Shown here: positions 1-64,000 of the stretch, one piece after another | How the letters are laid out: every line of letters starts with the position of its first letter | Numbering within the stretch: the first letter of the stretch is position 1 | NCBI RefSeq assembly: GCF_001307195.1 | Contig: NZ_CP012808.1 | Location: 1,674,001-1,738,000 of the forward strand | From: Acinetobacter equi | GTDB taxonomy: Bacteria > Pseudomonadota > Gammaproteobacteria > Pseudomonadales > Moraxellaceae | Length of the DNA stretch: 64,000 bases | Direction: 5' to 3' | Translations under genes and position numbers: made by a program | The notes under the pieces: generated by a model | The model's input: the letters and a program-made list of their open reading frames with translations, nothing else | Database searches by the model: none | Told to the model about the DNA's origin: nothing

Positions 1-308
1 AAACCATACAGCAGTTAATAGGCGGATGTATTGTTGGTATTGGTTTTGGTGCAGTATTAGCAAATTTTACTGAAGCATCAGTTCCTTGGTTGGATGCTCA
101 ATTAGCTGCTTTTAGTTTGTTGGCAACTTATTGGAGTAGCCAAAAGTATTTAAATACTTGGCGCCTTTGGGTTGTTGTTGACATCATCTATATTGCTATG
201 TTTATTTATAAATCGTTATATCTGACAGCAGGGCTTTACGCTGTATTTGTAATACTTGCAGCGATGGGATGGATGCAATGGCAGAAGATTTATACACAAC
301 AAAAATAG
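1..308 (+). CDS. pnuC: PnuC-type nicotinamide riboside transporter, C-terminal part
   Basis: The reading frame is open from the window edge (first full codon at base 3) to the stop at 306-308, so only the C-terminal ~100 residues are present. The fragment is hydrophobic, with at least three membrane segments. It contains the pattern typical of PnuC C-termini: a Trp-rich stretch (TYWSSQKYLNTWRLW), then VVDIIYIAMF, then LTAGLYAVF and a final GWMQW. PnuC proteins import nicotinamide riboside across the inner membrane for NAD salvage. An internal TTG at 90 could look like a start, but the coding frame continues upstream of it. Family assignment is by recalled motif, from a partial protein. Confidence 0.8.
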   Translation, partial: TIQQLIGGCIVGIGFGAVLANFTEASVPWLDAQLAAFSLLATYWSSQKYLNTWRLWVVVDIIYIAMFIYKSLYLTAGLYAVFVILAAMGWMQWQKIYTQQK

Positions 309-348
309 TAGGATGCTAGTTATATATTATGGATGAAGCTACACCTAT

Positions 349-618
349 ATGATTATCAATTTTACTGCGTATCAACTTAAAAAATTTGAAGATATTGCTA
401 AAAAAATAAAACAATTTCCTGAGCAATATTTGAATTTTGATTCGGTATCCGATTTTTATAAAGCAGCTTGGTTGGAGGAATTTCCTCAAGGAACAACATG
501 GATTGCCACTGGTTTAGATAATGGAGCAGAAGACTTTTATGCCTTGATTGAATATAAATATTATTTTATTAAAATTCAGAAAAATCATTTGGTGCGAGTA
601 GAATATGGAATGAGATGA
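349..618 (+). CDS. Hypothetical protein, 89 aa
   Basis: Starts with ATG at 349, which overlaps the stop of a 7-codon frame beginning at ATG 330 (ATGA overlap); that mini-frame could be a translational leader or chance. The protein is acidic and aromatic-rich (DFYKAAWLEEF, DFYALIEYKYYF) with no signal peptide or membrane segment, so it is probably cytoplasmic. I do not recognise the family. It lies 40 bp after the PnuC gene in the same direction and could be co-transcribed with it. Confidence 0.55.
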   Translation: MIINFTAYQLKKFEDIAKKIKQFPEQYLNFDSVSDFYKAAWLEEFPQGTTWIATGLDNGAEDFYALIEYKYYFIKIQKNHLVRVEYGMR

Positions 619-642
619 CGGTCTCAAATAAAATCAAAAGGA

Positions 643-1128
643 ATGATGATGGGAACAATTTTAGCGGTTGCGCAAAAAGGTGAATAAATACTGAAATTAA
701 AAGCCTCCGATGTTTCATCAAATGAATTTGGTTCGGCATGGTTATACGGTTTAGCAGAAGCAATGCAGTCCACGATGTTGGCACGAAATGGTGTGGGTAT
801 TGCAGCGCCTCAAGTGTATGTATCAAAACGAGTGATTATTGTTGCATCAAAGGCAAATTTACGTTATCCAGATGCGCCTGAAATGACACCAATTGTGATG
901 GTTAATCCTCAAATTTTGGCAAGGTCTGAGCAAAATAATTTAGGGGAAGAAGGGTGCTTAAGCGTACCAAATGAACGAGGTCAAGTTCCTAGAACAAATG
1001 AAATTTTCATTCGATATTTTGATTTAGAAGGTCAGCAAATAGAATTAATGTTGGCTGGATTTCCTGCACGTATTGTGCAACATGAAATTGATCATCTAAA
1101 TGGTATTTTATTTGTTGAAAGATTATGA
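643..1128 (+). pseudogene. Peptide deformylase paralogue with premature stop codon
   Basis: Peptide deformylase removes the formyl group from the N-terminal Met of new proteins. All three family motifs are present: GVGIAAPQ (motif I), EGCLS with the metal-binding Cys (II), and QHEIDH with the two metal-binding His and catalytic Glu (III). The expected N-terminus is also there: an ATG cluster at 643-651 after an AAAAGGA ribosome site, then the reading GTILAVAQKGE. That frame hits TAA at 685-687 and then resumes with ILKLKASDV. A Glu codon (GAA) fits this position in relatives, so a single G-to-T change would explain the stop. Translation could restart only at weak internal codons (for example ATG 763), losing about 40 residues. 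Acinetobacter genomes usually carry other def genes, so loss would be tolerated. A sequencing error is the alternative. Confidence 0.85.
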
Positions 1129-1160
1129 ATGAAGCATGACTGAACAAATTAAAAGTTAAA

Positions 1161-1192
1161 AAAGCCACAATAAATGTGGCTTTTTCTTTTTT
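1161..1192. terminator. Bidirectional rho-independent terminator
   Basis: A perfect 9-bp stem (AAAGCCACA / TGTGGCTTT) with a 5-base loop, followed by T-rich sequence on the plus strand and preceded by A-rich sequence. It lies between the convergent deformylase and MFS genes and can serve both. Confidence 0.85.
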
Positions 1193-1195
1193 ATA

Positions 1196-2481
1196 TTATT
1201 GTCTTATTTGTTCAAATTTAGATTTAAAAATAAATGCGGTAATCAGTGTAACTAAGCAAATCAGCCAAATATAATAAATTGCGCCAATTGGACTAAATAA
1301 GCTTAGCCACTGTACAAATGGAAAAGTTAATCCACCTGCAATGGCATAAGCAACATTATAAGAAAATGAAATGCCAGTAAATCGGATTTGTGCAGGGAAC
1401 ATTTTCACCATCATATAAGACACGATACCAACTGTACCTGAGAATAATCCCACTGCCATATATAGGAAAAATATGGTTTGATTTGATTGTTGACCAAGAC
1501 TATAGAAGAAAATAGAAGAGATGAGTGCAACTAAAGTGACGCCAATAGCCATGATTTTTCCGCCACCAAATTTATCAGCCAAAAGTCCCACACTAATACA
1601 GCCAATCATTTGCATCACAATCGCAGAACTTTGCATTTTAAATGCTTCAGCTCGTTCAAAGCCAAATGTTGTTGTTAAAAGTGTTGGCATAGATAATATT
1701 AAGACAAGGATGCATCCAGTAAGAAACCAAGTAAAAACCATGCCAAGAATAGTTGCTACTTTATGTTCTGCTAATACTTGTTTAACGGGTAATTCTTTAG
1801 CAAGTTCTTTACGTTTTTGCATTGCTTTAAAAACAGGAGTTTCTTTTAAATAGCTTCTTAAATAAAGTGTAATAAACCCAAAAATACCACCTAAAATGAA
1901 AGGAATACGCCATGCCCAATCTTGAATTTCTTGTGATGTAAACTTCAAAGAAATAAATAGAGACATCAATGAACCAAGTAAAATTCCTAAAGATAAGCCA
2001 GCAGTGAGTAGTCCATTAGCAAAGCCAACACGTTGCTCTTGAACATGTTCAGAAACAAATGTCCATGCAGCAGGAATTTCTCCACCAATTGCAATACCTT
2101 GTAAAATACGCATAAATAATAAGAGTAAAGGTGCAGCATAGCCAATATTTTCAAAAGTTGGCATGATACCAATACATAAAGTGGGTAATGCCATTAATAA
2201 AATGGATAGAGTAAATAACCTTTTTCGTCCGACTAAATCCCCAAAGTGAGCCATGATAATGCCACCTAAAGGTCGGAAAAAATATCCTGCTGCAAAAATT
2301 CCATAAGTATTTAACATTGCCCAAAATGGGCTTAGAGTACTTGGGAAAAATAATTCAGAAATGAGCTTTGCATAAAAGACAAAGATAACAAAATCATAAA
2401 ATTCTAAAGCTCCCCTAAAGAGGATAGTCCTAATGTTCTTTTATCTTCGCGTGTGAGTGTAGCATTGTTATTCCGATTCAC
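1196..2481 (-). pseudogene. MFS metabolite/H+ symporter, frameshifted near the N-terminus
   Basis: The readable part (2317 down to 1196, 373 aa) is a 12-TM-type major facilitator protein of the sugar/metabolite:H+ symporter (ProP/ShiA-like) group. It has the loop signature GDLVGRKR after TM2 and the RILQGIAIGGE motif. The N-terminus lies upstream in another frame: from GTG 2481 it reads NRNNNATLTREDKRTLGLSSLG, then goes out of frame. Adding one base to the C4 run (G4 on the coding strand) at 2412-2415 restores continuous reading through ALEFYDFVIFVFYAK into the long frame. One base has therefore been lost in a homopolymer, or is a sequencing error. Without the first transmembrane helix the product is unlikely to work. 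The substrate cannot be deduced. Confidence 0.85.
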
Positions 2482-2601
2482 TGTTAGATCCGTGTACGTG
2501 ATGCATAAAATGCCATATTTTAATCATAAATGAGATAAATTAGATTATTATTCAGGATAAAGTGCTACTTTTTTTAAGATAATAGGATGTAGTCATATAA
2601 A

Positions 2602-2630
2602 AAAAGCCACTATGAATAGCGGCTTTTGGT
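2602..2630 (-). terminator. Terminator after pirin gene
   Basis: Stem AAAAGCC/GGCTTTT extended by CTAT/ATAG around one A-C mismatch. On the minus strand it is followed by a T run (the plus strand reads ATATAAAAAAA just before it). It lies just past the stop of the pirin gene. Confidence 0.75.
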
Positions 2631-2639
2631 ATTTTTAAA

Positions 2640-3332
2640 TTACTGTACTGGTAGGTCAAACCAAATAAATTGACTATTTTTTAATGCTTTTAATGGACCG
2701 TTATCGGTACTAATTAATGCATCACCTGCACGACCAATTTGACCATTGAACTCAACTTCACCTTCTATAATATGAATATAATTCACACCATATTTTGATT
2801 GAACATCAAGTTGTTTATCTTCATTTAAAACAGCAGTTTTAACTTCAGTTTGCTGGCGAATATGCATTGGTGCATCTGCTTCAGGTCCCGCAATTAAGTG
2901 CCATTCATTTGGTTGATCTTGAGGATTACGCTGGATTTGTTGATAGGTCGGTTCAGCATTTCTAATATTTGGAATAATCCAAATTTGTAATAGGTGAACA
3001 GTTTCATCCCCCTCATTGATTTCACTGTGTTGTACACCTGTGCCAGCACTCATTAGCTGCCATTCACCAGCAGAAATTTTTCCAGCATTTCCCATGCTAT
3101 CTTTATGTGAAATAGCACCCTTCAAAACGCAGGTTAAAATTTCCATATTGTCATGTGGATGTGTGCCAAATCCATTATGACCATTAATTAAGTCATCATT
3201 AATAACACGCAATGCACTTACACCCATATATTTAGGGTTATACCAGTTGCCAAATGAAAAACTGTGCTTGGACTCTAGCCATCCTATTTTAACGTGACCA
3301 CGGTTTTCACTATGATGAATTAATGTATTCAT
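2640..3332 (-). CDS. Pirin family protein (bicupin)
   Basis: A 230-aa protein with the pirin N-terminal cupin. HSFSFGNWY and the metal-site pattern GTHPHDNMEI are seen around residues 20-65, followed by SAGTGVQHSEIN around residues 93-104, which supplies the further metal ligands. The C-terminal cupin half covers roughly residues 140-230. Bacterial pirins of this length (YhhW-like) are iron-binding cytoplasmic proteins, some with quercetin dioxygenase activity; the physiological substrate is unknown. The gene is monocistronic, ending at its own terminator, with about 210 bp separating its start from the next gene upstream. Confidence 0.88.
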   Translation of the reverse strand: MNTLIHHSENRGHVKIGWLESKHSFSFGNWYNPKYMGVSALRVINDDLINGHNGFGTHPHDNMEILTCVLKGAISHKDSMGNAGKISAGEWQLMSAGTGVQHSEINEGDETVHLLQIWIIPNIRNAEPTYQQIQRNPQDQPNEWHLIAGPEADAPMHIRQQTEVKTAVLNEDKQLDVQSKYGVNYIHIIEGEVEFNGQIGRAGDALISTDNGPLKALKNSQFIWFDLPVQ

Positions 3333-3501
3333 GTGCGTATGCCTATGATTATTTTTAAGTTAAGAGCATTGTATTTGATTTATTTATTAGAATATATTGT
3401 GAATAACTAAAGCTGTGTTCTATTTGTAGAACGATTGTATTTTTAAGTAAATTGCCTGCTTATAATTTTTCTATTTATGGTGAAGTATTCGGTTTTAAAA
3501 T

Positions 3502-3533
3502 AAAAAGGTGCCAAATATGGCACCTTTTTATAT
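3502..3533 (-). terminator. Terminator after L,D-transpeptidase gene
   Basis: An 11-bp perfect stem (AAAAAGGTGCC / GGCACCTTTTT) with a 6-base loop, located 10 bp past the L,D-transpeptidase stop and reading as a stem plus T-run on either strand. Confidence 0.85.
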
Positions 3534-3542
3534 GCTATAAAA

Positions 3543-4775
3543 TTATTCTAAAAATTTAACAGTAACACCAGATTTTACTTTTTTACCTAAGTCATTTGCA
3601 TCCCAGTTGGTCAAGCGAATGCAACCATGTGAAGCAGTTTTTGAAATAGATGATGGATTTGGTGTTCCATGAATACCGAAAGATTTCTTACTTAAACCAA
3701 TCCAAATATTACCTACAGGACCATTAGGACCAGGTGGTAATGAAAGTGGTTTTAAGTTTTTACCTTGAACAAAGTTACTTGGAGAATAGCTATACCAAGG
3801 ATTTGGTGCTACGCCTGTAATTTTGTATGTACCTGTTGGTGATGGTGTTGCTGAACTACCAATCGTCGCAGGAAATGAACCTATCATTTGATTTTTGCTG
3901 TTAAACAAATAAAGTTGTTTAGCACCTTTATGAGCAACAATTAAATGAATATCTTCAGGTAATTCATTGCGAATGTTCGTCACAATAATTTTTTGCCCGA
4001 CTTTATTGAAGTTGGCATTTGGATTTAATTTCTTTAAGAAATCTTCATCCATATGGAATTTTTCACCTAGCATCTCAGACACGCGAGTGTAGTATAAGCC
4101 AGGCATTTTTGCTTGTTCTGCGTAATCATGTGGAATTGATTTTGCATATGGACCCTTTAAGTCCGCTGCTGTAATCGTGTATTCAATAAATGCAGGTTTA
4201 TTTCCTTGTTTTGCTACAAGTGCATCCCAAGTTTCTTTGGTTAAAACACCTGTTGGCTCAAGACCATTCATTTGTTGGAATGATGAAATCGCTTTAAGTG
4301 TATTTTTACCACTTGTACCATCAATTGCACCAGGTGAAGCATGAGCATTGTTTAGCATAACGTGTGCACGTGCATAAACAGGGAACTGACCTTTGCCTAT
4401 ATTTTCATACCAAGTGACTTTATTTAAGCCATCAAGGGTCCATGTTCCTTTAGATGCAGGTGTCTCAACTTGAACAGTTGGAGCGCTTCCGATATCTGCA
4501 GTCTTATCTTCTTTAGTTTGAAGATTATTCAAGGTTGCAGACGCTTGGTTAAGATCTTGTTGTTCTTGTTCTGTAATCTGAGCTTCAGATGCAGCTTTGG
4601 CTGGCACTTGTACTTCAGATGCAGCTTTTTGTGTACTAACCGCTAAAGGATTAATAGGATCTTCTACAGCAATATCTGTAATTGTTTGTCCTGAATGAGT
4701 GGTAGCAAATGCAGTACCAGCAAAAATGCAACTTAAACTCATTGCGAGCAATGTGCGAACGAACATGTAATTCAA
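3543..4775 (-). CDS. Periplasmic L,D-transpeptidase with peptidoglycan-binding domain
   Basis: A 410-aa secreted enzyme. Residues 1-25 form a signal peptide (cleavage likely after TAFA; Met4 is an alternative start). Residues about 30-110 are low-complexity Ala/Gln/Thr linker. Residues about 125-190 resemble a PG_binding_1 domain (VMLNNAHASPGAIDG, QQMNGLEPTGVLTKETW). Residues about 275-408 are the YkuD catalytic domain, ending with HGTPNP and SHGCIRLTN. Cys385 of SHGC is the expected nucleophile, with the upstream HGTP His nearby. Family members make 3-3 peptidoglycan cross-links or attach proteins to the wall. The product is therefore placed in the periplasm, acting on stem peptides; its exact linkage specificity is not visible. 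Confidence 0.92.
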   Translation of the reverse strand: MNYMFVRTLLAMSLSCIFAGTAFATTHSGQTITDIAVEDPINPLAVSTQKAASEVQVPAKAASEAQITEQEQQDLNQASATLNNLQTKEDKTADIGSAPTVQVETPASKGTWTLDGLNKVTWYENIGKGQFPVYARAHVMLNNAHASPGAIDGTSGKNTLKAISSFQQMNGLEPTGVLTKETWDALVAKQGNKPAFIEYTITAADLKGPYAKSIPHDYAEQAKMPGLYYTRVSEMLGEKFHMDEDFLKKLNPNANFNKVGQKIIVTNIRNELPEDIHLIVAHKGAKQLYLFNSKNQMIGSFPATIGSSATPSPTGTYKITGVAPNPWYSYSPSNFVQGKNLKPLSLPPGPNGPVGNIWIGLSKKSFGIHGTPNPSSISKTASHGCIRLTNWDANDLGKKVKSGVTVKFLE

Positions 4776-4971
4776 CCTTAAGAATTATTCATTAACATTG
4801 TGATAAATCGCTATAAGTATTACAGAAAAGAAAATCTGTTGCAGTAATTCTTTTGTTTAAATATCAGTTTTATCATTTATCTGTATCGAATTTTAACATG
4901 ATGCTGAGTTATTCAAATCAGAACCTTTTTGTTATGATGTGGCCAAGATTAAAATTTAGATAGGAAAGTAA

Positions 4972-6042
4972 ATGACAGCTTTAAAGAATGATCGTTTTCT
5001 ACGTGCTTTATTGCGAGAACCTGTAGATACAACACCAGTATGGATGATGAGACAAGCAGGACGTTATTTACCTGAATATAGAGAAACTCGTGCTAAAGCA
5101 GGTGATTTTTTATCACTCTGCAAAAATACAGAATTTGCTTGTGAAGTTACATTACAGCCTTTGCGCCGTTATGATTTAGATGCTGCAATTTTATTTTCAG
5201 ATATTTTAACTGTACCTGATGCTTTAGGTTTAGGTTTGTATTTTGAAGTTGGTGAAGGCCCTAAATTCCATAAAACAGTTCGTACTGAACAAGATGTTGC
5301 GAATTTACCAAAATTTAATGCTAAGTCAGATTTAGACTATGTAATGAATGCTGTTTCTACCATTCGTTCTGCATTGGGTGGACAAGTTCCTCTTATTGGT
5401 TTCTCTGGTAGCCCTTGGACTTTAGCAACATATATGGTTGAAGGTGGATCGAGTAAAGATTTCCGTTTTACTAAACAAATGATGTATGCACAGCCAGAAG
5501 TATTACATGCACTTTTAGACCGTCTAGCTGATGCAGTGATTGATTATTTAAATGCTCAAATTGATGCTGGTGCACAAGCTGTACAAATTTTTGATAGTTG
5601 GGGTGGGGCATTAGCACACCGTGAATATCTTGAGTTTTCATTAAAATACATGCAAAAAATTGTTGCAGGTTTACAGCGTGAAAAAGATGGACGTAAAGTT
5701 CCAGTCATTTTATTTACCAAAGGTGGTGGTCAATGGTTAGAGCCAATGATTGCAACAGGTGCTGATGCTTTTGGTTTAGATTGGACAACGCCATTAAATG
5801 TTGCTCGTCAAACTGTTAATGGACGTGCTGCACTTCAAGGTAATTTAGATCCTGCAACTTTATATGCTTCACCTGAAAATATTGCCAAAGCAACGAAAGC
5901 AATGTTAGATGATGCTTATGCAAATGGTGAAAAAACGGGTTATGTAGCGAATTTAGGACATGGCATTACGCAATGGGTCGATCCTGCCAATCCGAAGGCA
6001 TTTATTGATACTGTACATGAATACAGTGCGAAATATTTATAG
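4972..6042 (+). CDS. hemE: Uroporphyrinogen decarboxylase
   Basis: A 356-aa cytoplasmic enzyme that decarboxylates the four acetate side chains of uroporphyrinogen III to give coproporphyrinogen III in haem synthesis. The family N-terminal signature [16 protein letters not shown] (residues about 22-37) carries the substrate-binding Arg residues. LFSDIL (residue about 80, with its catalytic-site Asp), [13 protein letters not shown] and QIFDSWGG are all present. Length matches the family. ATG at 4972 has an upstream GATAGGAAAGTAA ribosome site. Its stop lies 9 bp before the DUF817 gene, so the two are probably co-transcribed. Confidence 0.97.
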
Positions 6043-6051
6043 GATAGTTCA

Positions 6052-6849
6052 GTGATATTTTTCCTAAAATCTTTAGGTGAATTCTCTTTTAAGGCAGCTT
6101 CGGCTGCCTTATTTGGGATATTGCTATTGATTGCTTTTGTTGTCACATCAGATATGGGGGAACATCGTTATTACGGTTTTTTCCGATATGATTATTTATT
6201 GTTTTATGCATTAATTATTCAAGCATGTTTGCTCTATAGCAAAATGGAGTCTTGGGCAGAAGCGAAAGTCATTGCTTTATTTCATATCATGGCAATGGTG
6301 ATGGAAATATTCCTTACACATCCTGCTATTGCTTCATGGCAATATCCACAACCTGCCGTATTTAAAATTTGTACTGTTCCATTATTTGCAGGGTTTATGT
6401 ACTCGGCAGTAGGTAGTTTTTTTGCACGATCTTTACGTTTATATCATGTGCATTTTCAATATTTACCTAGCTTTAGCAATATGATGGCTTTGGCAATTTT
6501 GTCTTATGCCAATTTTATGACGAAATTTTTTATTCCAGATATTCGCAACTTTTTATTTATATGGAGTGTTGTGATTTTTTGGAAAACAAAAGTAGGTTTT
6601 GTGATTCAACAACGCCAATTTAAAGTACCAATGTTACCTGTACTTTTTATTCTCGCTTGTATTATTTGGATTGCAGAAAATATTAGTACTTTCTATAAAA
6701 TTTGGTTATACCCAAGTCAGGTGGATGCATGGCATATGGTAGGCTGGGGTAAGCTAGGTTCTTGGTATTTATTGCTTTTACTTAGTTTGGTTTTAGTTCT
6801 TAGAATTTTAGGACAGCGTAAACCGAATGGTTTGTGGAAGCTGAATTAA
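6052..6849 (+). CDS. DUF817 family integral membrane protein
   Basis: A 265-aa protein starting with GTG at 6052 (the frame reads MIFFLKSLGEF), with about 7-8 hydrophobic segments. The central block SWQYPQPAVFKICTVPLFAG followed by FMYSAVGSFFARS is the hallmark I associate with the DUF817 family. No function is known for this family. It follows hemE by 9 bp in the same direction, suggesting shared transcription but not necessarily shared function. Both ends look complete. Confidence 0.75.
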   Translation: MIFFLKSLGEFSFKAASAALFGILLLIAFVVTSDMGEHRYYGFFRYDYLLFYALIIQACLLYSKMESWAEAKVIALFHIMAMVMEIFLTHPAIASWQYPQPAVFKICTVPLFAGFMYSAVGSFFARSLRLYHVHFQYLPSFSNMMALAILSYANFMTKFFIPDIRNFLFIWSVVIFWKTKVGFVIQQRQFKVPMLPVLFILACIIWIAENISTFYKIWLYPSQVDAWHMVGWGKLGSWYLLLLLSLVLVLRILGQRKPNGLWKLN

Positions 6850-6890
6850 CTTTATATATTTTTCTTCATTTATAAAAGAGATGATATAAA

Positions 6891-6916
6891 CCCCCGAATG
6901 TTTCGGGGGGGTATTT
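6891..6916. terminator. Terminator between convergent genes
   Basis: An 8-bp perfect stem (CCCCCGAA / TTCGGGGG) with a 3-base loop, followed on the plus strand by extra G and TATTTTT. It lies between the convergent DUF817 and cupin genes. Confidence 0.8.
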
Positions 6917-6918
6917 TT

Positions 6919-7275
6919 CTAACTTTCAACAATGACATAGTATTTTTTAACGTGTTCAATTACTTCAAAAGTACCTTTAAATGATGGTGGAATAACACCA
7001 GCATCACCTGCACGGACTTCAATAAATTGCCCAGTCATATCGTGTAAACGAACAATTCCTTCAATGATTTGAAAAAATTCTTGTTTATTTGATGCAAACT
7101 CAATATTCCAAGCACCTACTTCACATTCCCAAATTCCACAGTTCATATGAGGATGTTCGTACAGTTCGGTCGTTAATCTTTTCGGATTTCCTTGAACAAG
7201 GCGATCTGGGCGAGGAAAATCAACAGAGATATTATTTTCAGTTAAACCGTGCCCAGCTAAAAAAATTGATGGCAT
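6919..7275 (-). CDS. Small single-domain cupin protein
   Basis: A 118-aa protein of the cupin_3 / EutQ-like type. WECEVGAWNIEF leads into EFFQIIEGIVRL (cupin motif 1 region), and RAGDAGVIPPSFKGTFEV is the second cupin strand motif. There is no signal peptide. Proteins of this type often lack full metal-ligand sets, and only a Glu-based motif is clear here. Its role is unknown. It lies downstream of, and in the same direction as, folE, but a terminator at 7349-7376 separates them. Confidence 0.75.
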   Translation of the reverse strand: MPSIFLAGHGLTENNISVDFPRPDRLVQGNPKRLTTELYEHPHMNCGIWECEVGAWNIEFASNKQEFFQIIEGIVRLHDMTGQFIEVRAGDAGVIPPSFKGTFEVIEHVKKYYVIVES

Positions 7276-7348
7276 TATGTTTAATCCTCATGATCAATAG
7301 AAGTTGAGAAATGAAATTAAAATGATTGGCTTAAAAATTGAGTTAAAA

Positions 7349-7378
7349 AAAAGCCTCAATATTTATTGAGGCTTTTCA
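7349..7378 (-). terminator. Terminator after folE
   Basis: A 12-bp perfect stem (AAAAGCCTCAAT / ATTGAGGCTTTT) around an ATTT loop. The minus strand continues into a T-rich run. It lies directly after the folE stop. Confidence 0.85.
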
Positions 7379-7382
7379 AATA

Positions 7383-7937
7383 TTAGTAACTTTCTGGTAC
7401 GGCACTTAAAAATTCACGACGTTCTTCTTTATTGGTTTTGAAATCACCAATGAAAGAGACTGTACGTGTCGTGGATTCTTGTTTTCCTACACCGCGCATC
7501 ATCATACACATATGTGCTGAATCAATGACAACGGCAACGCCACGAGCACCTGTAACTTCAGCAACAGCTTCAGCAATTTGCTGTGTCAAATTTTCTTGAA
7601 TTTGCAAACGACGTGCAAACATTTCTGTAATACGAGCAAATTTAGATAAGCCTAAAACATTGCCTTCTGGTAGATATGCAATATGAACACGACCATAAAA
7701 TGGCAATAAATGATGTTCGCATAAAGAGTAGAATTCAATATTTTTAACTAAAACCATTTCACGGTTGTCAGAAGGGAAAACCGCATTGTTGGTGACTTCT
7801 GCTAATGACTGGTTATATCCTGAAGTCAAATATGAAAAAGCTTTAGCAGCACGCATAGGCGTATCTTTAAGACCAGGACGATTCAGATCTTCGCCAACGG
7901 CAGTTAGGATATTTGCGTAGGATTGCTGCATAGACAT
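7383..7937 (-). CDS. folE: GTP cyclohydrolase I
   Basis: A 184-aa enzyme converting GTP to 7,8-dihydroneopterin triphosphate, the first step of folate and pterin synthesis. Zinc and active-site motifs are readable: [20 protein letters not shown] (zinc Cys and His of CEHH) and the second zinc Cys in [21 protein letters not shown] and [10 protein letters not shown] complete the core. Met1 or Met3 could be the start. It is transcribed on its own, with about 90 bp separating it from the divergently placed upstream region. Confidence 0.96.
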
Positions 7938-8027
7938 AAGACGTGTTCACTTACACTTGAGAGATTGAACAAGGACGGCATTGTAGCAGAAAACTACCAT
8001 AATGCCTCCTTTTGAATAAAATTTGGA

Positions 8028-8720
8028 TTACTGTTTAAATTTTGGATTTTTTTCAGCGCGTTTCAAAAGAACGAGAACAGCTCCAGTACCGCCTTGTTTT
8101 TCAGGAGCACTGACAAATGCTAAAACATCGCGATGTTGACGTAACCAGCTATTCACATAAGTTTTTAAAATTGCTTCAGGGCCTTTGCCATGTACAATTT
8201 TAATCACATTTTGGTTTTCATCTTTGGCAATTTGAATGATTTGTAAAACGGCAGTACGAGCATCTTCAATGGTACAACCATGTAAATCTACTGCTTCGAA
8301 CCAGCGTAAATTACCCGCTTTTAAATCTTCAAAGACTTTATGCTGTAAAGTTGCAATACGATAACTTAATGCAACTTGGCTTTCAACAGGGTTTAGCATG
8401 GCATGTGTATCTGATAACTCAGCATGATCTGCTTCCATAGGACCCATTGCAGCAGCACGTTTTGCTAAAGTTTGAGCATCGGGTTTTTTCTTGATAGATT
8501 TTTCTAATTTCGCAGTATTGCCATGCGCCATTTTTTGCACACCTTGCATTTGTTTGCGAAATAAATCGAAATCATCTTCTTCTTTAGGTGCATCGACAGC
8601 TTGAGTATTGACTTCAGTCTGTTTTGCAATTGCAGAAGAATGAGGATGAGTGATTTGCTTTTTAAAGGCTTTCAATAAATTGAATTGATCTTTAGAAAGA
8701 GAAGAATCATGCTTACTCAT
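8028..8720 (-). CDS. Smr domain protein (SmrA/SmrB type)
   Basis: A 230-aa soluble protein. The N-terminal ~130 residues are charged and probably mostly unstructured. The C-terminal ~90 residues are the Smr domain, with DLHGCTIEDAR and IVHGKGPEAILK followed by GGTGAVLVLLKR, matching the family's LDLHG and HGKG motifs. Stand-alone Smr proteins are endonucleases; SmrB cleaves mRNA at collided ribosomes. Which Smr paralogue this is cannot be decided from the sequence alone. It is separated by 90 bp from folE, which follows in the same direction. Confidence 0.85.
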   Translation of the reverse strand: MSKHDSSLSKDQFNLLKAFKKQITHPHSSAIAKQTEVNTQAVDAPKEEDDFDLFRKQMQGVQKMAHGNTAKLEKSIKKKPDAQTLAKRAAAMGPMEADHAELSDTHAMLNPVESQVALSYRIATLQHKVFEDLKAGNLRWFEAVDLHGCTIEDARTAVLQIIQIAKDENQNVIKIVHGKGPEAILKTYVNSWLRQHRDVLAFVSAPEKQGGTGAVLVLLKRAEKNPKFKQ

Positions 8721-8953
8721 AAGTTAAAGGAACATCGAGCTCAAAGAATTTGTGAGTAATTATAGTCTGAAATGCAAATGATTTGAAATGAATTGAATTC
8801 ACAGAGTTTTGAAATTATTTTCAAATTAAATTTTTAATACTTAAAACATTAAAAAATAGATTTAAAGTCATTTTTATGAGATTTTTATCTTTAAAATAGT
8901 GCCAATTATTAATTTTATTCAAAATATATTTAAGTATATACAGGGGAAAGGAT
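8721..8953. other. AT-rich divergent intergenic region
   Basis: This 233-bp, very A/T-rich stretch separates the divergent smr gene and the 184-aa hypothetical gene. It must contain both promoters. I see no RNA gene or clear palindrome in it. Confidence 0.5.
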
Positions 8954-9508
8954 GTGCTTACACAGTCCGATTTAATTTTTAATCAGGAATTAGCAGCTTG
9001 GGTTCAGGCAATTGGATCTGTTTTTGCAATTTTTGTTGCAATTAGTATTCCTTTATATCTTAATTATTTACAAAGAAAGAATATGCAACAAGCAATGGAA
9101 ATACAAAAACAAAAATATTTTGTGATTTTATTTCCTAGTTTGTATCGTATTCGACGTTATAGTTTTGATTTTTTAAATCACATAGAAAATCATGAAAATA
9201 ATATTGAAAATATAATGCATACCTTAGACAGTTTATATTTAGATTTAATTCCAGTATTTTCTAAAGAATTGCATATTTTTGTACATAGTCAGATTTATGA
9301 TGAAGATTTAAATCAACTTGCATTTGAGTTTTTCTTTTGTGAGGAAGTTTTACATCAACATTTAAATCAGCCTATGGATCAAAAAAAGAAATATCATCAA
9401 GATTTAATTGTGCAGCATACGCAAAAAGCATATGCACTTTGTGAAAAAATTATTAAGAAAAATGAAAAAAATTATTTGGATGTTGAAATTGATCAAAGCA
9501 AAATTTAA
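8954..9508 (+). CDS. Hypothetical protein with one N-terminal membrane segment, 184 aa
   Basis: The start is GTG at 8954, preceded by an AGGGGAAAGGA ribosome site. An ATG two bases earlier is in another frame and closes after 7 codons. Residues about 15-37 (WVQAIGSVFAIFVAISIPLYL) form a single transmembrane helix. The remaining 145 residues are cytoplasmic by charge, rich in His, Asn and Lys, and helical. The arrangement resembles small one-TM proteins sometimes linked to phage or stress functions, but I cannot name a family. The gene is even more A/T-rich than its neighbours and stands alone, ending at a strong terminator. Confidence 0.7.
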   Translation: MLTQSDLIFNQELAAWVQAIGSVFAIFVAISIPLYLNYLQRKNMQQAMEIQKQKYFVILFPSLYRIRRYSFDFLNHIENHENNIENIMHTLDSLYLDLIPVFSKELHIFVHSQIYDEDLNQLAFEFFFCEEVLHQHLNQPMDQKKKYHQDLIVQHTQKAYALCEKIIKKNEKNYLDVEIDQSKI

Positions 9509-9529
9509 TAGCTTTTATGAATCTTGATA

Positions 9530-9564
9530 AAAAAAGCCCAATTCTTTGAATTGGGCTTTTTTTA
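9530..9564. terminator. Bidirectional terminator
   Basis: A long perfect stem (AAAAAAGCCCAATTC / GAATTGGGCTTTTTT) with a TTT loop, between the 184-aa gene and convergent trpC. It can stop transcription from both sides. Confidence 0.9.
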
Positions 9565-9574
9565 TTAGCGTTAA

Positions 9575-10381
9575 TTAAATAGCTTTTGGCATGCCAAATA
9601 ATTCATTAAAAGCATGATCAGGGCGAGGTTGTTTCATAAAACTTTCTCCCACTAAGAATGCATGAATATCATGTTCTTGCATCATTGCTACATCGGCAGG
9701 CGTTGCAATACCACTTTCAGTTACTAATAGACGAGAAGGATCTAATAATTTTTTCAAACGAAGTGATGTATGTAGATTAACATCAAATGTTTTTAAATTA
9801 CGGTTATTTACACCTAATAAGCAACGATCTGAAAGTTGAAGTGCACGTTCTAGTTCATCTTCATCATGAACTTCGACTAAAACATCTAAATTTTGCTCAA
9901 ATGCAGTTTTAGACATTTCTTCGAGTTGTTGATCGGATAAACACGCAACAATGAGAAGAATACAATCTGCATGTAAAGCACGTGCTTCAATAACGCCATA
10001 AGGATCGATTAAAAAATCTTTACGTAATGCAGGCAATGAACAGTGGGAGCGAGCAATTGCAATGTTTTCATCATTACCTTGGAAAAAATCGATATCAGTT
10101 AAGACCGATAAACATGCAGCACCCGCAGATTCATATTGTTCTGCAATTTCAGCAGGATTAAAGTTTTCACGAATAATACCTTTAGAAGGAGATGCTTTTT
10201 TAATTTCAGCAATAACACCAGGACGTTTGCTTAATAATGCTTGGGCAAAACCACGAACAGGAGTAGCTGCTTGGGCAAGCTCTTCAACATCTTTATAGCT
10301 ATGCTGTTTTAGACGTGCGGTAAATTCTTCTTTTTTGCGATCAACAATTTTACCTAAGATCGTATTTGCAATATCAACCAT
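9575..10381 (-). CDS. trpC: Indole-3-glycerol phosphate synthase
   Basis: A 268-aa TIM-barrel enzyme that closes the indole ring from carboxyphenylaminodeoxyribulose phosphate in tryptophan synthesis. Family motifs include IAEIKKASPSKG (phosphate/carboxylate site), LSVLTDIDFFQG, LRKDFLIDPYGV with the catalytic Lys, LGVNNRNLKTF and TESGI. It is monofunctional, with no TrpF fusion. It follows trpD by 18 bp and is last in a trpGDC operon. Confidence 0.97.
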   Translation of the reverse strand: MVDIANTILGKIVDRKKEEFTARLKQHSYKDVEELAQAATPVRGFAQALLSKRPGVIAEIKKASPSKGIIRENFNPAEIAEQYESAGAACLSVLTDIDFFQGNDENIAIARSHCSLPALRKDFLIDPYGVIEARALHADCILLIVACLSDQQLEEMSKTAFEQNLDVLVEVHDEDELERALQLSDRCLLGVNNRNLKTFDVNLHTSLRLKKLLDPSRLLVTESGIATPADVAMMQEHDIHAFLVGESFMKQPRPDHAFNELFGMPKAI

Positions 10382-10399
10382 GACAATGTTCCTTAAATC

Positions 10400-11446
10400 T
10401 TAAGCTTCGTATTGTTTAAGCGTTTTAGTGAATTCTGATAGCACATCCATTTTTTCAAGTGCTTGCCCACCATAAATAATGTCATGTGCGAGAGCAACAC
10501 CCTGTTTATAGCTATTGGTTAGACCTGAAACATAAATACCTGCACCTGCATTAAGCGCAATGATATTGGCAGCTTTATCACCTATTTCAGATTTTTTCTT
10601 CGCCAATGCAGCTTTAATTAAAGCAAGACTTTCTGCGGGGCTATCAATGGTTAATCCTGTTAATGTTTGTGATTCAATATCAACATCTTCAGGTGTAATC
10701 ATCCATTCAGTGACTTCACCATCTTTTAATTCAGCCACATAAGTTGGAGACGCTAAGCTGATTTCATCTAAACCATCTTTAGAGTGAACAACCATTACAT
10801 GTTCTGCGCCCAATTGTTTTAAAACTTCAGCCATTGGACGACATAATTCATTTGAAAATACGCCTATCACAAAACGTTTTACTCCAGCCGGATTCGTAAG
10901 CGGACCGAGTAAATTAAATATTGAACGGAAACCAAGCTCTTTACGTGGTCCAGCAGCATATTTCATTGCTTTATGATGGTTTGGTGCAAATAAGAAACCT
11001 ACACCAATATCACGGATGCAACGTTCGGTTTGTTTCATATTAAGTTCAAGACTAATACCTGCTTGTTCAAGTAAATCTGAAGAGCCTGATTTACCTGAAA
11101 CACCACGACCACCATGTTTTGCAATATTTGCACCTGCTGCTGCAATGACAAAGGCAGAAGCTGTTGAAACGTTAAATAGGTTTTGACCATCGCCACCAGT
11201 ACCCACAATATCAACGAGGTATGGAAGGTCACTGACGTCAATTTTTGTTGCGAACTCACGCATGACACGTGCAGCAGCAGTCATTTCATCAATACTTTCA
11301 CCTTTTAAACGAAGTCCCATCATCAGTGCACCAATTTGCGCATCTGTTGCTTCGCCAGACATAATGCCACGCATTACATCTTCCATTTGTGTTTGAGTAA
11401 GGTGAATATTTTTTGTGATATGACTTAAAGCTTGTTGAATATTCAT
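10400..11446 (-). CDS. trpD: Anthranilate phosphoribosyltransferase
   Basis: About 348 aa; transfers phosphoribose from PRPP to anthranilate. The glycine-rich PRPP site [18 protein letters not shown], then [18 protein letters not shown] and NLLGPLTNP, are the family signatures. The frame is open from a GTG at 11455 that abuts the trpG stop, but ATG at 11446 (reading MNIQQALSH) gives the usual family start and is preferred. Near-zero spacing to trpG suggests translational coupling. Confidence 0.96.
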
Positions 11447-11455
11447 ATTGTCCAC

Positions 11456-12040
11456 TTATGCATAAATTTCTAAGAAGTTTTTAAAGATTTGATGACCATG
11501 TTCGCTCAGAATTGATTCAGGATGGAACTGCACACCTTCAATAGGTAATGTCTTATGTTTAACACCCATGATTTCTTCCATTGAGCCATCATTTTCATTG
11601 GTCCAGCAGGTAACCTCTAAACATTCTGGCAAGGTTGCTTGATCAATCACTAAGGAATGATAGCGTGTTGCAGAAAAAGGAGAGGGTAAATTACTGAAAA
11701 TGCCCTTGTCGCTGTGGTACATGTCAGATAAACGACCATGCATCACTTTTTTGGCACGAACAATATTTCCGCCAAAAGCTTGTCCAATACTTTGATGCCC
11801 TAAGCAAACACCTAGTAGTGGAATTTTTCCTCCAAAATGCTGAATTGCAGGAATAGAAATACCTGCTTCAGATGGAGAACAAGGACCAGGACCAATCACT
11901 AAATACTTCGGTTGCCATCGCTCAATATCGTCCAATGTTACGGCATCATTACGAATCACTTTTACTTCTTGATTTAACTCGCCAAAATATTGAACGATGT
12001 TGTAGGTAAAAGAGTCATAGTTGTCGATCATTAAAAGCAT
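11456..12040 (-). CDS. trpG: Anthranilate synthase glutamine amidotransferase subunit
   Basis: A 194-aa class I glutamine amidotransferase supplying ammonia to anthranilate synthase. [18 protein letters not shown] is the N-terminal signature, [15 protein letters not shown] carries the nucleophilic Cys, and GVQFHPES carries the catalytic His and Glu. A closely similar subunit, PabA, can serve p-aminobenzoate synthesis, and in Acinetobacter one protein may serve both. It is first in trpGDC; no trpE is nearby in this window. No attenuator-like leader peptide is visible upstream. Confidence 0.95.
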
Positions 12041-12479
12041 TTTGAGCTTAACCTTTTGATTTAATTTACATATAAGTGAGATTTTTTCGCTGATAATTTA
12101 CAGTGTTACTCACGAATTAAAAGTGCAACTTTTTTTATTTCCATTTAAAAGTAGCTCATTTAAGTGGTTACTTTAGCAGATTTTTTAGTGTTTGTTATAG
12201 CTTCATTGATATTGTTGTTTAAGCAAAAGTTAAGTTTTCTATTTTTTGTAAGGGTTTTATAGACGTAGTAATTAAAACTTTTATATTTTCTTCAATTTTA
12301 TTGAAATAAGAAAGTTTTATGAATGAAAATATTATAGCTTTTGATCCTAGATGATATTTAAATGATTTTTATAATAAAAATTTGATTCAATTATGAAATA
12401 TTCTAAAAGATCTATTATTTAGACAAACTTAATGCTAATTTATTTGCAAATATGTAATTAAGTGTGATGTAAAACACAT
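12041..12479. other. AT-rich divergent intergenic region upstream of vgrG
   Basis: This 439-bp region lies between divergent trpG and vgrG and is strongly A/T-rich. It should hold the promoters of both. I find no RNA gene, no ORF of note and no convincing operator in it. Confidence 0.5.
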
Positions 12480-14687
12480 ATGCAACTTTCAAAAACATTA
12501 AGTCAATTGACTGCGGTATTAAAACAAGAAAATCGCGTATTGAGTTTGTCTTTTCCAAATTCGGATGTTCCATGTGCATTTAATATGGTGGTAAATCATA
12601 TTGATGCTCAAGAAAAATTCAACCAAGATTTTGAATTTAAACTAGAAATAATTTCTGATTTACCCGATTTACCACTTGATGATGCTATTGGGAAAATGGC
12701 AAGTGTTGCATGTAAACGTCATGATGGTTCTTTGCGTTATTTTAATGGGTTTATTTTTAGTTTTAGGCTAATTCGTAATGATGGAAGCTTTAGTACATAT
12801 GAAATGATACTCAAGCCTTGGTTAGCTTTTCTAAAATATAAAGAGAATTGTAAGATTTTTCAGAATATTAATATGAAAGATCGTACTCAAGAAATTTTGA
12901 GTGAACTATTTTATAAACCTACAAATTGGATGATTCGTGGAGAAGATCCAGAGGAAACTTTTTCAGTTCAATACAATGAATCTGATTATAACTATTTGCA
13001 CAGAATGTTAGAGCGTAGAGGTTGGATCTATTGGTATGAGCATACCGAAGTAGATCATACCCTATGTATTGCTGATCAAAGCTTAGATACTCAACCTATT
13101 TTCAGTCCTGGGCAAGCATTGATTTGGCGGGGGCAAAATCCACATAATAATTTAGTGGGTATTTTAGGGTATCAGCAAGCATCTAAAATAGGGTTTACTA
13201 AATTTGCTTCAGCCTCTTTTGACTTTAAAAGTCCAATAGCCATTCAAACTGATGTTAAAGCTAAAAATACACCAGAACAAAAAGTTGATTTAGAGCGTTT
13301 TAATTATGCTGGTACTTACGGTTTTAAAGATGAAGATATTGGTCGGAATCAGTTAGATCAGAAAAGATTAGCTCAAGAGTCTGCCGCAGATTACAATAAA
13401 ATGATTTGTAATAATGCCTATGCTGAAGTAGGTAAATGGTTCAAGTTAACTGAATTTGAAGCAAATAATAGTGGTGAGCAAGAATTTCTTATTGTTGGTA
13501 TGCACCATAAAGCAGGCAATAACTATTTGCAAAATAAAAATCGTATGGCGTCTTATGAGGCTGAACTTTTAAGCATTATGCGAGAAACACCTTGGAAGCC
13601 AGAGCTATATTTAAATAGTTTAGATACACGTATTTATGGTATGCAAACAGCGCTTGTTGTAGGGCCTCCAGACGAGGAAATTTATACCGATAAATATGGA
13701 CGTATTAAAGTACAGTTCCATTGGGATAGGTATGGTAAACAAGATGATCTTTCATCTGCATGGGTTCGTGTTGCGAGTGCTTGGGCAGGATCTAATTTTG
13801 GGATGGTGAGTATTCCTCGAATTGGGCAAGAAGTGATTGTTCAGTTCTTAGAGGGGAATCCTGATCGTCCATTGGTAACAGGAAGCGTTTATAACGAAGA
13901 TAATTTACCTCCTTGGGATTTACCTGATAATGCTACGCAATCAGGTATTTTAAGTCGTTCGAGTAAAGGGGCAACTCCTGATAATGCCAATGCGATTCGC
14001 TTTGAAGATAAAAAAGGCGAAGAAGAAGTTTGGATTCATGCAGAAAAAGACCAAAGAATAGAAGTAGAAAATAATGAATCACATTCAGTTGGTGTAGATC
14101 GTTCTAAAACTGTGGGTAGTAATGAAACTGTCAGTATTGGCGTAGATCGGACAGAAACAGTAGGTAAAAATGAAACGATTAATATTGGTGTAGATCGAAC
14201 AGAGACTGTTGGTAATAACGAAATAATTAATATTGGTGTAAATAGAACAGAAACTGTGGGGAATAATGAAACCATAACCATTCAGCAAAATAGAACAAAA
14301 ACAGTTGTTGCGAATGAAAAAGTGACGGTACAGCAAAACCAAGTCGTTTCTGTTGGTTTAAATAAAATGGAAACCGTATCTATTGCAAAAGCGTTAAATG
14401 TAGGAGCAGGTTATGCCGTCACTGTAGGTGCAGGACATGCTTTAACCGTTGTTGGAGCTATGAATACAGCAGTAGGTTTAGCGCAGTTTGAACAAGTGGG
14501 ATTAAATAAAAGTATTTATGTTGGAAAAAGCTTCAATATTGATGTGGCAGATAGTTTTGAAGTTCGAGTAGGAAGTTCTAGTTTTCAAATGAAGTCAGAT
14601 GGAACAATTGTTTTATCTGGTGTGAAAATTCGTATTGAAGCTGACAGCTTAGTACAGATTGACGGCAAAGACGTCGAAATTAACTAA
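12480..14687 (+). CDS. vgrG: T6SS spike protein VgrG
   Basis: A 735-aa protein forming the trimeric spike at the tip of the type VI secretion tube. Residues about 20-380 are the gp27-like part. Residues about 385-475 are the gp5-like OB fold, with the conserved PPDEEIYTDKYGRIKVQFHWDR and SAWVRVASAWAG followed by IPRIGQEVIVQFLEG. Residues about 530-735 are a repetitive beta-helix needle containing about four to five 16-residue repeats of the type GVDRTETVGNNETINI. No extra C-terminal effector domain is attached. The start is ATG 12480, with only a weak ribosome site. It is followed 17 bp later by the DUF2169 gene, then the RHS effector, forming one cargo operon with no structural T6SS genes nearby (an orphan vgrG island). 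Confidence 0.95.
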   Translation: MQLSKTLSQLTAVLKQENRVLSLSFPNSDVPCAFNMVVNHIDAQEKFNQDFEFKLEIISDLPDLPLDDAIGKMASVACKRHDGSLRYFNGFIFSFRLIRNDGSFSTYEMILKPWLAFLKYKENCKIFQNINMKDRTQEILSELFYKPTNWMIRGEDPEETFSVQYNESDYNYLHRMLERRGWIYWYEHTEVDHTLCIADQSLDTQPIFSPGQALIWRGQNPHNNLVGILGYQQASKIGFTKFASASFDFKSPIAIQTDVKAKNTPEQKVDLERFNYAGTYGFKDEDIGRNQLDQKRLAQESAADYNKMICNNAYAEVGKWFKLTEFEANNSGEQEFLIVGMHHKAGNNYLQNKNRMASYEAELLSIMRETPWKPELYLNSLDTRIYGMQTALVVGPPDEEIYTDKYGRIKVQFHWDRYGKQDDLSSAWVRVASAWAGSNFGMVSIPRIGQEVIVQFLEGNPDRPLVTGSVYNEDNLPPWDLPDNATQSGILSRSSKGATPDNANAIRFEDKKGEEEVWIHAEKDQRIEVENNESHSVGVDRSKTVGSNETVSIGVDRTETVGKNETINIGVDRTETVGNNEIINIGVNRTETVGNNETITIQQNRTKTVVANEKVTVQQNQVVSVGLNKMETVSIAKALNVGAGYAVTVGAGHALTVVGAMNTAVGLAQFEQVGLNKSIYVGKSFNIDVADSFEVRVGSSSFQMKSDGTIVLSGVKIRIEADSLVQIDGKDVEIN
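14089..14330 (+). repeat. 48-bp tandem coding repeats in vgrG needle
   Basis: Four to five imperfect 48-bp units, each encoding a 16-residue motif around GVDRTETVGNNET. They are coding repeats that build the triangular beta-helix needle and could change in number by slippage. Confidence 0.75.
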
Positions 14688-14704
14688 GAGGAGATTAGTG
14701 AACA

Positions 14705-16075
14705 ATGGAACTTATCAATAAAACTCCATTTCCAGCTTTGATGTATTCAGCAGCCGATGCACATCGTGATGAACATCGTATTGTTGTAATGAAAGTCAGT
14801 TATAAAATTATTCGTAAAGCTCAAGATGAGTGGGGACTAGAACTGATACAAGATGGTTCAATACCATTATGTTTAGCCGATGAATTCTGGGGAGAGGTAG
14901 GACAAAGTAGTGTCAAAATTGAAAGTGATTTAGCACCCTATAAGCCAAAGTGTGATGTGATTGTAAATGGTTCTGCTCATAGTCCAAATGGCAAAGAAAT
15001 GGAAGCAATTGCAGTTCGCTTAAAGCTAAGTGTGCCAGAAAAAAAAGAGCAATTAAAAGAGCCACAGGCACCTCAAGCACTTAATCCTAATATGCCTTTA
15101 ACACAAACACAAATGCAGCAATGGAAAAAAGAACAAGAACATTATCAGGCTGCATTAAAAGCTCAGAAGCCACCAAGCTATCAGGTTCAATTAGAAAAAA
15201 CGCTAAGTGTTCTTGGCGAATCAGTATTTAAACCTAACGTTATGATGCCAGGTTGGAAAAGAAGTTCTATAACTGTCTTTAAACAGCAACCAATTCGTTG
15301 GGAATATGCATTTGGTGGTCATCATTTCTTAAAGTTAAATGAACAAGACAGTGACGCATTTTATAGCAATATGTGTTACAGCAATCCTCTTGGTATGGGA
15401 TGGGTGGCACAAGATTATTTTGAACAATGTGAAAAGCTGAATGCTCGGAAAAAACAGCAAGTTTGTAGTCATTATAAAACGATTCATGCACCACAAATTG
15501 AATATCATTTACAGCGTCAGCCTAAGCCAGCAATTGTCAAACAAGCTCAAATTAAAACTGAAGTGACGGCTAAAGATTTAGCAAAACTTGCACAAAAATA
15601 TCCTTATAAACCTGCAGGATTTGGTTTTGTTGGGCGTTCATGGGTACCACGAATTGCTTATGCAGGGACTTATGATCAGAAATGGCTAGATGAACAGCAT
15701 CCTTATCCACCTTTAGATATGAATTATGCCTATTGGAATGGTGCGCCTGAAGATCAGCAAATTGATTTTTTTTATCCACGTTCACGTTTAGAACTATGGA
15801 ATTTAACAGCGCCTGAACATGCCAAAAATGGTTATTTGAAAGTAGATTTTTTAGGGCATCGTCCTTTTATTGTGATGCATTTTCAAGAAGGTGGAGCCGT
15901 ACCATTTCCAATGATTACGGAAACGCTACTCATTGATACTGATGCTATGACTATTAGCTTAACGCATAAGGCATGGATTCGTTCAGATACAGCACCACTG
16001 GCATATGTAGAAGCACATTTTAGTGATCAAGCAGAAGGTGAGTTGTTCAAATTTGAACATACTCTAACTGAATAG
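14705..16075 (+). CDS. DUF2169 domain protein, T6SS effector adaptor/chaperone
   Basis: A 456-aa soluble protein whose N-terminus (MELINKTPFPALMYSAAD, then EHRIVVMKVSYKI) is characteristic of DUF2169. A Gln/Lys-rich linker lies around residues 110-160. The C-terminal half contains PAGFGFVGRSWVPR and YWNGAPEDQQ followed by FYPRSRLELWNL. DUF2169 genes are repeatedly found between vgrG and genes for PAAR-like (DUF4150) effectors and are thought to help load them onto VgrG; this position fits exactly. A GAGGAG ribosome site lies just past the vgrG stop. The loading role is inferred from family and context. Confidence 0.85.
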   Translation: MELINKTPFPALMYSAADAHRDEHRIVVMKVSYKIIRKAQDEWGLELIQDGSIPLCLADEFWGEVGQSSVKIESDLAPYKPKCDVIVNGSAHSPNGKEMEAIAVRLKLSVPEKKEQLKEPQAPQALNPNMPLTQTQMQQWKKEQEHYQAALKAQKPPSYQVQLEKTLSVLGESVFKPNVMMPGWKRSSITVFKQQPIRWEYAFGGHHFLKLNEQDSDAFYSNMCYSNPLGMGWVAQDYFEQCEKLNARKKQQVCSHYKTIHAPQIEYHLQRQPKPAIVKQAQIKTEVTAKDLAKLAQKYPYKPAGFGFVGRSWVPRIAYAGTYDQKWLDEQHPYPPLDMNYAYWNGAPEDQQIDFFYPRSRLELWNLTAPEHAKNGYLKVDFLGHRPFIVMHFQEGGAVPFPMITETLLIDTDAMTISLTHKAWIRSDTAPLAYVEAHFSDQAEGELFKFEHTLTE

Positions 16076-16118
16076 ATTTTTAGAAGTACAAGATTAAGAA
16101 GAATAAGCAGGAACGAAG

Positions 16119-19100
16119 ATGGCAGATAATTTAATGTTACGCAAAGAATCGGGTTGGATGGTCGTTTGTACCATGCCTGATGTGTGTAAAACACCGCCGT
16201 GTATTCCTGTTCCTTATCCTGTTGTTGCTTTTCTTAATGATTCTGAAAAAACACAAACGAATGTTAAAGCCAATAACCATCCTTTTGTTTTACATGATAA
16301 GTCTTATGTGTCACCGACATGGGGTGATCAACTTGGAATATTAAAAGGCATAAAAAGTCAGACAGTTGGAGCAAAATGTTTTCCAATTGATAAAAGTGCT
16401 TCATTTAAAGTTAATGGTAAATGGACTGTTCGTGTAGATGATGCCTTTTGGATGAATGGACAGGGAAATTCAGGTAATACTCGCGGTCGTGTCGTAAAGA
16501 TGCCTCCATTGAGCGAAATGATTGATAGCGCTTTAGATGGTTTACAAGTTGCATTAGATATTGCTGGTTTAATTCCCGGAATTGGTGAAATTGCCGATGG
16601 TATAAACTGTGTTATATGTTTAGCACGTGGCGACTATGAAGGTGCAGCTTTATCTGCTGCTGCAATGATTCCATTTGCAGGCTCAGCTGCAACAGCAACA
16701 AAATTAGGTAAAAAAGTCACCAAAGCGGTGAGTGCAGCAACCAATGCTGCGACTAAAGCCATTAAAAAAACAGCTAAAAAGCATTTGGGTAAAGTTGGGG
16801 CTAGATTTAAAGGTTCAGGCAAAAAATGTAAATCGGGTAAGTGCCAACCTAAAGTAGGTAAGCCAGTAAATCCTTTATATGGTTGTAAGATTTTAACTGG
16901 AGATCAAGATACTGACTTTAGTTTAAATTCAGCGTTACCATTTACATGGCAACGTAGTTATGCAAGTGACAGTCTCATCGGTACAGCGGAGTATCCTATT
17001 TCTTGGTATGGGCAAGGTTGGGACAATCCTTATGGCATGCAAATTAAAGTTTTTCCTGCGCATCAAAAAATTAAATTATTACTACCTTTAGGTGATGAAA
17101 TTGAGTTGCCTTATTTAGAGCCTGAAGATGCTTTTTATCATTTAGGAAAAGATTTAACTTTAATTCGTGAAGCAGTTGCTGAAGGGCAAGAAAGTAAAGA
17201 CTTTAAATTTTGTATAGCAATTGGTACAGAACAAGCAGCTAGCGTATTTTATGAATTTCATCATCAAGTTAATCATGCTAATACTAAGCCTGAATATTTA
17301 GTACTTTGCACAGGATTAGAAGATCTATATAGCAATCGTATTAGCTTAGAATATTTATATACAGATGAAATTTTAAAGCATTATCCAAGCCATATTGTAG
17401 ATAGTATTCAACGTGTCATGAGTCTAGAGTTTATTGAAATTCAGGGACAGGTTCGTTTAAAGCAAATACAATATTTACAAGGTTTAAATCCTGTTGACCC
17501 TCTTAGTGTCACGAAAGAACACTTATATGATTCTTTGCCTGATCGTTTATTCACCGCTCAGCAAAATGCCAATATACATTTACTAGATTTACACGATTAT
17601 TTAAAAGCAAAAACTTTAGTGAGCTATGCCTATTCAGATCAGGCTGATTTAATTCATGTGTATATAGATGATAGTTCTGTTACTGCAAAAGAAGCACACG
17701 AATATAAATTACGTTTAAGCCGTAAATTTGAGTGGAATAATCACATCATGACAGCACATCATGAAGTGGGTGGCATCAGCAGTTATTATGAATATGATCG
17801 CTATGATCCAAGTGGCAAAGTTATACGTCATTGGATGAATACGGGTGAAGAATTCTTATTTGAATATCATATGGGAATGACTCATGTTGTATTCGCACCA
17901 AAAACAACATTAGAAAAACGTGAAACTTATTATTTTGATAAGTATAAATTCTTAACAGCCTATGTGAATGCAATGGGTGAAAAAGAAACGTATCATTATA
18001 ATGATAAGCAACAACTCATTGAAAAAAAGGATGCCGATGGAGGTATCACACAATATCAATATAGCGGTTCGGAATTAACAAAAATTCAAAGTCTAATTCG
18101 CTATGATGAAACATCTAAATTACCTGTTTGGCGAGAAATATGCCTAAATTGGAAAAATGGACGTTTAACGCAAGTTACAGATCCATTGGGTCATAGTGAA
18201 ACCACAGCTTATGATTTTGCAGGACAACCACTTAGCATTAGTAATGCTTTAGGGCAACAAACCCAAATCAAATACAGCCCAGTTGGTATGGCATATCAAG
18301 TGACCGATGCCCAAGGTGGGCATAAGCGTATGCTGTGGGATATGTATGGCAATCTAAAAAACTATCAAGATTGTAGCGGTAAACAAACTCATTATGCCTA
18401 TGATGCATATGGACGCGTGATTGAAGTTAAAGATGCAATGGGGCAAATTACTCATTTAAAATACCACGCCCATCAGCAACAACCATGTGAAATTACTTAT
18501 CCAGATCAAAGCCAAGAATATTTCAAATATGATGCTTTAGAGCGTTTAGTTGAATATCGAGATGCCTTAGGTCGTGCCACAAGCTATGAATACAGTGCAG
18601 ATGATTTGCCGATACAACGAAAAGACAGTGCCAATGGTGTAGTGCATTATCAATATGATGCATTGCGTCGCTTTGTTGGTTTAATCAATGAAAATGGGCA
18701 AACATGGCAAATAGAATATGATGTGAATGATCAGGTGATTGCGGAAACCACTTTTGATGGTATTCGTACAGAATATGAATACAGCTCTGCGGGTCATTTA
18801 GTACAGCATCGTCAACTCACTGAACAACAAAAAATTCGCTATAGCACTTATTTTAAACGTGATTTATTGGGTCAATTACTTGAACAATATATTATTGATC
18901 ATCAAGATTTAACAGAGAAAAAACGTACCCGATATGCCTATGATTTGGCAGGTCAATTGCTTGAAGCCCGTAATGCCGATAGCCATGTATCTTTAAGTTA
19001 TGATGCCATTGGACAATTAACGCAAGAACAATTAGTTGCCCATTGGTTTAATGAACATACACAACAACATAGTCAGCGCAGCCATTGTTTAACTCATCGT

Positions 19101-21200
19101 TATGATGCGTTGGGAAATCGTATTGAAACTACGTTACCTGATGGTCGTAAGTTAAAAACCATGTACTATGGATCGGGGCATGCTTGGCACTATGCTTTGG
19201 AAGATCAAAGTGGTGTTCATGAAATTAGTCAGCTACAGCGGGATGATCTACATCAGGAGATACAACGTAGTCAGGGCGATTTAAATAGTCAGTTTAAGCT
19301 TGATAGCATGGGGCGTTTAGTTGAACAACAGGTATGTTGGCAAGGACAAAGCTCATACAAACGCTTAGAACGAGAATATCGTTATGATCAGGCAGGGCAA
19401 TTACAAGAGATTTTAGACAAGCGTTATCATGATCCTTTTCATCATAATAAAAGTCATGTATTGCATGGTGGTGAAGCAAGAGTTTGGCATAAACGACAAA
19501 GTTATCAATATGATGTTTTGTCACGTTTAACAGGCAGTGAACTTAGTTCACAAGGTCAAAACGATAATTATATTCAAATACGAGAACAATTTGCTTTTGA
19601 CCCTGCTAGTAATATTTTACCGATAGCATTCGCTGAAAAGAGCAAAGAAAAATTACAAGATAATCGGGTCAAATATTTAGAACAAGACCATCAAAGCGTA
19701 CATTATGCTTATGATGATTTGGGGCGTGTAATTCAGAAGCGAATATATATTAAAGATCAGCATGCTTTTGGGCATATTCGACAAAATAACTTATCGCAGC
19801 ATACATTGCCAAACACCGCTATATTGCAACAATTTAGCCAACGTCAGATTGACTTAGAGTGGGATGAGCAAAGCCAATTAAAAGCATCAACCTCGACCAA
19901 ACCCGATGGACGTGGTGGGCAAGAAATTATAAAAACCCAATATTATTATGATCCTTTTGGGCGACGAATTGCCAAGCAAAGTCAGATTTATCATAAGTCG
20001 ATTGTTCAGCAACAGTTGAAGAAAAAGTTGGCGTCTTATTCTGTACCTTCTGCATCAAGTACAAGCTCATCGAATCAATTAGGTTCATCAATGAATCTGA
20101 GTTTAGGAGGCACAGAATCATCACCAAATCGTATTCCAAAACATACACTATCACCACAGAAAGTAAAACGAGAACAAACTCAATTTATTTCTAAACATGC
20201 CGTGTGGAATGTATGGGATGGTAATCGTATTTTACAGGATTATAACGGACGACATGTTTTTACCACGGTATATGAAGCTGATAGTTTTGTGCCTTTGGCA
20301 CGTGTGGTTTGGCTAGACGAACAGTTAAGTTGTGCAGCTAATGATGCACCAAATGCTGAACAGCTGGAGACACTTAATAATTTACAACAATTGACTTTAA
20401 GCAATTTAGAAGGCTTTGAAAGTTTGGATGCCGATGCATTTAAACTTCCTCATGCACAAAATGATGAAGCACACGAACACAGTTCACACCAAATTTACTG
20501 GTATCAAAATGACCATTTAGGTACGCCTCGTGAATTAACAGAACAAGGTGGTGAGATTGCATGGGAAGCGGTGTATCAAGCATGGGGCAATACGGTTACG
20601 GTGGAATGGGAAGAAAGGGCTCAGCCGAACCCAATTCAACTGAATACTTTAGAACAAATGTATTTATTACAACCACATCGTTTTCAGGGACAGATTTATG
20701 ATGTAGAAACAGGTTTACATTATAACCGCTTCCGTTATTATGACCCTGATTGTGGGCGTTTTATAAGTCATGATCCAATTGGATTATTAGGTGGAGATAA
20801 TCACTTTCAGTATGCGCCGAATCCTGTGGAGTGGGTGGATCCGCTTGGTCTTAATGCTGTAGCAAATATAGGGAGACTAGGCGGAAAAAGTGTGTCTAAT
20901 ATTATTAAAATAATTACCAGTAAGGGATTTGTTCGATCTAATCCTGTGACTAATCTATCAAATTTACACTATTCACATCCAGATGGCTCAAGAATATGGA
21001 TTCATCAACATGGTGACCAAAGAACAGGAGATTTTAAAACAGGAAATAATGCTCATGTTCATAAATATGATCCTTGTGGTAACAAATTAGATGATAATGG
21101 GTTACTATCCAATAATCCAAACGAATACCATATTGGAATTAAAAACCCTAAAGATTTACCTATAGTAAGAAATCGACCACACGGAGCTGGCAATAGATGA
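16119..21200 (+). CDS. PAAR-like/RHS repeat T6SS effector with C-terminal toxin domain
   Basis: A 1693-aa polymorphic toxin. Residues 1 to about 130 form a PAAR-like (DUF4150 type) tip, with MVVCTMPDVCKTPPCIPVPYP at the start. Residues about 135-240 hold two hydrophobic helices and a Lys-rich stretch, possibly for translocation. From about residue 250 (VNPLYGCKILTGDQDTDF) come the RHS-associated N-region and many YD repeats (for example YDAYGRV). The core ends at RYYDPDCGRFISHDPIGL, NPVEWVDPLGL being the conserved junction where the toxin is normally cut off. The last ~115 residues are the variable toxin, with SHPDGSRIWIHQHGD, NNAHVHKYDPCGN and NEYHIGI; the His/Asp pattern suggests a nuclease but I cannot assign a family. 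An AGGAACGAAG ribosome site precedes ATG 16119. The toxin end overlaps the next gene by 4 bp (ATGA), as toxin-immunity pairs often do. Confidence 0.92.
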   Translation: MADNLMLRKESGWMVVCTMPDVCKTPPCIPVPYPVVAFLNDSEKTQTNVKANNHPFVLHDKSYVSPTWGDQLGILKGIKSQTVGAKCFPIDKSASFKVNGKWTVRVDDAFWMNGQGNSGNTRGRVVKMPPLSEMIDSALDGLQVALDIAGLIPGIGEIADGINCVICLARGDYEGAALSAAAMIPFAGSAATATKLGKKVTKAVSAATNAATKAIKKTAKKHLGKVGARFKGSGKKCKSGKCQPKVGKPVNPLYGCKILTGDQDTDFSLNSALPFTWQRSYASDSLIGTAEYPISWYGQGWDNPYGMQIKVFPAHQKIKLLLPLGDEIELPYLEPEDAFYHLGKDLTLIREAVAEGQESKDFKFCIAIGTEQAASVFYEFHHQVNHANTKPEYLVLCTGLEDLYSNRISLEYLYTDEILKHYPSHIVDSIQRVMSLEFIEIQGQVRLKQIQYLQGLNPVDPLSVTKEHLYDSLPDRLFTAQQNANIHLLDLHDYLKAKTLVSYAYSDQADLIHVYIDDSSVTAKEAHEYKLRLSRKFEWNNHIMTAHHEVGGISSYYEYDRYDPSGKVIRHWMNTGEEFLFEYHMGMTHVVFAPKTTLEKRETYYFDKYKFLTAYVNAMGEKETYHYNDKQQLIEKKDADGGITQYQYSGSELTKIQSLIRYDETSKLPVWREICLNWKNGRLTQVTDPLGHSETTAYDFAGQPLSISNALGQQTQIKYSPVGMAYQVTDAQGGHKRMLWDMYGNLKNYQDCSGKQTHYAYDAYGRVIEVKDAMGQITHLKYHAHQQQPCEITYPDQSQEYFKYDALERLVEYRDALGRATSYEYSADDLPIQRKDSANGVVHYQYDALRRFVGLINENGQTWQIEYDVNDQVIAETTFDGIRTEYEYSSAGHLVQHRQLTEQQKIRYSTYFKRDLLGQLLEQYIIDHQDLTEKKRTRYAYDLAGQLLEARNADSHVSLSYDAIGQLTQEQLVAHWFNEHTQQHSQRSHCLTHRYDALGNRIETTLPDGRKLKTMYYGSGHAWHYALEDQSGVHEISQLQRDDLHQEIQRSQGDLNSQFKLDSMGRLVEQQVCWQGQSSYKRLEREYRYDQAGQLQEILDKRYHDPFHHNKSHVLHGGEARVWHKRQSYQYDVLSRLTGSELSSQGQNDNYIQIREQFAFDPASNILPIAFAEKSKEKLQDNRVKYLEQDHQSVHYAYDDLGRVIQKRIYIKDQHAFGHIRQNNLSQHTLPNTAILQQFSQRQIDLEWDEQSQLKASTSTKPDGRGGQEIIKTQYYYDPFGRRIAKQSQIYHKSIVQQQLKKKLASYSVPSASSTSSSNQLGSSMNLSLGGTESSPNRIPKHTLSPQKVKREQTQFISKHAVWNVWDGNRILQDYNGRHVFTTVYEADSFVPLARVVWLDEQLSCAANDAPNAEQLETLNNLQQLTLSNLEGFESLDADAFKLPHAQNDEAHEHSSHQIYWYQNDHLGTPRELTEQGGEIAWEAVYQAWGNTVTVEWEERAQPNPIQLNTLEQMYLLQPHRFQGQIYDVETGLHYNRFRYYDPDCGRFISHDPIGLLGGDNHFQYAPNPVEWVDPLGLNAVANIGRLGGKSVSNIIKIITSKGFVRSNPVTNLSNLHYSHPDGSRIWIHQHGDQRTGDFKTGNNAHVHKYDPCGNKLDDNGLLSNNPNEYHIGIKNPKDLPIVRNRPHGAGNR
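19898..20842 (+). repeat. 945-bp direct repeat, copy 1 (RHS core end)
   Basis: This block reappears at 21541-22485, offset 1643 bp. I found no mismatch by reading; the translated parts are identical. It ends at the GATCC of the WVDP junction codons, exactly where the toxins diverge. Confidence 0.92.
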
Positions 21201-21520
21201 GTTGTGAATATATATTAAAATTTCATAATACAGATGATATATTTATTTTTAAATCTAGACTTGAAAGGCTAGATAGTTATGTAATTGAAAGTGATACAAT
21301 TAGTGTAAAACTTAAATCACTTTTATCAAACCATAATTGGGATCATGATGCTATTTTCTTCTTTGATAAAACAGCTCTAAATAGTGTTGATCTTCAACTA
21401 AGTAATGATAATACATATATATATAATGATGTTAAATCTTGTCTATTAGGTATTATTTTTAATATAAAAGATGAAGATGGTATTTGCTATTCATTAGAAG
21501 ATATTTTTAATATAAAGTGA
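21197..21520 (+). CDS. Candidate immunity protein to RHS toxin 1
   Basis: A 107-aa, acidic, soluble protein with no signal peptide. Its ATG overlaps the TGA of the RHS effector (21197-21200), so the two are translationally coupled. Position, size, low G+C and lack of resemblance to anything I recognise all fit an immunity protein that neutralises the toxin domain just upstream in the cytoplasm. Function is inferred from context only. Confidence 0.7.
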   Translation: MSCEYILKFHNTDDIFIFKSRLERLDSYVIESDTISVKLKSLLSNHNWDHDAIFFFDKTALNSVDLQLSNDNTYIYNDVKSCLLGIIFNIKDEDGICYSLEDIFNIK

Positions 21521-21540
21521 ATATAGCCAATTCAAAGCAT

Positions 21541-22564
21541 CAAACCCGATGGACGTGGTGGGCAAGAAATTATAAAAACCCAATATTATTATGATCCTTT
21601 TGGGCGACGAATTGCCAAGCAAAGTCAGATTTATCATAAGTCGATTGTTCAGCAACAGTTGAAGAAAAAGTTGGCGTCTTATTCTGTACCTTCTGCATCA
21701 AGTACAAGCTCATCGAATCAATTAGGTTCATCAATGAATCTGAGTTTAGGAGGCACAGAATCATCACCAAATCGTATTCCAAAACATACACTATCACCAC
21801 AGAAAGTAAAACGAGAACAAACTCAATTTATTTCTAAACATGCCGTGTGGAATGTATGGGATGGTAATCGTATTTTACAGGATTATAACGGACGACATGT
21901 TTTTACCACGGTATATGAAGCTGATAGTTTTGTGCCTTTGGCACGTGTGGTTTGGCTAGACGAACAGTTAAGTTGTGCAGCTAATGATGCACCAAATGCT
22001 GAACAGCTGGAGACACTTAATAATTTACAACAATTGACTTTAAGCAATTTAGAAGGCTTTGAAAGTTTGGATGCCGATGCATTTAAACTTCCTCATGCAC
22101 AAAATGATGAAGCACACGAACACAGTTCACACCAAATTTACTGGTATCAAAATGACCATTTAGGTACGCCTCGTGAATTAACAGAACAAGGTGGTGAGAT
22201 TGCATGGGAAGCGGTGTATCAAGCATGGGGCAATACGGTTACGGTGGAATGGGAAGAAAGGGCTCAGCCGAACCCAATTCAACTGAATACTTTAGAACAA
22301 ATGTATTTATTACAACCACATCGTTTTCAGGGACAGATTTATGATGTAGAAACAGGTTTACATTATAACCGCTTCCGTTATTATGACCCTGATTGTGGGC
22401 GTTTTATAAGTCATGATCCAATTGGATTATTAGGTGGAGATAATCACTTTCAGTATGCGCCGAATCCTGTGGAGTGGGTGGATCCTTGGGGGTTGAGCTG
22501 TTGTAGTAGTTTACAGATGTTGATTGGACTAATCATGGGAATAAACATGTTCCAGCAAATCTAA
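21541..22564 (+). pseudogene. Orphan RHS tip (duplicate of RHS core end) with alternate C-terminus
   Basis: Bases 21541-22485 repeat 19898-20842. Weaker homology extends back to about 21526, where a 10-bp gap relative to copy 1 is seen. There is no RHS N-terminus and no evident start (TTG 21659 is merely the first possible codon), so this is a non-expressed cassette of the orphan rhs-tip kind. After WVDP it reads WGLSCCSSLQ and then runs out of the toxin frame to a stop at 22564. The true toxin frame starts on a shifted frame at about 22510. One missing base near 22511-22516 would reconnect them. Confidence 0.88.
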
Positions 22565-22845
22565 AATGGGATAAAATTGTGGAGTCAACAAAAAGAGGGC
22601 CAGCTAAATATTTACCAGGTACAAATATTCAAGCATTAGAAAGAAATATTTGGGCAAAGGGTATCGAAATAGCAACACCTAGGGGGAAAAATACGAAATG
22701 GAAAATTCAAGATTTAGGTGAAATAATTGGTGCTAGTGAAGGTAAAGAAACGAAATATATGAGGGTAGAGTGTTCTCAAGGAGTTATTCATGGGCATCCT
22801 ATTTCCAAAGCTGAATTTACAAAATTAATGAAGAGAGTATTATAA
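22510..22845 (+). pseudogene. Second RHS C-terminal toxin domain, out of frame with its RHS core
   Basis: The frame is open from 22510 to TAA 22845. It contains DVDWTNHGNKHVP, then a Lys-rich stretch, then GEIIGASEGKETKYMRV, ending with GVIHGHPISKAEFTKLMKRVL. This is a complete-looking ~105-residue toxin domain different from toxin 1. Conserved His residues at both ends (HGNKH, IHGHP) suggest an RNase- or nuclease-like fold, but no family is assigned. GTG 22579 is an internal possible start giving 88 aa. It is separated from the RHS core frame by two in-frame TAG codons at 22504-22509. As it stands it cannot be made as an RHS fusion. Confidence 0.72.
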
Positions 22846-22846
22846 G

Positions 22847-23170
22847 GTGAGTTTAGAGAAAAAAATTGAATTAAAGGATGGGATTATTTCATTCGATAAT
22901 TTAACTTGGTTAAAAGATAATAATCAAGTAAAAATGAATGTTGATTTTTTAACGGAAGATTTACTACAAATCAATTTTTTTTGTGATCGGTTTATAATTG
23001 ATGTAGGGTGGTATCCTTCTACTTCAAAAAAAGGCTGTTTTACTATCATGCTTATAAAAAATCAAGATTGGACTAAACCACTTTTTATAAGTAACACAAG
23101 GAATTTATTTGATGTTTATAAGTATATAAATATATGTATTAAAATAATATATAAAAAAAATCACTTATAA
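22847..23170 (+). CDS. Candidate immunity protein to RHS toxin 2
   Basis: A 107-aa soluble protein starting with GTG at 22847, one base after the toxin-2 stop; the AAGG just upstream is a poor ribosome site because it overlaps the stop. It is rich in Asn, Lys and Ile and more A/T-rich than the RHS core. It has no signal peptide and no family that I recognise. Position right after the toxin makes it the candidate immunity protein. Unlike its toxin it has no visible defect, which fits selection to keep immunity, or expression from its own promoter. Confidence 0.62.
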   Translation: MSLEKKIELKDGIISFDNLTWLKDNNQVKMNVDFLTEDLLQINFFCDRFIIDVGWYPSTSKKGCFTIMLIKNQDWTKPLFISNTRNLFDVYKYINICIKIIYKKNHL

Positions 23171-23285
23171 GGTGGTGTTGTTGTAAATAGCCTAGAATAT
23201 ATAAGTGTTTAGACTCATTAGGAAAATTTAAGAGACTAGTTTGAAAAATTTAGAAAAAATATATATAGTTGATAAAAATATGGTG

Positions 23286-24065
23286 GTGTTTCAAAAAGTA
23301 TGCTGAAGAAAAACAGATTGGATTTTGATAAAATAGAGAAATGCAAATAACTCTAGCAATCAAATGTCCAACCTGCCTCAGTGACAGTATAAAGAAAAAT
23401 GGTATCAAAGTAGATGGGAAACAAAACTATCAGTGCAAAGACTGTAAACGTCAGTTTATTGGTGATCATGCACTGAGCTATCTAGGATGTAAGTCAGGTA
23501 TTACTCGTAAAATATTACAGTTGATGGTCAGAGGCAGTGGTATACGAGATATTGCTGAAGTTGAGCGCATCAGTATCGGTAAAGTTTTACGGACTTTAAC
23601 TGAATCAACCTATAAAATTTAGCCTCAGCAAAGTCATTATGAATCTCTTGAGGTGGATGAGTTCTGGACGTTTGTTAGAAATAAAAAGAATAAACAATGG
23701 CTTATTTACGCCTATCATCGAGAAACAGGTGAAATTGTTGCTTATGTTTGGGGTAAACGAGATTTAGCAACAGTCCAGCAATTGAAGATAAAGCTGAAAC
23801 AATTAGGTATTCACTACACTCGAATTGCAAGTGATCATTGGGACAGCTTCATCAGTGCTTTTAAAAATTGTAAGCAAAGTATTGGTAAATTTTTTATTGT
23901 AGGTATTGAAGGCAATAATTGCAAAATAAGACATAGAATGAGTCGTAGCTTCAGAAGAAGCTGTAATTTTTCGAAAAAGCTTGAAAACCATTTTAAAGCT
24001 TTCGATTTAGCCTTCTTTTACATCAATAATGGCTTTATTTAATGTCAGCATACTTTTTGAAACAC
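23286..24065 (+). mobile_element. IS1-family insertion sequence
   Basis: The element is about 780 bp, bounded by perfect 21-bp inverted repeats (23286-23306 and 24045-24065, beginning GTGTTTCAAAAAGTATGCTG). It encodes an IS1-type transposase. Flanking bases show no matching 8-9 bp target duplication (left ends ATATGGTG, right begins AACCTTGG). It sits between the second immunity gene and a decayed RHS fragment. Confidence 0.9.
23341..24042 (+). pseudogene. IS1-family transposase with in-frame stop
   Basis: The N-terminal part has the IS1 InsA-type zinc finger (CPTCLSDSIKKNG, then YQCKDCKRQF), followed by a helix-turn-helix segment. The C-terminal part from about 23650 has the InsB-type DDE domain (VDEFWTFV, then YAYHRETGEIVAYVWG, IASDHWDSF and the FSKKLENH end). 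Both parts are in the same frame, separated only by TAG at 23620-23622 where CAG (Gln) would be expected. This is therefore a single-ORF IS1 subgroup with one nonsense mutation, not the classic insA/insB programmed frameshift arrangement. The element is probably unable to move by itself. Confidence 0.85.
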
Positions 24066-24107
24066 AACCTTGGTTTAAAATAATAAGGTTATTGGTTTTT
24101 GTCCTTT

Positions 24108-24280
24108 TATTGAACAATTGAAGTGTTGGCAAGGACAAGCCAACATAAATGTTTAGAACGAGAATATCGTTATGATCAGGCAGGGCAATTACAAGAGATT
24201 TCAGACAAGCGTTATCATCATAGACTTCATCATAATAAAAATCACGTACTGTATGGTGGTGAAATAAAAGTTTGGCATAG
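24108..24280 (+). pseudogene. Decayed third RHS fragment
   Basis: About 170 bp closely resembles 19320-19494 of the full RHS gene. It shares TGTTGGCAAGGACAA and a long stretch encoding REYRYDQAGQLQEI, with scattered substitutions (clearly diverged, unlike the 945-bp repeat). No open frame connects to anything. It is a relic of an older RHS copy or orphan tip cut by rearrangement, and the IS1-family element lies at its left side. Confidence 0.85.
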
Positions 24281-24282
24281 TT

Positions 24283-24633
24283 GATCAAACAATTTATTGC
24301 ACATTCCATGAATTGAATAAAAGTAAATTTTTAGAACTATTAGATAAGAAATGTGCAAGAAACATGATATTGATTTTATCAAAATTCATATTTGAATTGA
24401 AAATGTCTAATTATTGTAGTGCAAATATCTTTTATATGATGAAAGCAAAGGATTGTGAAATACACTTTAGTTTATGAGAAATATTTTTGATATTTATATA
24501 TTTTTATTATAAATTAATGTTTTGCATTTAATTTTTATCAAATCTATTGAAATCATATTTTTGTTTTAAAAAGAGAGTTACATCAAATTTTTTTATGAAT
24601 ATTCCTAGATAAATATAATCTAAAAATTCTATT
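24283..24633. other. AT-rich region without genes
   Basis: About 350 bp between the RHS relic and the glnA regulatory region. No ORF, RNA gene or repeat was recognised; it is very A/T-rich and may be remains of the RHS island edge. Confidence 0.4.
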
Positions 24634-24650
24634 TGCACTAAAATGGTGCT
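24634..24650 (+). promoter_or_regulatory. NtrC-type enhancer site upstream of glnA
   Basis: The 17-mer TGCACTAAAATGGTGCT closely matches the NtrC consensus dyad TGCAC-N7-GTGCA, missing only the outermost base. It lies about 150 bp upstream of the sigma-54 element, a usual enhancer distance. Confidence 0.7.
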
Positions 24651-24685
24651 CCTGTAAAATCTTTTTTAATTATTATGTTTAAGAA

Positions 24686-24702
24686 TGAGTGAATGTGGTG
24701 CA
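24686..24702 (+). promoter_or_regulatory. Possible second NtrC site (one good half)
   Basis: The right half TGGTGCA (24696-24702) is perfect while the left half TGAGTGA is poor. It is about 100 bp upstream of the sigma-54 element and could be a weaker cooperative site. Confidence 0.4.
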
Positions 24703-24798
24703 TTTCTTGGCATAGACAGTATAATAGCAAAAATGTAAAAGCTATATTGCGTGTTTTCTGATAAGGAATTCAGTATTTTAACTTAGCTTTGACATAGT

Positions 24799-24814
24799 TG
24801 GTATGGTATTTGCT
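24799..24814 (+). promoter_or_regulatory. Sigma-54 promoter of glnA
   Basis: TGGTATGGTATTTGCT matches the -24/-12 consensus TGGCACG-N4-TTGCW, with GG and GC exactly 12 bases apart. Transcription would begin near 24825, about 50 bp before the glnA ATG. Confidence 0.8.
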
Positions 24815-24874
24815 TGATATCAGTCAACTACTAACACGCACTCTGTGAGTGCAACAAAAAAACATCGGAGCAAA

Positions 24875-26290
24875 ATGAGCATGGCGAACAAGGTCCTTCA
24901 ACTCATCCAAGAAAGTGGCGCAAAATGGGTCGATTTTCGCTTTACTGATACTAAGGGTAAAGAGCAGCATGTAACTTACCCTGCAGATACGATCGACGAA
25001 GATACATTTGAAGACGGCAAAATGTTTGACGGCTCTTCAATTGCAGGTTGGAAAGGTATTGAAGCTTCTGACATGATCTTACGTCCAGATGCTGAAACAG
25101 GTTTCATCGACCCGTTCTTTGCTGAGCCAACTGTAGTTGTGACTTGTGACGTAATTGAGCCATCTACTGGTCAAGGTTACGAACGTGATCCACGCTCTAT
25201 TGCTCGTCGTGCTGAAGAATACCTAAAATCTACAGGTATTGGTGATACTGCATTCTTTGGTCCAGAACCAGAATTCTTCGTTTTTGACGAAGTAAAATGG
25301 GATATCGATATGTCTGGCGCACGCCATACATTAATCGCTGAAGAAGCTGCATGGTCTACAGGTAAAGATTACGAAGCTGGTAACTCAGGTCACCGTCCAC
25401 GTGTAAAAGGTGGTTACTTCCCAGTTCCTCCTGTTGATTCTTCACAAGATATGCGTGCAGATATGTGTGCAAAAATTGAAGACATCATGGGTCCAGGTCG
25501 TGTAGAAGTACATCACCACGAAGTTGCATCTTGCCAATTAGAAATTGGTGTAAGCTTCAACACAATGGTACGTAAAGCAGACGAAGTACAACAGTTTAAA
25601 TATGCTGTTTGGAACGTTGCACATCAATATGCAAAAACAGCAACATTTATGCCTAAACCAATGGTAGGCGATAATGGTTCTGGTATGCATGTTCATATGT
25701 CTATCTCTAAAGATGGTAAGAACTTATTTGCTGGTGATGAATATGCAGGCCTTTCAGAAATGGCATTGTATTTCATTGGCGGTATTATTAAGCATGCTCG
25801 TTCATTAAATGCGTTAACAAACCCTTCTACAAACTCGTATAAGCGTTTGGTTCCACATTTTGAAGCGCCAATTATGCTTGCTTATTCAGCACGTAACCGT
25901 TCTGCATCTATTCGTATTCCTTATGTTTCAAGCCCTAAAGGCAAACGTATTGAAGCACGTTTCCCAGATCCAATGATGAACCCGTACTTAGGTTTTGCTG
26001 CATTGTTAATGGCTGGTCTTGATGGTATTCAAAATAAAATCCATCCAGGCGAAGCTGCTGATAAGAACTTATATGATCTTCCTCCTGAAGAAGAAGCAAA
26101 AATTCCTACAGTTGCGCACAGCTTAGATATGGCTTTAGAAGCATTAGCTGCTGATCACGACTACCTATTAAAAGGTGGCGTATTCACTAAAGAAATGATC
26201 GATGCTTATATTGAACTTAAAACTGAAGATGTACGTCGTTTAAATACAACAACTCACCCAGTTGAGTTTGATATGTACTACAGCTTGTAA
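24875..26290 (+). CDS. glnA: Glutamine synthetase, type I
   Basis: A 471-aa dodecameric enzyme making glutamine from glutamate, ammonia and [15 protein letters not shown] and [14 protein letters not shown] mark the N-terminal domain; [11 protein letters not shown] and [10 protein letters not shown] are metal/ATP and glutamate sites. NLYDLPPEE carries the Tyr normally adenylylated by GlnE. ATG 24875 is chosen over an in-frame GTG at 24845 because a GGAG ribosome site precedes it and it gives the family start. Codons are biased toward C-ending, highly expressed forms. Regulation by nitrogen through NtrC and sigma-54 is indicated by the upstream sites. Confidence 0.97.
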
Positions 26291-26312
26291 TTCTATACAG
26301 AATTTAGCTTAG

Positions 26313-26341
26313 AAAAACCCGCGTTCATCGCGGGTTTTTTG
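26313..26341 (+). terminator. glnA terminator
   Basis: An 11-bp perfect stem (AAAAACCCGCG / CGCGGGTTTTT) with a TTCAT loop and T run, just after glnA. Confidence 0.9.
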
Positions 26342-26384
26342 TATGATAGGCAAAGATAAATTAAAAAATTTTGAGTAAGTATTT

Positions 26385-26663
26385 ATGGCAAAGCCACGTA
26401 AAAAACATACAGGTTTTTTTCCTTGGAATGATCCTAAAGATCAAGCAAAGGGATTTAAACTTAATTTTTCTGAAGTAACATATATGGAAGTAGGGCGTAC
26501 TTTAGAAGGATATAAACAGGCTCAATTTGTTGAGCTTAGAAATCCTGAATTGGCTTTAGATTTTGATTATCCTGAAATTTTTTATATTAGTGCTGAAGGC
26601 TTTATTCTTATTCAGCACAATAATGGAAAATATGAAGTGATTGCAAAATCAGATAATACCTAA
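26385..26663 (+). CDS. Hypothetical protein, 92 aa
   Basis: A small soluble protein with a basic start (MAKPRKKHTGFFPWND) and an otherwise acidic, aromatic body (FDYPEIFYISAEGFILIQHNNGKYEVI). There is no membrane segment or signal peptide. ATG 26385 follows the glnA terminator and it probably has its own promoter. I do not recognise the family; it looks like a conserved small cytoplasmic protein rather than a chance frame because of its codon use and clean start. Confidence 0.65.
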   Translation: MAKPRKKHTGFFPWNDPKDQAKGFKLNFSEVTYMEVGRTLEGYKQAQFVELRNPELALDFDYPEIFYISAEGFILIQHNNGKYEVIAKSDNT

Positions 26664-26671
26664 TATTTAAC

Positions 26672-26973
26672 TTAGTCATTTAGCTGATATTTTTTTAAAT
26701 TTTCAGTTGCATAAGGTGCATCTTCTGCTGGATAACGTAAATTGGGAATTTTTTTAGATTTGGCAATAGACCAAATAATACTTTCTCCAGCAGGAATGTT
26801 TTGACTAAATTCATTATAAATAGGATCGTTGAAAGCTTCACTTGCACTTACAAAGTTCCATTTATTATTTTTAAATGCTGTAATCACATCATTTAAAAAA
26901 GCAGCATTGATGTCATTTGTATGTAAGAGTAGAACGTGTTTAGGTGACCGACCAATTGTTTGAATCGCTAAAT
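26672..26973 (-). pseudogene. Polysaccharide deacetylase, C-terminal fragment truncated by IS
   Basis: The remaining ~100 codons read LAIQTIGRSPKHVLLLHTNDINAAFL to the stop. They match the C-terminal part of secreted NodB-type polysaccharide deacetylases, where KHVLLLH and HTND precede a closing helix (YPAEDAPYATENLKKYQL). The 5' part is missing: the coding strand runs straight into the right-hand portion of an IS5-family element, which supplies a fortuitous ATG at 26986. Beyond the far end of the IS the sequence does not continue the deacetylase. The insertion was therefore accompanied by loss of the front part of the gene. Confidence 0.78.
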
Positions 26974-28018
26974 GGCTTTGTTGCATAAACCTAGCCTAGA
27001 AGGTCTATTTAATCCTATAATTTCAAAATGAATAAACCTGCCCCTAAAACCTATCGTACAACCAATTGGTCATCCTATAACCGAGCTTTAATTAACCGAG
27101 GTAATATTTCCATTTGGTTTGATCCAAAGACTCAGTGGTATGCACAATCACAAGGTAAGCAAGGTCGAAATCAAATCTACTCCGATACAGCGATTCAATG
27201 CTGCTTAATGATCAAGTCACTATTTCGACTCTCTTTACGTATGGTGATGGTGACAGGTTTTGTCCAAAGTCTGATTAAGCTTTGTAGATTAGATTGGACA
27301 GCTCCAGATTACACTACGCTTTGTAGAAGACAAAAGCATATTGATATTGCGATTAGCTATCAAAAAAGTAGTGATGGTCTCCATCTACTCATGGACTCTA
27401 CTGGTTTGAAGTTTCTAGGTGAAGGTGAATGGAAGTGTAAGAAACATGGGGCTGAATATCGTCGCCAATGGCGTAAGCTGCATATTGCTATAGATGCTGA
27501 AACTCTTCAAATACGTGCAGTTCAGCTTACAACGAATAATGTCAGTGATTCGCAAGTGCTCGAAGATTTACTTGCTCAAATTCCCTTGGATGAACAAATT
27601 GATTCTGTTTATACAGATGGTGCTTATGACACAAAGCATTGCCGACAAGTCATTTTAGATCGAGATGCACATGCTGTGATTCCTCCAAGGAAGAATGCAA
27701 AGCCTTGGAAAGATCAGCAAGCGAGGTCTATGGAACGGAACGAGTTATTGAAAACAGTCAAACGGCTGGGAAGGTCACTTTGGAAAAAGTGGTCTGGTTA
27801 TCATCGTCGTAGTTTGGTGGAAACCAAGATACATTGCATCAAATTATTAGGCGATAAATTAACAGCAAGGAGCTTTCCGAGTCAGGTGAATGAGATTCAT
27901 GCACGCGTAGCAGTATTGAATAAACTCACAGAATTAGGTCGCCCGCATACCCAAGTTGTCTCTTAAATTTGGAATACTAGGGATAGTTCTATCTCTCAAA
28001 TCTCTATGCAACAAAGCC
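26974..28018 (+). mobile_element. IS5-family (IS903-like) insertion sequence
   Basis: A 1045-bp element bounded by 14-bp perfect inverted repeats (GGCTTTGTTGCATA at 26974-26987 and its complement at 28005-28018), enclosing one transposase gene. The flanks (TCGCTAAAT left, GTTTTAAAT right) are not a proper 9-bp duplication, consistent with a deletion next to the element. Confidence 0.93.
27028..27966 (+). CDS. IS5-family transposase
   Basis: A 312-aa DDE transposase of the IS903 group. It starts MNKPAPKTYRTTNW and contains an N-terminal helix-turn-helix region (SDTAIQCCLMIKSLF). The catalytic motifs MDSTGLKFLGEGEW, VYTDGAYDT and RSLVETKIHCIK supply the D, D and E in the usual spacing. Length is normal and no stop or frameshift is seen, so the element appears intact and able to transpose. 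Confidence 0.95.
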   Translation: MNKPAPKTYRTTNWSSYNRALINRGNISIWFDPKTQWYAQSQGKQGRNQIYSDTAIQCCLMIKSLFRLSLRMVMVTGFVQSLIKLCRLDWTAPDYTTLCRRQKHIDIAISYQKSSDGLHLLMDSTGLKFLGEGEWKCKKHGAEYRRQWRKLHIAIDAETLQIRAVQLTTNNVSDSQVLEDLLAQIPLDEQIDSVYTDGAYDTKHCRQVILDRDAHAVIPPRKNAKPWKDQQARSMERNELLKTVKRLGRSLWKKWSGYHRRSLVETKIHCIKLLGDKLTARSFPSQVNEIHARVAVLNKLTELGRPHTQVVS

Positions 28019-28242
28019 GTTTTAAATACATTGTAGAGGTTAAGCCTTTTATTTTGCATTGATCATACGGTGTATGAAAAATAAAGTTTATAAAAATTGG
28101 TAACTATAATAAATACTGATGATAAATATTTATAACCGTGTATTTAATGAAATCATTTATTGAGTTAGGTACACTAAAGCCGATTTTTAAAGGCATTGGA
28201 ATTATGAATTGCAAACATATCCGAATTAAGCAGGAGAAACAA

Positions 28243-28704
28243 ATGCATCCTGAGTTAAAGAAATGGTTGTTTGCTTCAGGTTCATTGACTCGCCAACTTA
28301 CAGATTTAGCGGGTGGGATATTTAAGGTTCAGCCGATAAATGAAAGTTTTAAACGACTTACATTTATTGATGCGAAGTGGATGAAAATGCCTCATCATCA
28401 TACCTCTTGGGTAAGAGAGGCATACTTATATGGTTGTGAGAATCAACCATGGGTGAAGGCAAAAAGTATTTTTCCTATATTGAGTGTGCAAAAAAAAGCA
28501 CGAATTTTTCAACATATTGGTAAAAAACCGATAGGTTTTTATTTATTCCAACGTACAAACCCTATTTGTGAGCGTCGTGTTCTTTTACTAGAAGATGGTT
28601 GGACTAGACAGAGCTGTTATACTTGGCATGGTTGTAAATTTATTGTTCAGGAAACATTTCTTCCTGAATTTGAAAAATTTATTCAAAACCACCATTCAGT
28701 GTAA
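28243..28704 (+). CDS. ubiC: Chorismate pyruvate-lyase
   Basis: About 153 aa; releases 4-hydroxybenzoate and pyruvate from chorismate, the first step of ubiquinone synthesis. Family features include SWVREAYLYG, PWVKAKSIFP, a GKKPIGFYLF segment and an RRVLLLEDG stretch before the C-terminal FLPEF. ATG 28243 with an AGGAGA ribosome site 7 bases upstream is chosen over an in-frame GTG at 28138, which would add 35 atypical residues. ubiA follows by 17 bp. Confidence 0.9.
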   Translation: MHPELKKWLFASGSLTRQLTDLAGGIFKVQPINESFKRLTFIDAKWMKMPHHHTSWVREAYLYGCENQPWVKAKSIFPILSVQKKARIFQHIGKKPIGFYLFQRTNPICERRVLLLEDGWTRQSCYTWHGCKFIVQETFLPEFEKFIQNHHSV

Positions 28705-28721
28705 TTCAGTAAAGGACAGGC

Positions 28722-29597
28722 ATGGCAACTGTGCAGCAAATTACTTGGCGTGAACGTTTAGAAGCGTATTATTATTTATGCCGATTTGATAAACCTATTG
28801 GTACGGAACTTGTATTTTGGCCAACCATGTGGGCATTGTGGTTAGCAAATCAGGGAATGCCAGCACTTTCTATCTTAATTCCAATGATTTTGGGCACGAT
28901 TTTTATGCGTGCAGCAGGATGTGCAATTAATGACTTTGCAGACCGAAAAGTAGATGCACATGTAGAAAGAACAAAAACACGTCCATTGGCAACAGGCATT
29001 ATTCAAGCTAAAGAAGCTATTTATGTATTTTTAGTATTGGTGCTGGCAAGTGCATGCATGTTGTTTTTTCTGCCTATAGAAACATTTTATTGTTCATTTG
29101 GTGCTTTGATTCTTGCTTTTATTTATCCATTTATGAAGCGTTATACTTATTTACCCCAGGTATTTTTGGGCGCTGCATTTTCATGGTCAATTCCTATGGC
29201 ATATACAGCGGTAGGGCATCCTTTAGATTTAAGTTGTTGGTTACTTTATTTTGGTAATCTTGCTTGGACCGTAGCATACGATACTCAATATGCGATTACA
29301 GACCGCGAATATGATTTAAAAATTGGTGTGAAATCTACAGCAATTTTATTTGGACGTTATGACATCGAAATTATTTCTTTGCTTCAAGCTGTAAGTGTTA
29401 TTTTGATTGGATTGGCTTTATATATACAAAATGCTCTTATTCCATTTGTATTTTGTGCTTTAGTTCTAGTAATTGCAGACTTTATATATCAATGGACAAA
29501 AACAAAGAATCGAGATCCACAACTTTGCTTTTGGGCATTTAGACATAATAGATGGATAGGATTATTGATATTTGCAGGAATTTTTTTACAATTCTAA
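28722..29597 (+). CDS. ubiA: 4-hydroxybenzoate polyprenyltransferase
   Basis: A 291-aa inner-membrane enzyme with about 8-9 helices that attaches the polyprenyl tail to 4-hydroxybenzoate. The two Asp-rich sites NDFADRKVDAHVERT and YDTQYAITDREYD bind the Mg-prenyl diphosphate. RFDKPIGTELVFWP is the usual N-terminal motif. It forms an operon with ubiC and ends at a hairpin. Confidence 0.96.
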   Translation: MATVQQITWRERLEAYYYLCRFDKPIGTELVFWPTMWALWLANQGMPALSILIPMILGTIFMRAAGCAINDFADRKVDAHVERTKTRPLATGIIQAKEAIYVFLVLVLASACMLFFLPIETFYCSFGALILAFIYPFMKRYTYLPQVFLGAAFSWSIPMAYTAVGHPLDLSCWLLYFGNLAWTVAYDTQYAITDREYDLKIGVKSTAILFGRYDIEIISLLQAVSVILIGLALYIQNALIPFVFCALVLVIADFIYQWTKTKNRDPQLCFWAFRHNRWIGLLIFAGIFLQF

Positions 29598-29621
29598 GAA
29601 TCTATAATCAATGATATAAAA

Positions 29622-29648
29622 GGCTCTATTGTATAGAGTCTTTTTTGT
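29622..29648 (+). terminator. ubiCA terminator
   Basis: Stem GGCTCTAT/ATAGAGTC with one mismatched pair at its base and a 3-base loop, followed by TTTTTT. Confidence 0.7.
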
Positions 29649-29723
29649 CATGAAGATGTCATCTTTATATTTTATCTTATAGAATATTATTTCTTTACTG
29701 TTATTGTTGTTGTGTAGCGTATT

Positions 29724-29960
29724 ATGGGGCAGTCATCTTCTTCTAAAATAAGTACGAAAAAAGTTTTATTTTTCGCAACATTAGGTCTGTGTGTACCTAT
29801 TTTTTTAGTTTCTATGGGAATGCTTGCTGTTCGAAGTGATGCAAAGAATCAAGAGCTTTATAAACAACAACAAGCTGAAATGATTAAACGTATTAAAGAG
29901 CGTGAAGCAGCAGAAGAGCAATTTAAACAAAACTCAACTAATGATGTGACAACAAATTAA
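29724..29960 (+). CDS. Small single-TM protein, 78 aa
   Basis: Residues about 15-36 form one hydrophobic helix (VLFFATLGLCVPIFLVSMGM). The rest is a charged Glu/Lys/Gln helix (QQQAEMIKRIKEREAAEEQFKQ) that could form a coiled coil. The topology with a basic N-terminus suggests the N-terminus is inside. No family recognised. It is convergent with the DUF2726 gene, only 3 bp separating the two stops. Confidence 0.65.
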   Translation: MGQSSSSKISTKKVLFFATLGLCVPIFLVSMGMLAVRSDAKNQELYKQQQAEMIKRIKEREAAEEQFKQNSTNDVTTN

Positions 29961-29963
29961 GAG

Positions 29964-30446
29964 TTATCCTGTGAGGGTATTCAAAAAGGATTTTGATTTG
30001 TTGGGCATAATATCCTTTCTAAGTACTTGAACAGAAGGGATTTCTGTATAACGATAAACAATATATCCTGCTTCAAAAAGCATAGCATCGCGCTCTGCAT
30101 CTTCTTTTTCTTTTCCAATATGACTCGGATCATCTAATTCAACAATTGCAATCACATTAGTATGCCGATCGATAATAACAAAGTCTGTTACTTTACGATT
30201 GAACTTCGCTCTAACTTTATAGTTTTTATTAGTAATTAATGCACTAAAAGCAACTTGAGCAAGCACATCATATTCTGGAAAGCTTTGTTTTAAGCGAGTA
30301 AACATTTTTGCTTCATATGCAGTAATGATACGTTTGGGATAAAATTGTTGTCTAGAAGAAAAGTATTGTCTAAAAATAAGAAAAAGAAGGGCTAGGCTTG
30401 CAATGCAGCCAACACTAAAAAACAATGTAGAAATGAAGTTTGGCAC
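29964..30446 (-). CDS. DUF2726 domain protein with N-terminal membrane helix
   Basis: About 160 aa from GTG 30446 (reading MPNFISTLFFSVG). One membrane helix (residues about 5-28) is followed by a DUF2726 domain with the nuclease-like core VTDFVIIDRHTNVIAIVELDD and an ERDAMLFEAGYIVYRY end, a pattern shared with very-short-patch/restriction-like folds. Its enzymatic activity is unproven. The frame is open further upstream to 30518, but that start would lie inside tRNA-Asn and its terminator, so 30446 is preferred. No strong ribosome site is seen and the start is uncertain. Confidence 0.75.
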   Translation of the reverse strand: MPNFISTLFFSVGCIASLALLFLIFRQYFSSRQQFYPKRIITAYEAKMFTRLKQSFPEYDVLAQVAFSALITNKNYKVRAKFNRKVTDFVIIDRHTNVIAIVELDDPSHIGKEKEDAERDAMLFEAGYIVYRYTEIPSVQVLRKDIMPNKSKSFLNTLTG

Positions 30447-30474
30447 AGGCGGACTAAATCTGAATAAATAAAAA

Positions 30475-30500
30475 ACCCACTCAATTAGAGTGGGTCTTTT
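30475..30500 (-). terminator. tRNA-Asn terminator
   Basis: An 8-bp perfect stem (ACCCACTC / GAGTGGGT) with an AATTA loop, followed on the minus strand by a T-rich run, 7-12 bp after the tRNA 3' end. Confidence 0.8.
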
Positions 30501-30506
30501 GAATCT

Positions 30507-30582
30507 TGGCTCTCCCACCTGGGCTCGAACCAGGGACCTGCGGATTAACAGTCCGTCGCTCTACCGACTGAGCTATGGGAGA
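30507..30582 (-). tRNA. tRNA-Asn (anticodon GTT)
   Basis: A 76-nt cloverleaf read on the minus strand. The acceptor stem is TCTCCCA/TGGGAGA, the D-arm AGCTCAGTCGGTAGAGC, the anticodon loop CTGTTAA, the T-loop GGTTCGAGCCC, discriminator G and an encoded CCA (30507-30509). Confidence 0.97.
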
Positions 30583-30972
30583 ATCTGAGTGGCATTGTAT
30601 GTGGCAAAGAACAATTGGTCAAGCATGAATATGAGGAAATATGCTTGATATTATATTAAATGGAAAAAAAATGAGCACTTTTAGTATTTTGAATTAAAAA
30701 ATAAACAAAAATAATAATATACAAACATTTTAATAGCCTTAATTTTTTATAGATAGAAGATTTTAAAATAAATAGTAAGTAATAAAATCGATTAATTAAT
30801 AGTTTATTTTTATAATTGCTTAAATCTATTATTGATATTTGAATAATAAATAGTCATTAAAAGTCAGTATGTTACTAAATATAATGTAAATTAATTTTTA
30901 GATTCCTTACTAGTCAGTTATATAAAATAGAAGTAAAATTGCACTATTCTTTCTTAATTAAATATTTCTCCC
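30583..30972. other. AT-rich intergenic region between tRNA-Asn and apt
   Basis: This 390-bp, extremely A/T-rich stretch must contain the tRNA promoter (near 30590-30640, minus strand) and the apt promoter. No ORF or repeat is recognised; a small RNA cannot be excluded. Confidence 0.4.
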
Positions 30973-31515
30973 ATGAGCAATCTGTCTACTACATTGTGGT
31001 CACACATTCGTACTGTCCAAGATTTTCCAAAACCTGGTATTTGCTTTTTTGATTTGACTCCTTTGTTCATGAAGAATATCGGTTTATTAACAGATGCATT
31101 AATTGAGAGTATCCCTGCTGATAAATTAGCTGAAGTAGATAGTTTTATTGCTGTTGAAGCTCGTGGTTTTGTGTTGGCAAGTTTGTTGGCTCAGCGTTTA
31201 GGTAAAGGTTTAATCCTTGTTCGTAAAGCAGGAAAATTACCACCACCAGTTGTAGGTGTTGGCTATAGTTTAGAATATGGTTTAGATCGTTTAGAAATGT
31301 CAGCTGAAGTAGAAGCACAAAAAGTCATTATTGTTGATGATGTACTTGCAACAGGTGGAACATTAAAAGCAGTTCAAAAACTTGCTGAAAAATGTAATCA
31401 TAATGTGCTTGGTGCAAGTATTTTCTTAGACTTGCCTGATTTACATCAAAATTTAGGTTTAGAAGTTTGGACGGTATTAGATGATAAATCTAAACCAGAA
31501 GAAAGCGCTGCTTAA
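30973..31515 (+). CDS. apt: Adenine phosphoribosyltransferase
   Basis: A 180-aa salvage enzyme joining adenine and PRPP to AMP. AVEARGFVLASLLA is the adenine-side loop, LVRKAGKLPPPV the flexible loop, and VIIVDDVLATGGTLKA the PRPP-binding signature. ATG 30973. Single gene with its own terminator. Confidence 0.96.
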   Translation: MSNLSTTLWSHIRTVQDFPKPGICFFDLTPLFMKNIGLLTDALIESIPADKLAEVDSFIAVEARGFVLASLLAQRLGKGLILVRKAGKLPPPVVGVGYSLEYGLDRLEMSAEVEAQKVIIVDDVLATGGTLKAVQKLAEKCNHNVLGASIFLDLPDLHQNLGLEVWTVLDDKSKPEESAA

Positions 31516-31535
31516 AATTTGCATGATTTTAAAAG

Positions 31536-31568
31536 AAAAGCCGTAAGTTTATTTACGGCTTTTTTATT
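31536..31568. terminator. Bidirectional terminator between apt and hydrolase
   Basis: Stem AAAAGCCGTAA/TTACGGCTTTT with a 6-base loop and T run. It overlaps the end of the convergent hydrolase gene. Confidence 0.85.
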
Positions 31569-32055
31569 TAAGCAAATAGGCTTGTTCAATTTGTTGAATA
31601 AGTAAATTAATATTCTCAGGAAATTGTAATTGGTGGTGACCACTATTAATAGTTGAAAGTGGCATATAATTTTCTAGTTGTTCTTTAATTTCATACATAT
31701 TTAATAGTTCATCTCCCAATTCTAAATAGCCAAATTGCGGAATATCGTGATTCAGATCTTGATCTGATATAGCAGGGTAGTCGGAACGAAAGTCTGGACA
31801 AAGATTTGGATTTGCAATGACACAGGGCATTTGATGAATCTGTGACATCTTTAAAGCCCAGTAGCCACCAATACAGTGACCGACAATTATATCTGGTATA
31901 AACGTTTGAATAATATTGTCGTAAAAGTCAGCAACACTTTGAAAAGATAGATGTCGATAGTCAACATTTATACATATTTTTTGATCTGCTTTAATTGAAT
32001 GAAATTTTGTAGACTCTCGTGAAGAATCTAGACCGTGAAAATATAATACTTTCAT
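31564..32055 (-). CDS. YqiA/YcfP-like small alpha/beta hydrolase with Cys at the nucleophile elbow
   Basis: A 163-aa cytoplasmic protein of the UPF0227/YqiA esterase type. KVLYFHGLDSSRES is the N-terminal HG-D motif, IIVGHCIGGYWALK the nucleophile elbow, and SGHHQLQF contains the final catalytic His. The elbow reads G-H-C-I-G, so Cys61 replaces the usual Ser. This could mean a thiol-type hydrolase or a changed activity. The stop overlaps the apt terminator. Physiological substrate unknown. Confidence 0.8.
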   Translation of the reverse strand: MKVLYFHGLDSSRESTKFHSIKADQKICINVDYRHLSFQSVADFYDNIIQTFIPDIIVGHCIGGYWALKMSQIHQMPCVIANPNLCPDFRSDYPAISDQDLNHDIPQFGYLELGDELLNMYEIKEQLENYMPLSTINSGHHQLQFPENINLLIQQIEQAYLLK

Positions 32056-32324
32056 AATGATAGAATTCAGTGTTGGTTTATTTTAGTTGGTGATCAATAA
32101 ATGTTGAATATTATTGTAGTTTGAATAAGCGTTATGAAAAGTTATCATTTGGTCTAATTCTTTTGTAAAATAAAGACTTTAGTCGTAATCTGAGTTTGTT
32201 TTGAGAGTATTTATAAAATTAAAATAAAAAGATTTTATATTGGTGTTTAATTTTTTCAATGCGTTTTGTTCTGTAAATCTGCTATGCTATGCAACTTCCG
32301 TTTTTTATTACTATCGAGGCAGAG

Positions 32325-33854
32325 ATGACGCAACATAACGCTCAATCGACTTCTGAACAGCACATTTCCGAAAACGATTTAATTGCACAGCGTCATGCCA
32401 AGTTAAAGCAAATTCAAGACCATGCTCAAGAAACTGGTGTTAGCCCTTGGCCAAACACATTTAAACGTGAGCATTATGCACAAGATTTACAAGACCAGTT
32501 TGCAGAAGTATCTAAAGAAGAAATCGAAGCTGGTGAAAAGGTTTATGTAAAAGTTGCAGGTCGTGTGATGTTGAACCGTGGTTCATTCATCGTAATTCAA
32601 GACATGACAGGTCGTATTCAGCTTTATGTTGCACGTAAAGAATTATCTCCTGAAGTTTTAGAAACGATTAAAAGTCTAGACTTAGGCGATATTATTGCAA
32701 TTGAAGGTTATATTGGTCGTTCGGGTAAAGGCGATTTGTACGTTCATATTGAACAATTTGAACTATTAACAAAATCACTTCGTCCACTTCCAGATAAATT
32801 TCATGGTTTAACTGATACTGAAGTCAAGTATCGTAAACGTTACTTAGATTTAATTGTGAATGAAGAAACACGTAAAACTTTTGAGATTCGTGCAAAAGTA
32901 GTGTCAGGCATTCGTAACTATTTAACTAATGAACGTTTCATGGAAGTTGAAACACCAATGATGCATGTGATTCCAGGTGGTGCTTCGGCACGTCCTTTTG
33001 AAACACATCATAATGCGTTGGATATGCCATTATTCTTACGTATTGCACCAGAGCTTTACTTAAAGCGTTTAGTTGTTGGTGGTTTTGAACGTGTGTTTGA
33101 AATTAATCGTAACTTCCGTAATGAAGGTGTTTCTACACGTCATAACCCAGAATTTACAATGATCGAATTCTACCAAGCATATGCAGACTATAAAGACCTT
33201 ATGGCTTTAACTGAAAACATGCTTGAGAAATTAGCAATCGACATTTTAGGTTCTACAGATGTTCCTTATGGTGAAGAAGTATATAGCTTCAAAGGTCCAT
33301 TCAAAAAAATCTCAATGTTTGATGCGATTCTTGAACACAATCCGCAATTTACGCCTGAAAATGTAAGCGATCGTGATTTCTTAGCGGATTTCGTTAAAAA
33401 TGAATTGAAAGAGCAAGTGAAACCTGGATTTGGTTTGGGCAAGCTTCAAACAATAGTATTTGAAGAAACAGTTGAAACAAAACTTCGTCAACCTACATTT
33501 ATTACTGAATATCCAGCGGAAACTTCTCCATTGGCGCGTCGTAATGATGATAACCCGCATATTACTGATCGTTTTGAGTTTTTTATTGGTGGTCGTGAGT
33601 TAGCAAATGGTTTCTCAGAGTTAAATGATCCAATTGACCAAGCGGAACGTTTCCAAGCACAAGTAGCTGAAAAAGACGCTGGTGATGATGAAGCAATGCA
33701 TTTTGATGCAGACTTTATTGAAGCACTTGAATACGGTTTACCTCCAACAGCAGGTGAAGGTATCGGTATTGATCGTTTAGTAATGTTATTTGCCAATGCG
33801 CCAAGTATCCGTGATGTAATTTTATTCCCGCATATGCGCCATAAAAATGCATAA
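32325..33854 (+). CDS. lysS: Lysyl-tRNA synthetase, class II
   Basis: About 509 aa; charges tRNA-Lys. An OB-fold anticodon domain ([20 protein letters not shown]) is followed by the class II catalytic core: [21 protein letters not shown] (motif 1), [20 protein letters not shown] (motif 2) and [12 protein letters not shown] (motif 3). ATG 32325, preceded by GAGGCAGAG, is preferred to an in-frame ATG at 32289 that would add 12 unusual residues. Confidence 0.96.
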
Positions 33855-33870
33855 ATGTGATATTTAAGCA

Positions 33871-33898
33871 AAAAGCCCGCATATGCGGGCTTTTTTTT
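33871..33898 (+). terminator. lysS terminator
   Basis: Perfect palindrome AAAAGCCCGCAT/ATGCGGGCTTTT followed by more T. Confidence 0.9.
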
Positions 33899-34673
33899 AT
33901 CTTGGTGATGAAGCGTATTAATGAGAAAAAATACTTGAAGTTATAAAACACCTTATATTTGTTATTTTATTTAAAACTACTCTGTATTTTATTTTAAATA
34001 TAATATGAAGTATAAGAATAATATTAAGAAATTATTTTAGAATTTTATGAAAATACAGAAATATTCAATGAAAGATTATTTAATATGCAAAAAATAACTA
34101 TTAAAAATAGGCTTTCTTATTTAAAAAGAAGCTTGATTTGATTGTTTATTGATCAATTAAATGAAAAAAGAAAAATAATTTTGTTTTTTACAAAACTTTA
34201 CATACGGGTGTTTTTAAATGTGAGGTAAACAATGAGAATTATTATGCATTTTTTTAATTAATTGTGATGTGTGTCACATTAGTGCAGGGTGGTAAGATAA
34301 TGCTTTTTTCAAACATACTTAATAATATACTTTATGTGAAAAATATCAACATTTTAATTGAATATTGTCTATTTTATACAAAAAAACTAAAAAATTATTG
34401 TCACTTAAATTTATTACAATTTCTGAATTTAAATAAATCGAATGGAATAGTTATAAATCACCATAAATGTGAAATTTATTAAACGGAACTTAATAATTGA
34501 AACTTACATCAATATTTATTCAAAAAAGTGTGACTTGATTAATATTTTTAATTTGATATTCTGCACACACCAAATGCGAAACAGCGTACAACACACAGTT
34601 TTCTGGGTGACAAAGTTTTGTGAATAGTTTTTTAAGTAGTTTTATTTATTTAGTTTTAATAAGAGAGAAAATC
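33899..34673. other. Long AT-rich control region upstream of the fimbrial operon
   Basis: About 775 bp separate lysS from the first pilin gene. The A/T content is very high, which favours silencing by H-NS-type proteins. A perfect CRP/Vfr-type box lies at 34263-34278. A 72-codon frame at 34264-34482 is not convincing. The transcript start is not identified. Confidence 0.6.
34263..34278. promoter_or_regulatory. Perfect CRP/Vfr-type binding site
   Basis: TGTGATGTGTGTCACA is an exact TGTGA-N6-TCACA dyad, the consensus for CRP and its relative Vfr. It lies 396 bp upstream of the first pilin ATG in an otherwise gene-free region, so it probably controls the fimbrial operon. Confidence 0.7.
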
Positions 34674-35258
34674 ATGAAAAAGTCAATCATTGCAATGGCA
34701 CTTTTGGGTACAATTTCAGCTTCTGCTATGGCTAACCAAGGAAGTGGTCGTATCAACTTTACTGGCGAAATTATCGCTGCTCCATGTTCAATCACTGCAG
34801 AAACTATGGATCAAACTGTAAGCCTTGGTCAAATTTCTAACGTAGCTCTTACTCAAGGTGGCGCGTCTCCAGTTCATAACTTCAACATCACTTTATCTGA
34901 ATGTAACTTCACTACTGAAGAGTATGATCGTACAGCTCAAATTACTTTTAATGGTACTACAGTTGGTCAAGCTACAGCTGACGCAGATGAGCTTCTTGGT
35001 GAATACTTAGCAATGACTGGTTTTAATGACTCTGAAGCTGCTAACTTCTACAACGTAGCTATCGAAATCCGTCAAGCTGGTACAGACGCTCTTGTTGACT
35101 TAAGCGGATCTACTCCAGTTGATGTTACTGATCTTCAAAATGGTAACAACGATCTTCCATTCAGCGCTAACGTACGTGGTGCTTCTACAGCAACTGCAGA
35201 TGATATCCCATTAGGTAACTTCAGCGCTCTTGCTAACTTCGCTATCTCTTATAACTAA
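34674..35258 (+). CDS. Major fimbrial subunit, chaperone-usher type
   Basis: A 194-aa pilin. The signal peptide (MKKSIIAMALLG...SAMA) is cleaved before NQGSG. The mature part has the usual fimbrial pattern: GRINFTGEIIAAPCSI near the N-terminus, a partner Cys in LSECNF making the disulfide, and a C-terminal beta-strand ending NFAISYN with the penultimate Tyr. ATG 34674 follows an AAGAGAGAAA ribosome site; the longer frame from 34620 adds non-signal residues. Codon choice (AAC, ATC, TTC, GCT) is that of a very highly expressed gene, unlike the other fimbrial genes, which supports its being the main rod subunit. Confidence 0.9.
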   Translation: MKKSIIAMALLGTISASAMANQGSGRINFTGEIIAAPCSITAETMDQTVSLGQISNVALTQGGASPVHNFNITLSECNFTTEEYDRTAQITFNGTTVGQATADADELLGEYLAMTGFNDSEAANFYNVAIEIRQAGTDALVDLSGSTPVDVTDLQNGNNDLPFSANVRGASTATADDIPLGNFSALANFAISYN

Positions 35259-35272
35259 GTTATTAGATAGTT

Positions 35273-35351
35273 GAGGAGGGATTCATAAATATAGTGTATA
35301 TGAGCCCAAGAATAAAATAATGTCTTTATGACATTATTTTATTCCCTCCTC
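35273..35351 (+). promoter_or_regulatory. Nested intercistronic hairpin after the major pilin gene
   Basis: An inner perfect 14-bp stem (AATAAAATAATGTC at 35311-35324 with its complement at 35330-35343) lies inside an outer 9-bp stem (GAGGAGGGA at 35273-35281 with TCCCTCCTC at 35343-35351; the two stems share one base). It has no good T run, so it probably protects the pilin mRNA or lowers read-through to the minor genes. Confidence 0.65.
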
Positions 35352-35376
35352 TTAGTTGATGATGGAGGGAGTGAAA

Positions 35377-35907
35377 GTGAAAAAATCGCAAATTATTGTA
35401 TTTAATCTACTTCTAACTTCAAGCATGTTTTCTTTGGTATCTGCTCAAGACAATATCCAAAGAGGTTTAGTAAATATGCGAGGAGAAATTCTAGAAAGTG
35501 CTTGCACTATAGATATTAACTCCGTAGATCAAACCATTGATATGGGAAATATTCCGGTAAGTTCAGTCCGGGATAATAATGAAAATAATATAAAAGAATT
35601 TGAACTAAAACTCATAGATTGCCGATGGGGTGAAGAAACCCGAAATAATTTAACCAGTGTTGATATCAGTTTTTCTGGTCAATCTGAAGCAGATTACTTT
35701 TTACTAGAAGGTGATGCTCGCGGAATTAAATTAGGTTTAGAGTCTATTTCTGGAGAAAAAATAATCCCAAGTGAAACCATTGTTTTTGAACATGATTTTA
35801 CTCGAGAGATTGCTTCAAGATATCGTTTTAGATTGGTTCCTGATGGGAATCCTGTTGAGTCTGGTTCCTTCAACACAATTGTCCATTTCAATATTAGTTA
35901 TAAATAA
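35377..35907 (+). CDS. Minor fimbrial subunit (possible terminator/anchor)
   Basis: About 176 aa from GTG 35377, preceded by a GGAGGG ribosome site. The signal peptide is KKSQIIVFNLLLTSSMFSLVSA. The mature part has GEILESACTI and a second Cys in LIDCRW, then a C-terminal strand HFNISYK. It sits between the major pilin and the usher, the position of papH, whose product ends pilus growth; that role here is inferred from gene order only. Confidence 0.85.
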   Translation: MKKSQIIVFNLLLTSSMFSLVSAQDNIQRGLVNMRGEILESACTIDINSVDQTIDMGNIPVSSVRDNNENNIKEFELKLIDCRWGEETRNNLTSVDISFSGQSEADYFLLEGDARGIKLGLESISGEKIIPSETIVFEHDFTREIASRYRFRLVPDGNPVESGSFNTIVHFNISYK

Positions 35908-35939
35908 ATAGCAGCATTTTGCTGTAGACGAGATAGGTT

Positions 35940-38435
35940 ATGCACGTAAATCATCCAATAAGTAAATTATGCTTAATGATATTGTCGAGTATGTCAGCTT
36001 ACTCTGCGTCTGCGCATGCTGATGATTTGCAATTCAATACTGACCTTTTAGATGTATCTGATAAAAAGAATATTGAACTTGGTTTATTCTCAAAACCAGG
36101 TTACATCATGCCTGGTGATTACTTATTCAAAGTTAATTTAAATAACCAGTATTTAACAGAAAAAAGAATTACATTCTCAACATCAAAAGAAAATGAAAAA
36201 GATACAGTTGCATGTATTACTGAAGATTTAGTCCAAAAATTTGGTTTAACTAAAGAAATTCAGAAAAAATTACAGTGGGATCCTGAAACGGATTGTTTAA
36301 TTCCTGAAAGTCTAGAAGGAATGACTGTTAAGGGTGATTTACCACGTGCAATTGCAAATATTAATATTCCACAAGCATATTTAGAATATCGCAGTGAAAA
36401 CTGGGATCCTGCTGCCATGTGGGATGATGGTATTAGTGGTGCTGTACTTGATTATAACATTGCTGCAAATACAACTTTTAGTCATTTAGAAGGCGAAGGG
36501 AATAGCACATTTATTGGTGCAAATGGTGTTGCAGGATTAAACTTTGGTGCGTGGAGATTACGTGCAGATTGGCAATCGTCATATCAAAAAGTTGATAATA
36601 ACCCACAAGGTGACCAAATAGATTTTAATTGGAATAGGTTTTATGCATATACAGCATTACCATCTATTAAGTCACAACTTGTTTTAGGGGAAAATTACCT
36701 TAGCTCGGATTTATTTGATAGCTTCCGGTTTACTGGTGCTAGCTTAGCATCTGATACTAATATGTTACCACCAAACTTACGTGGTTATGCACCACAAGTT
36801 ACAGGTGTTGCGCAAACTAACGCTCGTGTGGTAATTAGTCAGTTAGGACGTGTTATCTATCAAACACAAGTTCCTGCAGGTCCTTTTAAAATTCAGGATT
36901 TGAATGACAGTGTGAGCGGTACTTTAAACGTACGCGTTGAAGAAGAAGATGGTACAGTCCGTGAATTTGATGTAGATACTGCATCGATTCCATTCTTAAC
37001 TCGTCCTGGTTCATTACGTTATAGAACAGCAGTTGGTCGCCCATCAACATTTGATCATAAATTTCAAGGAGATTACTTCTTTAGTGGAGAGTTTTCATGG
37101 GGTGTATCAAATGGTTGGTCATTATTTGGTGGTACTTTAAATAGTAAAGACTATAACTCTTTATCTGTTGGTGTGGGTCGTGACTTATTAGCACTTGGTG
37201 CAATCTCATTCGATATCACACAATCATTTGCTAATTTAGAAAATGAACAAAATTTAGAAGGTCGTTCTTATCGTATTAACTATGCGAAACGATTTGAAGA
37301 AATGAATAGTTCGATTCAGTTCGCTGGCTACCGTTTCTCTGAACGTGACTTCTTAAGTATGAATGACTTTTTGGCGTTGAATGGTGAAGTGCCAACACGT
37401 CGCGGTCGTAGTAAAGAAATGTATAACGTTTCTTTAAGCCAAAATATTCCTTCATGGAAAACATCAATAAGTTTGAACTTAAACCATCAAACTTATTGGG
37501 ATGCTGATGCTCGTGATTATTATAATGTTTCGATCAATAAAACATTAAGTATGGGTTCAATTAAAAATGCGAACTTATCATTAACGGGTTATCAAAACAA
37601 AGCAGATACTCGTGATACAGGTGCATTCTTATCATTGAGTTTGCCATTAGATACAGGTGCTCGTGTAAGTTATTCTGTTGCACACGATGACAATGATACA
37701 CGTCATCAAGTGAGTTATTTTGATCGCCTTAATAATACAACAAGCTATCAAGTTAACTCAAACTTCTCTAATGCGGCTAATTCAGCTGGCGCATTTGTAT
37801 CTCATACTGGTGGTCGCGTTCAAGTCACTGCTAACGTAAGCCATGTTCAAAGCAGATATACGTCAATTGGTGGTAGTTCTCAAGGGGGAATTACATTGAC
37901 GGCTCGCGGTGTTGATTTCCATCGTACGAATAGTATGGGTGGCACACGTGTAATGCTAGATACCGATAAAATTTCAGGTATTCCTATTAGTGGTAATGGT
38001 GTTGCAACCAAGTCAAACTATTTTGGTAAAGCTGTTGTTACAGATGTTGCAAACTATACGCGTAATAAGATCAACGTTGATGTTAATAAACTGCCAAAAA
38101 ATGCAGAAGTTGTAGATTCAGTTTTACAAACAAGCTTAACGCAAGGTGCAATTGGTTATCACCAGCTCAATATTATTGCTGGTGAGAAAAAGATGGTGAC
38201 TTTAGCTCTAAGTGATGGTGGCTATGTTCCATTTGGTACACCAGTTATGGATAGTCGTGGTCGTAGTGTTGGTATGGTTGATGATAGTGGTATGGCATAT
38301 CTAGGTGGTATTAACTTAGGTACGAAAATGACTGCTCAATTGGGCAATGGTCAAGATTGTACGATCACATTTACTGAAAGTAACTTGGCAAAAGATGAAA
38401 ATGATGCGTTATTATGTGAAATTAATAGTAATTAA
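35940..38435 (+). CDS. Fimbrial outer-membrane usher
   Basis: An 831-aa protein of the FimD/PapC family, forming the 24-strand pore through which the pilus is assembled. The signal peptide ends at SASAHA. The N-terminal chaperone-binding domain begins DLQFNTDLLDV. The barrel and plug follow, with LRGYAPQVTGVAQTNARV, VPAGPFKIQDL and PGSLRYRTAVGRP as usher signatures. Near the C-terminus, VPFGTPVMDSRGRSVGMVDDSG is the usual closing domain. Length and ends are complete. Confidence 0.95.
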   Translation: MHVNHPISKLCLMILSSMSAYSASAHADDLQFNTDLLDVSDKKNIELGLFSKPGYIMPGDYLFKVNLNNQYLTEKRITFSTSKENEKDTVACITEDLVQKFGLTKEIQKKLQWDPETDCLIPESLEGMTVKGDLPRAIANINIPQAYLEYRSENWDPAAMWDDGISGAVLDYNIAANTTFSHLEGEGNSTFIGANGVAGLNFGAWRLRADWQSSYQKVDNNPQGDQIDFNWNRFYAYTALPSIKSQLVLGENYLSSDLFDSFRFTGASLASDTNMLPPNLRGYAPQVTGVAQTNARVVISQLGRVIYQTQVPAGPFKIQDLNDSVSGTLNVRVEEEDGTVREFDVDTASIPFLTRPGSLRYRTAVGRPSTFDHKFQGDYFFSGEFSWGVSNGWSLFGGTLNSKDYNSLSVGVGRDLLALGAISFDITQSFANLENEQNLEGRSYRINYAKRFEEMNSSIQFAGYRFSERDFLSMNDFLALNGEVPTRRGRSKEMYNVSLSQNIPSWKTSISLNLNHQTYWDADARDYYNVSINKTLSMGSIKNANLSLTGYQNKADTRDTGAFLSLSLPLDTGARVSYSVAHDDNDTRHQVSYFDRLNNTTSYQVNSNFSNAANSAGAFVSHTGGRVQVTANVSHVQSRYTSIGGSSQGGITLTARGVDFHRTNSMGGTRVMLDTDKISGIPISGNGVATKSNYFGKAVVTDVANYTRNKINVDVNKLPKNAEVVDSVLQTSLTQGAIGYHQLNIIAGEKKMVTLALSDGGYVPFGTPVMDSRGRSVGMVDDSGMAYLGGINLGTKMTAQLGNGQDCTITFTESNLAKDENDALLCEINSN

Positions 38436-38446
38436 GGGGTAATTTA

Positions 38447-39223
38447 ATGAAACAGATGAATGGTAAAGGTCAAGTGAAAAGTTTATTGGCAAAAGTAACT
38501 ATGCTGGGGTTAGCATGTGTAACTACATTTGCACATAGTGCTGTTGCATTAGATCGAACACGTATTATTTTTAATGGCTCGAATAATTCAGTGTCATTAT
38601 CGGTCAGTAATAAAAATGCAAATCTACCGTATTTGGCACAAGCATGGTTGGAAAATGAAAATTTAGAAAAAGCAACTACTCCATTTGCTGTGTTACCGCC
38701 ATTACAACGTTTAGAGCCATCTCAAACAAGTCAGATTCGTGTTGAAGCAGTAGAAAGTCGAATTGCATCTTTGCCACAAGATCGTGAAAGTTTGTTCTAT
38801 TTTAATTTACGTGAAGTACCACCAAAAAGCGATAAACCAAACGTTTTACAAATTGCTTTACAAAGTAAAATTAAATTATTTTATCGTCCAAAAGGTATTG
38901 AGTTAACACCAACTGAAATTAGCAATACGCCTTGGCAAGAAAAACTTATATTGCTTAAGCGTGGTGAGCAAGTTATTGCACAAAACCCAACGCCTTACTA
39001 TACAACGATTATTTCAGTGAAAAAATCAAGAGATGCAAAACCAATTGATGATACTGATGCCATTATGATTGCACCATTTTCTGAAGCAAAATTTCCGATA
39101 ACAGCAAAAGAAATGGGTAATTCTCCAGTATTAACTTATATCAATGATTACGGTGGTACACCAAAATTGCAATATCAATGCCAAGCAGATAGCTGCCAAC
39201 TGGTTAAAAAAGCGAAAGAGTGA
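38447..39223 (+). CDS. Periplasmic fimbrial chaperone
   Basis: A 258-aa PapD-like protein. The signal peptide is about 35 residues long (ending near HSAVA). The mature part begins LDRTRIIFNGSNNSVSLSVSN, with the subunit-binding Arg in TRIIF. It has PPLQRLEPSQTSQIRVE and LFYFNLREVPP, typical of the two immunoglobulin-like domains. It follows the usher by 11 bp with a GGGGTAA ribosome site. It folds and delivers the pilins of this operon. Confidence 0.93.
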   Translation: MKQMNGKGQVKSLLAKVTMLGLACVTTFAHSAVALDRTRIIFNGSNNSVSLSVSNKNANLPYLAQAWLENENLEKATTPFAVLPPLQRLEPSQTSQIRVEAVESRIASLPQDRESLFYFNLREVPPKSDKPNVLQIALQSKIKLFYRPKGIELTPTEISNTPWQEKLILLKRGEQVIAQNPTPYYTTIISVKKSRDAKPIDDTDAIMIAPFSEAKFPITAKEMGNSPVLTYINDYGGTPKLQYQCQADSCQLVKKAKE

Positions 39224-39231
39224 TTAAAAAA

Positions 39232-39831
39232 ATGAATAATGAACATGTGTTTAAAAAGTGTGCAGGAATGCTGCTTGCACTAAGTCTGTGTAGTTCTGTT
39301 TATGCAAGTCAATCTAGCAGTGTAGTGAACGGTATTGCCGGTAATGTGGGTAAACTGCATGTTCATGGTTCATTGACTGAAAGTACCTGTAGTATTGAAA
39401 TGGAATCTTTAGATCAATCTATTAATGTAGGTAATGTTGAAACAGCGGAATTTCAAAATATTGGTGACCGTGCAACACCTACAGCATTTCAAATTCGATT
39501 AAAAGATTGTATGTCTGATAGCACTGAAATGATTGATTTTAAAACAGGTCTTCTGACTTGGAGTACAACTCAACCAGGTGTTAAAGTCCGCTTTTTAGCT
39601 GAAAGTGATGTGCTTAATCCAAATATTGTTCGTGTAAATGGTGCAAAAGGTTTGGGTTTAGAAATTACTGATTTAAATGGTGAATCTGTTGATTTAGGTC
39701 AATTGAGTCGGCCAATTTTAATACCTACACAACAAAGTGTTTTAACGTATTATGTGACGCCAGTCAAAACTGCTTCATTAGAACCAAATGCGTTTGATGC
39801 CCTTATTTCTTTTGAATTGGTTTATGAGTAA
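39232..39831 (+). CDS. Fimbrial subunit (minor pilin)
   Basis: About 199 aa from ATG 39232; a GTG at 39220 overlapping the chaperone stop is a possible alternative. The signal peptide ends at SVYA. GKLHVHGSLTESTCSI and a second Cys in RLKDCMS give the pilin disulfide; the closing strand reads ISFELVYE. It is probably a tip fibrillum or adaptor subunit, by position near the adhesin gene. Confidence 0.85.
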   Translation: MNNEHVFKKCAGMLLALSLCSSVYASQSSSVVNGIAGNVGKLHVHGSLTESTCSIEMESLDQSINVGNVETAEFQNIGDRATPTAFQIRLKDCMSDSTEMIDFKTGLLTWSTTQPGVKVRFLAESDVLNPNIVRVNGAKGLGLEITDLNGESVDLGQLSRPILIPTQQSVLTYYVTPVKTASLEPNAFDALISFELVYE

Positions 39832-39852
39832 TTTGTAAAGTTGAGAATAATC

Positions 39853-40389
39853 ATGAAGAAATTACAGCGGATGAAGTCTATATCTTTATTGAGTTGTGGG
39901 ATTAGTCTTGCTTTAGGCTTATGTTTATCCTCAACTACTCAAGCAAATGATCGTGTTATTAATGTTGTTGGTTTGCTCGTTGCAAAACCTTGTGAAATTA
40001 TTAACACAGAAATTGACGTTAATTTTGATGCGGTGAATACACCTCAGTTAATGAGTGATTCAGCACCAACAAAAGACTTCCAAATTCGTTTAAATAACTG
40101 CCCAAGTTCAAATATTCGTACTAAGTTTGTAGGTGAGGGTGTCGATAACAATCAACTTTTAGGTTTGAGTACTGGTAGTACCGCTCAAGGTGTTGGAATT
40201 CGCTTATATGATGAACAAAATCGAGTGATTCCAATTGGTCAAGACACCGTTGGTGTAAGTGGTGTACCAGGTGTTGTGCATGTACTAAATTTTCATGCGC
40301 AAGTTGCTAAATTATCTGATGCAACAACGGCAGATTTAGTCAGTGGGGCTTTTACAGCAACAGCGACCTATGAAGTTAGTTATGATTAA
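39853..40389 (+). CDS. Fimbrial subunit (minor pilin/adaptor)
   Basis: About 178 aa from ATG 39853 (a TTG at 39841 is the longer option). The signal peptide ends at TTQA. VINVVGLLVAKPCEII and RLNNCPS give the conserved disulfide, with a C-terminal strand TATYEVSYD. It directly precedes the adhesin gene, as adaptor pilins do. Confidence 0.85.
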   Translation: MKKLQRMKSISLLSCGISLALGLCLSSTTQANDRVINVVGLLVAKPCEIINTEIDVNFDAVNTPQLMSDSAPTKDFQIRLNNCPSSNIRTKFVGEGVDNNQLLGLSTGSTAQGVGIRLYDEQNRVIPIGQDTVGVSGVPGVVHVLNFHAQVAKLSDATTADLVSGAFTATATYEVSYD

Positions 40390-40405
40390 AAAATTGGGGT
40401 AAGTG

Positions 40406-41497
40406 ATGAAATTATTTTTAAAGTTATGTTTTTGTATACTTGCAGTAGTTCAATTTACGAAAGCATATGCAATAGATCCAGGTATTTACTGTCTTGATAA
40501 TGCAACAGGGGAGTGGAATCGATTAACTAATAGTACACCACAAATGACACGATTTGTGAACGTTGGTGGACAAATATTTCCTTCTGCTGGTATTGATAAT
40601 AATAATAGGAATGACAGATTTTATAGCCTGACTCCAGCATTTGTACAATGTCGTAATTCCATGGAAGATAATGCCGATTATCAACTACAATTAACGCAAG
40701 TTGCTAGATTAAATAATGCTCAAGATTATAGCCCAGCATTTTTATCTGCTACGAATGCTGTCGCATATGTATATAGAAATAATCGTAATTCTGATACATT
40801 CGATCCGAGATCTAACGGTGCTGGTGCTGGCGGTCCAATTGTATTTCAGATGCAATTACCACCTCGAAATAGTTTAGGTACAGTTCTTATTACTCCAGCA
40901 CTTGCAATTTATCAAGTGGTAAATTCTCAAGTTGTTCCTGCTGGTACATATCTTGGAAATATCACATTTAGTGTGTTAAGAAATGGCGTGGTTCAAGCTA
41001 ATCAACAATTAGTAGTACGATTAGTTACGACGAATGACTTAATTTTTCAACCAGAAACTTGTGTTGTGAATAATGGTCAGCCATTAGAAGTGGACTTAGG
41101 TACAATTGCTGAAGTGGAAATTCCTGTGGGAAGTGGCTTAAACAGTAATTTGACACGAACAATTGATTTAAATTACCAGTGTGATACTAATATCACCTCA
41201 GCTATGCGTGTTCAATTGGTTGGTGAGCCATCAGATTTTTCGACTACTGCAGTTGAAACACGAACAGGAAATGTCTACGGAACAGGTGAAACTATTCAGC
41301 ATTTAGGTATTGAATTTTATAAAGATACAATAGTACTAGCACCAAACTCGGCAAATGGTTTTATGACTCAAATTACCAATGGTGTAGGTAGTGATACTTT
41401 AACAATTGCACCAGTTAAAAGTGCTCAAGCAAACTCAGTAAATTTACCATCAGGATATTTTAATGCGACAGCAACGCTAGTATTTACTACACCATAA
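40406..41497 (+). CDS. Two-domain fimbrial tip adhesin
   Basis: About 363 aa from ATG 40406, with GGGGTAA upstream. The signal peptide ends at KAYA. Residues about 20-210 form an N-terminal receptor-binding region without pilin motifs (GIYCLDNATGEWN at its start). Residues about 215-363 form a pilin domain, beginning FQPETCVVNNGQPLEVDLG, with its second Cys in LNYQCD and the closing strand ATATLVFTTP. Last gene of the operon. The receptor is unknown. Confidence 0.88.
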   Translation: MKLFLKLCFCILAVVQFTKAYAIDPGIYCLDNATGEWNRLTNSTPQMTRFVNVGGQIFPSAGIDNNNRNDRFYSLTPAFVQCRNSMEDNADYQLQLTQVARLNNAQDYSPAFLSATNAVAYVYRNNRNSDTFDPRSNGAGAGGPIVFQMQLPPRNSLGTVLITPALAIYQVVNSQVVPAGTYLGNITFSVLRNGVVQANQQLVVRLVTTNDLIFQPETCVVNNGQPLEVDLGTIAEVEIPVGSGLNSNLTRTIDLNYQCDTNITSAMRVQLVGEPSDFSTTAVETRTGNVYGTGETIQHLGIEFYKDTIVLAPNSANGFMTQITNGVGSDTLTIAPVKSAQANSVNLPSGYFNATATLVFTTP

Positions 41498-41512
41498 AAA
41501 TCGTAGTTTATT

Positions 41513-41551
41513 AAAAGTGGATTAAGAATTGATTCTTAATCCACTTTTTTA
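41513..41551 (+). terminator. Fimbrial operon terminator
   Basis: A perfect 16-17 bp stem (AAAAGTGGATTAAGAA with its complement) and T run, just after the adhesin gene. Confidence 0.92.
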
Positions 41552-41839
41552 TATTTAATGTGAAATGATTGATTATACAAAAGATATATTTTGAGTATGT
41601 GTTTATAAGATATTAGTGGAATTTATGACCGAACTGTTTGAATATAAAAGAGATAATAGAAGTATATTTATAAAAATAAGTAGACATAAAAAATGATACA
41701 TAAATTTTAAGTTTTATTTAGAAGAATTGAATTAAATCAGTAGCTAAAACAAACATTTTTTGGGATATATATAAGCAATTTTTAAATAATGCTTTGTGTG
41801 GAAATACGTCCCATTAAGATATTGATTGAATAGTTACCC

Positions 41840-42043
41840 ATGATTCACACAATAAAAAAATATTTAATTAACCTGAATCGCGGATAAGAAAAAGACTCGG
41901 CTTTAAAAGTCCGTCAGGTATTATGGCAACAACATGGTGTTGCACTTCAAATGCTAATTTAAGAACAAAAAATGAGCTTTATTTAACTCGCAATGATAAA
42001 GATTCCTCAAGATCAAGGATTATATTTCCTTGAGCAGGATTAG
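41840..42043 (+). pseudogene. Possible decayed small gene
   Basis: From ATG 41840 one frame reads a protein-like sequence (EKDSALKVRQVLWQQHGVAL and IPQDQGLYFLEQD) interrupted by three in-frame TAA codons before TAG 42041-42043. The absence of any frame change suggests point-mutation decay of a ~67-codon gene. Family not recognised. It could also be chance. Confidence 0.3.
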
Positions 42044-42079
42044 GGTTAAATAATATAAAATAGTATTTTAATGCTAAAA

Positions 42080-42110
42080 AAAACAGCCAAATATATTGGC
42101 TGTTTTAATA
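42080..42110 (-). terminator. Terminator after flotillin-like gene
   Basis: Stem AAAACAGCCAA/TTGGCTGTTTT with a 5-base loop; the minus strand continues into a T run. Confidence 0.8.
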
Positions 42111-42124
42111 AAAATTATTTTAAC

Positions 42125-43831
42125 TTATGCATCATGTTTTGGTTTTAGGCTTTGAGTTAAACCATTAATATCGCCACCTTGAATACCCAGCTCATTCATT
42201 AAACTATCAATAAGCGGTGCTTGAGAGCGGTAGCGTAGAGCACTATTTACAACTTGATCAGATAAAGCAACTTGACCTTGTTCAGAAGAAGCTTCTGAAT
42301 TTCCTGATGAAACACCACCTAAGCCATTAACCTGTAATATTTTAATATCATCAATGTTTTCCATTGGTTTAACACTTTCACGAATAATTTCAGGTAAGTA
42401 TTTCAGCATTGCCAAACGAATTTGCATTTCAACTTGTTCAGATGATAGAACGTTATTTGCTTCATTGACAGCACGTGTACCTTCAGCATCAACTTGGTAT
42501 TGTTTTTCCATTGCTTCAGCCAGTAATAATTTAGCATCTGCTTCACCTTTTGCCTTTAAGCGAACTTGTTCAGCTTCGGCTTGTGCTGCAATACGAATTG
42601 CTTCTGCCTCATCTGCTGCTGCTTGTTTGCCAGCTTCAGCAGCAACAGTAATTGCAATAGCATCTTTTTCAGCTTTTTCTTTTGCAGAAACAAGTTCAAC
42701 TGCTTTTTGACGTTCAGCTTGTTGAATTTGTCTAACAGTTACAACTTCTTCTTCTGCTTTAACTGCTTGTGCACGAGCTAAATCTGCTTGAGCTTTTGCC
42801 TCAGATTCGGCACGTGATTTTTCAGCAATAGCAATTGCACGATCTTGTTCAGCAAGTTCAATAGTTTTCTTTTGTTCAACTTGTGCTTTTTGAATAAGCT
42901 GTGATTTTTGAATATTTTCATTCTCAACATCACGTGCAGCTGCAATGCGCTTTAAGTCAACTTCACGATCTGCAGCAATTCTTGCTTCTTCAGCTTCACG
43001 TTTTTTAGCGGCTTCTTGTGCTGCAATTTCAGCTAATTGTTCTGCACGACGAATAGAAATTTCACGTTCTTGTTGAAGCTTTGCATATTCTTCTTCACGA
43101 ATAATTTGTAATTTTGCTTGTTCTGCTTCTAAATTTTTAGTCTTAATCGCTAAATCAGCATCTTGTTCAATATGATTACGTTTACGACGACGGTCTTCAA
43201 TGGTTTCAGTAAGCTTTGTTAAACCTTCAGCATCGAAAGCATTTTGTGGGTTAAAGTATTTAAAACCAGTTTGATCAAGACCTGTTAATGAAACAGTTTC
43301 TAATTCAAGACCATTTTTATGTAAGTCTTCAGAAACGACTTGCTGTACCTTTTGAACGAAATCAACACGTTTTTCATGTAATTCTTCCATTGCCATTTCC
43401 GCAGCTACAGCGCGCAATGAGTCAACAAACTTACCTTCCACTAAGTTTTTTAGCTCATTAGGAGACATTGTTTTTTGTCCTAATGTTTGTGCTGCAGTTG
43501 CAATGGAGTCCGCTGTTGGTTTTACACGAACATAGAATTCAGCCATTACATCTACACGCATACGATCACGTGTAATCAATGCTTGATCATCTGCACGACG
43601 AACTTCTAAACGAAGTGTGTTCATGTTTACAGGAATAGTTTCGTGAAGGATAGGAAGTACAATTGCACCGCCACCTAAAATGACTTTTTCCCCACCAAAA
43701 CCTGTACGAACAAAAGAAATTTCTTTACTTGAACGTCGGTAAAGACGTGCTAAAATAAAGCCTATAATAAGTAATGCAATAAAAATTGCAACAGCACTGA
43801 CTAAAATGCTGTTAGATAAAAAATTAATCAT
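42125..43831 (-). CDS. Flotillin-like (YqiK type) SPFH protein
   Basis: A 568-aa protein. One N-terminal membrane helix (residues about 8-28) is followed by an SPFH/band-7 domain (about 35-210), then a very long Ala/Glu/Lys/Gln-rich coiled coil (about 215-450; EAARIAADREVDLK-like repeats) and a C-terminal tail. Bacterial flotillins oligomerise at the inner face of the membrane and organise membrane domains. It follows the OB-fold membrane protein gene by 47 bp, the yqiJ-yqiK arrangement known from E. coli, so the two likely act together. Confidence 0.9.
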   Translation of the reverse strand: MINFLSNSILVSAVAIFIALLIIGFILARLYRRSSKEISFVRTGFGGEKVILGGGAIVLPILHETIPVNMNTLRLEVRRADDQALITRDRMRVDVMAEFYVRVKPTADSIATAAQTLGQKTMSPNELKNLVEGKFVDSLRAVAAEMAMEELHEKRVDFVQKVQQVVSEDLHKNGLELETVSLTGLDQTGFKYFNPQNAFDAEGLTKLTETIEDRRRKRNHIEQDADLAIKTKNLEAEQAKLQIIREEEYAKLQQEREISIRRAEQLAEIAAQEAAKKREAEEARIAADREVDLKRIAAARDVENENIQKSQLIQKAQVEQKKTIELAEQDRAIAIAEKSRAESEAKAQADLARAQAVKAEEEVVTVRQIQQAERQKAVELVSAKEKAEKDAIAITVAAEAGKQAAADEAEAIRIAAQAEAEQVRLKAKGEADAKLLLAEAMEKQYQVDAEGTRAVNEANNVLSSEQVEMQIRLAMLKYLPEIIRESVKPMENIDDIKILQVNGLGGVSSGNSEASSEQGQVALSDQVVNSALRYRSQAPLIDSLMNELGIQGGDINGLTQSLKPKHDA

Positions 43832-43878
43832 TGGACTTGTCTCTGTTTTTTGTATTAATAAAACTGTATAAAAGTAGT

Positions 43879-44523
43879 TTAGTAACCAGGTGCTTTCGCT
43901 TGATAACCAACGCTGGTTCTTTGGGTTAAAATGACTGCTTGTCCTTCAATAAATACTTCATCTATTTCAGGTTCTACAAGTACATAATGTGTTAGACCAT
44001 GTATATCTTTTACTTTTGCTTGTGCAGGATAAGATTGGCGTGCTTCACCTAAAATAATAATGCCTGTTAAGCCTATTAAATCGTCGCTGTGAATTGCGGT
44101 TGTTTCATCTTGGGGGAGAATTTTAGTGATTATTTTTGCACTTTGCCTCACAAGCGGCATACATAAAAAAAAGCAAATAGGAGAAATTATCCAGCCGCTT
44201 AACATTGTATGTGTCAGATTAAAAATAATGCCTTGAATAAAAAATCCACTAAGACTATAAACAGTTAAAAAAATGATGAGCCATACAAATAGGGGAACTT
44301 TACCTAAATAAAGCCAATCAAATACTTTAGCAATATAGCTATAATCTGAATCTAAATTAATTTCGGCTTGATGACCTACATTATCAGGAAGGAACTGATC
44401 TAAAAAACCTTGAGAGCCACCACCAAGAAGGGTCATACAAATTTCAAATATACCAAATAGCAACATTAGACACAGACTGATGCTAAAAATGATATTCGAA
44501 GGGTGTAAAAATAACTCCCACAT
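43879..44523 (-). CDS. YqiJ-like membrane protein with OB-fold (NfeD-like) tail
   Basis: A 214-aa protein with about 4 membrane segments (near residues 10-30, 73-95, 100-125 and a further short one), followed by a C-terminal soluble domain. That domain contains LIGLTGIIILGEARQSYPAQAKVKD and EGQAVILTQ, the OB-fold pattern that accompanies flotillins. It is first in the operon with the flotillin-like gene. The function is presumed to be membrane organisation, by family. Confidence 0.85.
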   Translation of the reverse strand: MWELFLHPSNIIFSISLCLMLLFGIFEICMTLLGGGSQGFLDQFLPDNVGHQAEINLDSDYSYIAKVFDWLYLGKVPLFVWLIIFLTVYSLSGFFIQGIIFNLTHTMLSGWIISPICFFLCMPLVRQSAKIITKILPQDETTAIHSDDLIGLTGIIILGEARQSYPAQAKVKDIHGLTHYVLVEPEIDEVFIEGQAVILTQRTSVGYQAKAPGY

Positions 44524-44773
44524 GTTTGTTTGTCTCTATAATTTTGTTTTATATGGATATATATAATCTTTGATTATTTTGAATATCATACAAAGATAAT
44601 ATTTATTTGTGCAGATATTATAATCAATAACATACTAAAAATGTAAAGATTATATTAATAATTATGCATGTTTTTAACGATTTTTTAGGTTTAGTGTGAG
44701 TGTGATAAATAAAATAACTCTTATTTTAGAATTATTTTAAAGAATATATTAATAATTAAATTGAATTTTATGT

Positions 44774-45316
44774 TTAAAGTAAACTTGTTTGTATGCGTAC
44801 TTTCATCTCTAATGATTGTTGAATAATAAATGATTTCATCCAAAAGATTTGTTCACCCATTGGATTAATTTTAATCGCGGTATTTAAAAACTCCATTGAA
44901 GGAAGATTAAATAATTGTTTTTCAATCGCAAGTTGTAATTGATCTGTTGTTGCTGCTAGAGGCATCTCAATTGTGTGAAATGCTTTTGGAAAATTATAAA
45001 ATGCATAAAGTAAGTTAAACGCACGTTGATCGCCTTTTAAATTTCCAGCACCAATTTCATAGCTACGATCTTGATTGCTATGTGTAACTCCAATCATAAA
45101 CTGCCATTGATTATCCGAAAGTCGTAGACCAAATTGAAGACCTAATTGATCTGAGCTGTAATCATGTTGAATAAAATTATTTAGTGCTGAGCCAGCATCA
45201 TTGAATGCTTCTTGTAATACCAGCATGTGTTGCTGATGTTGATAGATAAAACCTGCCAAGCCTGATTGTTCAAGAAGCTTTTTTAGGGTTTCAATATCAA
45301 AATGGCTATATGGCAT
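44774..45316 (-). CDS. Hypothetical protein, 180 aa
   Basis: A soluble protein with no signal peptide (MPYSHFDIETLKKLLEQSG). It has a central beta-rich stretch (LGLQFGLRLSDNQWQFMIGVTH) and C-terminal helices. No known family is recognised. It is monocistronic, with about 250 bp to the yqiJ-type gene and 320 bp to cysD on its other side. Codon use and clean ends support a real gene. Confidence 0.65.
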   Translation of the reverse strand: MPYSHFDIETLKKLLEQSGLAGFIYQHQQHMLVLQEAFNDAGSALNNFIQHDYSSDQLGLQFGLRLSDNQWQFMIGVTHSNQDRSYEIGAGNLKGDQRAFNLLYAFYNFPKAFHTIEMPLAATTDQLQLAIEKQLFNLPSMEFLNTAIKINPMGEQIFWMKSFIIQQSLEMKVRIQTSLL

Positions 45317-45640
45317 AACGAGCTAACTTAATAGATGATTTATATTATGACTTTAAACACGAAATTTGGTTTTTAATAGAGTTTTTTCATATAAATTTAC
45401 GATGAACTTATCTATTTTATTTATGTCTATAATAGAAGAATATTCGCAATATAAAACAATATTATGATTATAAAAATATGAGTCAATTTAGCTCATAAGG
45501 AATATCAAAAAACCTTTATATGATGAAATTGCATATCAATATAATAAAACAAGCAATAGTGTGGATAACTAAATCACTATAATGAATATTAATTTTCAAA
45601 AGTGTCATAAGTACACGTAATTTCTAAGCTGGTGTTGTCC
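45317..45640. other. Divergent control region upstream of cysD
   Basis: 324 bp, A/T-rich, between the divergent 180-aa gene and cysD. It must hold the cysDN promoter. I cannot identify a CysB site with confidence. Confidence 0.4.
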
Positions 45641-46555
45641 ATGTCGTTAAATGAGGAAAGACTTACTCATCTTAAACAGCTAGAAGCTGAGAGTATTCAT
45701 ATTATTCGCGAAGTTGCTGCTGAATTTGAAAATCCAGTCATGCTATATTCAATTGGTAAAGATTCGGCAGTGATGCTACATCTTGCGTTGAAAGCTTTCT
45801 ATCCTGCAAAACTTCCATTTCCATTGCTGCATGTAGATACGGGCTGGAAATTTAAGGACATGATCAAGTTTCGCGATAACATGGCGAAAGAACACGGTTT
45901 TGATTTGATTGTGCATCAAAATAAAGAAGGCAAGGATGCAGGTGTAAATCCATTTGATTATGGTAGCTCTAAATATACTGACATCATGAAAACTCAAGGC
46001 TTAAAGCAAGCCTTAGATAAATATCAGTTCGATGCTGCTTTTGGTGGCGCACGTCGTGATGAAGAAAAATCTCGTGCAAAAGAACGTGTTTATTCTTTCC
46101 GTGATTCAAAACATCGTTGGGATCCAAAAAACCAACGCCCAGAACTTTGGAATCTTTATAACGGTAAAGTGAACAAAGGTGAAAGTATTCGTGTGTTCCC
46201 ACTATCAAACTGGACTGAGCTTGATATTTGGCAATACATTTACTTAGAAAATATTAAACTTGTTCCTTTGTATTTAGCTGCTGAACGTCCAGTAGTTGAA
46301 CGTAACGGTACACTGATCATGGTTGATGATGAGCGTATGCGTTTAAATGAAGGTGAAGTACCACAAATGAAATCGGTACGTTTCCGTACTTTAGGCTGTT
46401 ATCCATTGACAGGTGCTGTTGAATCTACAGCGAACACCTTGCCAGAAATCATCCAAGAAATGTTGCTTGCAACAACTTCTGAACGTCAAGGTCGTATGAT
46501 TGACCATGATGAAGCTGGGTCGATGGAAAAGAAAAAGCAGGAAGGTTACTTCTAA
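45641..46555 (+). CDS. cysD: Sulfate adenylyltransferase subunit 2
   Basis: A 304-aa ATP sulfurylase small subunit which, with CysN, makes adenosine 5'-phosphosulfate from sulfate and ATP. The PP-loop motif [14 protein letters not shown] is at residues about 32-45; [16 protein letters not shown] and [14 protein letters not shown] are family signatures. ATG 45641 is chosen; the frame is open 9 bp upstream to a GTG. It is paired with cysN 161 bp downstream, the spacer being filled by a palindromic element. Confidence 0.96.
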
Positions 46556-46564
46556 ATTTATTTT

Positions 46565-46676
46565 TAATCTCTCCCTTGCGCAGCAGTGCTACTCATCTTT
46601 GATAAAGAGAGGAGAAATCCCTGAAATAAAAAGGGTGTGAAGTCCCTCTTAGTAAAAGAGGGATTTAGGGAGATTA
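46565..46676. repeat. Palindromic intergenic element (MITE/REP-like candidate)
   Basis: This 112-bp spacer begins TAATCTCTCCCTT and ends with the near-complement AGGGAGATTA. Inside is a perfect hairpin TCCCTCTT/AAGAGGGA (46643-46663 region) plus CTCTC/GAGAG pairs. It looks like a small mobile or REP-type element between cysD and cysN. A loosely similar CTCTC/GAGAG-rich spacer occurs between ureD and ureA. Confidence 0.5.
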
Positions 46677-46716
46677 GAACAGACCGATTTCAAAAGAATA
46701 TGTGGAGCTTTGAGCA

Positions 46717-48330
46717 ATGTCTCATCAATCAGATTTAATTAGCCAAGATATCTTGGCGTATTTAAAACAACATGAAAATAAAGACTTATTGCGTTTCCTT
46801 ACTTGCGGTAACGTAGATGATGGTAAGTCAACTTTAATTGGTCGTTTACTTTACGATTCAAAGTTGATTTATGAAGATCAACTACAAGCAGTGACACGTG
46901 ACTCGAAAAAAGTAGGTACAACAGGTGATGCACCTGATTTGGCTTTACTTGTAGATGGCTTACAAGCTGAACGTGAACAAGGTATTACGATTGATGTAGC
47001 TTACCGTTATTTCTCTACTGAAAAACGTAAGTTCATTATTGCCGATACTCCGGGACATGAACAATATACACGTAACATGGCAACAGGTGCTTCAACAGCA
47101 GACTTAGCTATTATCTTAATTGATGCTCGTTACGGTGTTCAAACTCAAACACGTCGTCACTCATTTATTGCAAGCCTTTTAGGTATTCGTAATATTGTTG
47201 TTGCTGTAAATAAAATGGATTTGGTTGAATTCTCTGAACCTCGTTTCAATGAAATTCAAGCTGAATACAATGAGTTCGTAAACCAACTTGGTGATCGTAA
47301 ACCTGCCAACATCATTTTTACGCCAATTTCTGCGTTAAATGGTGACAACGTTGTAAATAAATCTCCAAATACACCTTGGTACAAAGGTGAGACTTTAATG
47401 GAGACGTTAGAAAGCGTTGAGATTACTCGCAATTCAAATAAAGATGAATTACGTTTCCCAGTTCAATATGTTAACCGTCCTAACTTAGATTTCCGTGGTT
47501 TCTGCGGTACGATTGCGCTTGGTGAAGTGAAAGTTGGTGATGAAATTGTTGCTTTACCATCAGGTAAGAAATCAACAATTAAAGAAATCGTAACTTTTGA
47601 TGGCAACTTAGAACATGCTGTTGCAGGTCAAGCGGTTACTTTAACCTTAAACGATGAAATTGATATTTCACGTGGTAACGTATTGGTTAAAGCAGGTGAG
47701 CAACCGCTAATTTCACGTTCTGCACGTGCATCTGTGGTTTGGATGAATGATCAACCATTAGTGATTGGCAAACTTTATAACGTGAAGTTTGGTACACAAA
47801 CCATTCCTGCAAAAGTAGCGAAAATTAACTACCGTACCAATGTGAATACATTGGAAAAACTGGAAGTTGAACAGCTTGAGCTTAATGCGATTGCAGATGT
47901 ATTAATTGAGTTTGATGCTCCTGTTGTATTTGATCGTTATCAAGACAGTCGTTATACGGGTTCATTCATCTTTATTGATCGTTTGAGTAACGTGACTGTT
48001 GGTGCAGGTATGGTTGAAGCTGCAGTTGAATGGACTGCACATAATGAACCTGTTACTGCTGAAACACGTGCTGCACGTTTAGGTCAAAAACCTGCTGCGG
48101 TAACTGTCACTGCTAAAGCTCTTGAAAATGCGCAAGCACTTGAGAGTCTACTCATTCAACAAGGTGTAGTGGCAATTGCTAAAGCTGGTTTAGATGCGAC
48201 TCAAGTTGCACTTGTTCGTGAAACTGGTGTGGTTGTTATTACTGACCTTACAGCAGGTACAGATGTGACATTTACCGTTGAAACAGCGGAAGAAGTTGCT
48301 GAGAAAATTATTGAGTTAGTTCGTCTGTAA
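46717..48330 (+). CDS. cysN: Sulfate adenylyltransferase subunit 1 (GTPase)
   Basis: A 537-aa regulatory GTPase subunit of ATP sulfurylase. [17 protein letters not shown] is the P-loop, then [17 protein letters not shown] and VNKMD, followed by EF-Tu-like barrels (from about residue 235). The E. coli protein is about 475 aa. Here about 80-90 extra C-terminal residues (from about 450: [19 protein letters not shown] onward) lack any APS-kinase P-loop, so this is not a CysNC fusion in working form. Separate CysC activity is not visible in the window. Confidence 0.94.
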
Positions 48331-48351
48331 TAGATTGAGCTGATTTAAATA

Positions 48352-48377
48352 AACCCGCTGAAAGGCGGGTTTTTTAT
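48352..48377. terminator. cysN terminator
   Basis: Stem AACCCGC/GCGGGTT with a TGAAAG loop and T run, between cysN and the convergent hydroxylase gene. Confidence 0.85.
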
Positions 48378-48385
48378 TATTAATT

Positions 48386-49540
48386 TTAGGTATTTCGTTT
48401 TAGTTTATTTTTTAGTTTATTTATATATTTTTTAAATGGCCATGTGAATTGTTTTATAAAACTATTAGGAATTTTATAGCCGACAGTGCCGTATATACTA
48501 GCAAGATGATTTGGCATATAGAGGGTTTTAAAAATGACATCATAGAGTGGAATGAAAGCAGCATAGTTTTTATCTATGGCAGGTTTTTCAGATGAATGAT
48601 GCCAGTGATGGAACTCAGGTGTTGCAATTATCCAACGCAGATACGGAAATCTAAATCGAACATTTGAGTGAATGAAAATTGCATGGAATGAAATAAAAAT
48701 GAGATAAGCAAAAACGGCAGATGTATGAAAGCCTAATAGAAATATTGGTAAGGTTGCAATGAGGCGAGTAATGAGTACTTCAACAATATGTAAACGAGAT
48801 GATGCTAACCAATCCATTTGTTCTGTTGAGTGATGTATTGCATGAAATCTCCATAAAAAATTAATTTCGTGTAATGCACGATGAATCCAATAAGTTGTGA
48901 AATCAACAACAACTAGTAGTTCAATAAATTGAAGCCATATAGGTTGCATTTGAATATATGGCACTACTGGATTATTTGGAATATGCGTAATCCAATATTG
49001 AATTGGCATCACCGTTAAAAATGAAAAAAGTTGTATACCAATATGGCTAAACATGAAATATTTCATGTCAGTTACCCATCCTGTACGCAACAGTTTTTGT
49101 TCATTGTTTTTGGCGAAAAAACCTTCAAGTGGGATAAATACAAGTGCAAGAATAATGAGGGTAATGACGAAATAATCAAAACCAGCATAAAATGGTAGAG
49201 TAGGGAGAGTAGGTGTTTTAATTAGACCACAACCGAGAACAACAGCAATTATGCTAAAGCAAAGCCCATAAAATCCATATTTATTTTGTTTGAGAATTGC
49301 ACTATAAGCACCAAAACATGCACTAATAAAAATGCCTATAAGGAGAGCATAATAAAAAATATCATAATATTTAGAATAGAAGGGTCTAAGTTCAGGTGTT
49401 GTGAGTAAGCTTGGAAATAAAAAACAAAGTGCTGAAAATATGGCTAATAAACCTAATGAAACGGATAAAAATGCACTAATTTTACCTTTGCCTGCATTCA
49501 ATTCAATATTTTCAAATTTTTTACGAAGTTGATCTGTCAT
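48386..49540 (-). CDS. Sterol desaturase/fatty acid hydroxylase family membrane protein
   Basis: A 384-aa inner-membrane protein with about 8 hydrophobic segments. The di-iron His clusters are clear: HRALHE, HAIHHS and HHWHHS in the C-terminal half. This marks the FA_hydroxylase superfamily, which oxidises lipid or carotenoid chains using oxygen. The extra N-terminal membrane half (residues about 25-130) is longer than in minimal members. Substrate unknown. The gene is single and convergent with cysN. Confidence 0.88.
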   Translation of the reverse strand: MTDQLRKKFENIELNAGKGKISAFLSVSLGLLAIFSALCFLFPSLLTTPELRPFYSKYYDIFYYALLIGIFISACFGAYSAILKQNKYGFYGLCFSIIAVVLGCGLIKTPTLPTLPFYAGFDYFVITLIILALVFIPLEGFFAKNNEQKLLRTGWVTDMKYFMFSHIGIQLFSFLTVMPIQYWITHIPNNPVVPYIQMQPIWLQFIELLVVVDFTTYWIHRALHEINFLWRFHAIHHSTEQMDWLASSRLHIVEVLITRLIATLPIFLLGFHTSAVFAYLIFISFHAIFIHSNVRFRFPYLRWIIATPEFHHWHHSSEKPAIDKNYAAFIPLYDVIFKTLYMPNHLASIYGTVGYKIPNSFIKQFTWPFKKYINKLKNKLKRNT

Positions 49541-49773
49541 AGTTGATTAATATTTATTTATTTTAAATATATTTAAACATTACTTCATAGATAAATCGAG
49601 AACAGAATATTTATAAATTAAAGGAAAAGTGGGTAGCATTATATAAATTTATTATATTATTGATTATTTTGGTTTTTATATTATTTATACATTGAGAAAT
49701 TTTATTATGAGTGCATAGTTATAAAAAATATCACAAATAAATTAAAAAATACTATTCAAAAGCTAAAATCTTC

Positions 49774-49791
49774 ACTAAGATATATCTTAGT
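49774..49791. promoter_or_regulatory. 18-bp palindrome at the padR start (likely operator)
   Basis: ACTAAGATATATCTTAGT is a perfect inverted repeat ending one base before the padR ATG. PadR-type dimers bind such dyads, so autorepression is likely. Confidence 0.75.
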
Positions 49792-49792
49792 T

Positions 49793-50323
49793 ATGCAAAA
49801 TTCCGAAATTATTGCAGAAATTGAAGGTACAAATAAGCCTAGAAAGCGCTTGTTTGAAGCAGGAGAAATGAAGCTTTTAGTCCTGTATTTCATTTCGCAA
49901 AATCCAAAATATAGCTATGACATTATTAAAGATGTATCTGCACTTGTAGGTGGAAACTATAAACCAAGTACAGGCACAATCTGTCCAACTATTAACTATT
50001 TAGAAGAACAGCAATATAGCGAAGTCCATTTTGTTGAAGATGAACGTAAGCAATACCATATTACGCAAAAAGGTATAATGCATCTTCAAGAGCAGCAACA
50101 GATTTTAGATAAAGTTTTAAACCGTTTTAATACACGTAACCAAATACAAAACAATGTTGACTATCTTGCAATAAAAACTGCAATGGAAAATTTAAAAGCA
50201 GCATTACGTCAAAATATTCAAAATGAACAATTAAGTTCTGAATCTATAACAGAAATTGCCCAAAAGATTGATCAAGCAGCGGTTGAAATTATGCAATTAG
50301 CTCAGCAAAAGGTGAATAAATGA
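49793..50323 (+). CDS. PadR family transcriptional regulator
   Basis: A 176-aa protein. The N-terminal winged helix (residues about 20-100; KLLVLYFISQNPKYSYDIIKDV, then PSTGTICPTINYLEEQQY with the wing after it) is typical of PadR. A C-terminal helical dimerisation region follows (ENLKAALRQNIQN). It overlaps the DUF2798 gene by 4 bp (ATGA). The palindrome directly upstream suggests self-regulation. The effector is unknown; YqjI-like members sense metals, but no Cys/His-rich tail is seen here. Confidence 0.9.
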   Translation: MQNSEIIAEIEGTNKPRKRLFEAGEMKLLVLYFISQNPKYSYDIIKDVSALVGGNYKPSTGTICPTINYLEEQQYSEVHFVEDERKQYHITQKGIMHLQEQQQILDKVLNRFNTRNQIQNNVDYLAIKTAMENLKAALRQNIQNEQLSSESITEIAQKIDQAAVEIMQLAQQKVNK

Positions 50324-50568
50324 ATACATTAAAATTTCATCCTAAACATTTGTCATGGTTAATGCCGTTATTTTTATCTGGCATTATGAGTGCATCTATT
50401 TCATGTTTTAATTTATTTATTAATCGTGGATTTGTTGATGGCTTTTTTTATATTTGGCTAAAAGCATGGTCATTGTCATGGCTGATTGCTTTTCCACTAA
50501 TTTTGATTGTTTTACCTGTGGTTAGACGCTTTTTAATGAAGTTTGTGCATACGCAAAATAATTTATAG
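50320..50568 (+). CDS. DUF2798 small membrane protein
   Basis: 82 aa with two membrane helices (residues about 12-30 and 45-68) and the DUF2798 pattern: LMPLFLSGIMSASISCFNLFINRG, then WLKAWSLSWLIAFP, ending in VRRF. It is translationally coupled to the PadR regulator, so it is probably the regulated target. Function unknown. Confidence 0.85.
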   Translation: MNTLKFHPKHLSWLMPLFLSGIMSASISCFNLFINRGFVDGFFYIWLKAWSLSWLIAFPLILIVLPVVRRFLMKFVHTQNNL

Positions 50569-50590
50569 AACTAATGTATATTCAAAGTAA

Positions 50591-50622
50591 AAGTGCTTCA
50601 TGAGAGAAGCACTTAAATTTTT
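50591..50622. terminator. Bidirectional terminator
   Basis: Stem AAGTGCTTC/GAAGCACTT with a short loop, then AAATTTTTTA, between convergent genes. Confidence 0.7.
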
Positions 50623-51488
50623 TATTCAGCTTGTTTAGTTCTCATATATTCAATCGCAACATCTAAAGCATAATCTTGTACGGCTTTTCCTGTATTAGAA
50701 TCATACTTTCCATTATTGGTAATATTGTTTGATAAAACACGAATTCCAAGAAATGGAACATTAAATTGGCTAGCAATTTGAGCAACTGATGCGCCTTCCA
50801 TTTCTTCAGCAGAAACACCATAATTTTTATGGAAAAAGGCAATTCGGTCTAACTCATTATTCCAAACATCGGCAGAACCTAAAGTTCCTTCTACAACTTT
50901 ACCTTTTGTATAAAGATGCTTAACACGATGTGCCGCAGCTAATAAATCTTGATCTGCTGCAAATTTACGAATGGCAATAGGTTCAGGGTCAGATTCATCT
51001 TCAGGTAAGACATCAAAGGCTTCTGTCCATGCTAAGGAGTTAGAACCTGCACCTTCGGGTAAAACAGGAGTTTTAAATGCATTAATATTGGTGGTGTATT
51101 TACCAAGAACCACATCAAAAACTTTTAAGTTTGGATCATGCCCACCCGATGTTCCTTGATTAATAATAGCAATTGGCTTGTATCGTTCAATTGCGAGTGC
51201 TGTAGCAGCAGCCGAGTTGGACATGCCCATACGTGTTTTTGAAATAATGACAGGAAAACCCTGATATGTACCTTTCCAAAAAGTCCATCCTCCCAAAGTT
51301 TCTATACTTGGATTAGTTAATTTTTTAGCCAATCGATCTGTCTCAATAGGTAAAGCACCTTGAATAACAATAGGCTGTAATTTTTTTATAAGATGTGATG
51401 GATCAGATTTTTCTGTTGGTGTGGTACAAGCAGTTAAAAAAACGAGGCCTAAAAGGGCTGTGGAATATATTATTTTTTTAAGATTCAT
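50622..51488 (-). CDS. Lipoprotein of the MTA/SAH nucleosidase (PNP_UDP_1) family
   Basis: A 288-aa protein with a lipoprotein signal (hydrophobic stretch then LTAC, Cys21 lipidated; the next residue is Thr, which favours outer-membrane sorting). The mature part is nucleoside phosphorylase-like: KTRMGMSNSAAATALAIERY, IINQGTSGGHDPNL, and VSAEEMEGASVAQIA (the Glu-Met-Glu purine/ribose site). GIRVLSNNITNNG is at the end. Cytoplasmic Pfs proteins have the same motifs, so this looks like an exported nucleosidase. Its substrate is not certain. Confidence 0.85.
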   Translation of the reverse strand: MNLKKIIYSTALLGLVFLTACTTPTEKSDPSHLIKKLQPIVIQGALPIETDRLAKKLTNPSIETLGGWTFWKGTYQGFPVIISKTRMGMSNSAAATALAIERYKPIAIINQGTSGGHDPNLKVFDVVLGKYTTNINAFKTPVLPEGAGSNSLAWTEAFDVLPEDESDPEPIAIRKFAADQDLLAAAHRVKHLYTKGKVVEGTLGSADVWNNELDRIAFFHKNYGVSAEEMEGASVAQIASQFNVPFLGIRVLSNNITNNGKYDSNTGKAVQDYALDVAIEYMRTKQAE

Positions 51489-51727
51489 TGAAATACCATA
51501 TCACAAAATTTTAAGACTTGAATAAATGGTATCTTGAGTGAATATGGCGTGAAATCATTTCATTTTATATATTTGTATATGAATCGTCTCAAGAATTTAT
51601 ATTTAAAATAGAATTTTACGTAATAGATGAGAAATAAATTCGGCATAAGCTATGTTTTTTATATTGAAAATATTATGCTCAAAGATAGATTGAAATAGTG
51701 AAATTTAACGTAACAGGGAAATATTCA

Positions 51728-52717
51728 ATGTCGCAAGAAATGCAACAAATCATTATTACTGAACCAGGTGGAATTGAAAAATTAGCTTATGAAGCTGTTT
51801 CTATTCCTGTAGCGAAGGCAGATGAAGTTTTAGTTAAGGTTCATGCTTTTGGTATTAATCGTCCAGATATTTTACAACGCCAAGGTTTATACCCAATGCC
51901 AAAAGGTGTTACACCTGTACCAGGTTTAGAGGTTGCAGGTGAGGTGGTTGCTGTAGGTAATGATGTTACAGGCTTTAAAATAGGTGATAAAGTTTGTGGC
52001 TTAACCAATGGTGGTGGCTATGCTGAGTATTGTGTTGTGCCTGAAAGCCAAACAATACATATTCCAGCAGGTGTAAGTTTTGTGCAAGCAGCAGCAATTC
52101 CTGAAACATTTTTTACAGTTTGGGCAAATGTGTTTCAAATGGCACATGCTAAAGTAGGTGAAACAGTTTTAGTTCATGGTGGTGCAAGTGGTATTGGTAC
52201 AACTGCACTTATGCTATGTAAGTCATTAGGTTTAAAAAGTTTTGCCACTGTTGGTTCTGATGAGAAAGTACAAGCTATTTCACATTTAACACATGCAATT
52301 AATTACAAAACTCAAGACTTTGAACAAGTGATTAATGAAGTTACTGAAAATGCTGGTGTAGATGTTGTTTTAGATATGGTGGGTGCACCATATTTAGATA
52401 AAAATTTAAGCTTATTACGCCGTGATGGTCGTTTGGTTTACATTGCATTTTTAGGTGGCGCAAAAGCAAAAGAAGTTAAACTTGGTCAAATTATGATGAA
52501 ACGTTTGACGATTACTGGTTCAACAATGCGAGCACGAAATACCGAAGAAAAAGCTGAAATTTCAAAAGGTTTACAGCAGCATGTTGCTCCTTTATGGGCA
52601 AAAGGTGAATGTTTACCTATGATTTATAAAACATTTAAGTTTGACCAAATTCAAGATGCACATGCATGTATGGATACTGGTGAGCATATTGGTAAAGTCG
52701 TTGTAGAAGTTATTTAA
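51728..52717 (+). CDS. NAD(P)H quinone oxidoreductase (PIG3/QOR-like, MDR superfamily)
   Basis: About 329 aa. GroES-like N-terminal domain (INRPDILQRQGLYPMPKG, then PGLEVAGEV), followed by the Rossmann domain with VLVHGGASGIGTTALMLCK. No zinc-ligand set is seen, as expected for quinone reductases. ATG 51728 is chosen (AGGGAAA ribosome site) over an in-frame GTG at 51698. A 13-bp hairpin follows the gene at about 52727-52757. Confidence 0.92.
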   Translation: MSQEMQQIIITEPGGIEKLAYEAVSIPVAKADEVLVKVHAFGINRPDILQRQGLYPMPKGVTPVPGLEVAGEVVAVGNDVTGFKIGDKVCGLTNGGGYAEYCVVPESQTIHIPAGVSFVQAAAIPETFFTVWANVFQMAHAKVGETVLVHGGASGIGTTALMLCKSLGLKSFATVGSDEKVQAISHLTHAINYKTQDFEQVINEVTENAGVDVVLDMVGAPYLDKNLSLLRRDGRLVYIAFLGGAKAKEVKLGQIMMKRLTITGSTMRARNTEEKAEISKGLQQHVAPLWAKGECLPMIYKTFKFDQIQDAHACMDTGEHIGKVVVEVI

Positions 52718-52903
52718 GATGTTTATTTCCATCTTTCTTATGAGAAGAAAGATGGAAAATTAAAATATAGATTTCATATAAAAAGATAAAATAATGATAT
52801 TGTGATGGCTAATTTATTTCATCATGAAGTTGTACATATATTTCCATTCTAAATTATGCGAAAATAGTTCTTTGTAATTGTACCTCCGAGCTATAGGCTT
52901 TTT

Positions 52904-53413
52904 ATGACTGAACAATCTCCTGCAATGTTAAGCGATATTGAAATTCTAGATATTTTAAACTCTATGAAAAATGATGAGCTTAATCGTGAAGCCAAAGACA
53001 TTATTCGTAATGGTGGAAAAGCAGGTCGTCAAGAAGCGCATAGAGATGCATTGGTTTCGTTAAATCAAACATTTGAGAATAATTTTGTAGAAGCTGTGAC
53101 TTTAGCTTTAGGTCTTAATGAAGGTCAGGCGAAAAAAATTCGTTATAAAAAAGACCGTATCCGTATTTTGAAAGCACGCGGTATTGATTATTTAGCAATT
53201 GATGGTGCAGAAACAGCACAAGTTCTTTCACAGATTGCACAAGCGATTACACGTGAAGATGCGATTGTGACACGTGATTTACACAATATTTTCCCATTTT
53301 GGAAAGAAGGCTGGCCAATGGTTCAGTTTGATAATGCCTACAAAATTTTAGAAGATGATATTAGTATTCACTATCAAGCTGTTTTAGATGAGTTACTAAA
53401 AAAGCATAACTAA
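52904..53413 (+). CDS. Hypothetical protein, 169 aa
   Basis: A soluble, mostly helical protein (LNREAKDIIRNGGKAGRQEAHRDALVSL, then ILKARGIDYLAIDG, and FWKEGWPMVQFDNAYKIL). No signal peptide or membrane helix. It looks like a well-conserved cytoplasmic protein of the genus, but I cannot name a family. Single gene with its own terminator. Confidence 0.7.
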   Translation: MTEQSPAMLSDIEILDILNSMKNDELNREAKDIIRNGGKAGRQEAHRDALVSLNQTFENNFVEAVTLALGLNEGQAKKIRYKKDRIRILKARGIDYLAIDGAETAQVLSQIAQAITREDAIVTRDLHNIFPFWKEGWPMVQFDNAYKILEDDISIHYQAVLDELLKKHN

Positions 53414-53425
53414 AATATAGCTAAA

Positions 53426-53455
53426 AAAAGCACCAATATTTTGGTGCTTTTTTTA
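53426..53455. terminator. Bidirectional terminator
   Basis: Stem AAAAGCACCAA/TTGGTGCTTTT with a TATT loop and T run, between convergent genes. Confidence 0.88.
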
Positions 53456-53488
53456 TGTGAAAATCTTTATAAAGATTTTTATTCATAT

Positions 53489-54829
53489 CTACTCAGAGAC
53501 AGAATAAAGTGGAAACATGCCAAAAGTAAGTGATGCTATAAGCATAACTATGCACGTAATTATAGCCCATTTAATGGTAAATTTCTGATGCTGACCAAAC
53601 TCAATCCCTGCAAGCCCACATAATAAATAAGTTGAGGGTACTAGCGGAGAAAGAAGATGAACCGGTTGACCAACAATTGAAGCTCGTGCAATTTCAATTG
53701 GTTCAATGCCGTAATGTACCGCTGCTTCGGATAGAACAGGCAATACACCAAAATAAAAAGCATCATTAGACATAAAGAATGTTAGAGGCATACTCATAAT
53801 TGCAGTAATAGGTGCAAGATAAGGCCCTAAGCTTTCAGGAATAATAGCGACAAGTTCTTTTGACATAGACTCAACCATGCCAGTTCCTGTCAATATTCCT
53901 GTAAAAATGCCAGCAGCAAAAATAATACCAACAACATTAAGTACGCTACTTGCATGATTTGCAATTAATTTCTTTTGTAATTCAATATCTTTATAATTCA
54001 CAACTAATGCAACACACAGCGCAATCATAAAAAGAATAGGCATAGGAAGAAGACTTAGAATAAGACTAACCATTAGCCCCAGTGTTAATAAGCCATTAAA
54101 CCAACGTAAATGTGCACGATTAGCTTCAGGATTATTTGAAATTTGGATTTGATCACCATGGCTAATATCAAGTTCAATAATGCCTAAACGCTTGCGTTCC
54201 ATTCGACCATACATAAATCCAAGGAAATATAACCAAAGAATAGCGAAGAGCATTGGCAATATCATTGGAATAAATAAGTCACTTGGATCGACATGTAATG
54301 CACTGGCTGCTCGTGCTGTAGGTCCACCCCAAGGTGTTAGGTTCATAATGCCACTCGAAAGAAGCATCAGACATGCCATAATAAGAGGGCTCATACCTAA
54401 GCGTTTATAGAGTGGAAGCATAGCAGCAACACAGATCATGTAGGTCGTTGAACCATCTCCATCTAATGAAACAATTAAAGTTAATGTAATTGTGCCTAAA
54501 ACAACTTTAAGTGGATCACCTTTAACGAGGCGAAGAATCCATTTAACAGAAGGATCAAATAATCCTGTATCAATCATGATTGCAAAGTAGAGAATAGCAA
54601 ATAGAAGCATGATGCCTGTTGGTGCAAGTTTTTTTACACCATTGAGCATCATTTCACCTAAACTATTTAATTCTATATGTGATAGTCCTTCAATAAAGTA
54701 GCCAAGCCCCCATGCAATAAGAGCAAATAGAACTGGAATAATAGTTAGTGCAACAAGTGGTACTAGTCGTTTGGACATAATTAAATACATAAAGCATAAA
54801 ATCATGCTCAAACCTAAAGTTGTTAACAT
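53489..54829 (-). CDS. CitMHS-family citrate/metal:H+ symporter
   Basis: About 446 aa with about 11-12 membrane segments. SLDGDGSTTYMICVAAMLPLYKRLG and LTPWGGPTARAASAL are CitMHS hallmarks. The family imports metal-citrate complexes. ATG 54829 with an AAGGA ribosome site is chosen; the open frame reaches 54922, but those residues are not membrane-like or conserved in pattern. Single gene. Confidence 0.9.
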   Translation of the reverse strand: MLTTLGLSMILCFMYLIMSKRLVPLVALTIIPVLFALIAWGLGYFIEGLSHIELNSLGEMMLNGVKKLAPTGIMLLFAILYFAIMIDTGLFDPSVKWILRLVKGDPLKVVLGTITLTLIVSLDGDGSTTYMICVAAMLPLYKRLGMSPLIMACLMLLSSGIMNLTPWGGPTARAASALHVDPSDLFIPMILPMLFAILWLYFLGFMYGRMERKRLGIIELDISHGDQIQISNNPEANRAHLRWFNGLLTLGLMVSLILSLLPMPILFMIALCVALVVNYKDIELQKKLIANHASSVLNVVGIIFAAGIFTGILTGTGMVESMSKELVAIIPESLGPYLAPITAIMSMPLTFFMSNDAFYFGVLPVLSEAAVHYGIEPIEIARASIVGQPVHLLSPLVPSTYLLCGLAGIEFGQHQKFTIKWAIITCIVMLIASLTFGMFPLYSVSE

Positions 54830-55105
54830 AAAATCAGTCCTTGATTTAAAAATATAATTGAATTTTTTTATAAAATTTAGAAATGGAATATTAATTAAAA
54901 AAATACTAATGTTTTTATGCAAATTGTAATGTTATGTTGGTTTAGTGAATTTATTAATATAATAAAATTCATTTACTTATGGTTATTTTTTGTGGATTTT
55001 TCTTGTTTAAAAAATAGGAATTTATATATTCTGGTAAAATATAAACTCCTAATTTGTATATGAATTTAAAAAATAACACTCGTACTCATGAGATAATGAA
55101 TAATG

Positions 55106-56425
55106 TTATTCTTCTTCTTTATAAGTGGGTTGTTCTGAAGATAAACGTGTAACAAGTAGCTGATCAATTTTGAAATGATCTACATCTACAACTTCAAATT
55201 TATAATCACCAAAGACAACAGTATCAGCAGGGCGTGGAATTTTTCTTAGACGATACATCATAAAACCAGCTAAAGTTTCATAGCTTTCTTCGTCCGGCAT
55301 TTCATCAATTTCAAGTGCATGTTTCATATCTTCAATTGGTGTACTGCCTTCAATGAGCCAAGAATTATTATCACGTTTAATGATTTGTTGATCTTCTTCT
55401 ATTGGAGTAACCCAATCACCCATCACCGTAATCATAATGTCAGAAAGCGTAATGACACCAACAACTAATGCATATTCATTAATGACAACAGCAAATTTTT
55501 CTTTGCTTGAACGAAAGCGATCAAGTAATTCAGATAATGTAAGTGTATCTGGAATAATTAAAACATTGCGAATAGTTGATTCATTTAATTGTAATAATGA
55601 TTGATTATTTAAAATACGAACTAAAATGTCTTTGGCATCTACATAACCAATGACATCATCAATATTTTTGCTACAAACTAAAAATTTTGAATATGGATAT
55701 TCTGCAAGTTTTTGACGAATACTGGCTTCTGATTCATTTAATGTAAAATAAACGACATTTTCACGCGTAGTCATACTTGAAGGAACATTTCGCTCCTCTA
55801 ATTCAAATACATTTTCAATAAAATGATGTTCTTGCTTTTGTAAAACACCCGCTTGTGCACCTGCATCCATTACTGCTGAAATATCATCAAAAGTAATGTT
55901 GTCATCACGTTTTGTATTAACTTTAAATAGTTTAAAAATTAAGTTGGCAATTGCGTTAATAAAAAGTGCAAGTGGACGACAAAATATAATAAATATTTGA
56001 ATAGGATTAATAACTGCAATTGCAATTTTTTCTGGTGCAATCATTGCCAAACGCTTTGGCATTAAATCTGCGAAAAGAATAAAAAGTGATGTCACCAAAG
56101 TAAAGGAAAGTGCGAAACCAATAGACTGAGTCCAAGGGCCATCATAAAAACGATCGACTAAAGTTACAAAATAGGGGCGAAAGGCCGCTTCACCTAAAAT
56201 CCCGCCTAAAATGGCAATAGCATTCATGCCAATTTGAGATGCTGCAAAAAAGTCAGCAGAATTAACTTGAAGGTCTAATACTTTTTGTGCTCGCTCTTCT
56301 CCAGACTCGGCAAGTATTTTGAGTTTGACTTTACGAGCACCAGCGAGAGCAATTTCAGTTAAAGATAAAAAACCGCCGCCAATAATTAATAATATAATAA
56401 TGACGATATTTTGAAAAAGGCTCAC
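55106..56425 (-). CDS. CNNM/CorC-HlyC type membrane protein with CBS domains
   Basis: A 439-aa protein starting with GTG 56425 behind an AGGTGG ribosome site. An N-terminal DUF21 membrane region (about 4 helices, residues 1-190) is followed by two CBS domains (around MTTRENVVYFTL and AVVINEYALVVGVITLSD) and a CorC/HlyC tail (residues about 350-430). Family members affect Mg2+/Co2+ transport or membrane ion handling. Despite old 'hemolysin' labels, no toxin function is implied. Confidence 0.9.
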   Translation of the reverse strand: MSLFQNIVIIILLIIGGGFLSLTEIALAGARKVKLKILAESGEERAQKVLDLQVNSADFFAASQIGMNAIAILGGILGEAAFRPYFVTLVDRFYDGPWTQSIGFALSFTLVTSLFILFADLMPKRLAMIAPEKIAIAVINPIQIFIIFCRPLALFINAIANLIFKLFKVNTKRDDNITFDDISAVMDAGAQAGVLQKQEHHFIENVFELEERNVPSSMTTRENVVYFTLNESEASIRQKLAEYPYSKFLVCSKNIDDVIGYVDAKDILVRILNNQSLLQLNESTIRNVLIIPDTLTLSELLDRFRSSKEKFAVVINEYALVVGVITLSDIMITVMGDWVTPIEEDQQIIKRDNNSWLIEGSTPIEDMKHALEIDEMPDEESYETLAGFMMYRLRKIPRPADTVVFGDYKFEVVDVDHFKIDQLLVTRLSSEQPTYKEEE

Positions 56426-56545
56426 GAATCCACCTGTGGATTTATCATTTTATTAAATACTTTTAAAACAAATAACTTGAGGAAGCAAATGGTTTCCACA
56501 AGTTATTGTATTGGAATAAATTATAAAAATTAAGTAAATTTGGAA

Positions 56546-57535
56546 TTAGAAATGTGAAATTTGAGAGTTGTTGAGTAAGAACTCTCGATTTTCTTCTTCA
56601 ATCATTTGACGTGCAACATATAAAATAAGTTGACGTAACCAACGATGCGCTGGATGATGATGTAATAAAGGGCACCATGCCATTTTTAATTCAAATTCAG
56701 GAATATAAAATGGCGGATCTTTAATGAGTAAGTTTTGACTCTGTGCTTGCAAGCGTGCAATTCGGCTTGGCAGTGTTGCGATTAAATCAACATTGGATGC
56801 CAATAAAGCAGGCATTTGGTAGTGACGAGTAAAAACAGAAATTTTACGTTTTTGACCAATACGTTCGAGTGCTTGATCAATCCAACCAAGACCTGCTTGT
56901 TTTTCAGGATTAACACCAAAACCAACACCCATACCTGTTTTAGAAACCCAAATATGTTGTGCATCTAAATAACTTTTTAAATTTAGGTTTGGAGCAGCAG
57001 GGTGTTTACTATTAAGTAAACAAGAAAAACTATCTCGCCATACTAAAACTTGATGAAAACTCTGAGGAATTTCATTAAAACGATTAATTGCTAAATCGAC
57101 TTTCCCTTGTTCCATATCTCGGTAAGAAACATCACTAGGCGTTAAAAAGTCGAGTACAACATTTGGTGCTTCTGAGCGCAATGCTTTAACTAAGCGTGGC
57201 ACTAATGTAGCTTCAGCATAATCAGAAGTCATGATGCGGAAAACGCGATTTGAGGTATATGGACGAAACTCAGTACGTGGCTCTAAAATCATAGATAGAT
57301 CAGCAAGAGCATCGCGAATACGTGGTTGAAGTTCCAAAGCACGTTCTGTTGGCGTCATACCTTCTGATGAGCGAATCAGGAGAGGGTCGTTAAATAGATT
57401 TCGTAATCTACGCAGGATATTACTCATAGCAGGTTGAGTGACACCTAATTGTTCTGCTGCACGAGTTACATTTTTTTCACGTAACAGAACATCTAAATAT
57501 ATCAGTAGATTAAGATCGACACGCTCCAGATTCAT
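56546..57535 (-). CDS. LysR family transcriptional regulator
   Basis: A 329-aa protein. The N-terminal helix-turn-helix (residues about 8-66; VDLNLLIYLDVLLREKNVTRAAEQLGVTQPAMSNILRRLR) is of the NodD/LeuO-like LysR subgroup. The rest is the effector-binding domain. ATG 57535. It is separated from aceA by a 670-bp control region, from which both genes diverge, so aceA control by this protein is possible but unproven. Confidence 0.9.
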   Translation of the reverse strand: MNLERVDLNLLIYLDVLLREKNVTRAAEQLGVTQPAMSNILRRLRNLFNDPLLIRSSEGMTPTERALELQPRIRDALADLSMILEPRTEFRPYTSNRVFRIMTSDYAEATLVPRLVKALRSEAPNVVLDFLTPSDVSYRDMEQGKVDLAINRFNEIPQSFHQVLVWRDSFSCLLNSKHPAAPNLNLKSYLDAQHIWVSKTGMGVGFGVNPEKQAGLGWIDQALERIGQKRKISVFTRHYQMPALLASNVDLIATLPSRIARLQAQSQNLLIKDPPFYIPEFELKMAWCPLLHHHPAHRWLRQLILYVARQMIEEENREFLLNNSQISHF

Positions 57536-58205
57536 AAAATAAATACCGAGAATAAAATTAGTGAATTATTTCAATTATGCCATAAGCAGTTTTGCTTGTG
57601 TAGAAAATACGATGAAAAAAAATGCCTATTTGTAGCATAAAAGTTAATGATATAATGAACTTATGAGATTTTTTGCATATTAAAGTTGATCATATATATA
57701 AATCAAAAATGGAATAAATCTAGATAAGTCTTAATACTTAAAATGAAAATGTAATCATCAATGTAAATGAAAATATGATCATTAAAATAATATAGAGCTT
57801 AATTTTATTTTTCCTAAATTTCATAAATGATGGGATGTAAATTTTCTATTTTATGCTTGCTTGTATTTTCGTCAAAAAATGCTTTTTTTATTTATGAAAA
57901 GTATGTTTCGACTTTAGTATAGTACTTATAAAATATACAAATTGTACTTAATTTGATCGCTTGTTGGTTTTTTAAAATCGATATAAATCAAATATTTGCA
58001 AATTATTATATAAAAAACATTACGACTTTAATCTACGTATTTTTTAAATAAATGATGAAGATTCTTTGGGGATATTGGATTTATTTTTCTACACGCTCTA
58101 ATCTGTATTCATCAAAACGAAATGATCGAAATCTGAACAATTATTTGAGGGTTATGATTCGAATCATTCGTAGGGAAAATCCTAATATTATTACAGGAAA
58201 ATATC
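57536..58205. other. Long divergent control region upstream of aceA
   Basis: 670 bp of A/T-rich DNA between the LysR gene and aceA. The only clear element is a 14-bp perfect palindrome (58154-58167). No ORF is convincing; a small RNA or long leader is possible. Confidence 0.5.
58154..58167. promoter_or_regulatory. 14-bp palindrome upstream of aceA
   Basis: ATGATTCGAATCAT is a perfect dyad 38 bp before the aceA ATG, placed where an operator would lie. A related AATGATCGAAATC sequence lies about 40 bp upstream. Confidence 0.45.
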
Positions 58206-59807
58206 ATGACTACATACCAAACAGCGATTGATGCAATCCGTGAATTAAAAGCAAAATTCGGTAACACTTGGGCAGACATCTCTCCTGAAGATGCTGCGCG
58301 TATGCAACTTCAAAACCGTTTTAAAACAGGTTTGGATATCGCAAAATATACAGCTGCGATTATGCGTCGTGATATGGCTGCTTATGATGCTGATTCTAGC
58401 AAATATACTCAATCATTAGGTTGCTGGCACGGTTTCATAGCACAACAAAAAATGATTGCAAATAAAAAATATTTCGGTACAACTGAACGTCGATATATTT
58501 ATCTTTCTGGTTGGATGGTTGCTGCTCTTCGTTCAGAATTCGGTCCACTTCCTGACCAATCTATGCATGAAAAAACTTCAGTTCCTGCATTGATTGAAGA
58601 AATCTATACATTCTTACGTCAAGCTGATGCAAAAGAATTAAACGATCTTTTCCGTGCACTTAAAAAAGCACAAGAAGCGGGTGATACTGTTAAAGCAGCT
58701 GAAATCACTTCACAAATTGACAATTTCCAAACACATGTTGTGCCAATAATTGCGGATATCGATGCTGGTTTTGGTAATGAAGAAGCAACTTACCTTTTAG
58801 CGAAGAAAATGATCGAAGCAGGTGCATGTGCACTTCAAATCGAAAACCAAGTATCTGATGCTAAACAATGTGGTCATCAAGCAGGTAAAGTAACAGTTCC
58901 ACACGAAGACTTTATTGCGAAAATCCATGCTCTTCGCTATGCATTCTTAGAAATGGGTCTTGATGATGGTATTATTGTTGCACGTACTGACTCTGAAGGT
59001 GCAGATTTAACGCAAAAAATTCCAGTGGTTAAAGAGCCAGGTGACATCGCTTCACAATACATTAGCTACTTAGACACTCAAGAGATTGATATTTCAGAAG
59101 CGCAAGAAGATGAAATCCTAATCAAGCGTGATGGTAAACTTCACCGTCCTAAGCGTTTAGCTTCTGGCTTGTATCAATTCCGTGAAGGTACTCAAATCGA
59201 TCGAGTTGTACTTGACTGTGTAACAAGTCTTCAAAACGGTGCTGATCTTCTTTGGATCGAAACTGCGACTCCAAACGTAGCTGAAATCGCTCACATGGTT
59301 AACCGCGTACGTGAAGTTGTGCCAAATGCGAAACTTGTTTACAACAACTCACCTTCGTTCAACTGGACTTTAAACTTCCGTCAACAGGCGTACGATCGTT
59401 GGGTTGCTGAAGGTAAAGATGTTTCTGCTTATGATCGCGCTAAATTAATGAGCGCTGAGTATGATGCGACTGAATTAGCTGCCGAAGCTGACGAAAAAGT
59501 CCGTACATTCCAAGCAGATGCTGCTCGTGAAGCAGGTGTGTTCCATCACTTGATTACACTTCCAACTTACCACACAGCTGCACTTTCTACGCATGAGCTT
59601 GCTCAAGGTTACTTCGGTTCTGAAGGTATGTTGGCTTATGTTGCTGGTGTACAACGTAAAGAAATCCGCGGTGGTATCGCTTGTGTGAAACATCAAGCAA
59701 TGGCGGGATCAGATATCGGTGATGATCACAAAGAAATCTTCGCTGGTGACAATGCACTTAAAGCTGGTGATGATGCGAAAAATACAATGAACCAATTCTC
59801 TGCATAA
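58206..59807 (+). CDS. aceA: Isocitrate lyase
   Basis: A 533-aa enzyme of the glyoxylate shunt that splits isocitrate into succinate and glyoxylate, needed for growth on acetate and fatty acids. AKQCGHQAGKVTVPH contains the active-site KxCGH-type motif, here K-Q-C-G-H. The length fits the longer isocitrate lyase type known from Pseudomonas aeruginosa, not the ~430-aa E. coli type. Codons are strongly C-biased, indicating high expression. ATG 58206 follows TTACAGGAAAATATC, an AGGA ribosome site. Confidence 0.95.
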   Translation: MTTYQTAIDAIRELKAKFGNTWADISPEDAARMQLQNRFKTGLDIAKYTAAIMRRDMAAYDADSSKYTQSLGCWHGFIAQQKMIANKKYFGTTERRYIYLSGWMVAALRSEFGPLPDQSMHEKTSVPALIEEIYTFLRQADAKELNDLFRALKKAQEAGDTVKAAEITSQIDNFQTHVVPIIADIDAGFGNEEATYLLAKKMIEAGACALQIENQVSDAKQCGHQAGKVTVPHEDFIAKIHALRYAFLEMGLDDGIIVARTDSEGADLTQKIPVVKEPGDIASQYISYLDTQEIDISEAQEDEILIKRDGKLHRPKRLASGLYQFREGTQIDRVVLDCVTSLQNGADLLWIETATPNVAEIAHMVNRVREVVPNAKLVYNNSPSFNWTLNFRQQAYDRWVAEGKDVSAYDRAKLMSAEYDATELAAEADEKVRTFQADAAREAGVFHHLITLPTYHTAALSTHELAQGYFGSEGMLAYVAGVQRKEIRGGIACVKHQAMAGSDIGDDHKEIFAGDNALKAGDDAKNTMNQFSA

Positions 59808-59825
59808 AAACGGTGAGTTGATTAG

Positions 59826-59856
59826 AAAAAACCCTGCAATTGCAGGGTTTTTTCTG
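59826..59856. terminator. Bidirectional terminator after aceA
   Basis: Perfect palindrome AAAAAACCCTGCAA/TTGCAGGGTTTTTT between aceA and the convergent NlpE-like gene. Confidence 0.92.
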
Positions 59857-59878
59857 TGAGTAATGTAAATAAGGAAAA

Positions 59879-60361
59879 TTAGTTTTCTTTAGTTAATTTA
59901 TATTGATCTGCAAGTGGACCAGTAATTGCATCACCAGTTTCAGCGGCACGGAATTCAACATAATTTTCGCCTACAAATAATTTACGATTATCTGCTATAG
60001 AATCTAAAGTAATGATAGATGGATTTTTAGGATCAAATGTAAAAGTTCCCTTAATATCTAATTTTGTATCTACATCTTTAGCACCAATATATTCTTGAGT
60101 AAGCTCATAAGTCTTATTACTTTTGAGTTCAAGTTCTGTTTTAATGCCATCACAGTTAGCACAAGGAATTGTACCTTTGTAATCACCAGCCCAATCTAAT
60201 GAAGTTTCAGCAGTATCACCAGTCGGTGCAATTTCAGATGCTACTGTAGCTGTCATTGGTGCAGATGCTTCCGATGCCACTGGTTGATCTTCTGTTTTTG
60301 GTTTACTACATGCTGCTAAAGAAATAGCTAAGATGCTTAAAATAAGTGCACTTTTTTTCAT
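59879..60361 (-). CDS. NlpE-like lipoprotein (copper resistance/envelope stress)
   Basis: A 160-aa lipoprotein. The signal ends at LAAC (Cys18). A Ser/Ala/Thr-rich linker leads to the NlpE N-domain motif YKGTIPCANCDGIKTELEL with its CxxC, and a following beta-barrel-like part. NlpE in E. coli is a surface-sensing outer-membrane lipoprotein; whether this short form signals is unknown. Confidence 0.85.
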   Translation of the reverse strand: MKKSALILSILAISLAACSKPKTEDQPVASEASAPMTATVASEIAPTGDTAETSLDWAGDYKGTIPCANCDGIKTELELKSNKTYELTQEYIGAKDVDTKLDIKGTFTFDPKNPSIITLDSIADNRKLFVGENYVEFRAAETGDAITGPLADQYKLTKEN

Positions 60362-60554
60362 AATTTCACCAAAATTTAAAATATTAGAAAAGTCGAATTG
60401 CTTTGACTAATTTATCATATAAATATTCGCTGAATATAAATAGAAAATTCATGTAATAAAATCGTGCAACTTTATACACTTTTTAGTAAATATATAGAGC
60501 TATAATATGTGAATATATTCAAACAATTATAACATTAAGTTGATTGTGTTGTAT

Positions 60555-60881
60555 TTATTTTTCACCATTATGTAAACCACCTAAATTTTGGCAAGCTTCT
60601 TTGTAAATTGTAAATTGCTGTTCTATGACTTCTGATAATGGAATATCAAATATTTCATCTCCATTTTTATAATTTTCTATATACTCTTGTGCTTTTTGTT
60701 TTGATCCATACAGTGATCTTTCGTGATAAGACGTAATAGATGTATGCACCATTGCAGAACTTTCAATATTGGCACAACTAAACTGCTCTAATATTTTTTC
60801 TGCTTTTTTTATCTCATTGGAGTTTGAAAACATACAGCCACTAAAAAGGGTTGTACTGAGTAAAACTACATAAAATTTCAT
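60555..60881 (-). CDS. Small putative lipoprotein, 108 aa
   Basis: The signal peptide has a lipobox FSGC (Cys16). The mature part is short and Glu/Lys-rich (EIKKAEKILEQFSCANIESS, then SKQKAQEYIENY) with two further Cys residues, in SCANI and ACQNL, that could pair. No family recognised. It is monocistronic. Confidence 0.65.
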   Translation of the reverse strand: MKFYVVLLSTTLFSGCMFSNSNEIKKAEKILEQFSCANIESSAMVHTSITSYHERSLYGSKQKAQEYIENYKNGDEIFDIPLSEVIEQQFTIYKEACQNLGGLHNGEK

Positions 60882-61005
60882 GAGATGTGGAGTAATTTCT
60901 AGAGGTGATGCATCTATTGTATAAATATTTATGCATCACATTTCATCTCATATCAGTTAATTGATTAAAAAATAAGTAAATAGAAAGAATTACTTATTTT
61001 AAAAA

Positions 61006-61767
61006 TTAACCTTTAACAAGTCCACCATCGACAATTAGATTTTGTCCCGTAATTGCATGAGAATATGGGGATAAAAAGATCATCATTGCTGAAGAAAATT
61101 CTTCAGGTGTTATCACTCTTTTTAAGGGTGTTGAAGATGCAATAAGATCAAAAACAAAATCTGGAGTTGCTTTACTGGCATCTGTTGTTTGTAGCAATCC
61201 ACCTGAGAGCATATTGACGTTAATTCCATATTGCCCTAAATCCTGAGATGCAGTCCGTGTAAATGCCAATAATGCTGCTTTTGCTGCGGTATAGTCGTGA
61301 TATGGTACAACAGGATTTTGTACAAGATTGGTTCCAACATTAATAATACGACCAAATTGTGCTTTTTTCATATCTTCTAAACCAGCTTGCGTCGTATTTA
61401 GAGCAGCTAAAACTGAACCATTAAATTGTGATGTCATTGTTTGTGTGGTGAGATCTTCAATTTTTGGTCGAGCATCACCATTAAATTCAAAGTGAATTAA
61501 TGCATTGTTAATAATTGAAGTAATTGCAGAGCCAAAATATTCCTTAGCGGCATTAAACATAACTTTGACTTGATCTTTATTGGTGACATCAGCTTGATAG
61601 GTGAAGACCTGCTTAGGATACTGTTTTGCTAGCTTTTTTGCTTGAGTCTCACTGGAAAAGTAATTTACAACAACACGAGCACCTTCAGAAATTAAAGTTT
61701 GTGTAATTGCTAAGCCTAATCCACGTGCACCACCAGTCACGAGAACAATTTGATCACGAATTTGCAT
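61006..61767 (-). CDS. Short-chain dehydrogenase/reductase
   Basis: About 253 aa from ATG 61767. The cofactor motif VLVTGGARGLGLAI, an SIINNALIHFE stretch (NNA), the active-site Tyr-Lys in YHDYTAAKAALLAF and INVNMLSGGLLQTT near the C-terminus define a classical SDR (FabG-like). The conserved Ser before the Tyr motif is not obvious in the usual place. The open frame extends upstream to 61938, but that part overlaps the divergent ureD and is not SDR-like. Confidence 0.87.
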   Translation of the reverse strand: MQIRDQIVLVTGGARGLGLAITQTLISEGARVVVNYFSSETQAKKLAKQYPKQVFTYQADVTNKDQVKVMFNAAKEYFGSAITSIINNALIHFEFNGDARPKIEDLTTQTMTSQFNGSVLAALNTTQAGLEDMKKAQFGRIINVGTNLVQNPVVPYHDYTAAKAALLAFTRTASQDLGQYGINVNMLSGGLLQTTDASKATPDFVFDLIASSTPLKRVITPEEFSSAMMIFLSPYSHAITGQNLIVDGGLVKG

Positions 61768-61893
61768 GTAATAGATCTTAAAACTGAAATAATGAAAACA
61801 TAGCAAGCTTTCGTAAAATGCCAAAGTAAAATTTATGTAAAAAAGTGGTGCAGTTTTTGCTTTATTCACCAAGAGATAGAAAATGATCAGTGA

Positions 61894-62778
61894 ATGATGA
61901 AATTGAACCAAGCCTTTAATGACTATGATCGCATTCATCCTAAATATTGGTTTGCAAAATTAGAAATGGGCTTTATTGGTGAAAAAAATCGCACCATTTT
62001 AGCGCACAGGAAACACTTTGGTCCTGTTCGGGTGCAGAAGATGCTTTGGCCTGAAAAGACAGGGGTATGCCACGCAATTATTGTTCATCCACCTGCGGGG
62101 ATCGCAGGAGGTGATCATCTTACATTTATTATGTGTGCAGAGCAGCAGGCACATGCTTTAGTGACAACACCTGGGGCAGGGAAGTGGTACAAAACAAATC
62201 AAAAGCAAGCCTTTCAACATATTGATATTACAGTGAAAGATACTTCAGTGTTTGAATGGCTTCCACAAGAAACAATGCTCTTTAATGGTGCGAATGCAAA
62301 TTCAGAAATGACTATATCACTAGACCAGCAAGCAAGTTTTATTGGTTGGGATATGTTTGTGATTGGTCGGCAAGCCCGAGAAGAGTATTTTTCTGAAGGA
62401 AAGTATCAGAATAAGTTTCAGTTATTTCAGAATAATAAATTGTTAGTGACTGATTTTTTAAGGTTTGAAGGAAATGATCGCTGGTTAACATCTTGTTTGG
62501 GAATGAATGGCTGTGCTGTCATGGCAAGTTTTTGGGCAGTACCACCTGAAAAATTTAGATCTAAATTTTTTTTAGATCAACATGTTGATCAAATTCGTGA
62601 ACTCATTATGCGAATGAATATTAATGTGACATTGACCTTGCTAGATACAGTCGTTTCAGCACGTTATTTAGGTAATGATGTCAGAGAATGTCATGATGCA
62701 TTTGCCGCAATTCGAGCGAAATTACGTCATTATTGGTTTAATTTAGAAGAAGAATTTCCAAGAATTTGGAGGACATAA
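61894..62778 (+). CDS. ureD: Urease accessory protein UreD
   Basis: A 294-aa urease metallochaperone partner which, with UreF and UreG, delivers nickel to urease. [17 protein letters not shown] and [12 protein letters not shown] are family signatures, then [11 protein letters not shown] and [17 protein letters not shown] 61894 or 61897. First of ureDABC; a 193-bp spacer precedes ureA. Confidence 0.94.
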
Positions 62779-62971
62779 TGATGCTTCCTATCTAGGTCTT
62801 CTCTCTAAAATAGGAGAGGGAAATACCTGTTGATTAGAGAAGATTTTCTGGGGATCTCTACAGTCCTTTATTTCTTTAGTTTTGTTTTAAAGTATTGCTT
62901 TAAAACTCACTTAGAGATGATTTGAGTAAATATTTTGCATTTAAAAGATTGAATAACTTTAGGAAAGGAAT
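62779..62971. other. Spacer between ureD and ureA
   Basis: 193 bp with short inverted CTCTC/GAGAG-like pairs (62793-62850) loosely like the cysD-cysN spacer element. No gene. Confidence 0.4.
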
Positions 62972-63274
62972 ATGGAACTTAATCCAACTGAAAAAGATAA
63001 ATTACTTATTTTTACAGCAGGTTTAGTGGCTGAGCGTCGCAAAGCACGGGGTCTTAAGCTGAACTATCCTGAAGCAATTGCATTTATTTCGGCTGCACTA
63101 CTAGAAGGTGCTCGTGATGGGATGACGGTGAGTGAACTGATGCATTATGGAACGACATTATTAAAACGAGAAGATGTGATGGATGGTATACCTGAAATGA
63201 TTGCTGAAGTTCAAGTGGAAGCGACTTTTCCTGATGGTTCAAAACTTGTCACTGTTCATCAACCGATTGTGTAG
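62972..63274 (+). CDS. ureA: Urease gamma subunit
   Basis: 100 aa; starts [23 protein letters not shown] and contains [24 protein letters not shown], the invariant family pattern. Structural subunit of nickel urease. AGGAAAGGAA ribosome site. ureB follows by 9 bp. Confidence 0.97.
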
Positions 63275-63283
63275 GAGTAGCAT

Positions 63284-63592
63284 ATGATTCCTGGAGAGGT
63301 ACTTACCCCGAATTTAGATATTGAAATGAATGTTGGTCGTAAAACTTTAAAAATGATGGTAAGTAATCTTGGTGATCGACCGATTCAAGTGGGATCTCAT
63401 TTTCATTTTTATGAGGCAAATGATGCTTTGCAATTTGATCGGGAGGCAGCAAAAGGATTCCGTTTAAATATTGCCGCAGGGACAGCTGTTCGTTTTGAAC
63501 CTGGTCAAAGTCGTAATATTGAATTGGTTGAATTGGTTGGGAAACGTGAAGTATATGGGTTTGCTGGTCGCATAATGGGTAAGTTGGACTAA
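63284..63592 (+). CDS. ureB: Urease beta subunit
   Basis: 102 aa; [31 protein letters not shown] and [13 protein letters not shown] are the family motifs. Structural subunit; ureC follows by 12 bp. Confidence 0.97.
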
Positions 63593-63604
63593 GGAAGAAA
63601 TAAA

Positions 63605-64000
63605 ATGAAAATGTCACGCCGTGCATATGCAGAAATGTTTGGTCCAACAGTTGGTGACCGAGTTAGATTAGCAGATACAGAACTTTTTATTGAGGTTGAA
63701 CAGGATTTAACAACGTATGGTGAAGAAGTTAAATTTGGTGGTGGTAAGGTCATTCGTGATGGAATGGGACAGTCACAATTACTTGCAGATGAAGTAGCAG
63801 ATACAGTAATTACCAATGCGTTAATTGTTGATTGGTGGGGAATTATTAAAGCCGATGTTGGGGTGAAAAATGGGAGAATTTGGAAAATTGGTAAAGCTGG
63901 AAATCCTGATATTCAACCCAATATCACAATTCCATTGGGTGCTGCAACTGAAGTAATTGCTGGAGAAGGGCAAATTTTAACGGCAGGTGGTGTTGATACA
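63605..64000 (+). CDS. ureC: Urease alpha (catalytic) subunit, N-terminal part
   Basis: The first 132 codons are present before the window ends. [20 protein letters not shown] and [13 protein letters not shown] match UreC. ATG 63605 has an AAGGA ribosome site; ATG 63611 is an alternative. The catalytic nickel-binding His residues lie beyond the window. Confidence 0.96.

What the first reader, a model, noticed from the sequence alone, without database searches (positions are those of the whole stretch)
19898..22485. Apparently perfect 945-bp direct repeat in an RHS toxin locus allows toxin/immunity switching
The RHS core end (19898-20842) is repeated without visible mismatch at 21541-22485, with toxin 1 plus immunity 1 between the copies and toxin 2 plus immunity 2 after the second. 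Orphan rhs tips are an established concept. Recombination between the copies would delete 1643 bp and join the full RHS gene to toxin 2. Identity over 945 bp next to diverged DNA implies very recent duplication or continuing gene conversion.
Basis: partly seen in the sequence, partly recalled or inferred. Interest (0 to 1): 0.85.

Follow-up and report, generated by a model that had tools for sequence, protein, structure and literature searches.

The report
Displaced Rhs toxin tip, perfect repeat
A bacterial toxin-delivery gene carries two exact 945-letter copies of its end piece, most likely because a new toxin was slotted in and pushed the old one downstream; this is a known way such genes change weapons, and here the displaced toxin is out of reading frame, so a simple swap back would not arm it.

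Summary
In detail: 19898-20842 and 21541-22485 agree at 945 of 945 bases, 1643 bp apart, the only two matches in the one-contig genome. The locus is a T6SS cargo cluster (VgrG, DUF2169 protein, PAAR-like Rhs) of Acinetobacter. Tip 1 and a putative immunity gene are attached to Rhs; tip 2 and its putative immunity gene sit behind the second core-end copy. A relative (G045) carries tip 2 (81-83% aa) in frame on its main Rhs, so tip 2 looks like a displaced main tip: C-terminal tip displacement, as described by Jackson et al. 2009.

Of 34 orphan core ends measured in 17 other loci and the window, the window stands out by identity: the next longest exact run is 356 bp.

The core frame of copy 2 stops 26 codons past the core end, while toxin 2 is coded in another frame; a 1643-bp deletion would lose toxin 1 and its putative immunity gene without deploying toxin 2. 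A diverged sliver (19/23) left of copy 2 shows the perfect tract adjoins older, diverged homology. Continuing gene conversion is possible but not shown. New member of a known kind.

The parts
12480..14687 (+). VgrG (735 aa, no DUF2345 match)
   Evidence: Pfam Phage_GPD, Gp5_trimer_C, Phage_base_V
14705..16075 (+). DUF2169 protein, probable adaptor
   Evidence: Pfam PF09937, E = 6e-56
16119..21200 (+). Main rhs gene, 1693 aa, PAAR-like N-terminus, RHS core, tip 1
   Evidence: Pfam Tox-PAAR-like, RHS_repeat, RHS; NCBIfam TIGR03696
19898..20842 (+). Core end, copy 1 of the 945-bp repeat
   Evidence: 945 of 945 identical to copy 2
20843..21200 (+). Tip 1 (toxin domain, unassigned family), in frame with rhs
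   Evidence: Relatives are C-termini of Rhs-type proteins on two plasmids, 47% and 40%
21197..21520 (+). Putative immunity gene 1, overlaps the rhs stop by 4 bp
   Evidence: Position and size; no family match
21518..21540 (+). Diverged sliver of core homology left of copy 2
   Evidence: 19 of 23 against the copy 1 flank; random maximum 14
21541..22485 (+). Core end, copy 2 of the 945-bp repeat (orphan)
   Evidence: core frame open 21527-22561, stop 22562-22564
22486..22845 (+). Tip 2 (displaced toxin domain), out of frame with copy 2
   Evidence: Own frame 22525-22842 matches 8qjc toxin domain, E = 3.7e-25, and the G045 main tip, 83%
22847..23170 (+). Putative immunity gene 2
   Evidence: 64% aa identity to the gene after the same tip in G045
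23282..24069 (+). IS1-like element with 24-bp ends (23 of 24 match)
   Evidence: Pfam InsA and DDE_Tnp_IS1, ends
24106..24279 (+). Older rhs core remnant, 85% to 19316-19491

Best explanation
A T6SS PAAR-like Rhs effector locus after a recent C-terminal tip displacement. Tip 2 with its immunity gene was once the tip of a main gene. DNA carrying tip 1 and its immunity gene recombined at the core end; the main gene gained tip 1, and tip 2 was pushed downstream behind a second copy of the last 945 bp of core. Shown: the exact repeat, the two modules, the frame of each, tip 2 on a main Rhs in a relative, an older rhs remnant further downstream. Inferred: insertion by homologous recombination at the core end plus a second joint in or next to older orphan core sequence, which left the diverged sliver; the toxin and immunity roles themselves. 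As it stands tip 2 is silent as an Rhs fusion: no delivery part and out of frame. Its module may be kept for the immunity gene, or be decaying. The repeat should recombine (RecA type, inferred), but the deletion product would be an Rhs with a short tail that lacks the toxin domain, and without immunity gene 1.
For: Exact repeat and genome context. VgrG, DUF2169, PAAR-like Rhs domains; a VipB sheath gene in the genome. The same toxin 2 and following gene form the main tip of an open 1562-aa frame in G045, after VgrG and DUF2169 homologues. Tip arrays behind a main rhs in 17 other loci. Older remnant at 24106-24279. Sliver left of copy 2. The same kind of locus is described in PMC2935791 and PMC3150448 (passages).
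Against: No same-species strain without tip 1 was available, so the direction of the event is inferred from one relative with about 1 synonymous change per site. The synteny test with G045 covered only the upstream side. The left-versus-right identity test of the insertion model was inconclusive: 12 of 21 other orphans positive, raw p = 0.66, control-adjusted p = 0.04. No biochemical test of toxin or immunity.
Confidence: 0.82

Rival explanations
1. Working toxin switch: recombination between the copies deletes tip 1 and immunity 1 and deploys toxin 2.
For: 945-bp perfect homology exceeds the 522 bp at 95% that recombines in Salmonella (PMC3967940, passages). 26 of the 33 other orphan tips measured stay open 90 codons or more past the core end, so such switches look possible elsewhere.
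Against: Here the core frame stops after 26 codons and toxin 2 is in another frame. The residues before the break align with the G045 tip, so the break is not in the G run beside the core end (reading by eye).
Confidence: 0.08
2. The duplication is old and continuing gene conversion keeps the copies identical.
For: Diverged sliver directly left of the perfect tract. G060 has a 356-bp exact run in a 2053-bp repeat that is 80.8% identical overall.
Against: Of 33 other orphan core ends none comes near 945 bp of identity. G060's run lies at the left end of its repeat, as a one-sided insertion would also give. A recent insertion explains the identity without repeated events.
Confidence: 0.15
3. The displaced module is kept as an immunity reservoir: gene 2 protects against neighbours that still use toxin 2, and the broken tip does not matter.
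For: Gene 2 is an intact ORF; against G045 dN 0.26, dS 1.39. Toxin 2 is in use as a main tip in a relative.
Against: Constraint between species does not show selection since the displacement. Promoter-like sites are not clearly above shuffles. Expression not known.
Confidence: 0.3
4. The tandem order is an assembly artefact of a 945-bp repeat.
For: Reads shorter than 945 bp could not tell the tandem from a one-copy chromosome plus a separate circle with tip 1, immunity 1 and the core end; the sequencing method is not known here.
Against: One complete contig; copy 2 has its own diverged left flank, which misassembly would not invent; the alternative needs a circle at similar copy number.
Confidence: 0.04

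Closest known systems
Rhs C-terminal tip displacement (Jackson et al. 2009, PMC2935791; passages seen)
   Same: Full rhs gene followed by dissociated core fragment plus other tip; core regions identical within a locus; circle model proposed
   Different: Acinetobacter T6SS PAAR-like Rhs instead of Enterobacteriaceae; displaced tip out of frame; diverged sliver at the left edge
Salmonella Typhimurium rhs main/orphan recombination (Koskiniemi et al. 2014, PMC3967940; passages seen)
   Same: Main gene, immunity, orphan tip and immunity, shared core stretch
   Different: There 522 bp at 95% and recombination demonstrated with a working orphan toxin; here 945 bp at 100%, not observed, orphan toxin out of frame
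Acinetobacter PAAR-3 Rhs clusters with DUF2169 and short VgrG (PMC6838775; passages seen)
   Same: Gene order VgrG-DUF2169-PAAR-like Rhs
   Different: The passages seen do not describe the orphan tips
Orphan cdiA-CT/cdiI modules in Acinetobacter (PMC6336857; passages seen)
   Same: Stepwise displacement of toxin/immunity modules; homology-anchored illegitimate recombination proposed
   Different: CDI two-partner system, not T6SS Rhs

Membership tests
T6SS PAAR-like Rhs effector | PAAR-like N-terminus fused to RHS repeats and core domain | tested here: met
   PF13665, PF05593, PF03527, TIGR03696
T6SS PAAR-like Rhs effector | VgrG and DUF2169 genes upstream, T6SS in the genome | tested here: met
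   one VipB match. Other T6SS parts were not searched
T6SS PAAR-like Rhs effector | Antibacterial toxicity of the tip, neutralised by the next gene | not testable with these tools
   No assay; tip 1 has no family match above cut-off
Displaced (orphan) rhs tip | Core fragment without its own start region, with a different tip and small gene, downstream of a main rhs | tested here: met
Displaced (orphan) rhs tip | High identity of core fragment and main core | tested here: met
   945 of 945
Displaced (orphan) rhs tip | Same tip found on a full-length rhs elsewhere | tested here: met
   G045, 83% over 104 residues, open frame 1562 aa; that gene is split from its PAAR-like part by transposase-like ORFs (by eye)
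Recombinational toxin switch (Salmonella type) | Orphan tip in frame with its core fragment, so that a crossover makes a fusion | tested here: not met
   Core frame stops 26 codons past the core end
Recombinational toxin switch (Salmonella type) | Recombinant junction present in the population | not testable with these tools
   No reads and no same-species strains held

The most novel reading that the evidence does not exclude
The perfect repeat is an active exchange point: crossovers continually split the locus into a blunt-Rhs chromosome (no toxin 1, no immunity 1) and a free 1643-bp circle carrying core end, tip 1 and immunity 1. That circle would be the transferable tip cassette that Jackson et al. 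postulated as a hypothetical intermediate.
Probability: 0.08. Interest if true: 0.65.

Novelty: new member of a known kind. Interest (0 to 1): 0.3.

Why it matters
Tip displacement is an accepted way by which Rhs weapons diversify, but in the passages I read its circular intermediate is a hypothesis. Of the 34 orphan core ends measured this is the one most alike its main copy, with a repeat long and perfect enough for deletion and circle junctions to be looked for directly. It also warns that an identical repeat beside a second toxin does not by itself make a working switch: the frame must be checked.

Tried and rejected
Common left boundary of orphan core fragments: the window and G045's third core end seemed to start at nearly the same core position (by eye), but over the 34 orphans the retained core runs from 30 to 701 aa without a clear cluster; dropped.

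Left half more identical than right half, as expected for one-sided illegitimate insertion: 21 other orphans with 200 or more aligned bp, 12 positive, raw p = 0.66, control-adjusted p = 0.04; inconclusive.

Immunity 1 relative: no alignment with the gene after the related tip in Eleftheria terrae. Regulatory RNA: no Rfam match at gathering score in 20000-25000. Promoter-like sites 25 against 20.9 (sd 3.8) in shuffles; terminator-like sites 4 against 1.7 (sd 1.5): not informative. Plasmid collection, near mode: one record, 1% of the query. Structure of tip 1 not obtained. The first dN/dS script used wrong frames for toxin 2 and the core end, redone. A first script to find main genes used too strict a motif, replaced by a profile.

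Full report
Observation. The two stretches are identical over 945 bases (19898-20842 and 21541-22485), 1643 apart. No other direct exact repeat of 60 bp or more exists in the window, and the genome, one 3,054,269-bp contig, has only these two matches. With 0 differences in 945 sites the 95% upper limit of divergence is about 0.3% (own arithmetic).

What it is. The cluster is VgrG (12480-14687), a DUF2169 protein (14705-16075) and a 1693-aa Rhs with a PAAR-like N-terminus (16119-21200). The genome has one VipB (T6SS sheath) match and five VgrG-type matches, one with an internal stop. The genus is Acinetobacter: close loci come from A. stercoris and A. gerneri, and the contig lengths of G028 and G157 equal those of these records. 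The gene order matches the PAAR-3/DUF2169/short-VgrG clusters described for A. gerneri and A. equi (PMC6838775, passages).

The two tips. Tip 1 (20843-21200) is in frame with Rhs. It has no Pfam match above a cut-off and no NCBIfam match, no PDB sequence match better than E = 0.27, and no relative in 174 other genomes of the genus; in 368 others drawn from the class there is one weak match, E = 1e-3. Two relatives are C-termini of Rhs-type proteins on plasmids of Eleftheria terrae (47%) and Tenacibaculum finnmarkense (40%), with several conserved histidines. Tip 2's own frame (22525-22842) matches the toxin domain of the solved Rhs 8qjc, E = 3.7e-25. In the genus it is found in 2 of 174 other genomes: G045 (83% over 104 residues) and, weakly, G031.

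Displacement. In G045 the same toxin and the same following gene are the main tip of an open 1562-aa frame, behind VgrG and DUF2169 homologues. In that genome transposase-like ORFs (by eye) sit between the PAAR-like piece and the rest of Rhs, and synteny was compared on the upstream side only. Toxin 2 there and here: 81% aa identity over 106 codons, dN 0.135, dS 1.04; putative immunity 2: 64% over 105 codons, dN 0.26, dS 1.39. So tip 2 is a conserved tip that stands in the main slot elsewhere, and here it stands behind a second core end. An older remnant of rhs core lies at 24106-24279 (85%) beyond an IS1-like element.

Frame. In copy 2 the Rhs frame goes on for 26 codons past the core end (DPWGL and a short stretch that, by eye, aligns with the G045 tip) and stops at 22562-22564; the toxin is read in another frame. 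Because the copies are identical, this already says what a crossover would give; I did not write out the recombinant. An in-frame relative exists in G045.

Genus survey. A core-end profile (TIGR03696) is found in 74 of 175 genomes. I fetched 31 stretches (16, 15), chosen because the listings showed two or more core ends close together or a strong match, so they are not a random sample. One fragment (L050) was left out later; 30 loci plus the window were scanned. Core ends that did not reach profile position 100, and loci without a main gene open for at least 890 codons before the core end, were dropped; G046, G064, G070, G087 and others fell out in this way. That left 34 orphan core ends: 33 in 17 loci and the window's. 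Longest exact run against the main core: window 945 (942 in that alignment), G060 356, the others 122 or less. Identity of the others is 70-95%, with one orphan without DNA alignment. An earlier comparison of the last 1000 bp (43 pairs in 12 other loci, G070 included) gave a maximum of 135 bp. 26 of 34 tips stay open for 90 codons or more; the window's does not, nor do seven others.

Age and mechanism. Just left of copy 2, after a gap of about 10 bp, 19 of 23 bases match the flank of copy 1, where random tip and immunity DNA reached at most 14. So the perfect tract adjoins older, diverged core homology. The simplest account is that the arriving DNA carried tip 1, immunity 1 and the start of a further orphan core, and joined the resident core at both ends, so that both copies are resident sequence. 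A circle, a double crossover or a one-sided illegitimate joint would each do; I cannot tell them apart. G060's exact run lies at the left end of its repeat, which fits the one-sided model, but the test over 21 other orphans was inconclusive.

Known background. Jackson et al. 2009 (PMC2935791, passages) describe displaced tips, identical core regions within loci and a hypothetical circle. Koskiniemi et al. 2014 (PMC3967940, passages) give evidence of main-orphan recombination in Salmonella. Poole et al. 2011 (PMC3150448, passages) report orphan modules whose relatives are fused to full-length genes elsewhere, and one orphan with an in-frame stop. PMC6336857 (passages) describes the CDI counterpart in Acinetobacter. 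PMC5361080 was seen only in a search listing.

Verdict. Real, neat and ordinary in kind: most likely a fresh tip displacement. The switching claim fails on the reading frame as sequenced. Interest 0.3.

Noticed in passing
window 23282-24069: IS1-like element with 24-bp ends (23 of 24 match); no obvious target duplication by eye.
   Followed up: partly
window 27028-27966: A 312-aa transposase-like ORF (IS5 type by eye, not scanned) near the locus.
   Followed up: no
G000:C1:349953-350978: One of five VgrG-type matches in the genome carries an in-frame TAA.
   Followed up: no
L037 (G045) 3017-9391: Transposase-like ORFs (by eye) sit between the PAAR-like piece and the rest of the main Rhs, so delivery there may be broken.
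   Followed up: no
L041 (G060), main rhs nt 2482-2837 of its ORF: A 356-bp exact run at the left end of a 2053-bp main-orphan repeat that is 80.8% identical overall: a conversion or insertion footprint.
   Followed up: partly
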